This document shows, in pieces, positions 1 through 64,000 of a stretch of DNA of 64,000 bases. The position numbers and the translations under genes are program-made. The notes beneath the pieces were generated by a model, which made no database searches, was not told where the DNA came from, and was given only the letters and a program-made list of their open reading frames with translations. This stretch comes from Kappaphycus alvarezii (taxonomy: Eukaryota > Rhodophyta > Florideophyceae > Gigartinales > Solieriaceae), in NCBI GenBank assembly GCA_002205965.3, contig NADL03000471.1, forward strand, positions 2,790,001-2,854,000, read 5' to 3'. Positions within the stretch are counted from its first letter, which is position 1, and every line of letters begins with the position of its first letter.

Positions 1-1890
1 GTAGAGGTTGTCGGCGGCGAATACGTGTGGCCGTGACAGTTGGCGCAGGTTGAGAAACCATGATTGAGCGGGCCAATACGGCGTGACCAAGATTCCCGCG
101 GCCTGTTCCTTGATGATCTTGGCGACGACGAGTGGTATCAACTTGAGAGGCGGGTTCCAAAAATTGACCTCGGATTGCCAATACTGGGAGAGAGCGTCTA
201 CGGAGAGGGAGCCAGGAGACGAATACTCGCTGTTGGATCTCTTGCAGATCCGATTGGTGCTTTCTGCGAACCGGTCGATTGTTGGTGGGAAGGATTCGAG
301 TAGTGGCTGAAGGGCCTCGGTGTTGATCCTCCAATCGTCGAGTGTCTGTATGCGTGACAGTCGGTCGGCAAAACGATTGACTGCCGAGGGCAGATACTGT
401 GATTCGATGGTGATCCCGAGCTTGAGGAGCAAGCGGTGTAGCGAACGGAGCTCTGTCATCAAGGGGCGTTACTTGGTGGTCATTGCATTGAGTATCGATA
501 CCACCGCTTGATTGTCTTCCCAAATCTTGAGATGAGTCCCGTTCCTCAGCAACGACGTGAAGGCGCGAATATTGTCCGTGACGGCCCTTAGTTCCAAGAA
601 AGTTATTGGCTTGACTCGAAGTACGGGGTCCCAGAGTCCGCGAGCCTCCCAACAACCTTGTATCCCTGGCCTCAGATCCGATCCCGATGTCCCTCCCTGA
701 CCGACTCCTGTGGACGCGTATGAGTGAAGAGCCAATGTTGGCTGTGGAGTAACAATAGCCCTCTCTGGAGGATTGGTAGTGAGGTCCCTCCAGAAGCGCA
801 GGTCCCGAAGAGCGGCGTGAAGAAGCCTCACGCGCTTCCCTGTTTTGGTCAGATTCGTGTTGAGGGAGTCGTAAATTGATCGGGTGTAGAACCGGGCGAG
901 GGGCATAGCGAGCGAGCATGAGATAGCGACGCCTGCGAAGTGGCGTAGCAGTGGTACGTTGACTAGTCGGCGATTGCGGCGTGCTTGGTGTAATAGTTGC
1001 CGGGCAATACTTCGCAACTTTTCCATTCTTCGCACCGTAATCCCGAAGACTAGACGGTCTGTATCGATTAGAAATACCAAATGCTCGATCTGCCTCGTCC
1101 CGTCCCAGTGACCTTTTCCTCCTTTCTCTGAAGTCCGCACGACCGGAGGAGAGAATCGATCTGTCGGAGGGCCTTTTTGAGACGCGAAGGACGGTTTAGA
1201 GCCACCAAGAAGTCGTCCATGTAGGGATGGATTCGAAGCCGTAGGGTTTCCCGGACATATTGAACGAAAGGTCGCATGAACTTGATGAAGTAGGCGGGAG
1301 AGAGTTTCCAGCCGAAAGGGAGGGCAACGCAGCGAAAATAACGATGGTCGACTTTGAAAACGAACCAATTTCGAATATCGGGGTGTAGACGAAAATGGTG
1401 GTAACCCTTGGCGATATCGAAAGAAAACATCATGTCGGATTCTTGAAGGTCTAGAGCGAACCCTTCCAAGTTTCCATGCGAACCGGGATATCCCGAAATA
1501 GGGTGGATTGACGAGAAAGATTGACCACGAGCCGCTTCTTTTCTGCTGAGGTTGCCACAAAGGCGTTGGAGATAAGGAAGCTATCTTGGTGTAAGGAAAG
1601 AGCGGTCGACTCGGAAATTTCTTCGTAACTGCGACGGTGGAGCGCATCCGGTATGGCTGCGTCGAAGAATTCCCGGTCTTGGGGATCGATGGGAATTTGA
1701 GGGAGTTGGAATTTTGTGCGTGAAGGAGAGGTTGTGATGGGTTTTTCGTAGACCCCAAACCGTAGAGCGCGGACGAGGAATTTCGAGGCGCCGAGGGTTT
1801 CGGCCCAGAAGGGAGCGGCGCATTGGGTATTGTGCCAGAGGACGTGCGCATAGGGACAGAAACGGAGAGTCGCGGAGGCGACGGCTTTAG
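1..1890 (-). pseudogene. Reverse transcriptase-RNase H of DIRS-type element A
   Basis: This would copy element RNA into DNA and remove the RNA strand. Reading right to left, the RT N-terminal block (LPQIPIDPQDREFFDAAIP, VVNLSRQSTLF) lies at about 1,700-1,480. The fingers/palm block (SFDIAKGYHHFRLHPDIR) is near 1,420-1,370, LPFGWKLSPAYF near 1,290-1,325 and the YMDDF box at 1,209-1,223. RNase H follows (ITFLELRAV, then WEDNQAVVSIL near 500) and the frame resumes to a WPAQSWFLNLRQLS block at the window edge. There are three lesions. Frames shift at about 1,451-1,469 and again at about 1,110-1,140. A TAA stop at 469-471 sits where element P has a tyrosine codon. The start overlaps the end of gag. 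The family call is firm; function is lost as written. Confidence 0.8.
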
Positions 1891-2726
1891 TTGGACTTAG
1901 AGTCCTTGGGACCCTTTCCAGACTGATTCTTCCGAGGTCGAGAACCCTGAGCGGCCTGTTTGTTGAACTCCTTCGCGTACGCCTGGGAGCGCAATTCGGC
2001 GAACTTAGCCTTGGTTGAGCGATAGAGCTCAGACGAATACGGGTAGTCGTCTTCACGAAGGTAGCGCTGGAGCAGGATAGCTTCGGATTTATCAGACTCG
2101 ACAGAGTCAGTAAAGAAGTCGGTTCGTTCCAGAACGCGACTGTAAGTTGCCTCCAAGTAGTGGTGTAGAACAGAGAAGAACTCGGTAGCGGCCGATATGT
2201 CCTTATTCTGGAGGGCCTCGGTGACCCGGTGAGCGCAGGCGATGGCGGTCTCACAGTTGTGACCAACGTTCCAGAGTACTTCTTCTTCCCACCCGTCACG
2301 GACGTCAGCGGCCTTAATGCGACCGAAGAGCCCTTCTGGTTCCGGAATGAACCTCTTGGCGGGAAATGGAGCGACGGAGCCGGGACGCTGGTACTTGTTG
2401 AGCTTGCCGACCTCAGCGTATTCCTGGCGGGTAGCGAGTGTGTCGGCAACTGCGGTTGCAGAGGGCGTGGGCAGTGTGAACTGGAGAACGCCCGTCTTGT
2501 AAGCCTCGACGGCGGATGAGGGCTTAGCGGTGGTATCAGGTGCCGGTGGATCTGAAGCGGCGGCGGCGGCAGGCTCTGCGGCAGGAGTGTTCGACGGTCC
2601 AGCGGAAGCTTGGAGCAAGTTGACGATCTGCGAGAGCTGGGTTTCGATGCCGGTGACCTTGTTCTCGAGGGTATGAAGGCGAGAAGCGTCGGACTGCGAG
2701 GATTCAGAAGAGGTGGCATGGGACAT
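1887..2726 (-). CDS. Gag-like ORF1 of DIRS-type element A (279 aa)
   Basis: This open 279-residue frame starts at an ATG at 2726 and lies directly upstream of the RT, which it overlaps slightly. That is the position of the structural ORF1 in DIRS-like elements. Residues ~15-42 look like a short coiled coil (LHTLENKVTGIETQLSQIV), followed by an Ala/Pro-rich linker (~45-72). A conserved middle contains VLQFTLPTPSA and PFPAKRFIPEPEGLFGRI, and the tail from ~255 is basic and rich in Lys/Ser. No CCHC zinc knuckle is present. Element P carries a decayed relative at 42,084-42,843 with matching blocks (LFTDTLEYGKSEAI, KLYRSTKHKF), which supports real coding history. The exact biochemical role is inferred from position. 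Confidence 0.7.
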   Translation of the reverse strand: MSHATSSESSQSDASRLHTLENKVTGIETQLSQIVNLLQASAGPSNTPAAEPAAAAASDPPAPDTTAKPSSAVEAYKTGVLQFTLPTPSATAVADTLATRQEYAEVGKLNKYQRPGSVAPFPAKRFIPEPEGLFGRIKAADVRDGWEEEVLWNVGHNCETAIACAHRVTEALQNKDISAATEFFSVLHHYLEATYSRVLERTDFFTDSVESDKSEAILLQRYLREDDYPYSSELYRSTKAKFAELRSQAYAKEFNKQAAQGSRPRKNQSGKGPKDSKSN

Positions 2727-2843
2727 GGTTGATGTGCAAGTGTGATAGTCGACCTAGACAGATTCGTCCGGAGCTTGTTCGAGGATGAGAACAAGCGACG
2801 ACTTGAGGAACCAAGAGTTGCGCTAGAGGTTTCCAAGTTGGCG

Positions 2844-2851
2844 ATTATATA
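2844..2851 (-). promoter_or_regulatory. Candidate TATA box of element A
   Basis: TATATAAT on the minus strand lies about 118 bases upstream of the gag ATG of element A. Position and sequence fit a core promoter. No initiator or transcript evidence can be seen. Confidence 0.25.
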
Positions 2852-2869
2852 GCCCTGTTGAATCGGTCT

Positions 2870-3837
2870 TGATCGTGATCCAAGTCCCCTTGCGAAAGCG
2901 GTACAGCTGCTACGTAGAAATTCGTAAGCATATGCGGCCGTGGCAGCGAGTGTAGGGTGTACAACGGTAAGCTGCCTACGTGGCCATCATAAAAGGTGCT
3001 TACAGTGAATTGATGCAACCGTGACCGACGTGACTTGTTTTATAGTGGCAGATCAAAGCAAGGTTCAACCCTCCTTCTCATATTCACCCATAATTTTCCA
3101 ATTAAAGTACCAAAAATACCAAAAAAATCTCCCCATTAACGGCTAAGAGCTAACAGGTTGAGTCGCACAGTTTTTGGACAAATAAAAAGCTTCCCACCCC
3201 AATTGGTATCACGTAATGCCTAGCGTGAAGGAATTTTGGGAGAGAGCAAGATGTTGTTATCTCGTGTCCCACAGAGGGAACTCGATTTTCCTTTAAATAC
3301 GGTCGCAATCATAAGGAACGGCACTAGAATACTGTAGTCTACTGTACCAGAGAGAAATTTATGTTTACTCTAGATGTTTGAGCGTAGGCTAAAATGATGA
3401 TTAAGTGCAACCCAGGATAATAATTAAACCCAGGAGATGATTTGTCCTTTCGCTTTGCTCTGTAATAATGTCAATCTGACTCATCCCCTCGGGGTGACGA
3501 AGCATTCACTCCGACTGAGTTACTCTGCTGCCTCTGCTGCCTTTTGCTCTGCTGCTTAAAATTTTTCTTTTGGCGCTGAAGTCCACATTTTGCTGCTGCT
3601 TCTTTTTTCGCTCTGGTAGTGCTATTGAATTTTCCTCCCAGTGCTTCAAAATTTCACCTCATATAGAAAAATTAAAGTAAAACAAGGGGATATCTACTAA
3701 ATGATCCAGTAGCTGTCACAGTACCACAAGAGAATCATTCATTCCAAAGCGTCTTTCGTCATTAGCTTTGTTAGAAAACAAAACTTCTTTTGTTTCGAAA
3801 AAATATGCTCCAGGTTGATTACACCATCCCGGATCAA
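2870..3837. other. Non-coding spacer with a CTG-rich stretch
   Basis: No supported gene is present. At about 3,524-3,617 there is an impure CTG/CTGCTG-rich run (CTCTGCTGCCTCTGCTGCC and similar). The rest is AT-rich without recognisable motifs. Confidence 0.5.
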
Positions 3838-4131
3838 TTATTTTTTCCACCTTTTTACCCTGGGATCGATGTAATTGTGCTTGGGCGTCACATGATCTTC
3901 GTAAGTCATCGAAATGGCCACCATAATGTCTGAATTGATAGAAACTGGGCAGAAGTGTCGACTCTCAGTCCTAGGGGCATCATGAAACATTTCCGAAAAG
4001 TATTTTGTCATGAAGGATACATATTTTCCACAAGCTGCGAGCGCAACATGTTCGGATTTTTTAGATGAGTTCGTCATAAATTTCTGCCGCTTCGATTTCG
4101 AGTATATTGGTGAACCGTTGATGTCAGCCAT
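3838..4131 (-). pseudogene. Copia RNase H fragment (relic B)
   Basis: A 97-codon frame matches the C-terminal RNase H part of copia polyproteins. It has a WKSKKQ-like stretch (IYSKSKRQKFM), then NSSKKSEHVALAACGKYV, which corresponds to the usual S-T-x-E-A-E-Y-x-A-L block. Later come a VSINSDIMVAI stretch and a KHNYIDPRV stretch, corresponding to the family's DNQ-x-A and KHIDI-x-x-H motifs. The glutamate is kept in KSEHVAL, while other catalytic positions have drifted. It ends at a stop at 3,838. Confidence 0.65.
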
Positions 4132-4417
4132 GAACCCACTAGTTGAAAGTCTGGAATCTACATAGTTTCCACTGTCAACATCAACGGGGGCACTGAAAGG
4201 ATCTATTTTGATACCGTATGTGCTCTAATAGTGCATTCCCAAGTGACTAGTCTCGTTTATACAACGGAGTCGTTTGAAAGCTTCACGTAACGTTCAGTTG
4301 GGGCAGGGACTTGAAAAGCCAATGCAGACATGACAAATTACAAAAAGGGTAGAGTAGAAACGGTTAAGTAGAGTAATTCGCCTATTATGCTTCGATAAGC
4401 GTGATTTTCACTCTCAT

Positions 4418-5255
4418 TTAATGTCTACCCATAATGTTCTGCCGAACAAACAATTTGACTTCCATCTTGATTGGAATCAAGACAGAATTTGATTGGTCCA
4501 TTCCATATACCTGCAGAAGGGTTTCTGCATAGAGAGTTCGGTCGATCAGAACTACCAGTGGAGAGCGAATGATTTGATTGTCCATCCGATGTGGGATTTC
4601 AGTTGATGACACCAAATCTTTTAAGTTCTGAAGTAGAGCATGTAAACTCGAAGAGAAGGTCATATCATCGATCAAGGCTGCTAATATTATGTACTTTGAC
4701 TTAATACGAAGAAAATACAGTCGATTGTCGAAGTTGGAAGGTTTCAATCCCCAATTGACGACTTTTTTTTGGAGAAATGAACCGTAGGTATGTCCTGCTT
4801 TTTTGGGGCCATAGATATACTTCTCCAGTCTGCACATTTAGCCATGCCTAACTAGCTTACGAGAATATTTTGCAGGTTATTCCATGAATATTAGTACATC
4901 AATTGTTCCGTGAAGGTATGCACTGGAAATATCGCCTCCTTCCAGGATAACATTTTTTTGATGCAGCCATAGATAACAGCTGACATATAGTCTTATGAGA
5001 CGCGACTGGAGCGTGAATGATTTCAAGGTCGAAGTCCGTGTATGCTCGTTGACGATACCCTATCAGAGTACATCGGAGTTTTCCATATTCTGTTTCCCTG
5101 TGAATTCCAGAGGCTTAGATTTGAAGGTCCATTTGAATGTCAATGGCATAATCTCAGGGTTTCGGGGAACGTAGGACCACTTATTGCTCTTGAAATTTCA
5201 TTGTACTCTCTGCCCATAGCCTCGAATTACTGTGCTGGACTTAAATAAGGGTCGA
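4418..5255 (-). pseudogene. Copia reverse transcriptase fragment (relic B)
   Basis: Three reading frames on the minus strand together give copia RT blocks. Near 4,960-4,850 the peptides VILEGGDISSAYLHG and IDVLIFME appear, the usual LDVxxAFLxG/VYMEQP region. An open frame from 4,837 reads MCRLEKYIYGPKKAGHTYG, corresponding to the family's [15 protein letters not shown]. It then reads AALIDDMTFSSS at the YVDD active site (IDDM here). Several stops and at least two frame changes occur before 4,837. The identification rests on the ordered motifs. Confidence 0.65.
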
Positions 5256-5559
5256 CTATGGAAGAAAATTTATGTCGCACCATAGTCCATGAGCGCGGTC
5301 TCTGTTCTTGTCCTCCTATTTTTGCTACCTGACTTCGAAACTTTCATTTTTCCATGGTTACGACGTAACGAGGCATTTCATCGAAGCTTGACTGTTTTTG
5401 GAACCCGTTAAGATTCACCATCTGTGTTAGTGAGAGCCACAGAGGTGTTTGCTAAAAGCCCAGGTGGACGAATTTGAGATTTTAGTGATACCTAGTATTT
5501 GTGGTTATTTTGTGAGTTCCATCCCCGGTCAGCTTGTGAATAGTGACGCTGTACTCTAC

Positions 5560-6310
5560 GTCTACGCTGGGTTTCCAGATGCGCCCATTTCGCTCATCCT
5601 CGAGGTTTTTTTAACATATTTTAATGAAATGGCTGGGTTTGCCACATTCATGTCAGTTTTCTGGGAGTCTGATTTGCCCAGTTCGACGTTCGCCGTGAAC
5701 TTTTCCACGAAAATGTCCCTCTCTGGCATATGGGGAACACCTCTCACGTCCTCCAAAGTATCCCCATGTGACATATGCCGCGTTGGCTTGGATCAACTCT
5801 TGTCTTCAGGGAGCGTTGTGAGGGTTGTTTGGGTTCAACCTTCGAGTAATTTCCACTTGGACAGAATTAACGATGTCTGGAAATGATTTGTTGGTGATCT
5901 TGAAGACCATGGAGAGGGCTACAAAAGAAGGAGGGAGAGACAAAATGAGTTTTGAAGTCTTCTATCGATTTGGTAATTCCTTGTCATATGTTGCGAGTTC
6001 TCCGCAGATGCTGCTAAACTGAGAGACGTGTCTATACCAGTCTCCACTCTCGTCGCATACCAGCGTGTCTAGCCTGTTTCCAATTTGTGGATGTCATTTT
6101 CGTTAGATGTTGTATAGATGCGCTTCAGCCCATGCCAAAGATCCAAGGCAGTTTTCGTGTCTTCATCATTAATGAGTATTACCTGGGCTATGACAGAGGT
6201 ACAAAAGCGAAGTCAAAGTGCAATTGGCACTCGTACTATATTACCACAATTAGAGCTGATTTTGGTGATATTTTCTCATCCAATTCTTGGTACGGGCCGT
6301 AACACTGCTA
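5560..6310 (-). pseudogene. Copia gag fragment (relic B)
   Basis: On the minus strand near 6,180-6,090 the peptide TKTALDLWHGLKRIYTTS precedes HKLETG. This is the TAKELWDxLxxxY...Lxx pattern of the UBN2-type copia Gag. After a frame change, ELATYDKELPNR, ILSLPPSFVAL and DIVNSVQVEITRRLN follow (about 6,020-5,830), matching the later Gag helices. A zinc knuckle is not recognisable. This is a decayed copy. Confidence 0.55.
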
Positions 6311-6999
6311 CCAGCACGCAGTGTACTGTTGTTGAGCGTACTTGTAGGCACACGAAATACACAACAGGAATCTGGATCACAAAAACATTAGTCTGAATAG
6401 GCAAAAGCACCAAAGCTCGCAGGAATGACAAGGAAAATTCAGTACGGAGCTTTGGATGCAGGCGACCGATGCAACGCTATGAATTAATGCAACCTAACAA
6501 AAAAAAGTATGAATAACAGCTATATCAAAGCGGATAGAATGAAATGCAACCAGTACAATGTGACGCAAGCGAAAAGAGCGAACAACTTGCACATGGACAC
6601 AGACTGGAACGAAAAGCAATTCAGCGCGAGCATACACGGATGAAGACTTGAACAAAGATCAATACAACATACGCGAATGCAGAGCCCTATAAGCAAGGGA
6701 ATGCAGAAGGATGGAAGCATAGTTTCGGCCAACATATCTCTATGTAAAGGTTAGGAATGGCGGCAGAAAAGAGGGGGAAGCATACCTGCGACTTGATGCC
6801 GATTCACCTTACCTCTAAACACCTCTGACGCGACTCTACCCTCTGCAGTTACCCATTATTTCGTTTACAGCTATCTCCATTTACAATTAACCCCGGGCCA
6901 TTCATCAGTTATGGGCCAGAGCTAGAGTCTCCAGAGAGCCATTTCCTCCAGGAACCGCGTCTAACGCCGAATAAGTATAAGTATTACTATCGAAGCGAT
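6311..6999. other. Unassigned spacer
   Basis: I see no coding region, RNA gene or clear repeat. It lies upstream of copia relic B and may hold its decayed 5' LTR, but no matching second copy was found. Confidence 0.4.
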
Positions 7000-7005
7000 G
7001 TGAGA

Positions 7006-7314
7006 ATGTGGATGAGGCGAGTTAGGGTATTCGCGAACGGTGGGGAAAGCAAAGCCAAAGGCGTGGCAAATGGACTAGTACAATCTTTATACGCGGCAAT
7101 GGATTTATGTTGTCGACGATTATTGGACGTCGAGGTCCAGGATGGACGTATAGCACTCAACTCAGAAGATCAGATAATGTCTTTTGAGGAACAGAAAAGG
7201 GTAGTTGAGCAAATGCTACTCAAAGTTGCAAAAGATTCCCCGAACGTAGCCGCAAAGCAAATGATCACACTTGAACGTAAAGTATTCAACTACCGGAGGT
7301 TTAAGAGCGAGTAA
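7006..7314 (+). CDS. Hypothetical 102-aa ORF
   Basis: This frame starts at the ATG at 7006. A GTG two codons upstream is an unlikely start in a eukaryote. The product is charged and probably helical, with blocks such as LYAAMDLCCRRLLDVEVQDG and SFEEQKRVVEQMLLKVAKD. No family is recognised, and no signal peptide or membrane segment is seen. It lies just past the 3' end of the minus-strand gypsy Gag, tail to tail with it. It could be a chance frame or part of another decayed element. Confidence 0.25.
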   Translation: MWMRRVRVFANGGESKAKGVANGLVQSLYAAMDLCCRRLLDVEVQDGRIALNSEDQIMSFEEQKRVVEQMLLKVAKDSPNVAAKQMITLERKVFNYRRFKSE

Positions 7315-7336
7315 TTTGGTACATTTACATAGCGAT

Positions 7337-8545
7337 TCAGGGGTGTCGCCCAAGCTCATATAACCTCTTGGATAACAATCTCCTTAAAACCTTTCTGGCC
7401 TCCTCGGCATCCCCGCGCAATAGTTGCCCGAAGTTTATTCCTGTGGCAGCGGAAGCCAGTTCAGCGATCACGTTATACTTCCCTATATGATCCTGAAGTT
7501 CACCGGATTTCTTCTTCAACTTTCGATTTCCTCTCTTAGTCTTCTTCTTTGGGACAGGAGCCATCATCGGCGGACGATTAGTAGGGGCCTTGTTCAAGAT
7601 GGCATCAAGATCCATCAAGTTTTCCCTCCGCTGTGTTGGGAGGGCCTGCCCGTCCGCACTTCTCTTCGCAGTGGCAACCACGTCCTTTTTGCGAGATTCC
7701 TGAACAACGGCGACCTTGTTCTCGTCCTTCGGTTTCTTCATTTTCAATTCTTCTCCAGACTCAGACCGGGCCCTAGCAACTCCTTCCCGCTGATCATCAC
7801 CACGGGGGTTCTTGGACCAGCATGTTGCTTCCGAATGCCCTCTTTTCCCACAAATTGCACAGCGCGTATCTCGATGCGGATTATGCATAATATGGCTCGC
7901 TCCGTGGCCCTTTTGGTTGCAATAGCTGCAGAAATAATCAGCATTCGTCTTCATTGGCGGCGTCGTTCCGCCGAATTGCTTCTTCACGAGCAACGATAGT
8001 TCAGCAAATTGGTCGGCCAACTTCTCCACCTTATTTTCCAGATGCTGAGAACTACGAGCATGCGGCCTCTGGAGGATCTTCTTCGGCGCTTCACTTGACG
8101 ATGATCCTTGACTTCCTTCTTCATAGAACGTCATCTTTCCACTTACGAAGTCCGTGATTGCCTTCTTGAGCCCCTTATTATCCGAAGGGGCTCTAAACAT
8201 TACGAACTGCGCCATGTATCGATCTTCTTCCACTGCTTTCCGAAGCAGGCCGAAGGAGGCGGTATCATTGAATCCCACTCTCTTGTATAGAGCGTCCAAC
8301 TGCGCCAGGGAGCGCATTACATCCTTCGGGTCCAACCTAGCGTTTATAGCCTTCTGCAGTTCTTCTTCCGGCTTCGGGGTCTTCCCAAACTCCTCGATGA
8401 GCTTGGCCTTAACGATCGAATAGTCCTTCACCTCCTCCACCAATGCTCCGTCTCTCGCGAAAGCCTCGTAGTAACGCTCAAACGCCGTGCCCTCGAGGTG
8501 GCAAAGGATCCGGAGCGCCTTTTCCTCGTCGCTTTTTCCGCGCAT
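7337..8545 (-). CDS. Orphan Ty3/gypsy-type Gag (402 aa), pol absent
   Basis: This resembles the capsid/nucleocapsid protein of a gypsy-like retroelement. The N-terminal ~150 residues carry a retrotransposon Gag fold signature (ALRILCHLEGTAFERYYEAF, AINARLDPKDVMRSLAQLDAL). Around residues 205-245 there are two knuckle-like units: CSYCNQKGHGASH, imperfect with H at the last position, and CAICGKRGHSEATC, a perfect CX2CX4HX4C. Then come basic Lys-rich stretches and a NVIAELASAATGINFGQLL block, which in related elements precedes the protease. Homology-like coding extends 24 codons upstream (to 8,617) before an in-frame TAG, so the ATG at 8545 is probably not the original start. Downstream of the stop at 7337 no protease, RT or integrase is found. 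Confidence 0.7.
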   Translation of the reverse strand: MRGKSDEEKALRILCHLEGTAFERYYEAFARDGALVEEVKDYSIVKAKLIEEFGKTPKPEEELQKAINARLDPKDVMRSLAQLDALYKRVGFNDTASFGLLRKAVEEDRYMAQFVMFRAPSDNKGLKKAITDFVSGKMTFYEEGSQGSSSSEAPKKILQRPHARSSQHLENKVEKLADQFAELSLLVKKQFGGTTPPMKTNADYFCSYCNQKGHGASHIMHNPHRDTRCAICGKRGHSEATCWSKNPRGDDQREGVARARSESGEELKMKKPKDENKVAVVQESRKKDVVATAKRSADGQALPTQRRENLMDLDAILNKAPTNRPPMMAPVPKKKTKRGNRKLKKKSGELQDHIGKYNVIAELASAATGINFGQLLRGDAEEARKVLRRLLSKRLYELGRHP

Positions 8546-8807
8546 GACTACATTCTCGTACGCGAAAAGGAAGCGCGCGACGTCGGAAGAAGGGGAACCG
8601 TTGAAGAAAACGTGGGTCTAAGGGAATCGTTCATGTCCATAGTCAACCTTGGATGCGGTACCATGAAATGCTTGTTTCTGTTTACTCTGCTTCTCTCTGT
8701 GTTTTTTCGGCCAAGCGGAACCTGCCTCTCCTTCCCCCGTACTCCGACAGCCCTTGCGTCATCTTATAGGGGCGGCCGGTCCGGAGTTTCTACTCATGAA
8801 TGTGCAA

Positions 8808-8838
8808 GTACAGTGTACACTACTACTGTACACTGTAC
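8808..8838. repeat. Perfect 12-bp inverted repeat with 7-base loop
   Basis: GTACAGTGTACA (8808-8819) is followed by CTACTAC and then its exact reverse complement TGTACACTGTAC (8827-8838). Its purpose is unknown. The words resemble the GTACT microsatellite 135 bases further on. Confidence 0.8.
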
Positions 8839-8972
8839 GAGCACACCGGGCCAATCAACTAGCGACCCTGACCGTCGCGCGACACAAAAATCGCGCGACA
8901 CCTATCTTCCGAGTTCTCGAGTTGCTCATACTCGAAATGCCCAAAATGCACAGTAAGTACGGAGCAGAGGAA

Positions 8973-9001
8973 GTACTGTACTGTACTGTACTGTACTGTA
9001 C
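8973..9001. repeat. (GTACT)n microsatellite
   Basis: Nearly six uninterrupted GTACT units. A similar pair of GTACTGTACTG runs, in inverted arrangement, occurs at 41,023-41,094. Confidence 0.9.
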
Positions 9002-9099
9002 ATGCATTACACTTGCACCACTGCACAGTAGGCAACTGCGCAGCCCTGGACCTCCTGCAACGGCCTCAACGGTCCGCGTTCCAGATAAACCGGTCCCAC

Positions 9100-11185
9100 C
9101 GGCATCAATAAAGTGTTCCATAGCTTGCGTTCCTCCCAACCGTACTGCCCCCGTGGCATCCCCATTAGCTGGAGTCAACGCCTTGCCCGCCCTTGCAAGA
9201 CATGGAAGTCTCGCGCACGAATCCAGGACCGAAACCCCTGCTCTGATACCCAGCCAGCTGGCCACCCGCGAGCAAGCACTCACCACTTTGCAAGATACAT
9301 TCACGACTTCCCTTCCGATCCTGTCTCACATCCCCACTCGGATCCGACCTTACATCTGCGATTTTTTTTGCCCGAATCATGCGCGAGGCTGCCCATGCCG
9401 GCGAAACAGGGAAGCCAGACGCGATGCAGAAGCTGACCAAGGTGTTCAGTGATGCTCACAACAGCTTCTTCCCCGCAGGCTAACCGGAGCTCAGAAGTTT
9501 CGACGGTTTCAAACACAGAAACAATGGCATAGATTGGGCTCTGGACCACTGGGCAGTACGAATCTCTGTGGGATGAGACCCTGCAATTATCATGCTCCCA
9601 ATCTTCAACCAGAATGAACCCCGCAGATCAGAAGCAACCAAACATACGCAGGTGTCTGAAGCTCGCCAGAGAGGGAGCCTACGGAAAAGCAGCCCAAGCG
9701 CAACAATTCCTCGGAGTCTAACCAACAACGCAGGTGGTCTCCGATGTTCTTCGTGCCGAGCACCCGCGAAAGGCTCCCGCCACGGACAACTCGCAATTCT
9801 GCCCACCCACCGAGCTCCCACCATTTATAAGTATAACACGAGAAGAGTTCACCCATGCAATCATACGCTTCAAACCGCGCTCTGCCCCAAGTGGTTAAGA
9901 ACTCCGCCCCTGTCTTCGTTCTCGCTCCTCGGCTTCCCAGAACGGCTTTTTGGACTCCCTCAAGGAAGTGGTCAATGTACTGGCCATGGGAAAGCACCAG
10001 ATTCCCTGGCTCCGTGGACTGCACGCGCCCCTTTGACCCTGTGGCGAAGAAAGACAGCATGCCGCGACCTATTTCAGTGAGGGAAACCTCGAGGAGAATG
10101 GTCAGTAGCTGCCTAACGACGAATGGAAGGGGTCGAACAGCGCCATACTTCCAACCCGTGCAAGTGAGAATTGCGGCTACCGCAGGAGTTGATACTGTGG
10201 TACATAGTGTCCGAAGAGTGTTGAACAGGTTCGGAAACAGTCCGAACCAGGCGCTCTTGTGCATCCACTTGAAGAATGCGATTAACATATGCAGCCGTAC
10301 TTTACTTCTCGAGGGCACCGGAACCTACTTCCCTCAGTTGCTGAGATGGCCAACGTGCTGCTACCACAACGATCCAGCTTTCTTGTGAACGGGCTATGAA
10401 GTCATTCGCATTGTCGTGGGCACCCAAAAAGACTATCCGCGCAGTTGGTTGTCATTTAACCACGTTCTGCAACCAAAAGCATTGAGGACTAAGGGATTGA
10501 TTTCACAATCTGCAGGAGACGAGGAAACCGAAAGTCCCCTCTTGGAACTATGGTACCACGATGACGGCTACAATGTCGCAGAACACGAATCTGTTCTCAA
10601 GCTCATCGGCATCTTTTCGTCACCGGAAGCAAGACGCCTGGGCTTGCATTTGTCCATCCAACAATTCAAGATCTGATGGCCAACAGCGCCTGATTAATTG
10701 GTAAAATCCCGTTACCCACCCGAAATGATTCATGGTTATAGCGACGGCACCACGGTTCTGAACGCAGCCATCTCTTCGAAAGAAGTCATGCGAAAATACA
10801 TTCTGCTCCATGTCTACTCTCTTCAGCCGTTTCTGCACGCCGCATTGGATCTTCAAGACGAAAAAGTGTCGTTTCAGATCCTGCACAAGTGTTTTGGCGC
10901 TTATTTGCCCCCTACGAGTGGTCCCGCCGTCTTTTAGATCGAAAGGAGCAACGTATGTCGACAACCTGATGGAATATTCGATGCGCACACTTGCCGGTGG
11001 TATTCTTCACAAGACATTTTCAGAGAGCTGTAGCTGCCCATCAAGCCAGTCGAGAAAAAAACGACTTTGGTATAGGTCTCACCTCCGCGGTGGATATCGC
11101 AGCGGCAGCCTTTCTGGCTTCAAGCGCTGGGTCGAGCAAGGATTGTGCTCGGGTCTCGCCATCTTCGATTACAAGCCCTATTAGG
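9100..11185 (+). mobile_element. Non-LTR retrotransposon alpha-D, 5' part
   Basis: The 5' portion of an alpha-family copy, interrupted at about 11,185 by beta-E and resumed at about 15,562. Its frame stops inside the GLTSAVDIAAAAFLASS segment, which in copies F and H is followed by further thumb sequence. Blocks from there on reappear after beta-E. Its 5' limit is uncertain; RT-leader-like peptide appears from about 9,300. Confidence 0.65.
9300..11185 (+). pseudogene. Alpha-D reverse transcriptase (decayed)
   Basis: The ORF would prime reverse transcription at a cut DNA target. The leader reads LPILSHIPTRIRPYI near 9,330 and ARGGAYGKAAQAQQFLGV near 9,665-9,720. EEFTHAIIRFKPRSAPSG (about 9,845-9,900) is the usual lead-in to RT. 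RT blocks follow: RPISVRETSRRMV (10,067 on), YFQPVQVRIAATAGVDTVVH, and a catalytic YHDDGY box at about 10,552-10,570. A post-RT region reads GTTVLNAAISSKEV (from 10,750), QPFLHAALDLQDEKVSFQIL and HKCFG. Several stops and frame changes occur. The first RT aspartate block (VDLQNAF in copy H) is altered here to CIHLKNAI, so even without the frameshifts the site would be damaged. Confidence 0.65.
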
Positions 11186-14100
11186 TACTCGAATGACACT
11201 GACCGCTTCTTCTTCTCTCTTCTTCCTCTTCTTCAACCTCTCACACTCTCTCCAAAGTTCTCCCACCTGTTCATATCCCTGCTCAGAATGGCGAAAGCCA
11301 AAGGTTACAAGGCACTGTCGCCCTCTTGGGCGGACATAGCCAAAGCTCACATGCAACCAAGAGTTGCAGCCATCCCGTCCACCGTACGCGACTTCTGCCG
11401 TCTACAGAAAGGATCACTGGAACAATTACTGGCACCACCCGCACCAAAGGCCCCAGAACGCCACGGCCGATACCCAATCAGTATCGCGCCCACCCCTGTC
11501 AACGGAAAGACAGGGCTCGAATACGAAATGGCCCCGATGATGTCCACTCTCGCGTTCTCCGCATGGCCGCCGGGCAAGGGAGCCCTGTCGTCTTATGCGG
11601 ACGCACAGGCATGCCTGCTGATAGCGGCAGAGGGTGCCGTAGAGAGCCTACCAAAGCACGCCCTCCTCAAGGTGGGAGATTGGACAATCGTTGTTCACCA
11701 CGCTGCCGATTCTCCAAGTGTCCTAAAGATCCTAGAAATGCTCCGCAGCGACCTCCCTGGTGGTCGTCTCTGCACGAACACACTATCGGAACTCGTCACC
11801 GAGCTCCCCACAGTGGAGTGGCAAGTCGATGCTTGCATTGCAGCCGCCCGTGAGGTTGGAAACCTCAAGACAATAGCCTCTGATATCACTATGACAGACC
11901 GAAAAGCACTAGCGGAAGCAATTAACCGCCTCGTTGACGAGGCAGCAGCGACCTTGCCTCGAGGAAATGCATTCGTGAACTTCATCACAAAATTCTACAG
12001 GGGTGCCCACACTTGGCACCGGCAACTGGAGAAAAAGGCGGACCCTTAGCTGACGATGCGAATACCAATGGCAACAAACAGGATGTATCAGACGCACAGG
12101 ACAACCCCAGTGCAGCTCCGGAGCCAAATACTCCAGCAGAGGCCCACCAACACACATCCACGGACACCCAGGACGAAAGTGTGGAGATACCGGAACCCGC
12201 TACAGTCCGGGAAGAACCCAAAAGCGCTGCACCATCGGAAACAGGCACAAAACCCACACCCGCAGAAACTGCGGACCCGTCGCCTACCAACTTGCCGGTT
12301 GCCAAACCGAATGAAACAAGCGCCGCTCAGCACCCTAAACAGTCCAAGCCCGTTATTGCAGCCCCACCCATGACGACTGCGAAGACCGAGCGACGCACGA
12401 ACCGCACCCGCGCCCTGTCGCAGCGCATGAAAGACATGCGGGAGGAGACGGCAAAACGTGACCCTGCCCCCCATTGGGACAACGGGCAAGCAGGACATCA
12501 CGCCACTAATCCCTCCACTCTTTCTCCCTAGCCCGCAGCAATCCCTCAAATGACTTCCTCAGAGACCCGCGAACGGTCCACGCAAGCCACGTCCCTCCCT
12601 ACGGTTTACGATGCATTGCACAGCCCGCTAAGGCCTTCGGACATCTTCGACCGCATACCCGGAAACTGCATGCACAGCCTCGCCATATTACTCATACGGC
12701 TTTTCCGCGCTGCGACAAAGGCACGGAATGCCGATGCAGTCCACGCCACCCTCCTCCGGATACACCTTCTTCCCACTGCAGTTCTGCGACGCTTAATGCG
12801 TGGGGAAGCCGGATGGCGGTCTCAAATAAGGCAAAGCCAAGGACTGCGCGAACCCATCCGCCGTGCCAACGCTGGCGAATGGTATGAACTTTGGACAGAA
12901 GCAATTCAAGCCCACAAGATTAGAGAAGAGAGAATCGCTAGGCGTCGCCGCCAGCAGACTGACAGTAGGCACGACCCGAAGTTTCGCCGAGCATCCCACT
13001 TGGCTGCAGACGCGCAATACGGACGTGCGATGCGCGCGCTACATCAGTCGCGCATCGCCGACGTGCAAGACCCGCAGGTTATAGAACGTCTGCAAGAGCT
13101 GCACCCAGCACCGCAGTCTCCGTGACAGCCATCCAAGCGAGAGACCTTCCGCTCCCGATGGACATCACTGAAGAGGCGGTTCTGCGCGCTGTCCGACGCC
13201 TTAACCCAAACTCCACGCCGGGCCCAGACAGAATGTCCCCGCGGCTCCTTCGTTTGCTGGCCAACACAACCGTGAGTCCCGAAGCAGGAGTGACAGGCAT
13301 CTCGGTGCTAACTGCTATTGTGACGAGATTAGCCCAGGGGGATCTTCCGGACGACACAATTCCTTTGATCTCCTCTGCGACACTGCTGCCCATCCAACCT
13401 CGGCCAGAACAGATTCGCCCCATTGGCATTGGAACGGCCCTGAGGAGACTTGTAACAAAGGTGCTTCTACCACAAGCACTGGAAGACACGAGAGAATATC
13501 TCACACCCCTGCAAGTGGCCCATGGCGTGCCCTGCGAACTGGATTCCATTGTGCACGATGCATGGAGATTGGTACAATGCCAGGGAAACAAGGAAGAGTA
13601 CGCACTGGTGTCCGTGGATGCACATAATGCCTTCAATCGGTTCTCCAGACAGCGCAGGATAAATTTGCTGCCGACCAAGGTACCATCGCTATGTCGTTTT
13701 CTGAACATGGTGTACGCTCGCAACAAGCCTTCGCTAATTCTGCCAGTGGCGCCTGCACAAGACATCCCTAACCAAGAAGGGATGCAACAAGGGGACCCGG
13801 CAAGTATGCTCATGTTCTCCCTTGTAGTGAATCCATTAGCAACAGAAATTGCCGGGCGAACACAGCTCAGTCTACACAAATGGTATGCCGATGACTGCAC
13901 CCTCATAGGCACTCATACGGAGCTCGACAAAGCAATCCATATCCTCAGTGCCAGGGGACCCGATCACTGATTGCATTTGAACCCGGCGAAAACTCCTCTA
14001 TTCTGGCCGCGCCAGCCTGGCAACCGCTCATCGCCACTATTATACCGCTTCCCTAGAGATAACTTTTCCACTGAGGGCATCGACCTCCTCGGCGCCCCGA

Positions 14101-15561
14101 TTGGAACGCCCCAATTCATAGAAAACTTTCTCAATGAGAAAATCAGCGGCTGTAAGAACACTTTATCGCTGATCGACGATATCGGAGACGCTCTTACTCG
14201 GTTTCACCTTCACCGAGTATGTGCCTCGGCATGCAAGCTTCAGCATGTGGTGAAGCTAACGCCGCCGGATGTGTCCACTGCCATTGCAATGAGATTTGAT
14301 GAAGAACAGTTGGAATTCTACTCGCGCTCCAATAATGTGCCGATGACCGGTGCAGTTCGACAGCAGGTATCCTTACCTCTGCGATATGGCGGCCACGGCT
14401 TCACAACTGCTGCGACGCTTAATATCGCAGCGTATGCGGCGAGCATTATTGAAGCCCAGCAACTGCGATGCCCTGACGAGCCCGATGCGTTAGAACACCG
14501 TGAACCTATACTCGTAGGTACGCGGAAGCTGATGGACACCTTCGAGACTTTGTACGACAGCTCCAAGCATCCTTTCCGAACGAACAAGGCAGTCTTCCAG
14601 AGGCACTGACAGCGGCCAGCCTTGCTGCCAAGCCCGATAATCCACACAACGTTCTATATCGAGCCTGGTGCGAGTCGGCAGCAAAGTCCTTCTGGAAGGA
14701 TGATGAATGGGCAAGATTCCTCAACCCCGCAACGCACTCGGAAGAAGATATTCGGCGAAGGATACGCCGCCAAGCATACATGGGGACGCCTGCAGCAGCG
14801 TTCCTCACTGCGCATCCGTCTGCGGTCAAGCGAACGTACGACGAGATGTGGACACTAATGCTCCGTCGCCATCTGGGAGTGCCCATGTTTGACGACACTG
14901 CTCCGCTGCGGTGCGCGGAGTGCCACAGGCCCATGGACGCTCTAGGAGACCATGCAGCAGACTTATGCAACAACGGTCTCGGATGGACCAACCGTCACAC
15001 AGCGGTGGTACAGGTACTTGGCCGAGAGCTGTTCAAGGCAGCAGGAGTCAGCGTTCAATACGAAGTGAAGTACCTACTTCCTGGACTGAACGCGCGACCC
15101 GCAAACATTCTGGTGTACCTAAGGTCTGATGCAACAAACACCCGGTCCCCTCTCCCAGTGGCGTATGACGTGACTGTTTCATCCCCGTTCCAAGAGAGCT
15201 ATAAGTCAATGGCAGCACGAGAAGCGCGAGCTGTCGCAAACGCAGCAGGAAAGCGGAAGAAGAGAGATTTGCTACGAAAGTGGCAGCGATGCCAGGCGAG
15301 GCAATGCCGGGACGATCAAGGCTAGGATGGGATTTTGTACCACTAGCCTTCGACTCGTCAGGAACACCCTCTTTAGAAACATCCAAGGTTACAGAGACAT
15401 ACGCGGCAGCAGTAGCGTCTCATAGCGGATGCGCGAATGGAGGAGTGAAGACTCTCCTGTATCTGAAGCTTAGCTACTCAAACTGGTCAACATGTGCAGC
15501 ACCCGTGATTTGTCGCGCACCGCAACACGCAGGGCTTAGTCACCCAATTCCAACTTCATTT
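11186..15561 (+). mobile_element. Non-LTR retrotransposon beta-E, near full length, inside alpha-D
   Basis: A roughly 4.4-kb element with a pyrimidine-rich leader (11,205-11,280), ORF1 (11,288-12,531, one frameshift) and ORF2 (12,550-15,564, several frameshifts and one stop). The 3' end is placed at about 15,561. Up to there its 3' tail matches the tail of beta-M (CGCAACACGCAG then TTAGTCACC, 15,520-15,546 versus 36,069-36,095). Alpha-D sequence resumes immediately after. No poly-A tail or clear target duplication is visible. Confidence 0.75.
11288..12531 (+). pseudogene. ORF1 of beta-E (unknown function)
   Basis: The ATG at 11288 begins MAKAKGYKALSPSWADIAK. The same frame is open further upstream only because it runs into alpha-D sequence. 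Residues 1-253 are open to a stop at 12,047-12,049 and include APMMSTLAFSAWPPGKGALS and HALLKVGDWTIVVHHAADSP. The neighbouring frame continues the peptide with a Pro/Thr/Glu-rich, then basic tail (TAKTERRTNRTRALSQRMKD) up to 12,531, so one frameshift near 12,040 is likely. No RNA-recognition motif, zinc knuckle or esterase motif is seen. In non-LTR elements ORF1 commonly binds element RNA; that role here is inferred only from position. Beta-J keeps a weak counterpart near 23.2-23.8 kb. Confidence 0.5.
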
Positions 15562-15564
15562 TAA
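12550..15564 (+). pseudogene. ORF2 of beta-E: reverse transcriptase with restriction-like endonuclease end
   Basis: It starts MTSSETRERSTQATS at 12,550 with no apurinic-type endonuclease in front. The lead-in (GRAMRALHQSRIADVQDP, about 13,020-13,075) precedes RT blocks LNPNSTPGPDRMSPRL, IRPIGIGTALRRLV, VSVDAHNAFNRFSRQRR (first catalytic Asp), EGMQQGDPASMLMFSLV and WYADDCTLIGTH (about 13,880-13,912). A C-terminal zinc-finger-like CAECHRPMDALGDHAADLC lies near 14,910-14,965, then TNRHTAVVQVLGRELFKAAG. NARPANILVYLRSD...VAYDVTVSSPF resembles the R/K-PD...D core of restriction-like endonucleases. Frames change near 13,122, 14,600 and 15,290, and a TGA interrupts at 13,968-13,970. The stop used by beta-M (TAG) is TAT here, so the frame runs on to 15,564. 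Confidence 0.75.
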
Positions 15565-15870
15565 ATACTTCGCAACGTTGCATGTTTGGACTGTACACCA
15601 GTGATAAAAGTTTGCCTGACACCAACACGTTTTCAGCTTGGTATTCTCGTTGCCGCCGATCAGACAGACTCCCCCGTTCAGCAGTTTCGGCTCAAATAGT
15701 CCTCCCACGCAGAATTTCCTGACAAACGCAGTCCACGTGGCGCTCATAGCGCAATTACCCCAGGGTGCCAATCATACGCGAGTGTTCTTCCGAGCATCAA
15801 TGACAATTGCAACGAATCTCGTCGACCGTCGACCATATGGTCAACGATTGCAATATCGATCCTAGCACGT
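15562..15870 (+). mobile_element. Alpha-D, resumed 3' part
   Basis: After beta-E the sequence again matches the alpha family. LTNAVHVALIAQLPQGANHTRVFFRASM (read across 15,720-15,802) aligns with LTEAVQEAAQDGIPLGGARR in copy F and with the matching stretch of copy G at about 18,420-18,515. It stops by about 15,870, before the zinc finger and endonuclease parts. Confidence 0.6.
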
Positions 15871-15959
15871 ACTCCCAAGCTGGGCAGCGACGAACTTCAA
15901 CTATCTTAGCTTAAACTGTCAGCTAGGCCTGTACGCGTTTTATAATACATTAAGTAAAG

Positions 15960-18148
15960 ATGATCAATGACAATGAAAAAAGTTTAATGCATTCAACATC
16001 TGTGGCTCTTTTCATGAGGCAGCTGCCAGCCAGCCTGCAAACGCTCCGCACGTTTCGCACGCCTCGCACGCTGTGGCTCTTTTCAGAAGGCAGTTGCCGG
16101 CCAGCCTGCGAAAAGCTTCGAAACGCTTCGCACGCTGACCAGCAGGTGCCTCATGAAAAGGGTCACTGCGAAAGCAGCCAGTTACCTGCAACCGGTGCAG
16201 GTGGGGATCGCCACTCCATGTGGAACGGACAAAGTCGTACGCAGCGTTTGACGAGTGGTCCAAAAGTTCGGACATAATTCCGACCATGGGATGCTTACCG
16301 TGGATTTTGAGAATGCTTCCAACCTATGCAGCCGCTCTGCATTCTTGGACGCCACGAGGAATCTCTTCCCGGGGCTTTTGCCGTGGGTCGCATATTGCTA
16401 AGCGCACGAACCTGCATATCTGTGGGTCGGTGCTCACACTATTCGTAATGTGCGAGGGACACAACAGGGCGATAACCTCAGCGGCCTCCTGTTCGACCTG
16501 TTACTGCACCCCATCGTAATCAAAATTCAGCAGCTCCTAGCCTCTGGGTACGAGGAAGATAGGAACGTGGGAAATTTCTTGCTCCAACTGTGGTACCATG
16601 ACGATGCATACATCATCGGACGCCACGACCACCTCCTGAAAGCACTTGACATCCTCTCCTCGCTCGATGTAACAAGCCAAGCACTTCATTTTTCGCAGTC
16701 TTAATGTAAGGTCTAGTGGTCTACTGTACCGCCTGAGGCAGTGCAACGCCTAATTACCCGATGGAACTCAGGCAGGAATACAGTGCAGGTACTACTGTCC
16801 TCAACACCCCCGCTAGTTCCGCACAGTTCAGTACGCAATTTTTCACCTCTCGTGAACATTCCCTCGAAGCATTCCTCGACGACGTCGTCGATATCGAGAG
16901 TACCCAAGTGGCATTTCAGCTCCTGCGCAACTGCTTCGGGGTCTGTAAGATCGGGTATTTATTGTGCGTAGTACCGCCATCGTGCACCGCACACGGTGCT
17001 GCAATATTTGCACCGCACACGATGCTGCAATATTCGACGGAATGATGGATCGTGGCGTCCGAAAGTTGGCTGGAGGAGTCCTCGATTCTGAATATTTTCG
17101 GGAACTGCAACTACCTGTCAAATCCAAGGAGGAAAAAACCCGTCCCTTGGACTAGGATTCACGCCCGCGAAAGATATCGCAGGTGCTGCGTTTCTGGCCT
17201 CCAGTTGAGCCTCCAACAGGCTGTGCGAAAAGGTTTTGCCAGCCTCCATCAGGAGTCTCACAACATATGAAGACGCCCTCGAGGCTCACCGGCTTTGGTC
17301 TCAATCCTGCTTCCAGTCAAGGATTCTTCCGTTCAGTGCCTTTTGCTAAAACAAAACACCTTCGCAAAGACACTCACGGAAGCAGTCCAAGAGGCTGCTC
17401 AAGACGGTATACCTCTCGGAGGCGCAAGGAGGCAGTCTTTTCTTGCTTCGATGGTGCTAGCAGACGCGAAGGAATGGGCGTAATGTTCCCCGCGCCAGGG
17501 TCTGAAGACTACTATCGACGCCCGCGAATTCTCGACATAGCTTCAACACTACTGTCAAGATCCGCTTTTCGCTCCGGACACACCGTGCCCGAGAAGAAAC
17601 TGTCCGGAAACAATTGATTTCTTCGGGGATCATCTCCGGCACTGTGTTAACGGAGGCCACAGAATTCGAAGACATGACCGCCAAGTTCACTTGCTTGTCC
17701 AGGACCTGCAGAAAGCTGCTCCTCACCCCGCCATCGAGCCGAGGGATGGCCTTCATCGTACAAGGCCGGACATCAGGGCAATGGGAAGCACTGAAGGCAC
17801 GGATTTCTTCGATGTCACTTTTGTCAACCCCTCGCGCCATCCAACAGGAGAGTGCGCACCTTTAACCCGCTCACATCCCTCAACGCGGCAAAGGCTGTAT
17901 AGTATAGAAGATATGAATCTTTTATCGCGACCGCCGCCCGAAGCAGGCTCATACTTATCCCTATATCCACCCTCGGAGGCTGGCACCCAGACGCCCACGC
18001 AGTGCTAACCGACGTGGCGCGGGATGTGGCTGTTAGGGCAACGGAGATATACGGGACGGTTCGAGCAGTTTTAACCCAGAGGCATGCGGCAGCAGCAGTG
18101 ATGTCCAATGCATCATGCCTGCTGACAGGCTTTGAGACAGTTATTTAG
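15960..18148 (+). mobile_element. Non-LTR retrotransposon alpha-F, 5'-truncated, decayed
   Basis: This plus-strand copy carries RT (about 16,140-16,700), a post-RT linker (16,780-17,260) and the zinc-finger/endonuclease end (17,350-18,148). RT blocks include YLQPVQVGIATP, LTVDFENASNLCSRSAFLD, GTQQGDNLSGLLFDLLLHP and LWYHDDAYIIG (about 16,585-16,617). The linker has QVAFQLLRNCFGVCKIGYLL. The end has LTEAVQEAAQDGIPLGGARR, then RTRPDIRAMG...GTDFFDVTFVNP near 17,755-17,830, and a tail PISTLGGWHPDAHAVLTDV (17,970-18,010) ending with TAG at 18,146-18,148. Stops and frame changes are frequent. A short tandem duplication (16,001-16,136) sits at its 5' part. Confidence 0.7.
16001..16136 (+). repeat. 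Two-copy imperfect tandem repeat (71 and 65 bp)
   Basis: The unit starting TGTGGCTCTTTTCA and ending TTCGCACGC occurs at 16,001-16,071 and again at 16,072-16,136 with scattered changes. The start of copy 1 (TTTTCATGAGGCA) also reappears inverted at about 16,147-16,159. Confidence 0.7.
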
Positions 18149-18359
18149 GCACACGAGTGACATTACCCATTATCCTGAACACGTCTGACATACACCGGAG
18201 TATAGCCGAACCGCACCTTTCAAACATTAAAGAACCAAATCGATTTCAGCATCTACTGTTCTAATAAAAATACAAGGCTTGGAAGGATGGATCCAAAGCG
18301 TCCCTGCCCAAGTTCGAAAATGCACATTCCTAGCGAACAGATTTCTCCCGGGCTACAGC

Positions 18360-19202
18360 ACTTCGGCTTTCCGAAAGGCTAACGTTCAATATCTTTGGCT
18401 CAAACCCATCCCCTCAAAAGAAATTGACAAACGCAGTCCACACGGCAGCGTTTGAAAAGCTTCCACGAGGCGATGGCCGCGCACAAGCGTTCCGGGCCTC
18501 AATGAAACTCCCGGGAGCAAAGGGATAGGTCCACTGCCCTCCCTCGACAGGTTTGAAGACAATCAGCTCACGCCACTTCAACCAATGGCTCAAATACTTT
18601 TGTCAGGCCCCACTGTTTGAACCTGGAACTATCTGCCCGAGGGATGGTTGTTCACAAACTCTCGACATCCATGGCGACCATCTCATCCATTGCAGACACG
18701 GCTCGGGTCGGATTGGCCGCCACGATGATCAGGTCACTTTGTTTGGTCACGACCTCGGCTTCGCCGCAAGACGCCCTGTTGTCGAACCCCGGGCCCGTGG
18801 GGAACACAGAACGAGGCCAGATATCAGGGCGACGGGCGCGGTTGGGGTACCGACTACTTCGGCGTCACTTTTGTGAACCAACTAGCCCCTTCTTATCTCA
18901 GAATGAGATCTTTCAACCCCCTGACGAGCTTAAATGCGGCCCACGCTGATAAGTTACGGAAGTACCAGGGGTTTGTGGCCAGATTACCTGACAGGAACAG
19001 GCTCGTTCCCTTCCCAATCTCCACGCTCGGAGGGTGACACCCCGACGCGTTTTCTCTCATTGCGGAAGTGGTACGTTCGGCAGCCAGCCGAGCCACGGAT
19101 CAATACTCCAAGGTGCGGGCCATTCTCCTTCAGCGACATGCCGCGTTGATGGTCACCTCCAACGCCGCGTGCTTGCTAAGCGGACTCTCAGCTACGTTTT
19201 AG
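18360..19202 (+). mobile_element. Non-LTR alpha-G, 3'-end fragment
   Basis: Only the C-terminal part of the alpha ORF remains. LTNAVHTAAFEKLPRGDGRA (about 18,423-18,482) is followed by a CCHC-like block CPRDGCSQTLDIHGDHLIHC (18,631-18,690) and GRIGRHDDQVTLFGHDL. Next come HRTRPDIRATG (near 18,810), the restriction-like endonuclease PD motif, and then a tail STLGG-HPDAFSLIAEVVRS, ending at TAG 19,200-19,202. Frames change at least twice. The RT is absent, consistent with 5' truncation during target-primed insertion. Confidence 0.65.
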
Positions 19203-19340
19203 TCGGCTGGAAAGCTCACTGAACCGTACTCTTACTGTAGACTCAGCAGTAGCAACGTTTAAGCAGGGCTCCCAGCCATTACACCACTCGCAGTAAACCA
19301 CCCAAAAACGTTCCCGCTTCCCCTGACTCTTTGCCTTCTA

Positions 19341-21608
19341 TCCCCAATTCACTCCAGAACTTGTTCTCCGTTGCGCTCGGAGCTTTCCAAGGGGTAGCGC
19401 CGCAGGTGGATCCCGACTTCGCCCAAACCACCTCGTTGAGCTTTTAAAGGTCCCACCAGTTGTCAATGGTGGACGAAGCTTGCTAGCTGCTCTGACTAGT
19501 GTGGTCGACTTGCTAGCCAACGAGAAGCCCACTACGACTATATCGGCATGGATCGCAGGTGCGCCGCTTACGGCACTTCTGAAACTGGACGGAGGAATCA
19601 GACCGATCGCCGTGGGCGAGACCTTACGTCGCTTGGTGGGCAGATGTTTGCTGACTCGCATTTCCGACAAGGCTTCCGAATACTTTCAGCCGCTACAGTT
19701 GGGAGTAGCAACGCCAGGAGGAGCTGAGGCAGTTGTCCATGCCATACGGCGACTTTATGAGGAGCATGGCGAATCGGCAGAGTATGTGCTGTTAACTGTT
19801 GACCTTCAAAATGCCTTCAACCTGGTCAGCCGCAGTGCGTTTTTGAAGGAGGTCGAGCAGAGGTTCCCGGAGCTCTTACCTTGGGTCAATTACACGTACG
19901 AGTAAACCCGGGTCATCTGTGGTGTGGGGATGATATGCTCTGGAGCGCGGTAGGCGTGCAGCAAGGGAATCCTTTGGGTCCACTTTTATTCTCCCTTGTG
20001 CTGCAAAAAGTGACGCGGGAACTGAAAACCCACCTGGAAAATGTGGGCGACACCACAAGCAGGCCTTCTCTACTCCTTCAGCTGCGGTACTCGGACAATG
20101 GGTACATAATGGGCACCCACGAAGCTATTCGAACCGCACTAAAGTTCCTCTCGTCCGCGGATGTGCGCAGTTTGGGTTTACACCTTCGCATGGATTAGGT
20201 GTGCCGTCTGGTGGCCAACCGCCCCCCCCCATCTGTTCAGCAGTCCCTCCCATGTGAGCCTCGTCAGAACGATGATGTCGGTACAACAGTGATCCGCGCA
20301 CCCATCAGGTCGGACTTATTCATACCGCGCGAGTTCTCAAAGCACGTCGCTTCATTACAGCCTCTCCTGAAATCCCTGTTAACCCTGGAGGACACTCATG
20401 CGGCTCCCCACCTACTGCGGACCTGCTTTGGTGTATGTCGGATCAACTACCTCTTACGTGTAGTTCCCCCTCATTCCACTCTTAAGGGAGCGACTGAATT
20501 CGAAAGAGCTGTTGAAGACACGCTGCGGGGGTTGATGGGCGGGGTTCTGGATGCCGACACTTTTCGGGAATTACAACTCCCTATTGCGCCCTTTGGGCCC
20601 CGCAAGCTAACATTTGCCATCGGGCTCCGCTCCGCTAAGCCCACTGCGGCGGCTGCCTTCCTTTCCTCCGTATCCCTCACGCGTGCCCTGTGCTCTACCC
20701 TTCTCCCTGTGCTACCGAATACTGCTCTTCAATCTTACACATCCGCAGTTCGGGCACATGATGGGTGGAAGACACAAGTGGCACCGAGAAGGTTGTCCAG
20801 TACACGGCTATGGACTCAAGGCAGCGGTTTGGGCAGGGGCAACCGGCTCGCCCAGTTGAGGAAAAGGCCTTTTACGCCATGCCAAAGGGGGATGAGAGGA
20901 CCATGGCATTCCGAGCTTCGTTGTCAGTGGATGGATGCAAAGACTGGCTTTCATGCCAACCGGCTCCAGGCCTGGGCACCTACATCTCGGACCACAATTG
21001 CAAGATGTTATTGTAGTTCTATTGCCGGGTACCACTGTTTCCTCCAGCTTCAAAATGTCACAAGGGGGATGTACGGATTCATGGATCAGTACGGTGACCA
21101 CGCGCTGTGCTGTGTTTATGGATCCACCCGTGGGTGGCGGCACGACTCGCAAACACGGTTGTTTGTCGCAGACCTCTACAAAGCCGCCCGACACGCTGTC
21201 TTCGAGCCCCCACAACTCGGCCATGCAGTTCGCCCGGACATCAAGGCGCTTGGAGAGAACGGGGCCACGGACTATTATGACGTAACCGTCATCCATCCCT
21301 TGACCCCCGGCCGCCTCCCTTCCCTGGCACGATGCCCACTCAAGCCCCTTAACCATGCTCGCCTTGGCAAGGACACTCGCTTTGCCGAGTTGATACGTTC
21401 CAAGGGTCCTGGGCATCGCTTCAATGCCCTTCCACTCTTCACGTTGGGGGCTGGCACCCTACCGTTCGCAACATCGCCAACCTGGTTGCGACTAGCATTG
21501 CCGCACGGGCAGCCGTTCCGATTACTGATGCGCAGCAAGCATTGCTCGCTCGTCGCGCGGCGAGACTTGTCCAGAATAACGCCAGTTGTTTGTTGGAAGG
21601 AGTTTTGA
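19341..21608 (+). mobile_element. Non-LTR alpha-H, best preserved alpha copy
   Basis: RT, linker and endonuclease parts are contiguous in two frames, with few lesions. It is 5'-truncated (begins around the RT lead-in) and ends at the stop at 21,606-21,608. It sits between alpha-G and alpha-I in the same orientation. Confidence 0.75.
19480..21608 (+). pseudogene. Alpha-H reverse transcriptase with zinc finger and restriction-like endonuclease
   Basis: RT blocks: LDGGIRPIAVGETLRRLVGR (19,585 on), YFQPLQLGVATPGGAEAVVH, and LTVDLQNAFNLVSRSAFLKE with the first catalytic Asp (about 19,794-19,850). Then GVQQGNPLGPLLFSLVL (about 19,953) and the third motif, degraded to LRYSDNGYIMG (YSDN instead of YxDD). 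A frameshift lies at about 19,885-19,905 and a TAG at 20,196-20,198. The frame then stays open for 469 codons: linker LLRTCFGVCRINYLLRVV, QYGDHALCCVYGS with RHDSQTRLFVADLYKAA (finger region), VRPDIKALG and ATDYYDVTVIHPL (PD...D of a restriction-like nuclease, about 21,231-21,300). It would nick the target and reverse transcribe; the YSDN change argues against activity. Confidence 0.75.
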
Positions 21609-21639
21609 GCGACACTTAAGGCGACAACTTGAAAGTGTG

Positions 21640-22372
21640 TATATTCCAGAGAACCTCTGTTCTCAGGGTATGTAAGTGGCTACCCTACTTACGCCTCTTC
21701 TGCGATTGCTCTTATCGGAAAATTAAGTATACCAACCCGTTCAAGTAACCCAACAACGTTCCTCCTTCTGCTACAGTAGGTACCTTTCCTCGCACCAGGA
21801 ACCGCTTGCCCGAGGCAATAATGCCCCGAAACTTTGGACACTCACGGGGATCACCTTAGGCACCGTCGGTAGGGAAGAGAGTGCATTGTCCGCCATGACA
21901 ACCGAGTTGCCCTGTTAGGAAGCGACCTCGGCAGCGGGGTAAGGCATCCTGTCATAGAGCCTCGACCTGCAACATTCCACATGAAAAGGCCCGACACAAG
22001 CAACAGGAGCGAGAGGTGGCACGGACTACTTAGACGTCACGTTCGTCAACCCACTAGCTCCTTCCCACAGCAGGATTCGAAACTTCAACCCTCTCACTAG
22101 TCTTAACGCCGCCATGTCAGACAAGCACAGAAGGTGCCAAAGTCTCATTTCTGCATCGCCCGAGAGGGCCTGGCTCCTCTCCAATCCAATCTCCACCGTG
22201 GGAGGATGGCATCCGAGAGCGTTTTCCGTTTTCACGGGCTGGCAAGAGCTGTCGCGAATAGAGCCAACGAGTATTTCTCGAGGACGATATCAATTCTTTG
22301 CAGTGGCACGCCGCGCTAGAGGTCTTCTCTAGCACTGCCTGTTTGCTTTCTGGTCTCTCCATATCTTTCTAG
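21640..22372 (+). mobile_element. Non-LTR alpha-I, 3'-end fragment
   Basis: A decayed end of the alpha ORF. It has KRPDTSNRSERW, the PD motif, at about 21,987-22,022, then GTDYLDVTFVNPLAPSHSR (about 22,016-22,075). FNPLTSLNAAMSDKHRRCQS and NPISTVGGWHPRAFSVF follow (to ~22,235). The end is STACLLSGLSISF and a TAG at 22,370-22,372. A frameshift separates the PD and D motifs. Confidence 0.6.
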
Positions 22373-22377
22373 ATAGA

Positions 22378-25300
22378 ATGACGACGTCTGCTATCTTCTT
22401 TGGTACAAAACGCCTTCCTCCCAAACTCCCATGGTTCTCAGCCTTCCGAGCTCCCACGGTAAACACACCCCCCCTATTACCCCATTCGATTTTCCAACTC
22501 TTCGGCCTTTCTAGTTCCCCTTTTGCTTCACTGGGTGGGAAGCAAAAAGCACCGCTTTCACCTGGGTAGAGGAAGCGATGGTGGGCACCGTGGTCTCGAG
22601 CTTGCGTCGACGTCATCTAGTGAGCCTCAGCAGGTTACGATCGTGCCTTGTTGGACTACTAGAGAGACGGTATCTTAACGGGCTAGGGCGGTCACATTGA
22701 CGGGGCCGTCGTTACGGTCGTTGGATCACGCTTTTAGGGGCTGCCTGGTCTTCAGCCGCATTGCTGCTACAGTGCTTTCCTATTTTCCCCATTCCCTACA
22801 TGACTTCTTCCCCTACTCACAACAAGCTGCCTTATTCCTCGAATCAAGTGGTAGAAGTTTCTTCCGGTCCTTTTCGTGTTTGAGTGGGCAATTGTTTTAG
22901 TCGTTACCCGGAGTAGTCTGTCTAGCAGAACCCGAGGTCTTGTTTAGTGCAGACTGGTGTACAAAAATAAAACTATCATTTCCCCTTTTTCCTTTCCCGC
23001 AATAGTACCATCACTTCCCCTGCGGTGTACCCGCCCAGCGCTTGCCGCCCAGTGCCCCCGCCGCCATGAATCCACCGTGGGCCCTTCCTGGGTCTCCGTA
23101 GCCGCGTTTGGTCCCACTCCTCCCATCCCTCTTCTTCCCTTCCCCTTCTGGAGAGTTTCAACATTCTAGATCCTGCTCGTGCCATTAGTCAATTCCTGCA
23201 GACCGCTTTCAGGGGCATGCAACATCATTGATCGAGCAGAAGGTAATTATGCCTCTGGCATTGTTGCCAGCGCATCGCTTCCTTGTCGGTGTCACCCGCT
23301 CCCCTCCCTGCCTCGACCCCGCATCGGCGAGCTCGAAAAGAGGCTGCCCTCACCTCCCCAAATAATGCTCCCGCACCAGGCTTTCCATTCATCACTGCCG
23401 AGTCTACGCAAACGAATCTCCAAGACGCTGCTCGCCGTGCCCTAGTCCTGTCCTGCTCTTCTGGAGTCTGTTATAGCCCTCCCCGCCCGCAGCCATGAAG
23501 ATTCTGGATGCCTTCGCTGCCGCCGGTGTAGTAACCCGCCTAATGCCGTCCGCCGCGCGGACGGCCGCTCCGCCAACCGTTATATCTTTCAATCCTTTGC
23601 AATGACCCTCCGTGGCCACAGCAAGGACATCAAAGCAATGCGGAAGACGCCCAGGCAGCCCCGGAAAACGGTCTCAAAGAACCAAAACAACGCCCCCGAT
23701 AAAAGGACCGCCCCAACCCCGTCAGAGTACTATAGTAATTTGGTTAGTCTAACAGGTCCTGATCCTACATCTCCTGAGGCTTAGCAGATGATATCGAAGC
23801 AAGTTCAAAACCTCCCACCCACCACCACTTCCGCTTCCCAGAGAAGCAAACGCCGCAAACTAACTCGTCACGCTCATGGCCCCTTAAGGTGGCGGTGATG
23901 GCCCCTCCTCTTCCACCTCGCCTCCAGCAAAGGGCCGGTGCTTCCCCCGCGACAGGGCATAAACGTCGCTTCCTATTGCGCAACATTCGCCCGGAAGCCC
24001 ATCACGATACCCCAATGGTCCCGTCGTCTTCACTGCGCGACCGTGTCGCCACCCAATCCCGGGACCGAGACGAGGACCCTCACCTATCCCCTGCTTCCCG
24101 CCCGTCGTTCGCCGTAGAAGGTGTGGTAGCACGTTGCACGTGCCGAGCTCCAAGAGCGCCCGCCTTCCTTCTCCTCGTCTGCCATGATCGGCGTTATGCC
24201 CCAGGCTGCTAAGAATCCCCCTCTGACGAAAGTACCCCCAACAGCAGTGGCCGCGGGCCACTCCACCTGAGTCTGGTAATGAATTCGTCTGCAATATCCC
24301 CCGCTTCCCCGTCCTGTTACCCTTTGCCGACACTTCATGACATCCTACGCACCCCTTATCGAGAGACGGACATCTTCCAAGATATTCCCTCTACATGTCT
24401 CCGCTAGTTTGTCCTTCTCCTCATCAAGTTGGTCAACGCATTTTCCAAGGCGTATGGTGAAGCCGCCATCTATCGCTCTTTCCTGCTCATTCATATACTG
24501 CCTAGAGCAGTCATGCCGCGCAGCCTTCGGGGCAAGGAAGGTTGGAGATCCGTCCAAGGGGCGCGTATAGCCACCAGGCAGATTGGGTCACTGAGCACTG
24601 CCCAAGCGCTTGCGCTCCCGCACCGTCCACTAACGCCGAGTGTCCACGACTGGCGGACCCTCTTTGTGCAGATGCTCGCTACGGCAAGGTTATGTCCACA
24701 CTTTGCAATGCCCATGCGCCGACGTCAATGCGTCTATTACCATCCATCTGCTTCGGGAACTCCACGCGTCTTCGCTACGGCTCATTGCCCCGCTGCCCCA
24801 GGACCGCCTCCCACCACACCCGCAACTCACAGAGGGCGCTGTTGCGCGGGCTGCGCGTCGCATCCCGCGTGACACCACGGCGGACAAGGACCGCACGCCC
24901 TCACGTTGGTTCCACTTGCTTACCAAGACCGCTCATAGCCCCGTAGCTCGTGTTACAGGCATCGGTGTCTTGACAAAATTGATCAATCGCATAGCGAACG
25001 AGGACATTCGCGATTCGGTTTTCGCCCTTCTTTCCGCCTCGACCCTTCTCCAGCTCCAGCATAAGCGAGGGAAGGCCCGTCCCATTTTTGCCGGCTCTGT
25101 ACTCTGGCTTCTGGCTGCGAAGACGCTGCTCCCCTTCGCTATTGATGACTTCCGTGACTTCCTGACCCCTTCCATGCGGCCAGCGGCATCAAGGCTGGCA
25201 TGGATGATATCGTCCATGACGAGCGCACCATGCTCAAGCGGGTCTCATCGGACCCCAACGTCGCGAACGTCCTCATTGATGCCCGCAACACCCTCAACTG

Positions 25301-25879
25301 CGTTGACAGGCAATCAATGGTGGACATGCGGCCATCCCGGCCTTCCTCGCACGCCCGGTTTGCAAACTTGGTTTCCGTTCGCTCCTAACCACCGTTAATT
25401 GTTCCCAATCGCGACCAGACTATCCTCTCTAGCGCTGAGGGAAAAAAGCAAGGGGCGGGGACGCCAGCATGCTACTTTTCTTTTTGACGATCTAGCCGCT
25501 CATTCGGTGGATCACCAAAGAGAATGGCGTAATTTTGAATCAATGGTACGCCGATGACAGCACAATATGGGCGAGCCCTCCGGTCGTTCTCGCTTTATGA
25601 CTCGGCCTGCGGTCTCTTTGTCAAACACCAAAAGACCCGCATCCTCTCGGCACACAGTTTGCCTGCGGACCGTGCTGCCTTCCTCGCCGAGTTCCCACAC
25701 TCCACGTCCCCAGAGTGTTATCGCACCCTGGCGCTGCTGGAACAGGTCCGGAACCCCCGGACTCGTCTCCGCATGCAGAGTCTCTGTACCTCGGCATGAC
25801 ATGTTGTCCATGTGTTTCGGCTTGCTGACCCTCAGTACGCCGCTAAGCACGCCGCTGAGTTTGACTCCCTGCAGCTGTT
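22378..25879 (+). mobile_element. Non-LTR beta-J, 5' part (split by copia K)
   Basis: A beta-family copy beginning somewhere in the pyrimidine-rich 22.4-23.2 kb stretch. Weak ORF1-like peptide is present at about 23.2-23.8 kb, and ORF2 starts near 24,330. It is cut at 25,879/25,880 by the copia K LTR and continues at 31,458. The first 2 kb are too decayed to define reading frames. Confidence 0.6.
24330..25879 (+). pseudogene. Beta-J ORF2, reverse transcriptase part
   Basis: The start parallels beta-E: LHDILRTPYRETDIFQDIP (about 24,332-24,388) corresponds to YDALHSPLRPSDIFDRIP in E, and SLRGKEGWRSV to LMRGEAGWRS. RT lead-in LTEGAVARAARRIPRDTTAD is at about 24,820-24,880. Then come VARVTGIGVLTKLINRIANE, KARPIFAGSVLWLLAAKTLL, VANVLIDARNTLNCVDRQS (first Asp, about 25,257-25,313) and LNQWYADDSTIWAS (YADD, about 25,530-25,575). 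The middle RT region carries stops and a low-complexity patch near 25,440-25,500. It is interrupted by copia K. Confidence 0.7.
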
Positions 25880-26096
25880 GTTGGGGAAGAGGTCGGTTTT
25901 TTCCTCTGATGTGTGTCGAATTGTCACCTGGCTTTTCGCCACTATGAAGTCTTACTCAACGATAATTTTGTGGGCTACAAGCTCCATTACGGCCAATACG
26001 ATTTCCCAATCATCTGACAAATATGTGGTTGAGCTCTGCTATTTCGAGCTATCATTTTCACTAAAGTGATTAGCACAATTCAACTTGGCGCCAACA
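25880..26096 (-). repeat. 3' LTR of copia K
   Basis: 217 bp with TG...CA ends (forward strand TGTTGGGGAAG to TTGGCGCCAACA). It matches 31,243-31,457 with scattered differences and small indels, so the insertion is not very recent. Confidence 0.92.
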
Positions 26097-26106
26097 CTCC
26101 CCCTCA
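26097..26106 (-). promoter_or_regulatory. Polypurine tract of copia K
   Basis: On the minus strand a GAGGGGGAG run abuts the 3' LTR. This is the usual plus-strand DNA priming site of LTR retroelements. Confidence 0.7.
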
Positions 26107-26129
26107 GAGTCAACTCCCATGTTGTTCAA

Positions 26130-29100
26130 GAGTGAAGTCCGAAGGCTGAGCATTGATGCATAAGTTGAGTGCCAGAGACTGGTTTCATTAAAGGGTCCGC
26201 ACGCATCATCTTCGTCGGGACAAAAGAAATCTGCACAAGTCCTTGCTCGACATAATTACGTACCGCATGAAATTGTAGTGCATCGTGCGTCGTGCGAGCT
26301 GTCATCATGCGTTCCTTGCACATGGTTATGGCACCCTAATTGTCGCAGCTAATTCGTACTGAGCAAAATGCATCCCTGTCTCCAAAAACCTCGTTTCAGA
26401 GACCACGCAATCACAATGCTTCCTTTGTGGCAGAAAAAGAGCGATGTACTCGGCGTCCAGAGTAGACGTAGCCACGAGTGTCTGAAGCTTACTCTTCCAA
26501 CTAACGGCCGTTCCATCGACTGAAAATAATTAACCACTGGTTGATTTGCGTTTGAGAAGATCTCCACCCCAGTATGCATCTGACAATCCAGTGAGTTCCT
26601 CTCCACTAGAATAAAAAAGTTTGTACTCTGCTGTCTTCTTTAAATACCTCAATACATCCTTTGCAAGGTCCCAATAGTTCGATCTAAAGTCGTGCAAGGG
26701 ACGTGAGAGCAGTGATGTTGCAAACGCAATGTCCGGTCGAGATGCAATACAAAGATACATAAGTGAGCCCAAAAGCTCGTGATAGGGAACGCTAGGCTTC
26801 TAAGCACTAACTGGTGCGTTGATTATCGACAAAGCAGCCCCTCTGACTGCTGTTCCAATTTGCATCGACAACTTTCCGCGTTCTGACATGTTGAATGCTT
26901 CCAGGAAATTTAGAATGTATTGGCGTTGCGAGAGTGTTATACTTTTCTTCTTTGAGTCGTAATGAATTTGAATTCCCAGAAAGTATGATATTTCCTTCAA
27001 ATCAAGGGTGTCGAAACAATCGCCCCAAAGTCGCTTAGTTTCGTTGACTAGCTCAACGATAGGCGCAATAATGATGATGTCGTCCACTTAGACCATCAAA
27101 TAAACCCAACCTGATTGCTGGTCGCAAAAGTAGAGGCTTGGGTCGCATTCAGATGATACAAAACCAGGGGTGCGCAGTAAAGCACGGAGCGCTTTGAACC
27201 ATGCACGTGATCCTTGCTTAAGGCCATATAGGGCCTTCAGTAGCCGCCAGACTTTTGCCCTTCCACTGCTTCTCGTGGAACCTCTCATGAAGTTCCATTG
27301 GTAGATCTGGACATTCCATGTAAATGACTTCTTCTAACTTCGATGTGATGAAAGCCGTCTTCACATCTACATGGTGCACTGGCCATCCCCGTGCGGTCGC
27401 AACAACAATGAGCATTCTAAAGGACTCAAGTTTCACCACCGGGGAATATGTATCCCTATAGTTCACACCTGGTATCTGCGAAAATCCGCGGGCAACCAAT
27501 CTCGCCTTATAACGGACAATGTTTCTCTCAAGATCCTTCTTAAGGTCGAATAACCACTTGCAGCTCACGAAACGTCTTCTTTTTGGCAGTGCATTTATTT
27601 CGTAGGCATTAAAATTCTTCAACGAATCCATTTCAATGGCTATAGCAGTGACTTTTTTGTCTTTGTCTTGTGCTTTGAGCACATTCGAGACGCATGTAGG
27701 TATCTATCTGCTTTGGATTGGAGGTAAACTAGTATAAATCGCCATTGAAGTTGCATGCCTATAACGCGCAGGGGGACCAGGATTATGTCTCGTGGAGCGC
27801 CGTGGAGGCTGCTGTGTGTTAATCGGTGGATTGGTTTCAGAAGTAGTCGCTTGTGAAGGTGGGTCTGAAGATACGTCTTTGGCACTACTGTCTCCAGCTT
27901 CAATTGTCTCAGACACAGTCTCATTCGCAGACTCCTTTCCATCATCACCATCCGATGGTAGTTCACTGTTGACAACATAAGTATCTTCCCCGGCAACCGT
28001 CACTTCTGTCAAAGGTTTAACTGGGATAACCTTTTCTGCAAAGGAAACATCTCGGGTGACGATAACCTTCCTAGCCGTTGGTAAGTCAATACGGTAGACG
28101 TTACCGGCATCGTAGCCAAAGTGGATACCAACATATGTCTTGGGCTCAAACTTTCGGCGGGTAGGCTTAGGTGGGCGAAGTACATAAACAGTAGTGGTTT
28201 GCTACCAAATATGATCTCATAAGGTGTCTTTTGGCCAAATTTTGGTACCGTTCTCTTGTTTAACACTCTGTTCCTGATGTCGTTCGCCGTGTTTGTGACC
28301 TCTGCCAATAATTCACGAAAGCCATTTGCACCACCACCTTGTATGTTCTACAGCTCAACAACAATGGCTCTCTCTCTCCAGTAGAGTACGATTAAGCCTT
28401 TCGGCTTTTCCATTAGATTGTGGAGAATAGGATGTAGTTGCCTTGTGAAGGATTCCATGCTCGCTAAAGTAGTACCCTTCCAACTTACGATTGAAGAAAT
28501 CATTTCCCCGATCGGATCTAAAGCGCTGAATACGCTTTCCGGTGCGGTTCTTGATACTGTTTAGAATTGTGATCAGCTTGGAAGCTTTGTAATTCTTAGA
28601 ACTCATGAATGCTACCCATGATCCAGCACTGGCATCATCAAGCACAGAGACTATGTACTTAGAGCCCCAAAGAGATTCTTGGCTAATCGGTCCAATTAAA
28701 TCGGCATGGACAAGTTCACCGACCTTGTAGTCTTCGATTCACTAGGTGAATGTGTGGCAGCAGTTGTTTTTCCCGACTGGCACTCTGCACAAACCTCAAA
28801 TTTTACTCCATGCTTGCTTTCTTCATAGAGGCCATTCACCACACTGTGCTAAATCATGTTCTGAATAGTGCCACAGTTCACATGTGCGAGCCTTCTATGC
28901 AATAATTCCAAGTTGTACTGTGCACCACCTTGTTGTGTGGCTGCTATTGCCGCATCCTTGTGCGCTACACGTACATCACGAAGCTCAACAACATTACGGG
29001 AGAGGACGTCCAGGTAATTACAGTCTTGCCGTCTTTGCATACGACAAAATCACGACTTTTTGGAGGAAAAGGAGCCGCAAGGCCCGCTTTCTGCATACAC

Positions 29101-29498
29101 GGGATGGACGTAAGGTTTGTGCGAATGTTCCGCACATATGCCACTTCCTTCAATGTAACTGTGATGACTTCCCCATCGACGGTCGAAAGCAGTTCCACTG
29201 TTCCAACATAGCTGTACTGTAGCGAATTACCTTGTGATGCGGTGTCAATATTCACAGGCTTCCGAAGCTTCTGCATATCACGGAATGCCGATGCATCACC
29301 ACACATGTGCTGCGTCCCACAGCTATCAGCGAACCAAAGAGTCGACAGTGGATCACAATTTCCACCCTCTCCACCATCTGCCATAAACACAATGTGTACC
29401 TTTGATGATGAGGCACTACTACTGTGGTCATCTTTGTTCATTTTGTCCGGAGGAGGAATTGTGGCTTGTAGTTGCATGAATCGGGGTTGAAGAATCAT
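26130..29498 (-). pseudogene. Pol of copia K (protease, integrase, RT, RNase H)
   Basis: Reading right to left, the protease has LWFADSCGTQHMCGD (about 29,345-29,300; DSC in place of DSG). The pre-integrase block LELLHRRLAHVNCGTIQ is near 28,910-28,860. The integrase triad is kept: HADLIGP (~28,700), RSDRGNDFF (~28,510), NGKAERLNRTL (~28,400). RT begins with FVSCKWLFDLKK and YKARLVARGFSQIPGVNYRD, has [21 protein letters not shown], then [19 protein letters not shown]. The active site reads YLMV-stop-VDDIIIIAP because the tyrosine of YVDD is TAA (27,088-27,090). RNase H fragments include SLMYLCIASRPDIAFATSLL and YWGGDLLKRKSTSG. Stops and frameshifts make it inactive. Confidence 0.85.
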
Positions 29499-29499
29499 T

Positions 29500-31207
29500 C
29501 ACTCTTATAGTGCCCTTTTCGAGAACAATAATGACTCTTTCTCTTCTTGTTTTTACCCTCCTTTCCCCCTTTGTCTTGTGAGTAGAACGCCCTTGTTGGG
29601 GTTTCACTGCTCTTCCACACATCCTTGCTGCCGTTCATACGAAGTTACTCCTCCCTCATGACAAGCTTAGCAACACACTGTTGAAATCTTATCTCATCTT
29701 CAGTCTTCTTACGTAAGACTGTGCGAATGGTGTCTCAATTGTCGGGGAGTCCCTCCAGGAGGGAATAATTTCGGTGAAAGTCGGACAACTCATACCCACT
29801 AGCTGTTATCTCATGCTCAATGGCCAGAGTAGAATTAGCAAATTCTTGGATAGACTGTGTCTTGCCCTTCGTAAACTTAGTAATTTTCGACTAAGGGTAG
29901 ACTGGGTGGCAACAGCTTGGCTATTATTCATCTATCGTAGAGATTACTACTCTTCTGTGGGCTTCTTCAACACCAAAATGGCACAACATGCTTTGGGTCA
30001 ATATTCAAAATCATTTTTGCCATCGCTTGTCTCTCTTTCTTTTTGAGGGCCTTTTTGTCTTCGTCACTTGCATTCTTTGGTTATTTATTGGTCACTTGCA
30101 TGTCTGTAGTCAAGGATTCTTCCATTTAGAGCCTTTTGCTCACGCAATACACCATCGCAAAAGAAACTAACAGACGCAATCCATGCAGCAGTGCAAGAAA
30201 GAATCTCCCCCGGTGATCACAGAAGGCAGGCATTCTGCGCCTTCGTGGCCCTCCCGGGCGCCAAGGAATGGGTGTACTGCGCCCCTTGTCCCGGCCTCAA
30301 GACAAGTATTGACCCCTGCGAATTCGCGGTGTGGTTGTAATACTTCTTCTGTCAAGTCCTGCTGTTCCCTTCGGACGTGCCGTGCCCACGAAGAAACAGC
30401 CCCGAAACCCTCGACTGTTTCGGGGATCATCTCCATCACTGCAGACATGGTGGGCAAAGAACTCGACGGCATGACCATCAAGTGGCCCTCTTTACGCAAG
30501 ACCTGCAGAAAGCGGCCCATAACCCGCCGTCGAACCGCGGGACGGGGTCCATCGCACAAGGCCAGACATCCGGGCGATTGGAAGCAGTAGAGGTACGGAA
30601 TTCTTTGACGTGACGTTCGTCAGCCCGCTGGTGCCTTCCCACAGCAGGACCCAAACGTTTAATCCGCTCATCTCGCTCAATGCGGCCGCCTCTGCGAAGC
30701 ATAGAAGATATGATTCTTTTATGGCAACCTCCGGGAGAAGTAAGCTCGTGCCTATCCCTATATCTACTCTCGGATGGTGGCACCCGGACTCCTATTGGGT
30801 GCTAACCGACGTCGCGCGGAACGTAGCCGTTAGAGCGATGGAGACATATGGTAAGGTCCTTACGGTACTTACTCAGAGGCACGCTGTCGCGGCCGTAATG
30901 TCCAACGCAGACTGTCTGCTAGGGGGGCTTGAGCCGGATTTTAGGGTAATTTTAGAGCTATTACTGGGCACCCTGTAGGATATTCCGGGCCACAACCGAC
31001 CATATTTTGCACATATTAAATCACCCTCACATTTTTTTCTTCTGTGTAAATGGGGGGTAAATTTTTCCCCCTTGCATTCTCACTCACTTTTGCCTCACCA
31101 GTGACATGTTCCCAAAGACCCTTCGCTTCGAGCACTAGTTGTACTTGTGTCGACCAAACCAGGTAATTATCGGCCGCAAGCTTCCCAATTGAATACTTTG
31201 TATTCAT
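29500..31207 (-). pseudogene. Gag of copia K, split by alpha-L
   Basis: The N-terminus starts at an ATG at 31,207 (MNTKYSIGKLAADNYLVWS, then LVLEAKGLWEHVTGEAK), the typical copia Gag opening. It breaks near 31,030 at the alpha-L insertion and resumes near 30,050 (KALKKKERDK). Further on it reads HEITASGYELSDFHRNYSLL and KTEDEIRFQQCVAKLVMREE. A zinc knuckle (HYCSRKGHYKSE, about 29,525-29,490) has lost its first cysteine to Ser and its last to a TGA stop. Confidence 0.75.
30104..31010 (+). mobile_element. Non-LTR alpha-L, 3'-end fragment inside copia K gag
   Basis: A 5'-truncated alpha copy in the opposite orientation to K. It opens with the same words as alpha-F near 17,316 (CAGTCAAGGATTCTTCC). 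The peptide includes FVALPGAKEWVYCAPCPGL (about 30,240-30,300). A finger-like CPRRNSPETLDCFGDHLHHC lies at about 30,379-30,440, with RTRRHDHQVALFTQDLQKAA after it. The RPDIRAIGSS...GTEFFDVTFVSPL endonuclease core spans about 30,560-30,635. The tail KHRRYDSFMAT...LGWWHPDSYWVLTDVARN runs to a TAG at 30,976-30,978. Only one or two frame changes are present, so it is among the younger alpha fragments. Confidence 0.75.
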
Positions 31208-31229
31208 TTCTGTTCAGATCGTTGATTTT

Positions 31230-31241
31230 GCGATGCTACCA
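31230..31241 (-). promoter_or_regulatory. Primer-binding site of copia K
   Basis: On the minus strand TGGTAGCATCGC begins one base inside the 5' LTR. The first eight bases are complementary to a tRNA 3' end UGCUACCA, as found on many eukaryotic initiator Met tRNAs. The tRNA assignment is from general knowledge. Confidence 0.65.
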
Positions 31242-31242
31242 C

Positions 31243-31457
31243 TGTTGGGGAAGAGATCGGTTTTTTTCTGATGTGTGTCGAATTGCCACCTGGCTTTTCG
31301 CCACTATTAAGTCTTACTCTACGATAATTTTGCGGTCAACAAGCTCCATTACGGCCAATACTATTTTTCAATCATCCGACAACATGTGGTTGAGCTATGC
31401 TATTTCGACTTATCATATTCACTAAAGTGATTAGCACAATTCAACTTGGCGCCAACA
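31243..31457 (-). repeat. 5' LTR of copia K
   Basis: 215 bp, the partner of 25,880-26,096, with the same TG...CA ends. Flanked outside by gcggt. Confidence 0.92.
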
Positions 31458-32925
31458 GCGGTCTTCCTATGTCGTGCGTTATAAAGTCTCCCTGACGGAC
31501 GACGCCTGGGAACAACATGGCCCCCTATCCGCCTATGTGGTCATGGTGTCTCGATAATTAGCCCCTCATTGCACGTGGCTGTTGCCGCCAACATTCTTGA
31601 CACCGTCCCTGAACGGGGGTGAATTTTTGGGTTATTTTAATGCATTGAAGATGTGGTCGGTTATTTCACGAGGCTAATACGTTACGCGGGATAAGTCGTC
31701 GCTGATGGGTAACACTACAGTAAATGATCTTGCTTACAGAGCCGGCTTAATGCCGGCGATCTGAACGCCGATGCTTCGCCTTTTACTCCACGCTCCGTTC
31801 CGTGGCCCTTCTCGGCAAAAATGCTCGTGGCGTCAGGTGCTTCCTAGTCGAATAAGTAACCGCGCTACTTCTCGATTTTGTGCTCCGCATTCAAGGCAAT
31901 CATTTCGTCACCGACCTAGGCACCTTTGACCCCGCCTTCCTTGCTGTCATGCCCGTCAACCTTAAATCCCATCTAAAGAGGGCCCAGCAAGAGGCCAAGG
32001 GAAAGTTGTTTTCCGCAGATAATCTGTAGACGCGAGTACCCCATCCAAGCTGTCAATCCGCAGAAGCAACCCGTAACCACATACGCGGCCTGGCCTTTCA
32101 TCACAGAGCTGCCGCCGCTTTCCTAATAGCGCTTCCTACCACTGCAATGAATTTGTCCCCTGAGCACTGTAACATCATGCTGCCCAGGCCCCTCTGTCTT
32201 CCAATCTACACAGCCTTGCCATTGAAGTGTCCCCATTGCTAGCAGGATCTCGACCTCCACCGTGCTTATGCCGCTAACTACTGCATCTCGGAGTTCAGGC
32301 TCATTCACCGCCCAAATTCTGCCCTCAACGTGTTTGCGTGGCATGCCTTCCGCGCCGCTGGCCTCGACTACAATTTGAAGTTACGAATCTCGTCCCTTGT
32401 ACGCTCTACTCGCCAACCGGTATCATCGTTGTGCAACCCACTCGTGAACCACAAGCCGGCCTCACGGACCGGCCTTTTGCGAGTGACATCCATGTTCCGT
32501 CCCCGTTCAAGCAGTCTTCCCTCTCGAAATCTGGGAAAGTCGCTGGAGGGGCTGCCGCCCACATGCATCACTTCAAGGTCCAGGACATGCAGCACAGGCT
32601 CTCGAGATTCCTGTTGCCTCCCGCACGTAACCCCTCCTGCGACCCGGTATTCCGATTCCAGCCCCTAGTTTTCAACTCCCTTGGCGCTCCATCTCCGGAT
32701 ACTATATTGTTCAATGAGGAGTTTGTAACCCGCGTCACCAGGATATGCTACACATCGGGCGCTACTGTTCGAACGCGCGTCTGTCTGCGAATCAGTTGCG
32801 CCTTGTGGTCGTCGCTGGCTTTGGCCATCATCTCTCGCATTCCACTGCACTTGGCCGACATGGTCCATTCATTTAGTTCATTAGTGGATAGTCGGTCAGT
32901 CGGTGTACACTCTAGACATTGAATA
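31458..32925 (+). mobile_element. Non-LTR beta-J, resumed 3' part
   Basis: Beyond copia K the beta ORF2 continues. RGLAFHHRAAAAFLIALPTT is at about 32,080-32,140. A finger-like CPHC...DLHRAYAANYC follows, then HRPNSALNVFAWHAFRAAGL (about 32,310-32,365). FASDIHVPSPFKQSSLSK (about 32,480-32,530) parallels VAYDVTVSSPFQESYKSM of beta-E, with the late block FNSLGAPSPDTILFNEEFV (about 32,670-32,730). The segment 31,458-32,000 should hold the thumb region but is poorly readable. No clear 3' tail was seen. Confidence 0.65.
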
Positions 32926-33940
32926 ATTATCATCTCCTTCGTAGAGGACCATTGCAGAGTATGTTTTGGAAGTCCTTCAACTGAATTTAAATTGTCTGTG
33001 TGGGCACTTTCTAAAAGACCAGTGGCGTCATACCCATCTCCGGCAGAGTGGCTCCCGCACCGAAGACAGCAGGGTTCACTTGAAGTATCTTTTGGCCTGA
33101 AGGTAGCATTTTAGGGAGCGTAGTTCCTTCCCCATTACTGTGTCGGTATACCCTTTTTGAGTCCATTGTGGTTGTCTGGAAAACCATGGGATAGATCGGA
33201 TATATCTTCCAAGAGTAAAACACCCAAACGTTCCCCCTTGAAGTATCCCCCTGCAGCAGGTGTGCAGTCCTTCAGATACCACCTGAGACTAATCCATAAG
33301 CTGCCAAGAAGCATGATCAGTTTAGGAGACTAACAACGCAATGCGGTGAGTGATAGCTGAAAAGGGGTCTAAGAAAATCGAAGACAATGCACAGGAACGC
33401 GAAGTTTGGTGCCTATACGGGGCCATCGAACAAGTAGAGTGGCCGCCGATTCTACATGCTCTCGAGGATTTGGATCCTATCATGGAGGGCGATCTCGGTC
33501 GCAACCCGACCGACATTCGTGGCCCTCACACACGGAGTGGGTTTTGAATGGGCAACCACGGGTGATGGCGGAGACGAGAACAACTGCGGTCGCGGCGAGC
33601 GTTCCCTGGGTTTCCTGAGGAATACTTGCAGACTGTCTATCGGTCACGAGGGTAACGAAGAATGTCCCCAACTCGCATTGAACACCAGCAGTGCAAATAC
33701 CACAGGAGAGGGCGTTGCGAACGGAGAGAGCTATGGTAATGGAGGCTGCCGAAACCAGAGCGAAACTAGAGGGACCCTCTGATTTCGGCAAGGATCTGCA
33801 GCGTGCTCGCTGAAGATATCCGCTGGGTTACGGAACTCGCGGAAAGCAAAGAGCTCCTGTGAAATTTGGAATCACCCGAAACTTGGGTGACACAAGCAGC
33901 GGGTATCTGAAACAGGGGAAGGGTTTTAAAATGACCTTTG
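32926..33940. other. Unassigned stretch between beta-J and beta-M
   Basis: Open frames of about 100 codons exist on both strands near 33,350-33,790. None matches ORF1, RT or endonuclease blocks of the neighbours or any family I know. It may be a further decayed element. Confidence 0.35.
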
Positions 33941-33983
33941 TAAAAAAGGCCTCGGGTGGACCAACCGGCACACAGCAGTTGTA

Positions 33984-34012
33984 CACTCCCCGAAAAATGA
34001 TAGGACCAAGCA
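33984..34012 (+). repeat. Left terminal inverted repeat of the Tc1 element
   Basis: CACTCCCCGAAAAATGATAG begins directly after the TA and runs into the outer GGACCAAG direct-repeat motif. Confidence 0.8.
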
Positions 34013-34183
34013 CCTCGTATACCGCATCACAAAAACTACTTCGCGCAGCTTATAATAAAACTTGAGGACTTTTTAGTACTACCAATAACATTTCAAACTA
34101 CGCCAAAAAAAGGAAACTTGTCGACACCTCGCAGCATGTAGTTACCCCTTCTTCTTGGTCACCAAATTTTTTCGCACGAAACA

Positions 34184-34199
34184 AAAATAGGACCAAGAC
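34184..34199 (+). repeat. Inner direct repeat, left end of Tc1
   Basis: AAAATAGGACCAAGAC repeats the outer left motif about 187 bases inward. Such inner copies are transposase-binding sites in IR/DR Tc1 elements. Confidence 0.6.
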
Positions 34200-34319
34200 A
34201 TAAAAATGCTAACAGCAGATTGATACAATATAAAAACACGATCTTCTAAAAACCAACCGATAGAATCAGTAGGCTCCTCACTATGCCACCCTTTGCCAAC
34301 ATCCACCTCTCTTCAAATA

Positions 34320-35322
34320 TGGGCAGATCTACTCCTCTCACTAAAAAACAAAAAGAAAGAATTTTGGCACTTTTCATCAAATTACACCAGAACGAAAGAT
34401 TGCGCAGTTTATTGGAAAATCTAAGACAGCTGTACACAACTTTATTGCAGACTAATGAGTGAAAAAAGCTTTAAAAAGCTCGACATTCCGAAGGAGATAT
34501 CCAACACTCAGCTGCGAGCTTTATTTAAGCATGCATCTACTGGAAATTACACTGCAAGAGAGCTACAAAACAGTCTCATTTTATCCGTTTCTGTTCGCCA
34601 CATACAGCAGCTGCTATCTGGAAGATATTTGGTTTAAAAGAAGAAAAAAACCGTTCTTTCCATGACTGTGGAGCATAAAAAATTATTTTATGATTGGGCC
34701 AATGATAATGTTACTTGGGGCATCTCATATTGGAAGGATGTTATATTTAGCGATGAGAAGAAGTTCAATTTAGATGGCCCTGATGGATTTGCCTTCTATT
34801 GGCACGATTTGCGTAAAGAACCGCAATTTTTTTCTATATGTCGGCAAGGAGGATCATTTGTCATGGTTTGGGCTGCTATTTCATACTATGGGATGTCTAG
34901 TATCGTGTTTATTAATGAGAAGCAAGATTTCAAACTGTTCTGTAACGTTCTGGAAGAAGATTGTTTACCGTTTGCTGACAAATACGTTGGTGATACATTT
35001 TTTTCAGCAGGACAATGCAGTCACGCGTAGAAGTATTTACACAAAGCATTGGTTAGAAGGCAATGATGTCTATACTTTACCTTGGTCTGAAAAATCTCTT
35101 GATTTGAATCCTATAGAGAGCATGTGGGGGACTTTGGCCCGCGAAGTTTATCGAAATCAGCGCCAATTTGCATGCGTCGCTGACTTGGAAGAATGCATTA
35201 TTGATTACTGGCATCGTATCAATAGAAGTGTCGTTAAGGGCCTTTTCAAGTCTATGCCTAATGGCTGTATAGAAGTGATTGAACGCAAGGGTAACTTTAC
35301 TCACTACTTCCTTTTTAAGTGA
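34320..35322 (+). pseudogene. Tc1-type transposase (DD34E), broken
   Basis: A cut-and-paste transposase relic. The N-terminus (MGRSTPLTKKQKERILAL) leads into a helix-turn-helix (ERKIAQFIGKSKTAVHNFI) after a frameshift near 34,380. A second HTH-like part (TARELQNSLILSVSVRHIQQ) is at about 34,550-34,610. The catalytic core has VIFSDEKKFNLDGPDG (first Asp, about 34,741-34,788), FFQQDNAV (second Asp, after a frameshift near 34,998) and SLDLNPIESMWGTLAREVY (Glu, about 35,095-35,150). There are 34 residues between the second Asp and Glu. Stops at about 34,453 (TAA TGA) and 34,636 further break the frame. The end is at 35,320-35,322. Confidence 0.88.
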
Positions 35323-35373
35323 GAGTATAGTATATTGAATGTTTTGTTCCTCTAATTGTTTCGCCTGAAATAA

Positions 35374-35386
35374 TGGTCCTATTGTT
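35374..35386 (-). repeat. Inner direct repeat, right end of Tc1
   Basis: TGGTCCTATTGTT is the inverse of the AATAGGACCA motif at the left end, about 170 bases inside the right terminus. Confidence 0.6.
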
Positions 35387-35529
35387 CTTTTATTCTAATT
35401 AGTTGAAAATGCACTTTATTTTCAGCCCGATACATATAAAAATGTTTATTATATTAGTCATACTTCACATTTATGGCAGCATACTATTGTACTAAAGTAT
35501 GTGTTTCAAAGAATTACTAATTTGGATGC

Positions 35530-35556
35530 TGGTACTACCTTTTTTTTCGGGGAGCG
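35530..35556 (-). repeat. Right terminal inverted repeat of the Tc1 element
   Basis: On the reverse strand it reads CGCTCCCCGAAAAAAAAGG then TAGTACC, matching the left end with a few changes. It is followed by TA. Confidence 0.8.
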
Positions 35557-36198
35557 TAAGAGCACTTAGGCAAGAGGTGTTCAAGGCAGCAGGTGTCGGC
35601 GTCCAATGCGAGGTCACGTACCTATTCCATGGACTGAATACGCGACCCGCTGATATTCTGGTGCACCCGCGGTTCGACGCATCGAACTCCCCGTCCCCTC
35701 TCCCGGTGGCCTACGACATCACTGTATCCTCGCGGTTCCATGAGTGCTGTATGTCAAGGGGAGCAACAGAAGCGCAAGCTGTTGCCAACGCAGCAGAGAA
35801 GCGGAAGAAGAGGGACCTAGCCACGAGAGTGGCTGCCATTCTTGGCGAGGTCCTGCCCGGTCGTTCAAGATTAGGATGGGATCTTGTGCCGCTGGATTTT
35901 GACTTGCTAGGATCACCTTCTGAGACAACACCGAAGGTCGTAGAGAACTACGCGGCAGCTGTCGCGTCTCGCAGCGACTTTTCTGCGGGGGAAGTGAGGA
36001 TTCGCCTGTAGCAGAAACTCAGCCACGCTATTTGGTCCACATTTGCGGCGTCTGTAATTTGTCGTACCCCGCAACACGCAGAATTTAGTCACCATATTCA
36101 AAATTAATTTTGTTTCGACTTCACTGTGTAGCACATACAAATTAAAGTGATAAGTACATTTCTGGACAATTTAAAAAATGAGCTACGTAAATATTTAT

Positions 36199-36360
36199 GC
36201 GTCTTGTACACGTATTTTTGCGGGTGAAGATGTTTACAGGAGTAGCGAGCCAAGAGCTGAGCGTCCCAGGATCCGGGGGTGTGGGGACGGTATATTTTTT
36301 AACCGATCCAACACCGCCCCCACCGGCCGACCTAGTTCAGCATGTCTATTTATCTCTGAC
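36199..36360 (+). repeat. Left direct terminal repeat of element Q
   Basis: It shares long blocks with 40,347-40,503: TGCGGGTGAAGAT, AGTAGCGAGCCAA, TTTAACCGATCCAACAC, GACCT(A/T)GTTCAGCATGT. Divergence is substantial (roughly one in eight by eye), so the element is old. Confidence 0.8.
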
Positions 36361-36432
36361 GAGAGAAATTAGCCTTGTGAAAGCCGGGCTGTGGCATGTT
36401 CTATTGGATACGCACAAAGTATCCTCGACGCA

Positions 36433-37090
36433 ATGGCTGACTTTCAAGAAAACGTTGGGCCAGAGAGGGAGGCCGCTGGAGGAGGCGACGGCGGGGGTAG
36501 TGGAAACGCCGCCGATCTGCTCCGTGCTGCCTGGGTGGCGCTCAAACCGAATCGGAGCGATTATGGGGAGGTGTTCCAGGAACTGACCGCCTCGAAGTTG
36601 ATTGGGGAGGGTACTGCGTTCGACAGTGGGGCCTTCGTACCAGTGACGCGTGTGGGGCACCTTAAACCCCCGTCGGATGCATTCCTCTCCGACCTCAAGA
36701 TTACGGACCAACGATCCGCTAAGGAATGAAAATATACGAACACGGCAGGTGTTTGGTTGGAGTTGGGATTGATGTCGTTGCAGGTGGCAAGGACCGAACC
36801 GGAAGGAGTGGCAGGAATGGGGAGGAAACTGGAGTTGGCGGAGAGAGCAACGAAGGCATCGTTGGAGGTAATGTCCATTAGAGCTCAGTACTTCACGACA
36901 TCACAGAGAAAGGTTGGAAGCGGCGAGGCAGATGTCTTTCTTGGTCGAGCAAGGCCATGACGCGGTCTTTCGGAGTCGTAAAGGACAGCGCGGGAGGCAC
37001 TGACGACGAAGGTGGAGGTCGAGGTCGCGAAGCAGTTGGCTAAAGCGAGAGTGGAAAGGGCTAGGGGAGGGAACAGTAAGGGAGCTCCAG
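36433..37090 (+). pseudogene. Gag-like ORF1 of element Q
   Basis: The ATG at 36,433 opens MADFQENVGPEREAAGGGDG. The frame reads NAADLLRAAWVALKPNRSDY and LIGEGTAFDSGAFVPVTRVG up to a TGA at 36,727-36,729. It continues in the same frame after that stop (LELAERATKASLEVMSIRAQ) to a second TGA at about 36,958. Downstream coding is unclear. Its place before the RT suggests the structural protein. No zinc knuckle is seen, and no sequence similarity to the A/P Gag is obvious. Confidence 0.45.
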
Positions 37091-37293
37091 CGTCAACCGT
37101 CGATGATGAGTGATGTCGAAGGGCGCTGGGAAGGGATGACATGTTGTGACGACTACGGGGGAAAAGTCGTCATGGCGGGGGACGGCGTCAAGGGCGGAGG
37201 CATGGGGCTCGGTATTGGAGGCGTCGGAGTTCGTAGTGTGGGCCGTTCGGTATGGTATAAGGCACGTTCCAATGGTGCCTTGTTTCGGAGGGC

Positions 37294-38971
37294 TTGGTAA
37301 TGGGAGAGATACCCCAGACTAGACAGGACAAGGAGTTTGCGGGAGAAGAGTTGAGGAATTGGGTACGCGCGGGTATCTTCGAGGAGATTGGGAAGGAGGA
37401 GGTGGATGTAGTAGAATGGACTGGAAGGTCCACGTACCAGGTGGGGGTTTTAGAAGCGAGGCTTCTTCGGGGCACCAGTCTAGCTGGGCTAGACAGCTAG
37501 GAAAGAAGCAGGGTAGGGCGACCGTAGGTCGCGCTCGAAAAAGACTAGGAGGACGCCCTAGGATCCTCCAGGTGGGCCAGGAGTGGGTATATGAGAAGGA
37601 AAAAGGGGAGAAAAGGAGAAAGGATGAGGGAGACGGTTAGTTAGGGTAGGCGATCCTACTCCAGGAAACGCCCGAAAGGGTTAGTAAAATGTGACTACTC
37701 CGGTCACTTTGTCTACTACGGACACGAGTAGCGCCGCCTACTCCGGAAGTACGCTAATTGGTCTAGCTTTAGTGATCCCGTGCATCGCTAGGCTTGCCGG
37801 TCACTCAACTAGGCAAAACCTAGACAAACTACACCGGACTGCTTCGGTCTCGGTGGTGCTGGTCAGGGAATTTTGGGGATGGAAGTTGGTCTATTGGTTC
37901 GATGGTTTACTGGTAGGGATCCTAAGGCTGACGGCCCTAAGTATGTAGTAACGGTTCCACCTACTGTGGCACTGTCAGCTAATTAGTCCTACAGTAATTT
38001 CTAAAATAAAGGGATAATTAAGTGAATAATTGCAATTGCCTTGGCCCTACACGTGGCCCTAAAACTAGGCAATCACACGTGGCACTACAGATGTGCCCTG
38101 GGTAGGACAGCCTGTCCGTACTGTGGTGAGAACAGTATGCGCGCGCGAAAATAAAAGGCCAGGTTCCCACAGTGGATCGGATCGTAAGGGATGAGAAGAT
38201 GGTTTCGCCATCGTTCGTGGCGTGGCAAGGGGGGAGAAGGAGAGGAAGGCAAGGTATATGATCAACTTCAACATCCAAAGAAAGCGTTGGCCGAAGGGAA
38301 TGGTGAGGCTGGAAACTGTACAGTCGTTTTGCGGTGGAAGTGGAGAAGGGGGATGTGATGATGTCTTGGGATTTCAAGAGCGGTCACCGACACTTTTATC
38401 TCCATCTGGATATCCGCTACTTCTTCCGTTTCGGATACAATGAGCACTATTACCGGTGCATTGCGTTGCCGTTCGTTTGGGGCCGGTTGGGTAATGGTTT
38501 TGCAAAATTCTACGGCCGCCGAAGAGGTACTTGAGCGAGAGGTTGGGGTACCGTGTACTGCCGTATATAGAAAACTTTCTGTTGGCAACGTCTTCGCACG
38601 GCTGGGTGGCTACAGAAGAGGACTACCGAGAGGCTGAAAAAGTGCTGGACAGACTGTTCGGAGAGTGGGGGTTGGTGAGACACCAAGAGAAAGTAGTGTG
38701 GGGAGGGTCGAGTCGTATCGAGCACTTGGGTGTCCTCATCGACACAAAAGAGGTACGGGTGTACGCCACGGATCGGAAGTTGGCGCAGTTACGGAAGCTG
38801 GCAAAAAGGATCATTGCGTTGGCACAACGGAACAGGAGATTGGTGCCACTGGCGATGCTGCGAAGCTTTTGTGGAATACGCGTGTCCCTTTCGCTCGCCC
38901 TACCGATGGCATGTTTCTACACGCGCTCGCTCTACTTCAATATGTCTTTGTTGGAGCGGCGGTTTGCGTGA
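37294..38971 (+). pseudogene. Reverse transcriptase of element Q, split by an insertion
   Basis: The N-terminal RT part reads FAGEELRNWVRAGIFEEIG and STYQVGVL (37,330-37,452), then is interrupted. It resumes with SPSFVAWQGGRRRGRQG-type sequence at about 38,205 and FNIQRKRWPKGMVRLETV (38,266-38,320). After a frame change come GDVMMSWDFKSGHRHFYLHL (catalytic Asp) and HYYRCIALPF. The active site YMDDF is degraded to LPYIENFLLATS (38,551-38,590; IEN for MDD). The post-RT region reads RIEHLGVLIDTKEVRVYATD, LKLAKRIIALAQRNRR-like sequence and LALPMACFYTRSLY, ending at 38,971. RNase H is largely deleted; a WPAKPWFARLRGM block (39,148-39,186) marks its far end. Confidence 0.7.
37460..38180. other. Foreign ~0.7-kb non-coding insertion within the element Q RT
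   Basis: Between two parts of the same RT domain, about 700 bases show no RT peptide in any frame. Near the left border is a self-complementary stretch (CTAGCTGGGCTAGACAGCTAG, split as CTAGCTG...CAGCTAG, about 37,481-37,501). Further in are repeated CCGGTCACT and ACACGTGGC words. No terminal repeats or target duplication could be fixed. It may be a non-autonomous element. Confidence 0.45.
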
Positions 38972-39448
38972 AGCGATGCGACGCGCTGTAACGGAAGTGG
39001 GATCCGAGGGACGTACAAGCGACATAGGAGGAGTTCAGGTCGATACAAGAGGAGTACGAGATGGAGGAGGTCGTGTTCCGAACACAGCCGCTAGGGAGAA
39101 AGATCGGATAAGAAGGGGAAGTTGAGGTGATCTTGGCGCCGAGATGGCCTGCGAAACCCTGGTTTGCGAGATTACGTGGAATGAACTCAAGCATGTTCGC
39201 TTTGGGGAAAGGGCGAGAGATGTATTTCAGCGGTCATCTGGTCAACGAGGGCTGAGGTTTGATGGTGGTGGAGATAGATTACGGTCCGAGTGGGAGGAGG
39301 GGATAAGGGCGGTGGTTCTATCGAGAAAGGGAGCAGGAGCCGGAAAGGGAGGAGATGCAGGGGCGGGGAGGAGGCAGCGTCTCTGTTGGCCAAATTTGGA
39401 TAGGAAGAATCGACATGGCGGAATTGGACGAGTTAGTTGAACAAATAG

Positions 39449-40255
39449 TTGAGTATTTGTGATGAAGAGGGTCATACCGCCATGCCAGCTGGGGAGGGGG
39501 ATGTGCTTGCATACATAAGGTACCTGTCACTGAAGAAGGGGGTGGGCCCACAGTCGGCTCGCCAATATGTGTCGGCGATATCCAGGTACCATGAAGATGC
39601 GGGCTATCCGTCACCAACGAGGACGCCTCTTGTCTCCCACTTTTTGACTGCGTATGAGAAAAGGGTGGATTAGGAAGGTCGTGATCGTGAATCTAGGGTC
39701 GGGGTGCCTGCGCGGACATTGTCGGGATTCGTCCAATTGGGGCCGGGCACTGGTACTGCAGAGCAGGCTGGGTATTGTGTGATGGTGCTATTCGCGTACT
39801 TATTCCAGTGCCGGTCAGCGATAGTCTCCCATATAGCTCCTGGCCATGTCACGGTCACGCAGGGAGGGTAATTTGAGCCGCTTTAACGCACCGCAAAAGA
39901 AAGCTCACAAGTCGCCTTCTCGTCTTGACGTATCACAGCAATCCGGAGTGGCTGGGCGCGGTCCGGGGCCCCCGAAGGACGTGCTGATGAAGTGGATATG
40001 TGTGCGGTCAGCGAGTGAGGGTTGCCTCAACTTTTCTGCAGCAGAGGGGCTCGGCACGGCTAAGTTGGAGAACGCATTGACACGGGTCGTAGCCGAACTG
40101 GAGTTGGAGCCACCGCAAGGGTGATACTTTGGGACACACCGTTTGAGGATTGGGAGTTTTATTGAGTTGGTTAATCTCCAGTTTTCGCGACCGTGGATAA
40201 TGCATTGAATGGATTGGGCCTCAGGGTCGATGTTCCAGGTTTATTTTTACAGCAC
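39449..40255 (+). pseudogene. Tyrosine recombinase of element Q
   Basis: This would integrate the circular cDNA of a YR retroelement by site-specific recombination. The SAM-like core-binding domain is open at 39,449-39,673 (GDVLAYIRYLSLKKGVGPQS, RQYVSAISRYHEDAG) and ends in a TAG. The same frame continues with FVQLGPGTGTAEQAGYCVMV and FQCRSAIVSHI, whose Arg (39,812-39,814) is the first catalytic residue. After a frameshift near 39,870, DVLMKWICVRSAS and AAEGLGTAKLENAL lead to GTHRLRIGSFIELVNLQFSR with the His-x-x-Arg pair (40,137-40,148). After a TGA comes MDWASGSMFQVYFY, whose Tyr (40,242-40,244) is the likely nucleophile. R, H, R and Y all survive, while stops break the frame. Confidence 0.78.
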
Positions 40256-40346
40256 TATCACCATGTCTGCGGTTTCCTCGTATTTCTTCGTGAACCTCCC
40301 AAGAGGGGGATGAAGCGCATCTCCGGGTTGAGTTTGGTGTCTCTTC

Positions 40347-40503
40347 GCGTCGTGTGTACACGTGTGTATGCGGGTGAAGATATTTAGAAGAGTAGCGAGC
40401 CAATAGCCGAGCGTCCTGGGGTCCGGGTCCGGTGGCGGTACAGTATTTAACCGATCCAACACTGCCCCCGCCGGGCGACCTTGTTCAGCATGTATACTTC
40501 TCT
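40347..40503 (+). repeat. Right direct terminal repeat of element Q
   Basis: Partner of 36,199-36,360 in the same orientation. It starts about 100 bases after the recombinase tyrosine codon. Confidence 0.8.
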
Positions 40504-41750
40504 CCCACTCACCCTCCCGTGCGGGCCACTTCAGCATGCCTTTCACTGGTGGTGGTTCTAAGGTCCTGTCACTACGAGTACTTTAGGTGTGCATTAGTTT
40601 TTGGTTGCAACCTTAATGCGGGTGTCCATGCGATTGAGGTAAATCAACATAAATCTTCATTACTTTATAACCCTCCTTTAAATAATGTCGAACTTATTCA
40701 CTGTAAGCGGAACCCATGCACATTTCCAATGCATTTAACTCGTTCACACCCTTTCATTCTTCACGCCCATTTGCTAATTGTTTACTCCTGAGTACTTAAA
40801 TACCAACCACAAACTGTGCTGTGGAACTTTACATCATCATCGTTGTACCAAGTACACGGCTAGTGTTTTGTACGACTATCGTCAATAAACAACGCCCTGT
40901 CTCGGGTCCTGTTTGATAAGTTCAGTTGACGCACCTGACACGAAGGTTCGCACTCGGACAATCAGGCCGTTCCGGTACAACGTAATCGGTAGTTTTGGAC
41001 AACAAATAAGCCCTTTAGAACTCCAGTACAGTACAGTATACTGTGTGGTAAATCTTTAAAAGTTGTACTGTACTGTATTGTATAGTACAGTATGGCACAG
41101 AAGCGTGCGGAGGGTAGTCAAAAATTAACTACGAATGCGGGCGACGGGTGGAAACCTATTGCGCTATACTGTACAGCATTTATGAAGAACAATCATTGCG
41201 TCGCGTCCCCTCCCCGCATCGTGTGCAGTCCCGAGTAGATACTGAAGAGAGAGAGAAGGATCTTTACTCGTTGCTGACCTTGAGCGTGCACCGACTGACC
41301 GACTATTCAGATAAGGAATAACTGGATGGACCAAAGCGGTCACGTGCATTAAACCTCCTTTTCCGAATAGACCAATTCCCCTGCTTCCTCACGGACCCCC
41401 TCTTTCGGAGCCGCAGAAGGCGCCTCATCCTTCGCTGCATTATTCATTGGTTCCCTCGGAACTCATCCCGCTCCACAGTTGTTCGGCCGGTTCCGGACCG
41501 CGCGTCGACCCTCCTGAGCACACTCCACCACCTAAGCCGCCCGGTGGTATCTCCCTCCATGTTCTCTCTCCTCCACGACACCCTCAAGTATGCTTTTTAC
41601 CCCGATGCATGATCCCTGATTCTAGGATAGGACCCGCCACGAAGACGATACAGCCTGAATTATCTGCCACAGTGTAGGACAAATATGTCCTTTCACTATA
41701 GAACTCTGGTCTGTGGGCTCTCTGTGGTGTTCATAGCCCATGATGGCTCT
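40504..41750. other. Unassigned spacer with GTACT repeats
   Basis: No gene supported. It contains the GTACTG repeat pair (41,023-41,094). A Pro-rich open frame on the plus strand (41,447-41,677) has no recognisable family. Confidence 0.45.
41023..41094. repeat. Inverted pair of GTACTG-type runs
   Basis: CCAGTACAGTACAGTATACTG (split: CCAGTACAGT then ACAGTATACTG) is followed 25 bases later by GTACTGTACTGTATTG, its approximate inverse, giving a potential hairpin of about 70 bases. The same words occur at 8,808-9,001. Confidence 0.7.
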
Positions 41751-41820
41751 TTGGTGTAATGATTAGACAATTATGAGTGAATTAATGGAGAGGCTTCATC
41801 ATGTTTGAATTCCACCACTA
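41751..41820 (+). repeat. Left ~70-bp terminal direct repeat of P
   Basis: Shares GTAATGATT, GACAATTATG, GTGAATTAAT and the CTTCA(T/C)CA...TCCCACC-like end with 45,007-45,075. Confidence 0.7.
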
Positions 41821-42083
41821 CAAGCAAATTACGCGTGGCAACCTTGTTCCTACTCTTTGCAATGTCACAAGTACACGAAGTCTGAACCCAAGTGTCAACT
41901 GGGTAAGGTTCTGTTGTGTAAGCACTTGCGCAAGTGCGAAGGCAACCCGTTGAACAGGATTATATAATCTTCGACTTTGGTCGCAATCGGTGCTGTCTCT
42001 GCTCCTCCAAGTTGTGTTTTTGTAATAAATAGAACCAACTCAAGACGATCCAATCGTCTAGGTCGCCATTCACAAATCACCCA

Positions 42084-42843
42084 TGTCTAAAGGTCATCTC
42101 CTTCTGCATCATCTACCGACACTCGTCTCGTATCCCTCTTAAAAAAAGTCCCTGGGATCGAAAGCCAACTTTCCGAGATCTTCAGCCATCTCAAGTTAGG
42201 ATCCGCTGACCAGAACGCACCCACATCTGGTCGAGCTCGTGCCACCGAGACTCTGACGGGCAGTCCGTCTCTAATCCCAAGCTGGCTACCGAAGCCACGC
42301 GTACAGCCACCGAGACATTCCAAGTTGGTATCCTTCAGTTCTCGTTACCTCCAGCCACTCTGAAACCGTGGCCGAAACTTTCGGTAGCTGTCTAGCTTAC
42401 GTCGCTACCGGAAGGCTAAAAAAGTTCTCAAACTCGTGTACCGTTCCACCGTTTCCTTCCAACAGGTTCATCCCGGAACCAGGGGAAATATTCACTTGTA
42501 TCAAATCTGCTGACCTCCGCGACGTCTGGGATGCAGAGTTCCCGTGGAATATCGGGAAAATTGCGAGAACGCCCTCACTACGGCATACAAGGTTACTGAG
42601 GCGCTGGTCGTCAAGGACGCCCAAGCCGCCAATGAGACAATCTCTGTTCTTTACCACTTCCTGGAAGCTTCTTATTCTCTAATTCTCGAACGAATCGATT
42701 TGTTCACCGACACTCTGGAGTATGGCAAGTCTGAGGCTATTTCCGCACAAAAATACCTCATGGGGGACAATTTCAACCATTCACCCAAACTCTACCGCTC
42801 GACCAAGCACAAGTTCTCTGGGTTCCGTTTGAATGCTTATTAA
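42084..42843 (+). pseudogene. Gag-like ORF1 relic of P
   Basis: Three frames in succession match the Gag of element A. KKVPGIESQLSEIFSHL (about 42,135-42,185) matches the coiled-coil segment NKVTGIETQLSQIVNLL of A. Then PPFPSNRFIPEPGEIFTCIK and DLRDVWDAEFPWNIG (42,449-42,552). After a frameshift at about 42,555 come TTAYKVTEALVVKDAQAAN and LFTDTLEYGKSEAISAQKYL, with KLYRSTKHKFSGFRLNAY to a TAA at 42,841-42,843. Two frameshifts and an early stop inactivate it. Confidence 0.7.
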
Positions 42844-43049
42844 AAAAAGAGTTAAACAAGCAGCTGGCCTCATCCGGGATCCGCCGCGGTAAAAAATCTA
42901 AAAGGAAAGAAAGCCCCCCTCAGGATCCAAAAATATCTCACCATTAAAGCTGCCATTATCGCGACTTTTTCTTTCTGGCGGGACTCACATATTACGGCGA
43001 AACACCCAGAGAGACGTCTCGCTATGGAGTGATTACCTCCACGCTTCTC

Positions 43050-44870
43050 AATTCCTCATGCGTGTTATTCTTTTTGGAGTATACGACGTAGAATTTACGA
43101 CTTCCTGTTCCCTTTCAATATTCAAACTCCCTCAAATCCCTGTCGACCCGAAGCACAGTGAATTCTTCGACATAGTCATCGGCGACGCCCTATATCGGAG
43201 AACATGCGAGCAGATATCTCCTTCTACCGCCTTCGATCTGCAATGCCAAAGCTACCCAGTCACAAACGCTTTAGTCGCAGATTCCGCTGATAAGCAACGT
43301 CCCGTAGTAAATCTCTCTCGCCATTCTACCTTGTTCAGAGTAATCGTCGTCAAAAAGAAAACCCTGTAATACTAGGATCTGGGACTCAACCAAGCTGATC
43401 AAATATTCCCGTTCGATACCGCCAAGGTTTTCCATAACTATCGGCTACAACCGAAAATCCGAAATCGGTCTCCATTCAAAGTCGACAAAAGACACTTCAG
43501 ATACATCACGCTGCCCTTTGGCTGGAAAATCTCGGGCGCTTATTTCGTCAAGCTTATGTGGCCGCACCTCTGCTATGTTCTCCAGCATTATCTTTTGTGA
43601 CTGTTTCCGTGCATGGACGACTTTCTAATCACTGTTTGGAGTCAGTCCCTAGTTAGAAAAGCTCTTCACCAAATCTATCGTCTCGTAGCCTTTCGCGGGC
43701 TGTTGCGCAAGAAGGACAAGTCTGATTCCCGGTTCCCGACGACTTGAACACCTTGTATTCGTACTAGACACTGCGCACATGATTTTTGGCATCTCTGCCC
43801 GTCGAATGGAAACGATATGTGGAATTTACTAGCAAATTTTACTAAAAGTCGACAAAATCACCAACTGGCTGACGTCAAGCTGTCACGTCACTTAACCGGA
43901 GTGGCATTTTTATGCTCTCTCGCAATGCCGCTCGCGCGCTTCTACACAGGGTCGATGTACGCCTGTCTTGAAGAGAAAACCACTAAATCCTGGAAAAGAT
44001 TCCGCCTCAAACGCGGCAATCCGAGATCTCAAGTTTTCGAAAGATCTCATCGTTCATCCACCTCAACGCCCCATCAACGCCATCCCTTACTCTGGCGATG
44101 CACTCAGGCACGTAATCCTCCATTTGCCTGGGAGTAACGCCGAATTCGGATCTCCGATCGAGAGCCCAAGAGACATGGGAGGGTTTGGGCCTGTGGGATC
44201 TGGTACTTAGCGTCAAGCCAATTACATTTCTGGAACTATGGGCCGTGACCGACAATATCAGATCGTTTGCCAAGATGTTACGCTCTGTTACACATCTCAA
44301 GATTTTGGAAGAAAAAAAAGAGGTCTTTTCCATACTGAATTCCATTAATACCAAATACAGACCACTGATGCGATGAATGAGAGTTTTGCACCGATTTATC
44401 ACCCATCTGGGGATCTCTATTGAATTTCAATATCTACCCTCCACTGTGAATCGTTTCGGCGACATGTTTTCTCGTCTCCACACACTGAACGATTGGAGGA
44501 TCAGCACTAAACCACTCAGATCCCTGTTACGCAACATGGCACCCATATTAGTTCGTTTCGCCGGCAATTCCAACAAAATATGCCTTCGTTACAACAGCGA
44601 GCATGCGACTCCTGGATCCCTGGACATAGACGCCTTCAGCCAAGACTTGAGCCACGAAAGGAACTTTTGGAACCCATAACTCAAGCTAATACCCCATGCC
44701 GACACCAAGACCTGCGAAGAGAATGTCCAAGGTATAATGGTCACCCCTAACTGGCCCGCTCAGTGATAGTTTACCCAATTGCTGAAGTTTTCAAGCCCAC
44801 ATCTTTTCGACGCCGAAAACTTATATCTTCAAGCGATTTGAGCACCTCCACCCCTACCAGGTCTGCGGTA
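43050..44870 (+). pseudogene. Reverse transcriptase-RNase H relic of P
   Basis: RT N-terminal block: LPQIPVDPKHSEFFDIVIGD and VVNLSRHSTLFRVI (43,129-43,345). The palm block is in another frame: PFDTAKVFHNYRLQPKIRN and ITLPFGWKISGAYFVKLMWP (43,408-43,568). The active-site box reads PCMDDFLI (CMDD for YMDD, about 43,609-43,631). Then FTKSRQNHQLADVKLSRHLTG corresponds to NRRLVNVPLLRHFAG of A. RNase H: ITFLELWAVTDNIRSFAKML, LKILEEKKEVFSILNSINT (catalytic EDNQ changed to EEKK), and QYLPSTVNRFGDMFSRLHTL. The end block is GIMVTPNWPAQ at about 44,730-44,765. Many stops are present. Confidence 0.72.
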
Positions 44871-45006
44871 GAAAATGTTTAATTGGAAGAATATCTAGAT
44901 GAACGTGTGATGCAGTGTGATGACTCTCTCTTTTTCTTCATTCATTTGCTCTGCCCCTCACCTTTGCAGCATCACTTCGTTCCTTTGGATTTCTCAATAT
45001 ATTATT

Positions 45007-45075
45007 CGATGTAATGATTGGACAATTATGGGTGAATTAATATATAGACTTCACCATTTTTGCATCCCACCCTCT
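45007..45075 (+). repeat. Right ~70-bp terminal direct repeat of P
   Basis: Partner of 41,751-41,820. Its last bases (CACCCTCT) abut the palindrome arm, whose matched sequence starts CTATCTCC at 45,076. Confidence 0.7.
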
Positions 45076-48000
45076 CTATCTCCTTATGTATAAGCTCGTC
45101 AAGATACCAGTTCTTTAATGCAAAAATTAGTGCATTAGGAAACGTTAAAAGTAAATGAGATAGCGTTGAAGCCTTCTGTAAATCAATATAGACAAAAACG
45201 CAGCAACAAATTTCTGAAGAGACCAGATTAAAAACTAATCTTGATAAAAATTCCCTTATTTAGTAGCCTAAAGATTTCTTTTAGCTCCAGAACTAGTTAT
45301 TTCAACGACCAGTCCAAAACTATTAGTTTCTTTCCTTCAAATTCTTACCTTAAAACTTGAATTTGATAGTCATCCCGATGAGAAATCAACGCCTAGTGTT
45401 CTTTTCAAATCATACAGTCCGTCATTGAAGAAAAAATGGCTGTGCTTCATGTAAAAAAAGCAAGCTTTTGTAAATATAGTGTCCCTTTCCCTATGTATTT
45501 TGACGAAAATGTATTTTTGTTGCCAAAATGGCGCCAGCATATCGCTAACTTGTGCATATCGTCAATATTTAGTACAAATACATGGCTTAAGATCAAATTT
45601 TCCTCTGTGGCAGCAATGTTTAATATTCTTAGACCCCACCTGACTATACTGTAGTAATTTTATGGTGTTAAGTCAGGAAAACGTTTTAATCATATTAATC
45701 GAAAATTTTCGGTCAGGTTTGAGTATTTTTCTTTTTTGAGAATGTAACTGGATAGAATAGAGTTTCCCTTGATTCTCTAGAGAGAATATACGGTCATTTT
45801 TTATGCTAGCAGAATTTTGTGTCATGTTCTTAAACAGTACCTGGAAGATATTACAGGACCGTAAGATTCCTTTACCTGCCCAATTGATTTAAATAGACGC
45901 TCAAGAACCTTATTGAATTTTTAAGTCTACTTTGATGTTGTGCGATGGGAGAGATTTTAATCGAATAGCTTACATTCTGCAGTGCTATATATATCCATCT
46001 ACATGACAATGGCTTCTTTTTTACGTAAAAAATATTGGAAGCAGATGTTTTGCTATACTTTAATAAATCTTTTGTGAAAATAGGCACTGCAGGGTCAAAT
46101 ATGAAAACAGACATGAAAAAGATATACGTGTCAACAAATTTGAATAACAGAGGGGCTGCAGTATGATCTATTTGCAAAGCCTGGGTACTTCATTCAAATA
46201 TGGTTGCGTCTTCCAAATCTGCTTATGTCTCAATTTACAGTGAACAAGTGTGGTCTTGCGAAATGTGGCAAAAAGGGGTTGGGATACTTAATAGCTCAGT
46301 TGGTGTTCTTTGAGGTACCACAGCCCTGCTTTATTTTCAGAAACATTCCTCACGAAACAGATACATGCGAACATGAGACCGTAGCGCGAAAACCCTTTAT
46401 CCCACTAGCACACACCCAACGTACTCAGTCACGCGATTTCAATACCACTCTATTTCATTATTTTGCTTTCCTTCTCCCTACAAATGGAGCCCAAAAATGC
46501 CTGTGCAGCCCTTGCTTTGAATTCAATTACAGGTGCGCTGTTGAGCGCGGAAAAAATTGGAAGAAAGGGATTCACTTCATATTCAAGACGACCGCTTTGT
46601 GGAAAATAAATCACTGATACAATTTTTGAAGCGTTTCATGAAAGGATTGAAAGTTAATCAGTTGTCTAAATGACAAACATTTAGCTAGCTCAGCTTGAAA
46701 CGTCGTTGAAAACGTTCCAAGATTACTTCGAGCGATCCGTTTGAGATGAAATGGGGAAAGAAGCCATCATGTGGCAGGAAAAATTTAATTTATGATGGTG
46801 AGGGTTCTAAAAAACTTAAGGCAGTAGAAATCTTTTGTGAAACTGTTTGGCATCAAAACTTATAAATTTGAGCGACTTACATTGACGTTCCCCCATTGAT
46901 CTCCAACCCGTCTTATGAGAACTTCGTTGCCCTTCACGCTAAAGTAGAAATATATTTACTTACTGACAAGAAAAATGTGTTACTCAGCAACCTAATTGCT
47001 AAGTATGCCGTTACGTACCTTTCAACTAATTTTCATCCTTCAGGTAGTTTGCAGAAAGGTAAAAATATTACAGTGATAACCATGCAAAGTATGTGTACAA
47101 TGTGGAATTATAGGCCCTTTACGAAGATGTAGATATATGCACAAGCGCACAAGAGCTCAAAAGCGTTATTGATTTCAAAACTTTTTAATTAAATGCATGA
47201 TTTCGTGGTAAAACTTAAAAAATACAGCGATTTGACGGAAATATGGACAACGATGGTCAAATAAAGGACTTAAATCCATCTTGTTGGGCAATACTCGTCT
47301 AAAAATTGCAGAAAAGTGTTTAGGAGTTTATTAGGAATGCAAATTCGAATAGAAAGGCTCTGTACGTTGTTTTAACTCCAGCCTATGTTGCTCATAAGTG
47401 TCGAGCGACTCTGTATTGGTTGAGAAGTACTTTGGTTGTTTGCGGATTGTGGAATTTTGTCGTAAAACGTTTAATTGGGCTGAAAGTAACTAGAATGTGG
47501 TACTTATGCTTCAGTATGTTTGGTTTTGAGTGATTTCCATGTGGCCTGTAACCCGTTACGAACAACTGATGGACGTACATATTACAAGCAGAAAATTGCT
47601 GGTACAGTATCTATTAGTCCCAGTTTGGGAAGCGTGAGCATTTGCAAGTAAATACCGTGATCAATATTGGTGTCGTGTCGACATGCAGTTCATAGCGCTG
47701 GGTAGAAGCATTGCTATGCATCGAAATCGCTGGAATATCTCGTAAATGTCACTGCATCGCACAGTTTTGCAATTTTTCTCTTTTAATATTGATTTATTGT
47801 GTCTGCTTTCCATTTTCAATTTCAATTCCTTTTTCAGCGTTGTCAGTCGCTGAAAATGTTAGCATATTCAGGCATAATTACTGCTCTTCTGACTGGATAA
47901 CAATTCTTCGATATTTGGAAACGAGACTCATTGAGAACTATTTGCGCAGTTGGCGCCTAACTTTAAGCTGAATTCAGTAAGCGGGAAAGAATGTAAATTG

Positions 48001-48290
48001 AATCCTCATGTTTATCATTTCAATCATCGGTCGAGCATTTTATTTATTAAACAAGTGAATAATATATTGAGAGGCACACATTTAAAATTCAACACGTTGT
48101 CCTAGTATCTGGGGAAATCCGGATTCAGCGTGTTGTGCGAAAGTGCGTGTGTGCAAGTACTTGCGCAAGTACTTGCACACTAGAATATTACCCGATAAAT
48201 TCGTTGGTCCAGCCTTGGTACACTTATGAAATTGTTTAGAGTAAGAACATTACTTAAGTTCTTACTCTAAACAATTTGAAATTACTTAAG
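45076..48290 (+). repeat. Left arm of a 6.43-kb near-perfect palindrome
   Basis: Each base pairs with the reverse complement of 48,292-51,507. Position sums are 96,582 in the inner part and 96,583 in the outer part, the step coming from a one-base indel near 46,050. I found six substitutions (45,126; 45,203; 45,288; 45,963; 46,682; 48,203) and that indel in the stretches compared, about 0.2% divergence. The arm is AT-rich and has no recognisable domain. Its largest frame, 46,204-46,617 (137 codons), is mirrored at 49,965-50,378; smaller mirrored frames include 45,436-45,654, 46,896-47,132, 47,392-47,580 and 47,711-47,971. Whether any is expressed is unknown. Confidence 0.97.
48151..48178. repeat. 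28-bp perfect palindrome in the left arm
   Basis: Two GCAAGTACTTGC-type units back to back form GTGCAAGTACTTGC followed by its reverse complement. It could be a protein-binding site or hairpin. It is mirrored at 48,404-48,431. Confidence 0.9.
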
Positions 48291-48353
48291 TTCTTACTCT
48301 AAACAATTTGAAATTGTTTAGAACATTACTTAAGTTCTTACTCTAAACAATTT
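48229..48353. repeat. Centre of the palindrome: three direct repeats plus inverted partners
   Basis: The 29-base unit beginning ATTACTTAAGTTCTTACTCT and ending AAACAATTT occurs at 48,249-48,277, 48,281-48,309 and 48,325-48,353. Its partial inverse (AAATTGTTTAGAGTAAGAAC) is at 48,229-48,248 and a shorter inverse piece at 48,311-48,324. The turn-around point therefore sits inside a small tandem array rather than at a simple loop. Confidence 0.9.
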
Positions 48354-51300
48354 CATAAGTGTACCAAGGCTGGACCAAAGAATTTATCGGGTAATATTCT
48401 AGTGTGCAAGTACTTGCGCAAGTACTTGCACACACGCACTTTCGCACAACACGCTGAATCCGGATTTCCCCAGATACTAGGACAACGTGTTGAATTTTAA
48501 ATGTGTGCCTCTCAATATATTATTCACTTGTTTAATAAATAAAATGCTCGACCGATGATTGAAATGATAAACATGAGGATTCAATTTACATTCTTTCCCG
48601 CTTACTGAATTCAGCTTAAAGTTAGGCGCCAACTGCGCAAATAGTTCTCAATGAGTCTCGTTTCCAAATATCGAAGAATTGTTATCCAGTCAGAAGAGCA
48701 GTAATTATGCCTGAATATGCTAACATTTTCAGCGACTGACAACGCTGAAAAAGGAATTGAAATTGAAAATGGAAAGCAGACACAATAAATCAATATTAAA
48801 AGAGAAAAATTGCAAAACTGTGCGATGCAGTGACATTTACGAGATATTCCAGCGATTTCGATGCATAGCAATGCTTCTACCCAGCGCTATGAACTGCATG
48901 TCGACACGACACCAATATTGATCACGGTATTTACTTGCAAATGCTCACGCTTCCCAAACTGGGACTAATAGATACTGTACCAGCAATTTTCTGCTTGTAA
49001 TATGTACGTCCATCAGTTGTTCGTAACGGGTTACAGGCCACATGGAAATCACTCAAAACCAAACATACTGAAGCATAAGTACCACATTCTAGTTACTTTC
49101 AGCCCAATTAAACGTTTTACGACAAAATTCCACAATCCGCAAACAACCAAAGTACTTCTCAACCAATACAGAGTCGCTCGACACTTATGAGCAACATAGG
49201 CTGGAGTTAAAACAACGTACAGAGCCTTTCTATTCGAATTTGCATTCCTAATAAACTCCTAAACACTTTTCTGCAATTTTTAGACGAGTATTGCCCAACA
49301 AGATGGATTTAAGTCCTTTATTTGACCATCGTTGTCCATATTTCCGTCAAATCGCTGTATTTTTTAAGTTTTACCACGAAATCATGCATTTAATTAAAAA
49401 GTTTTGAAATCAATAACGCTTTTGAGCTCTTGTGCGCTTGTGCATATATCTACATCTTCGTAAAGGGCCTATAATTCCACATTGTACACATACTTTGCAT
49501 GGTTATCACTGTAATATTTTTACCTTTCTGCAAACTACCTGAAGGATGAAAATTAGTTGAAAGGTACGTAACGGCATACTTAGCAATTAGGTTGCTGAGT
49601 AACACATTTTTCTTGTCAGTAAGTAAATATATTTCTACTTTAGCGTGAAGGGCAACGAAGTTCTCATAAGACGGGTTGGAGATCAATGGGGGAACGTCAA
49701 TGTAAGTCGCTCAAATTTATAAGTTTTGATGCCAAACAGTTTCACAAAAGATTTCTACTGCCTTAAGTTTTTTAGAACCCTCACCATCATAAATTAAATT
49801 TTTCCTGCCACATGATGGCTTCTTTCCCCATTTCATCTCAAACGGATCGCTCGAAGTAATCTTGGAACGTTTTCAACGACGTTTCAAGCTGAGCTAGCTC
49901 AATGTTTGTCATTTAGACAACTGATTAACTTTCAATCCTTTCATGAAACGCTTCAAAAATTGTATCAGTGATTTATTTTCCACAAAGCGGTCGTCTTGAA
50001 TATGAAGTGAATCCCTTTCTTCCAATTTTTTCCGCGCTCAACAGCGCACCTGTAATTGAATTCAAAGCAAGGGCTGCACAGGCATTTTTGGGCTCCATTT
50101 GTAGGGAGAAGGAAAGCAAAATAATGAAATAGAGTGGTATTGAAATCGCGTGACTGAGTACGTTGGGTGTGTGCTAGTGGGATAAAGGGTTTTCGCGCTA
50201 CGGTCTCATGTTCGCATGTATCTGTTTCGTGAGGAATGTTTCTGAAAATAAAGCAGGGCTGTGGTACCTCAAAGAACACCAACTGAGCTATTAAGTATCC
50301 CAACCCCTTTTTGCCACATTTCGCAAGACCACACTTGTTCACTGTAAATTGAGACATAAGCAGATTTGGAAGACGCAACCATATTTGAATGAAGTACCCA
50401 GGCTTTGCAAATAGATCATACTGCAGCCCCTCTGTTATTCAAATTTGTTGACACGTATATCTTTTTCATGTCTGTTTTCATATTTGACCCTGCAGTGCCT
50501 ATTTTCACAAAAGATTTATTAAAGTATAGCAAAAACATCTGCTTCCAATATTTTTTACGTAAAAAAGAAGCCATTGTCATGTAGATGGATATATATAGCA
50601 CTGCAGAATGTAAGCTATTAGATTAAAATCTCTCCCATCGCACAACATCAAAGTAGACTTAAAAATTCAATAAGGTTCTTGAGCGTCTATTTAAATCAAT
50701 TGGGCAGGTAAAGGAATCTTACGGTCCTGTAATATCTTCCAGGTACTGTTTAAGAACATGACACAAAATTCTGCTAGCATAAAAAATGACCGTATATTCT
50801 CTCTAGAGAATCAAGGGAAACTCTATTCTATCCAGTTACATTCTCAAAAAAGAAAAATACTCAAACCTGACCGAAAATTTTCGATTAATATGATTAAAAC
50901 GTTTTCCTGACTTAACACCATAAAATTACTACAGTATAGTCAGGTGGGGTCTAAGAATATTAAACATTGCTGCCACAGAGGAAAATTTGATCTTAAGCCA
51001 TGTATTTGTACTAAATATTGACGATATGCACAAGTTAGCGATATGCTGGCGCCATTTTGGCAACAAAAATACATTTTCGTCAAAATACATAGGGAAAGGG
51101 ACACTATATTTACAAAAGCTTGCTTTTTTTACATGAAGCACAGCCATTTTTTCTTCAATGACGGACTGTATGATTTGAAAAGAACACTAGGCGTTGATTT
51201 CTCATCGGGATGACTATCAAATTCAAGTTTTAAGGTAAGAATTTGAAGGAAAGAAACTAATAGTTTTGGACTGGTCGTTGAAATAACTAGTTCTAGAGCT

Positions 51301-51507
51301 AAAAGAAATCTTTAGGCTACTAAATAAGGGAATTTTTATCAAGATTAGTTTTTAATCTGGTCTCTTCAGAAATTTGTTGATGCGTTTTTGTCTATATTGA
51401 TTTACAGAAGGCTTCAACGCTATCTCATTTACTTTTAACGTTTCCTAATGCACTAACTTTTGCATTAAAGAACTGGTATCTTGACGAGCTTATACATAAG
51501 GAGATAG
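48292..51507 (-). repeat. Right arm of the 6.43-kb palindrome
   Basis: Reverse complement of 45,076-48,290 with one extra T. Matching ends at 51,507; beyond it (GTACGTAGAG) there is no similarity to the sequence left of 45,076, and no flanking target duplication is seen. Confidence 0.97.
48404..48431. repeat. 28-bp perfect palindrome in the right arm
   Basis: Mirror copy of 48,151-48,178, identical in sequence. Confidence 0.9.
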
Positions 51508-54500
51508 GTACGTAGAGAACTATGGACATGAAAAGAATTTTACTAGGAAGCGTTCTAGTTAAAATTTTCAACTAGTCAACGAATTTTTTGCCTCTTTTAT
51601 TAATTCTCGATGATGTACACGAATTATCGTAGCATTGATAATATTGAATTGGTAATAATCGCTTCTGCCGTCAATTTGGCGCGCAACTACAATGCACGCC
51701 AAAAGGTGTATTTTATTGATTAAATTTAAGTTATACGTGCAACACGAAAGTAAAAGTATGTAATAGTCGGCGAGGATGAATATTTTGGTGAAAAATGTAG
51801 TTCGACATTCGGGAGAGAAAAAGAGCCCGTCCCCGTGTAGCAATGAGCATGAATACGCATATCAAAAACCAAGGTTGCAAAAAGGTAGTTCTGTAGCTCC
51901 GCCAATTACAAATAGAACTATCCCCGTCTCAAGCACTGTAATATGTTCTTTTTTAACCCTACGAGAGCACTTTTTGCTAGTACATGGTTGGTGAGGATTC
52001 ACTGTTGGTTCTCAATCTTGGGAGTGTCGTCTATGAAATTGATGTGGTTGGAGTTTTTGAGAGTACTTAGGCTGCTCCAGGAAAGTTTTAGTACAAGGTC
52101 TAGAGGAAGGGAGATTCGGTGATGAAGACGGGAATTCTGGCTGATCTGACATTATTCAGCCATAAATACTTTGCTTTTGAGGGTGAATATTGTTGAAGGA
52201 GCATTCGAAGATCAGCAACAGTTGCTTAAGTTGATTTTTCTGTACGTAACCCAACAAGCAGGTGAGACATTTATGGCAGTGACAGCCCACTGGTATTTCT
52301 TAGTTGCATGGAGTGAGTGAATCCAGGTTAAGATTGGGCATTTGAAGGGAATGTATAGTCCATTTGCAAAATCCGAAACAGGTTAGCTAAATGGTGAGCA
52401 AGCATGGTATAATATTGAGCGTTTGAAAACTTAATATCCGCTCTTTTCTACGAAAGTTGCTTAATGATGCAGAATCCAGTTTTATTTCGAGGTTTCGCAG
52501 CGACATTTGTATTGAAGACTTACATCGTTTTTCTGTTCATGATCACTAAGTTGCTGTCCTTCCTTATCTTAGGTTTATCTTGGATTCCGAAGAGTTTTTC
52601 TTTGTTTAATTACGCCTTAATAATTTAGGATAAGTGATGATCCTTCTCTTGAACAGTTATAAATGACAGGTGTGCTTGAACTTCAACTTCAGTAAATTAT
52701 ATCCTAAAGTTACTTCCTCGGAGCGAATTATCTTTTAATCCGGCAGATTATCTAGGTTACCTCTAGAGGCTAACTTTCTTACACCTGACTGTACTATCGC
52801 TTTTTCGAGCCCGGCATGCACCTAATTAATGCTTCGACAAAGGCAGTGTCTACATTCTCTTTCACGTAGCCTTCTTTGGAGGCTATTATAGTCAAGTCTA
52901 CATGGTACGCTTTATTTTACTCTTTAATTATTCCAAATGATGTCGAAAACGCTCTAGATGACTTTAAATATAATATCTTTAACAAATCAGTTATAGATGG
53001 ACTGCAACTGACAATTTCAATGTTTTTTGTAACACGTTCGAAAGGGAGATGGACATTTAGGAAATGTCCCTCTAGGCAATAACCTCTACCCACCCTTCTT
53101 ATCTTTTAAAATTCCTAAACTTCTATGACTTGAATGGTACAGGCAAAAACCTGCCTTTAGCATCGACGATAACACGATATGGCCCGGATGCGACAAAAAA
53201 CCTTGTCTTTTAGACCGAATAGTCTGAAAACCGACAAAGCGAATAGTATAGAATTACAGTGTGGTATTATTTAGACAGTTATGGTTCTGAATTTTATATT
53301 TCGTTGCCTGGCCCATATTCCTTACAGTTTTAAGGTTAAATTTATGTTAAAAACTATTTCATCTGCGCCAGCTAGACACAGTAGGGTTTTGATTCGCGAT
53401 CCATGCCAATCTCATGCGCGTAGATCTGAATTTCTTGAAATAGACGCCTGTGGGTCGTAACCAAAGATTACGCGAGTATGCAATTTGCTTGCCATATATA
53501 TCACGGCCATTCTCATTAACAGTGGAGCTTATACACTTAGATTGTAACGAAAGTTCTTCTTTCATTTGGAACCTTTCATTATTTAGCCTAGAGATATTTC
53601 AAAACTCCTTTAGCGGCAGCGAAATTATTCGATTTCATAATTTCCACTGAATCCGTGCTTATTATAATAGAAAATATAACTTCATTGATTTTGCAGGGCT
53701 TTATTTTCATTATGTGGATGTTTTTTACTATCAAGTACTTTTTCCCATACGTCTCATGTGTCTAAACGGCCGTAGAATAGTCAGAGCAGGTTTAGATAAC
53801 AGCCACATGCGATCTCAAATTCAGGCAAAGGATTTTTGATTACATTTTTTCTCTCAAGCGGCTCCAAGTATTTAGTTTAATACTGACTGACATTAGAAGT
53901 ACACAAGTCGAACGCTAATGTTGCGACTATTCTGGAAAAGTAGACTCGAGTACTGATTTTGTAAAGTCGAAGAGTGCTGCAAAAATATTTTACTCATTTC
54001 ATCACTGTTTCGACCACTTACGCAACGGGCTTTGTACTTTTTAATATCTTTGATTGACGATTTGAGTAAGAGCACTAAGAGTAATACTTAGTAATGATAA
54101 GGGTAACTCATTTTCATTGGGGTTCTAGGTTCATAAACCCCTTGAAATTTCCGCTTTTAGTAATTTCCTTTATTTCTTTCCTTTTGGAAGGTCTAATTTT
54201 AGTGGTCTTGGATAGGTCATCGATCTCGTGAATTACCCCTAAGTCCGATAATAAATCATATTCTGATGACTAAAACTTTTAATATTCATGACTTGGGTTC
54301 GAGAAAAATGGGCAGTAGTTCTGGTGTGAAATAAAATTTCAGCCAAGCGATGTTAGACCGTTCAGTAGGGCCCTTATCGGGAACAAAGAATACGAAAATT
54401 TTTTGACAAGTTTGACAATACAAATTTCGAACAGTAACATTGATTCACCGGTGTAGTTTTATACGAACTTTTCGCGACGTACAAGAAGGAGGTCTCCGGA

Positions 54501-55297
54501 GAGATATGAGTGGTCCGCAGAATGCAGAAATGCGTTCGGAAATTCTCGACAAATTTTCGGCATGTTAATTTGGCCTTCAATTTAGTTGCGCGCAGTTTTA
54601 GCGAGTTATCTGCTTTGCGGTAATTTCTGACTGAGAAATCGAGTTTCGAGAGCTGTTTGTATTTTTAGGCCTTCACTGACTACAAGAACAGAAAGAATGA
54701 AGCCCTTCGTACTTAAAACTTCATTTCTAACCTTCACGATACATGGAAGAGCCATTTATTTTGTCCGTGCGCGGTTGATTTTCAAAACTTTTGCGGTAAG
54801 TACGTGCAGCACAACTTTTCATAATATATTTAGCACATATTGACCACTGGGTGTGATTCAATGTCTATTTTATTGACCAATAAATCTTAAATAGAGGTTA
54901 ACATCGGCAATAATTTCACTGCGTCTTGATATATGAAGCGTTAATACGATTTGGAAGCCCAGTATATATCGAGCATCAACTGCCAATATTCTCTAAAGAG
55001 ACGTTTTTGGTGTATATTACTCATAAATCGCTCAACGAAGAATATAATCCACAATGTATCGAACGTATGTATCACTTACATACATTATTTGAAGGAGTAT
55101 TCACTTCTTAATGCGCAAATTTTAGGCACAGAGTGGGTCTCAGAACTTATTAGGAGAGTGATAAATTCATTGGAATTTATTTCATTACCTTGAAATCCCT
55201 TTACGAATTCTCAATGTTGCGAGTGTGTTATCTTCCGATTTTGAGCCTTTTACGAGGCTGAAAACTTTCCTTGCTGACAAATGGAAGAATTTGGGAT
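51508..55297. other. AT-rich stretch without recognisable genes
   Basis: Open frames are all short (under about 95 codons), lie on both strands and show no known motifs. No repeat, tRNA or element end was recognised. It may be host intergenic DNA or contain short exons that cannot be called by eye. Confidence 0.5.
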
Positions 55298-55336
55298 AAC
55301 GCAGGGACAACCTAAGGCACCAGGGTACTGTTGCCA
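55298..55336 (+). repeat. Left flanking direct repeat of element N
   Basis: AACGCAGG(G)ACAACCTAAG followed by GCACCAGGGTACTGTTGCCA. It matches 61,225-61,262 with one indel and one change. It may be a very short LTR, the remnant of one, or a duplicated flank. Confidence 0.8.
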
Positions 55337-55447
55337 TATTCCGGAATACGGCATAGTGCGAGAGTGGTCCGCTACGTTGTTCTACAACCAATTGCAACCA
55401 CGTGAGAATGTGCCTTTGCACTTGCTGGAGCCTACAGTACCACGAGA

Positions 55448-57628
55448 GTGGGTGTCTGTACTAGACCTCCGAAACTTCAAGAAAATTCATCTCTGCGCGC
55501 CCATTTGCAAGAAACTGCAGAAGCGTCAAATCAAAGAACGACCGTGAAACATCGTCTTGGTCCTCGAATTCGTTCCGGTATACAAACTCGCCTCGGTGAA
55601 CGTAAAAGGCGCACCGGCTACGGGAGACAAGTGACCAACGCGACATCCAGACTTAGCATGCGTCGTCCGAAGCTTTCTTCTACTGCGTTAACTTATGCGG
55701 AAGGGGGTTTTTCAGACATGCCCAGCGGGGCCGAGCAGTCGGTCTTTAGACCTTCCAACCGAAGAATCGTTCCATGGAACAAATTGAGCTTGACAAGCGA
55801 TGAGCAGCACCAGGTCGTGAATGTATTTCGCGAATTCGACGACTACCATCCGGATGCAGATCCCGACCAAGTAGTTGAGATTATCCGTCAGAAGTAAACC
55901 GTTTAGCTCCTAACTAGGGTCAAAATGTTCTCGAACTACAACGTCTATAAGTGCATCAAACAATTTTTAGGGGCCAAGTCTGTGCCAGTAAGAGATCACG
56001 TCCTTGGCACTAACTTGATTATGACCAGAGTAGTAGCCGCAGTATGGCCAGAAAATACTCATGGTAACGACCTAAACGAAGCATTGGAACGTTGTAATGC
56101 GCACAGAGAGGGACGCGTAGCGCCCTCCGGGAATCCACTACAGTTTACCCCGCGAGACATCCAGATCCCGTCGAGGGGACAGGAACTGCAAACACAAGAC
56201 CCCATTGGTAACTTAGCCTCCCAAGGGCCCCAGCGGTCGGAGTTAGATGAGGTGAGACGTCGGTTGGATATCTTGGACCAGGGCGGCAGGTCCGAAAACG
56301 ACAAGGTAGCGAACCTGTACAGCAAAGTAGTCGCTTGTTACAAAGGTGACACATGCAAATTCGGCGGGACTAATGAGAAGAATTGGAACCAGGCCCGCGC
56401 GGATTACGTTTGCCATTCCGAGATGTTGTCTTTGACGCGCCAACAGAAACTGCTGTTCCTGTCAATAATCTTTCGAGATGAGGCGAAGTTTTTTATAACA
56501 GCGAGATCAGGCATATGAAGACCTGGGGCGAGGTGATAGGGATGCTAAACGAGCGATACAACGGCCACGCCCGTAAACGCTCGATAGTCGACGAGGTGCG
56601 AGGTTTACAGCTGCGCAGTTTCATAACCGAGGGTAACCACGAGGGTGAGGCACTGGAGAAGTTGGCGAGGCGCATAGAGAAGTTAAGTCCACAGTGTACC
56701 GCAGGACGGAACGGTGACGCCGACAAGCGCGATGCCCTCTATTATGGGTCCGGATGATGGATTTGGCCACCATGCCAATAGCCACACTGGAAGGGTCCAG
56801 CAAGACGTACAAACAACTTATGGATGTGCTGGAATCCGCGGAGCAGAATCACCGCATAAGAATGACAATCCAGGGCAAGGTGGGAAGTGGCAGGTCGATG
56901 CACTGGCAACCAAGTGGGGAAGGGTCGGCAAGGACAGAGTCACGAAACTTGGCACCAACCTCGTAGCCTTCGTCTGGTACCATGGAGAGTCACAGTATGG
57001 TCGAGACCCCCGAGCCCCGAAACGAAGCTAAATACCACATAAAAGAGACAAACGCTGTTATAACTGTGGAGGTAGGGATCACATTCTACCCAAATGCTCG
57101 CTCCCGAGGGACGATGACAGGGTAATGAAAAGCAGGATCAAGGATCTAATCCGCAATAAGAGCAAGAGCGAGCAGGTGAAGTTATTGCAGAAATTAATAT
57201 CCGAGCAGTCCGCGCACGTAAATTTTCTCTCCGAGCAATTGTTCGACCATTTGAAGGACTCTCAGAGCGCGAGCTCGAACAACGCCAGTGAGGGATCTGC
57301 TTCGGAGAGCGGTGACACCGACTCAGCCGGGGAGGAGGACTCCTCCTCGGACGCAGAGGGACGAGAGGATGAGGGCTTCCGGTACGTGATATACGCGCGA
57401 GTTGCGCTTCGCACCGGACACTCCGGGAGCGATCCGGGCTTTTCAAGCCCCCCGTCCGTTGAGTCAGAAGTTATCACCGCAGACTCTAATCCCTACTTGC
57501 CGGAGTGCACAGATCGCGCTTCGTGGCCGGCCGACACCAACACCGACATGACGCTCGTGGACGAGGGCTTCGATCCGAGGAATGAGTTTGAACACAACGG
57601 AGACACAGACATCGATTCGGATTTTTAG
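55448..57628 (+). pseudogene. Gag region of element N
   Basis: It starts with a basic segment (RLGPRIRSGIQTRLGERKRR, from about 55,550) in a frame open to 55,897. Next, 55,925-56,518 reads MFSNYNVYKCIKQFLGAKSV and later FGGTNEKNWNQARADY and QKLLFLSIIFRDEAKFFI. After a TGA the same frame continues KTWGEVIGMLNERYNGHARK and RGLQLRSFITEGNHEGEALE. A classic zinc knuckle CYNCGGRDHILPKC is at about 57,055-57,096, followed by a long open acidic/Ser-rich tail to 57,628 (GSASESGDTDSAGEEDSSSD). The role is RNA packaging and particle assembly by family analogy. Confidence 0.7.
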
Positions 57629-57699
57629 ACGGGAGTACAGAGTCGGCGTTGCGAAGTACTCCGCGCAACTAAGAACTCAACACTGTACGCGGCGAGCAG

Positions 57700-60600
57700 T
57701 GGAGTGCCCGCCATGTGGGCTGGGCCAGGCTTGTGACCCCTGGCGCGCGTCCAATCTGCGGTATACGCATAGTCAAGCGTATGAATTACCAGGAAAAAAA
57801 TGTTCACTCCAAGAATCATCGGAGCTTTGAAGGGTAATGCCTAGACATAGGGACACAGAGCTCATGCATCGGACTGGCCCAAGCAAAGGCCTACTGACAT
57901 GAGCGAGGAGTCAAATTGCGGATGAAGCGCTCCGACTACTCGTTACAGTTCGGAGACGGGCCGTACAGGAGTCTGGGGGTAATGGAGATTAGAATCCCGA
58001 CACCCGATGGATCGTTCATAGCCTTTGGGGCCGAAGTCGTCAAGGCAAACATACCGCTTCTCATCGGGATCGACGTATTGGACCAGGAACGACTAGTGGC
58101 TGACAATTTGTCTAACGTCCTGGAAAGACGCAGGTATGGATGGCGGCTACCTATTGCTCGGCGAAAGGGACAAATGTACTTGACGTGGGGTCTGTCCACA
58201 ACGCCTTTCACGCGACACGATTTTGTCAGAGCGGCCCAGGGCTGTGGGCCGGGCACGACATGGTTTACTCGGAAAGAATTGAAGAAGATGCACCTTCAGT
58301 TTTGTCATCCATCCGTGTAGAAGCTATACAATGTGCTCAAGCGCGTAGACCCCGAAAACACTAACGAGGAAACGAAAAGGACTCTAGAAAAAATAGTGGC
58401 GGCATGCAGCACCTACGCTAAGCACAGCCCACGCCCGCATTGTTTTAGGGTGACACTCCCGAAGGGGAGTGCGTCCACAACCACGAATTGGCCATAGATT
58501 TGGTATGCCTGGGCGCAAGACCTGCGCTTCACGTGGTTGACACTCACACTCACTTCAGCGCAGCGATGTTCTTGCCAGGAAAGAGTACCAAAGACGTTTG
58601 GAACTCCTTCATATTGTGCTGGGCGACGGCGTATGTCGGGTATCCGGATAAGTTCCGGGTGGATCAAGAGAGCATCTTCACCAGCCAGGAGTTCCGAACA
58701 CTATCAGAATCGGCTGGTATCGAAATACAGTTGTCTGGGGTCGAGTCCCATGATGCAATCGGAGTCACAGAGCACTATCATGAGCCGCTACGGATGATAT
58801 TCGCACGGATTCAAGAAGACGTGCCAGACATCGACACCCATATCGCACTGCAGCTCACCGTGAAGGCGATGAACCACACGATGTGACCCGAAGCGCTCGT
58901 GCAGTCGCTGTTGGTCTTTGGCTCTTTGCCACGCCTGTCGCCGCGTACTACTCCACTTTTGTCCCATTCGGACAGGATGGAGGCCATGGACGTCGCCCGC
59001 CTGTAAGTGGCTGAGATCGTCGCGGGGCTCAAGGTAAAGCGAGCTCTGCTGGCGAAGCTACCACCCGCCACGCGTTACTCGGTGAGTCCAGGGGAGGAGG
59101 TGTATGTCTATCCAGAGGTGGATGCAAAGGCCAAGAAGGCCTTCTGGAGTGGGCCTTACGCATTCACGAAAACTTTCAAAACCCAAGTATGGGTAATGCG
59201 CCTGGACGGAGGGGCGCAGTACAGTATAGACCACGTGTTGCCTCGGTCCGCTGGCGATGGTTGCACATTGATCAATTGGGTGAGCCACGCCGTCCGCGAG
59301 TGGCTATCATGGGGTAACAGCACAGCCCGGGTGTATGTCACTGAACAGTTGGGACCGGAAGACGCCCGACAGGAGGTCCCGCAGTTCATGGAGGCAAAAG
59401 AAAAGAGATTAAGGGGCTGATCGAAAAAAACGTGTACATATAAGGTAGTGTTAAAGGAAGACGTTCCGGACACGGCAAATGTGCTCGTCTGACGTCTTGT
59501 ACTGAGAATCAAGAACAAGGGCACCGACGCCGAAATATGCAAGGCGCGGTTTGTGGTCCAAGGGCATCGGGACCATGACAAGCACAAACTAGTACACTGG
59601 AGTGCAAATTTGCGGCAGAGCTCGATCCGCCTGTTGACAGCACTTGTTGCAGTTTTCGGGTTCCCGGTACAGTCCCAGGACGTGAACCAAGCATACCTAC
59701 AATCCGCAGACAAATTGATGCGGGACGTATACGTTGAGCCTCGGAAAGAATTTCAACTGGACCAGAACCAGTTGCTCAAGCTGCTCAAACCGTTGTACGG
59801 TCTCTCCGACGCGGGGGATTATTGGGACGTGACCATGACCCGACATTTACGTGAAGACTTAAAGATGGTCCAGTCCACGGTGGACGTAAGCCTGTTTTTT
59901 CAAGCGCCTTGGCAGTACGCTAGCTGGTTTGTCAGGAACTTATGTATATGACGGTATCCATGCCGGAACCGAAGAGTTCATGAGAGAATGCGATGAGACG
60001 CAGGCCAAGTTCGAATCGACGCCGAGGGATCTAGACAACTTCAAGTTTGCAGGGGTGCAAGTTGAAACAGTTTGCGAAGGAATTCGGTTGCACCAAGAGG
60101 AATATGCTAGGAGAATAAGGTCACTTCCCGACGACTGCAACTTCAGCGATTTCAGGTCAAGCAGGCCGATACTGTAATAATTAGCTCACACGCGGCCCGA
60201 TATTTCCTGTGCAGTCAACAAAATGACTCAGGTTACCGAAGGGAGTTTCGGTTTGGACGCAATACGAAGCATCAACAAATTTGCGCGCCATGCGCTCAGA
60301 ACAACGGGCAGGGGATTGCTCCAGCGGATATTTGACCTCAAATCACTCCACTTGCGATTCTGCACGGACGGATCCGTTGCAGGCAACCAGGATCGGTCCA
60401 CTCAATTGGGGTACATCGTGCTGCTGTGTGACAAGTACGACAAGTGCAAAATATTCCACTACAGTTACCACAAGAGTCGTAAAGTGGTTCGGTTTGTGCT
60501 CAGGGGAGAGGTATATGCGTTCGCAGATGGTAAGGATTTCGCGCTAGCTATCAAGAGGGACATTGAAGATATGACTGGTAAAATTCTCGCCGTGCGAATG

Positions 60601-60903
60601 TTTACAGACTCAAAGTCACTGTTTGACGTCATTACTAAGAACACTGTGACCGCCGAAAATAGATTAATGATTGATGGGTGTTCAGTGCGGGAGTTCTACG
60701 AGCGGTTCGATGTCAGCAACGTTGCGTGGATAAAGACGGCCTATAATCCGGCGTACGTAATGACCAAAGTGAAAGAAAACGACGTGCTGAACACCATTAT
60801 GAGCGTACAAACGGTGGCGCATCCTTTCGAACAATGGGTCATCCGAAACATCACAGAGAAACGCCAAGAATGGCATTCTGTTGGTACAGACCTTCGCGTT
60901 TAG
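57700..60903 (+). pseudogene. Pol of element N (protease, integrase, RT, RNase H)
   Basis: Protease: DIGTQSSCIGLAQAKAY (57,848-57,898) and IPLLIGIDVLDQERLV. Pre-integrase: KKMHLQFCHPSV (58,285-58,317). Integrase: ELAIDLVCLGARPALHVVDT (first Asp, ~58,495), FRVDQESIFTSQEF (second, ~58,665) and a Glu in GVTEHYHEPLRMIF (~58,780). RT: FVVQGHRDHDK (~59,550), SQDVNQAYLQSADKLMRDVY (59,675-59,735), LLKPLYGLSDAGDYWDVTM, and an active site reading GTYVYDGIHAGTEEF (YVYD for YVDD; Tyr at 59,947-59,949). RNase H is open at 60,223-60,903: LRFCTDGSVAG, LRGEVYAFADG, RMFTDSKSLFDVI and TAYNPAYVMTK, where the final Asp is Tyr (60,754-60,756). Frame changes occur near 58,900 and 59,920. Confidence 0.8.
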
Positions 60904-61224
60904 GAAAGCAGGGAGTGTGGATGAATAGATCCCAAGTGCACCTGTTAGCCAGGCTATTAAGTGGTTCGCATTGGCTTACGTGGAAACCTGGACAGGTACG
61001 AGGTAACCGTTTGGTTACTACCAATACAACCTGCAAAGTTCCGTACTTTAATATCGGCGACTTCTGAACGAATGTCGCTGCATTTAGGTGGCTCAACTCT
61101 TACGTGTGAAAGAGGATTGGGAGTGTTACTGAAGACCCACGATGGGCACAGTAAATGACAGAAAGATCAATTTTCTTTTTTTCTCAACTGGGCTGCACCT
61201 TTGACGGACAGTTCTGCAATGCCG

Positions 61225-61262
61225 AACGCAGGACAACCTAAGGCACCAGGGTACTTTTGCCA
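61225..61262 (+). repeat. Right flanking direct repeat of element N
   Basis: AACGCAGGACAACCTAAGGC then ACCAGGGTACTTTTGCCA, partner of 55,298-55,336. It lies 322 bases after the RNase H stop. Confidence 0.8.
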
Positions 61263-64000
61263 AAGTGAGGATAGTGAGTAGTAAAAATATAAGCACCCTC
61301 TAACCCTAACTACAGGTCTCCAGGCCACTGTTACTTTTAAGGTTTATCGTCTACATTTTTTTCTTGAGGTTGAATGCCCGCCCTCTGTTTTTTATCCATC
61401 AACTAGTGCTTCTCTAGATATTTCAATATTGTAAAATTCGATGCTTCCTTTACTGGGACGCAACCTGGGCCTCTATCGCGTGTATGGTTACTGTAAGCCT
61501 CAGCGCCCTCATAACACACTGTAACGATATTTTCCGGCGTTCTAAGCGGTTATATTGAGTCTTATCGTCTGAGCACATATTTTAAAACAAGAATGAGCCT
61601 CAAGATACCAATTGTGGACTCACGCTGGCTCCAAGACCAAAATGTCAGCAGTTATCCAACAGCTGTTGTTGAAGTGATGAAACCTGTAGGGACATATTAT
61701 AGATTCTACTGGGTTCAGAATAAATTTTTACGGAGCCTGATTTAGGGAACAACCCTGCAAATCCTTTTCATAGATTGAACTTGATCACATATATCGAGCA
61801 AAGTTTCAGTCAGTTTCCGAGTAAAAAAGACCCGAATCAACAAAATTATTCGCTTTTCATCTCATTTTGATCTTCATAGGATAATAGAGTTGATAAATAA
61901 TTACTAATATCTCAAAACCATTTACGAAATAGTTTAGACCTCGACAAAAATAGTAAACAACGCCATATTGAAATATTATTCGTTTAATATCTGACTTTAT
62001 CACGCGAGAAGGTTCTTAAGGTATCACGCAACGTTTTTGCATCCGGTGGTGTGAGCGGAGCATCTGAGCTTCATCTTACATTCCCCGTTGATTGAGAGAA
62101 GAATTCTAATATCAACTTTTCCGCACTAAAAATGGAAGTGGCCAGATCATTTTGAAAGGAAGAAGTCATGATCTTTTTCATAATCTTATCGACTTTGTAC
62201 TTTATATTCTAACGTGAAACTCATGTGTATCGCATCGATCTGCAATTTCTATTTCAGTAGATGAATTTGGAAGGTAGATGTGGCGGAAAATCAGTTCAAT
62301 GCGAGAACGAAAACAGAGAACGGATCCGGATTGTCTGTTTTACTACTTTTGTTTCCCGCCTCGTGTTCCTAAATTTTACAACCAATGATCGGTATCAGCA
62401 GCACATACACAGGTACGGAGGTAGCTTTGAACGTAAATTTAGATCAAGAAAGCAAAAATACCTTACTGAGAGAGTTGAAGCTGAACATCAGAGCTGGGAA
62501 AAGACGTTTGTGGGATTTATATTACCTGTGGGTGGTTTCTCGGGTAGAGGGTGAGATGCTACGCACTGCGAATGTAAATTTTGAAAGCCGGTGCTACTGT
62601 TAAATAAATCACAGTATCGGTAATAAATGACATTATCAAGCATAAAACCATTCACGTTGATATTGAAACGTGGCATAGCCATATTAAGGAAAATGTAGGG
62701 AAAATATTCTGCAAAAAATTATGTAAATGAGCTGAACTTTAAAAGAAGCTAAATTGGTTCTATTTTTTCGTCGCGTCCAGAAAAAAATTTCAAATAAGTA
62801 CGTAGTGGAATTTTTGGATGGTTTTAAATCAAAGTTTTAAATCACTCATTAAAAACATTCAGCAATTGCTCTTTGTGACGATGATCGTTATCTACCCTTC
62901 TTGGGAGACCTGAAGCGAATTCGCGTAGTTCATTATATTTTATCCTTCTCAGTCAGAGGACCCATGGCTACCCCCGTTTCTTACAGTTTCTCCTCCACGT
63001 GTAAATCTACTACTGCTGTCCTGCTTCATTCAAATGTTGATATCGTCGATTGCTAAAATTATGGGTACGGCCACGTGTAAAGAGATCGGTGCATGTGGTC
63101 CGTTTAGATCATAGTTAACTAAAACTTCCCGCATACAAACTTTAACGCAACGTATGGGTTCATTTAAGAAGAAATTATTCGTCTCACTGATGGGTTTCAA
63201 GCGGAACTCCTAAGCCACAGGTAAATTTTTCTGACCAGGACTCATTGAAACATAGACCAAGTAACTCTGTGTCATAGTGCGCTGTACCTGCGATTATTAG
63301 CTTCCAACATGAGCTTTTAATAGATATCCTCAGCGAAATTTCATTGCAAACTTGGCTCCATTACAATTTAAAGATATTTTATTATGTGTGGTAAAACTGG
63401 AAGCAGCCGTGTCCGGCATAGCAAAAATACCTTCGCGATCATCTCCTGTGCTGAATAAATCTCTTTTTCCGCCACTTTTTCTCTCTTTACTCGTTCATAG
63501 AATCCATCCAGAAGTTAAAGAACTCCATAAAAATTGCCTCTGTCTGCAAACTAGCTTAGTCATTGTCTTCTTGTGATAATTACTTTTTGCTTTGCGAATA
63601 TCCTGAAAAGTGATTATTCGCTCTCCACCGTAACTAAATGATATCTTACTAAATTAGAAAGTGGTTTTCGGTTACTAACGGTGTTTGAATTGTATGTAAG
63701 GGCTAAAGTTTTTACCTGATACTGAGAGTCGGTTGAATTATACCTTCGCGCGTGGATGACACAGTAAAATGGGTTTTTCCTTGCTTTCTAAAGGCAGCAT
63801 GTTCCGAAGCCATGTACTATGGCTCAGAGTTTCTGTCTACAGTTCATTTCCTGAAAGGGGTCCTAATAGAAAAAATCGGGCTCGAACACAGAAATCTTTC
63901 AAGAACCTGTTCGAAACTCCGTTGCTTTTGTGAGCATAAGCTAACTCCAATCTTTTTCCGTGTTTCATTCCGCATTTGCAAATATCATTCGGCATGCATT
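61263..64000. other. AT-rich stretch without recognisable genes
   Basis: No frame longer than about 100 codons and no known motif on either strand. A single CTAACCCTAAC word near 61,299 resembles a telomere unit but is not repeated. Nothing else could be supported. Confidence 0.5.

Follow-up and report, generated by a model that had tools for sequence, protein, structure and literature searches.

How did a near-perfect palindrome of 6.4 kb come to lie at positions 45076-51507 of the window, i.e. the whole stretch of 64,000 nucleotides of Kappaphycus alvarezii DNA that was analysed, and does it represent a mobile element, a replicon, an artefact of reads or assembly, or the product of a rearrangement? 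The left arm (45076-48246) and the right arm (48336-51507) are reverse complements of each other and are separated by a centre of 89 nt, with an ambiguity of about 2 nt at the inner ends of the arms. An inverted-repeat search returned the arms as two ungapped pairs (46048-48262/48320-50534 and 45076-46051/50532-51507), and BLASTN of the window against itself gave a single self-match across 45076-51507 (6,440 columns, 99.27% identity, centre included). In the gapped alignment of the arms (3,171 vs 3,172 nt), six substitutions, at left-arm positions 45126, 45203, 45288, 45963, 46682 and 48203, and one 1-bp indel (T4/T5, near 46047) add up to 0.22% divergence. These analyses confirm the extent of the palindrome, and the gapped alignment confirms the divergence of about 0.2%, that the first-pass annotation had reported. 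Mismatches are located directly outside the arm ends 45076 and 51507, and the window contains no N. As had also been claimed, the arms are much closer to each other than the other repeat pairs of the window: the next-best inverted pair in the inverted-repeat search reaches 76% over 70 nt, and the BLASTN pairs elsewhere in the window are diverged copies of other elements, which are 64-95% identical. Apart from the terminal-repeat fragment described below, neither arm has any match in the window other than its partner.

The centre (48247-48335) had been placed at a turn-back near 48,291. It is indeed palindromic, but it is not a simple turn-round, since it contains 32-nt repeats and a stem-loop. 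The 32-nt unit, which is repeated and partly inverted, occupies 48249-48330 at 2.1 or 2.6 copies, depending on the row, and the arms are out of register there. The turn-round hairpin at 48229-48277, which is part of the BLASTN self-match, consists of a perfect 20-bp stem and a 9-nt loop. When folded as DNA, the segment 48215-48375 forms nested hairpins with an energy of -49.1 kcal/mol compared to a shuffle mean of -12.3 (z -14). This fold energy is no independent proof of a hairpin that preceded the event, because the complementary arm ends are included in the segment, and today's turn-round hairpin may in part have been made by the duplication event itself.

The earlier statement that the arms encode nothing recognisable holds for protein domains, since none of the seven arm ORFs gave a Pfam match above cut-off, but not for the inner ends, where about 90 nt per arm represent a fragment of a retroelement terminal repeat. 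Six of the seven ORFs had no Pfam match even at E 0.1, and the remaining one (45872-46177) matched DUF4422 at E 0.031 with 14.6 bits, which is below the cut-off of 25 for that family. The 137-aa ORF at 49965-50378 was compared with 5.8 billion proteins, which yielded one candidate and nothing at E 0.01, and with viral contigs, which yielded one pattern match and no relative. A result against the absence of coding in the arms is the longest stop-to-stop frame, which spans 157 codons, a length reached in only three of 300 simulated sequences. Rfam searches of the window at the gathering threshold and of 48336-52000 at E 1 found nothing, and neither did ARAGORN.

The palindrome lies directly behind a retroelement, here called E2, which terminates in the left flank, just short of the left arm. 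Its decayed pol of the reverse transcriptase type (42989-44859, plus strand) was identified by tblastn with P0016, a relative of the E1 and E2 pol that carries the reverse-transcriptase domain PF00078; the match covers 42989-44011 at 40% and 44089-44859 at 48% identity in different frames (E 1e-125). The same query located the pol of E1, a relative of E2, at 1-1843 on the minus strand, and a third, shorter relative at 38246-39007 (36-45% identity). When P0016 was compared with a prokaryote genome collection, none of the 24 pattern matches was confirmed and no relative was found. Among the best 60 of 167 matches to solved structures, it gave weak reverse transcriptase matches with a best E of 0.0012. 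The retroelement might be called 'DIRS-like', a class to which we do not assign it, because the sole hint is a sub-threshold Pfam match to the methyltransferase family PF05869 (E 0.08 and 0.018).

Other elements are present in the window. A frame at 12969-13970 resembles a reverse transcriptase (PF00078 above cut-off, 38 bits), and three of its 14 relatives come from the eukaryote set GFKZ01, which, like the lack of confirmed P0016 relatives in the prokaryote genome collection, points to a eukaryotic host; a second such frame at 19327-19905 remains below the cut-off (22.5 of 29.6 bits). The direct repeats 25879-26096 and 31243-31457, which are 91% identical over 218 columns and lie about 5.36 kb apart, resemble a pair of long terminal repeats belonging to a single element. 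The frame 34774-35322, which we take to resemble the end of a Tc1/mariner-type transposase, had no Pfam match at E 0.01. To the right of the palindrome, a direct repeat of 39 nt (55298-55336 and 61225-61262, 95%) was observed. It surrounds a frame at 57032-57628 that resembles a zinc knuckle and another at 60181-60903 that resembles RNase H, neither of which matched Pfam at E 0.01, and the stretch 55298-61262 is therefore taken as a candidate copia-like retroelement.

The evidence that carries our interpretation is the terminal repeat of E2, which is split by the left arm. Its uninterrupted reference is the matched part of the 5' terminal repeat (41748-41938, plus strand), to which nhmmer within the window assigned both pieces: the left-flank query hit 41748-41816 (E 3.5e-09), and the right-arm query hit 41845-41938 (E 1.5e-10). 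The first part of the 3' terminal repeat (45005-45075, plus strand) is matched up to 45071-45074 and breaks off at the palindrome edge; 55 of 67 positions are identical between 45005-45071 and 41750-41816. The second part (48334-48425, plus strand) forms the inner end of the right arm, where 66 of the 90 positions of 48334-48423 agree with 41846-41935 in the same orientation (E 6e-11). The scores of the two pieces, 86 and 84, were each matched by none of 500 letter shuffles. The identity between the two terminal repeats of E2 is 82% in the first matched piece and 73% in the second. The pieces flank the left arm at a distance of 3.3 kb, in the order and orientation of the 5' copy, in which the matched halves are separated by a gap of 29 nt (41817-41845). 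If the flanks are joined across the left arm, the alignment score rises to 152; taken singly, the pieces score 86 and 93, and the unaltered sequence scores 97.

The contiguous form of the repeat is apparently present in another member of the family, since E1 at 3116-2719 (minus strand) matches the 5' repeat and leader of E2 (query 8-350 of 360, E 9.5e-10). E1 also matches the left-flank piece (score 40, reached by none of 500 shuffles). Its match to the right-arm piece does not go past chance, as 178 of 500 shuffles equalled the score of 24, and the right-hand repeat match therefore depends on E2's own 5' copy. Each arm further contains a perfect 32-nt palindrome close to the terminal-repeat fragment (48149-48180 and 48402-48433), part of which matches the E2 5' repeat at 41915-41935 in 19 of 21 positions. 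This palindrome may be a hairpin that belongs to the terminal repeat itself.

From the terminal repeat, which was once unbroken, we conclude that the right arm (plus strand) is the native 3' flank of E2 and the source of the duplication, and that the left arm (minus strand) is its inverted copy, which came to separate the two halves. In the ancestral order, the right arm probably stood between the left and the right flank, with the left arm added later as an inverted insertion, whereby the ancestral contiguity is read from the left side only and by way of a paralogous repeat rather than an unduplicated allele. The opposite assignment was rejected: the terminal repeat does not carry on into the outermost 365 nt of the left arm, whose score of 25 was equalled by 218 of 500 shuffles. 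Nor did the right flank, compared in either orientation, or the inward-read outer right arm stand out from the shuffles, and for all of these comparisons, left arm included, 135-478 of 500 shuffles reach the scores. The only arm difference that can be polarised, 48203/48379, points in the same direction, as it is the right arm, and not the left, that agrees with the 5' copy there. With regard to composition, the GC content of the right arm (0.366) is close to that of the right flank (0.373), while the left flank, i.e. E2 itself, is at 0.474. On this basis, the AT-rich right flank (51508-55290, plus strand) is taken as the putative native continuation of the right arm.

We consider it probable that the palindrome is an interstitial inverted duplication which arose by fold-back synthesis or template switching. 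This was one of several options named in the first-pass annotation, and it is the one that found support, since the interrupted terminal repeat distinguishes the native arm from the copy. Two of the traces that such an event should leave behind are found here: inverted arms that are nearly identical and a hairpin with a 20-bp stem and a 9-nt loop at the turn-round. The starting chromosome would have carried E2 with its 3' terminal repeat, followed by 3.2 kb of AT-rich flank and the right flank. A break or a stalled fork inside the 3' terminal repeat would have exposed the 3' end of the right-hand side, which could have paired with itself at a short inverted repeat, today seen as the 20-bp stem with its 9-nt loop. 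The folded end would then have primed the copying of about 3.2 kb of its own strand up to the base that is now 51507, the direction of synthesis being deduced, and at 45075/45076 the new end would have met and joined the left-hand side of that break, as the position of the left end suggests. The extra 32-nt units of the centre suggest several short strand switches at this point. If the 3' copy was spaced like the 5' copy, the turn-round and the left join would be at most about 30 bp apart on the ancestral map, and a single break or stalled fork in the repeat could account for both. With only 0.22% difference between its arms, the duplication would be younger than E2, unless gene conversion kept the arms alike.

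The alternative that survives best is an artefact, in which a fold-back read or a whole-genome-amplification chimera would have turned at the hairpin, and its tail would have been joined to a left contig that ended there. We regard this as unlikely, and in any case as less likely than a duplication. Palindromic or fold-back reads are described as a recognised problem, for which removal tools exist, in the accessible parts of two reports (PMC6218980, PMC12870357), and a strong hairpin would be a plausible point of failure for both reads and contigs. However, since the sequence to the left of the palindrome is unlike that to the right and the window contains no N, the artefact requires two false joins, both of which would have to fall within about 30 bp of one ancestral point. 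Errors in raw long reads are usually indels, whereas six of the seven arm differences are substitutions, and at one of them the right arm has the base that is expected to be ancestral. The differences are skewed towards the outer edge (at a mean of 997 of 3,172 nt; p 0.04, one-sided), a pattern that poor coverage of a tail could produce, and the outer 212 nt of the arm hold three of the seven (p 0.008, in a test picked post hoc); this skew would fit an uncorrected read tail or a gene conversion favouring the centre alike.

It is considerably less probable that origin-dependent inverted-repeat amplification (ODIRA), acting via a hairpin-capped extrachromosomal intermediate, took the place of a break with fold-back. 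ODIRA, too, would lead one to expect short inverted repeats at the turn-round, and the iterated 32-nt units would fit repeated strand switching, but the structures that it explains according to the accessible part of the relevant report (PMC4689423) are interstitial inverted triplications, whereas only two copies, one of them inverted, are present here. Even less credible, in our view, is a foldback transposon or other palindromic mobile element that inserted into the terminal repeat. Its long inverted arms, short centre and location inside a host repeat would be accounted for; nevertheless, the 30-nt outer flanks share no word longer than 3 nt and no target-site duplication was found, the inner ends of both arms hold a piece of the very repeat that they interrupt, and seven arm ORFs are without a Pfam match above cut-off, the one compared with larger collections (49965-50378) having no relative there. 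The large foldback transposon put forward in the first-pass annotation is thus unsupported. A palindromic replicon, also suggested there, was rejected, since the left arm gave no match to phage and plasmid DNA at low stringency, Pfam and protein searches were negative for the seven ORFs and the one ORF, respectively, and different DNA lies on either side.

Our preferred reading, an interstitial inverted duplication by fold-back synthesis or template switching, most likely represents a known kind of rearrangement in a well-preserved example. The palindrome is informative in that the split repeat allows the events to be placed in sequence: an old retroelement would have been followed by a younger inverted duplication seeded at a hairpin in one of its terminal repeats. 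It also illustrates that a large near-perfect palindrome is not necessarily a mobile element or a replicon.

With respect to its possible consequences, the locus resembles Mu killer of maize, an inverted duplication with transposon terminal-repeat sequence, for which the accessible text of the report (PMC3440606) proposes a long hairpin RNA via read-through from the flank and reports silencing of MuDR. According to the same text, part of the transposase gene is contained in Mu killer, whereas all that could be recognised in the arms here is a fragment of the terminal repeat of an old element. It is conceivable, albeit highly improbable, that silencing is a natural function of the palindrome, in which read-through from the 5' repeat of the retroelement would yield a 3.2-kb double-stranded RNA, the terminal-repeat fragment included, and small RNAs that restrain related elements; if true, this would be an independent parallel of Mu killer in a different eukaryote.

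Regarding its origin, the closest counterparts are the foldback inversions of Saccharomyces cerevisiae, for which inverted duplication primed at a hairpin of single-stranded DNA is reported in the accessible part of the study (PMC7467729). Two loop classes are described there, one with a median of 3-4 nt and the other with a median of 36 nt; the loop of 9 nt found here would join the short class, which is under 15 nt. Unlike these yeast cases, which are selected gross rearrangements in need of further resolution, the product here is interstitial, with its outer end rejoined at about the same site. Fold-back has also been inferred for human inverted duplications, which, in the accessible text (PMC3907307), share with our locus a short inverted sequence at the turn-round and an unduplicated spacer between the copies. 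They are, however, large, lie beside terminal deletions, translocations or rings and have spacers of 766-70,466 bp, compared to arms of 3.2 kb and a centre of 89 nt in this palindrome. Taken as they are described in the available parts of both reports (PMC7467729, PMC3907307), fold-back products are mostly terminal, dicentric or further rearranged, whereas the palindrome here is interstitial. If reads confirm it, the locus would represent a natural case of fold-back synthesis in which both junctions have been kept, next to cited cases that stem, as far as these texts extend, from yeast screens and from patients.
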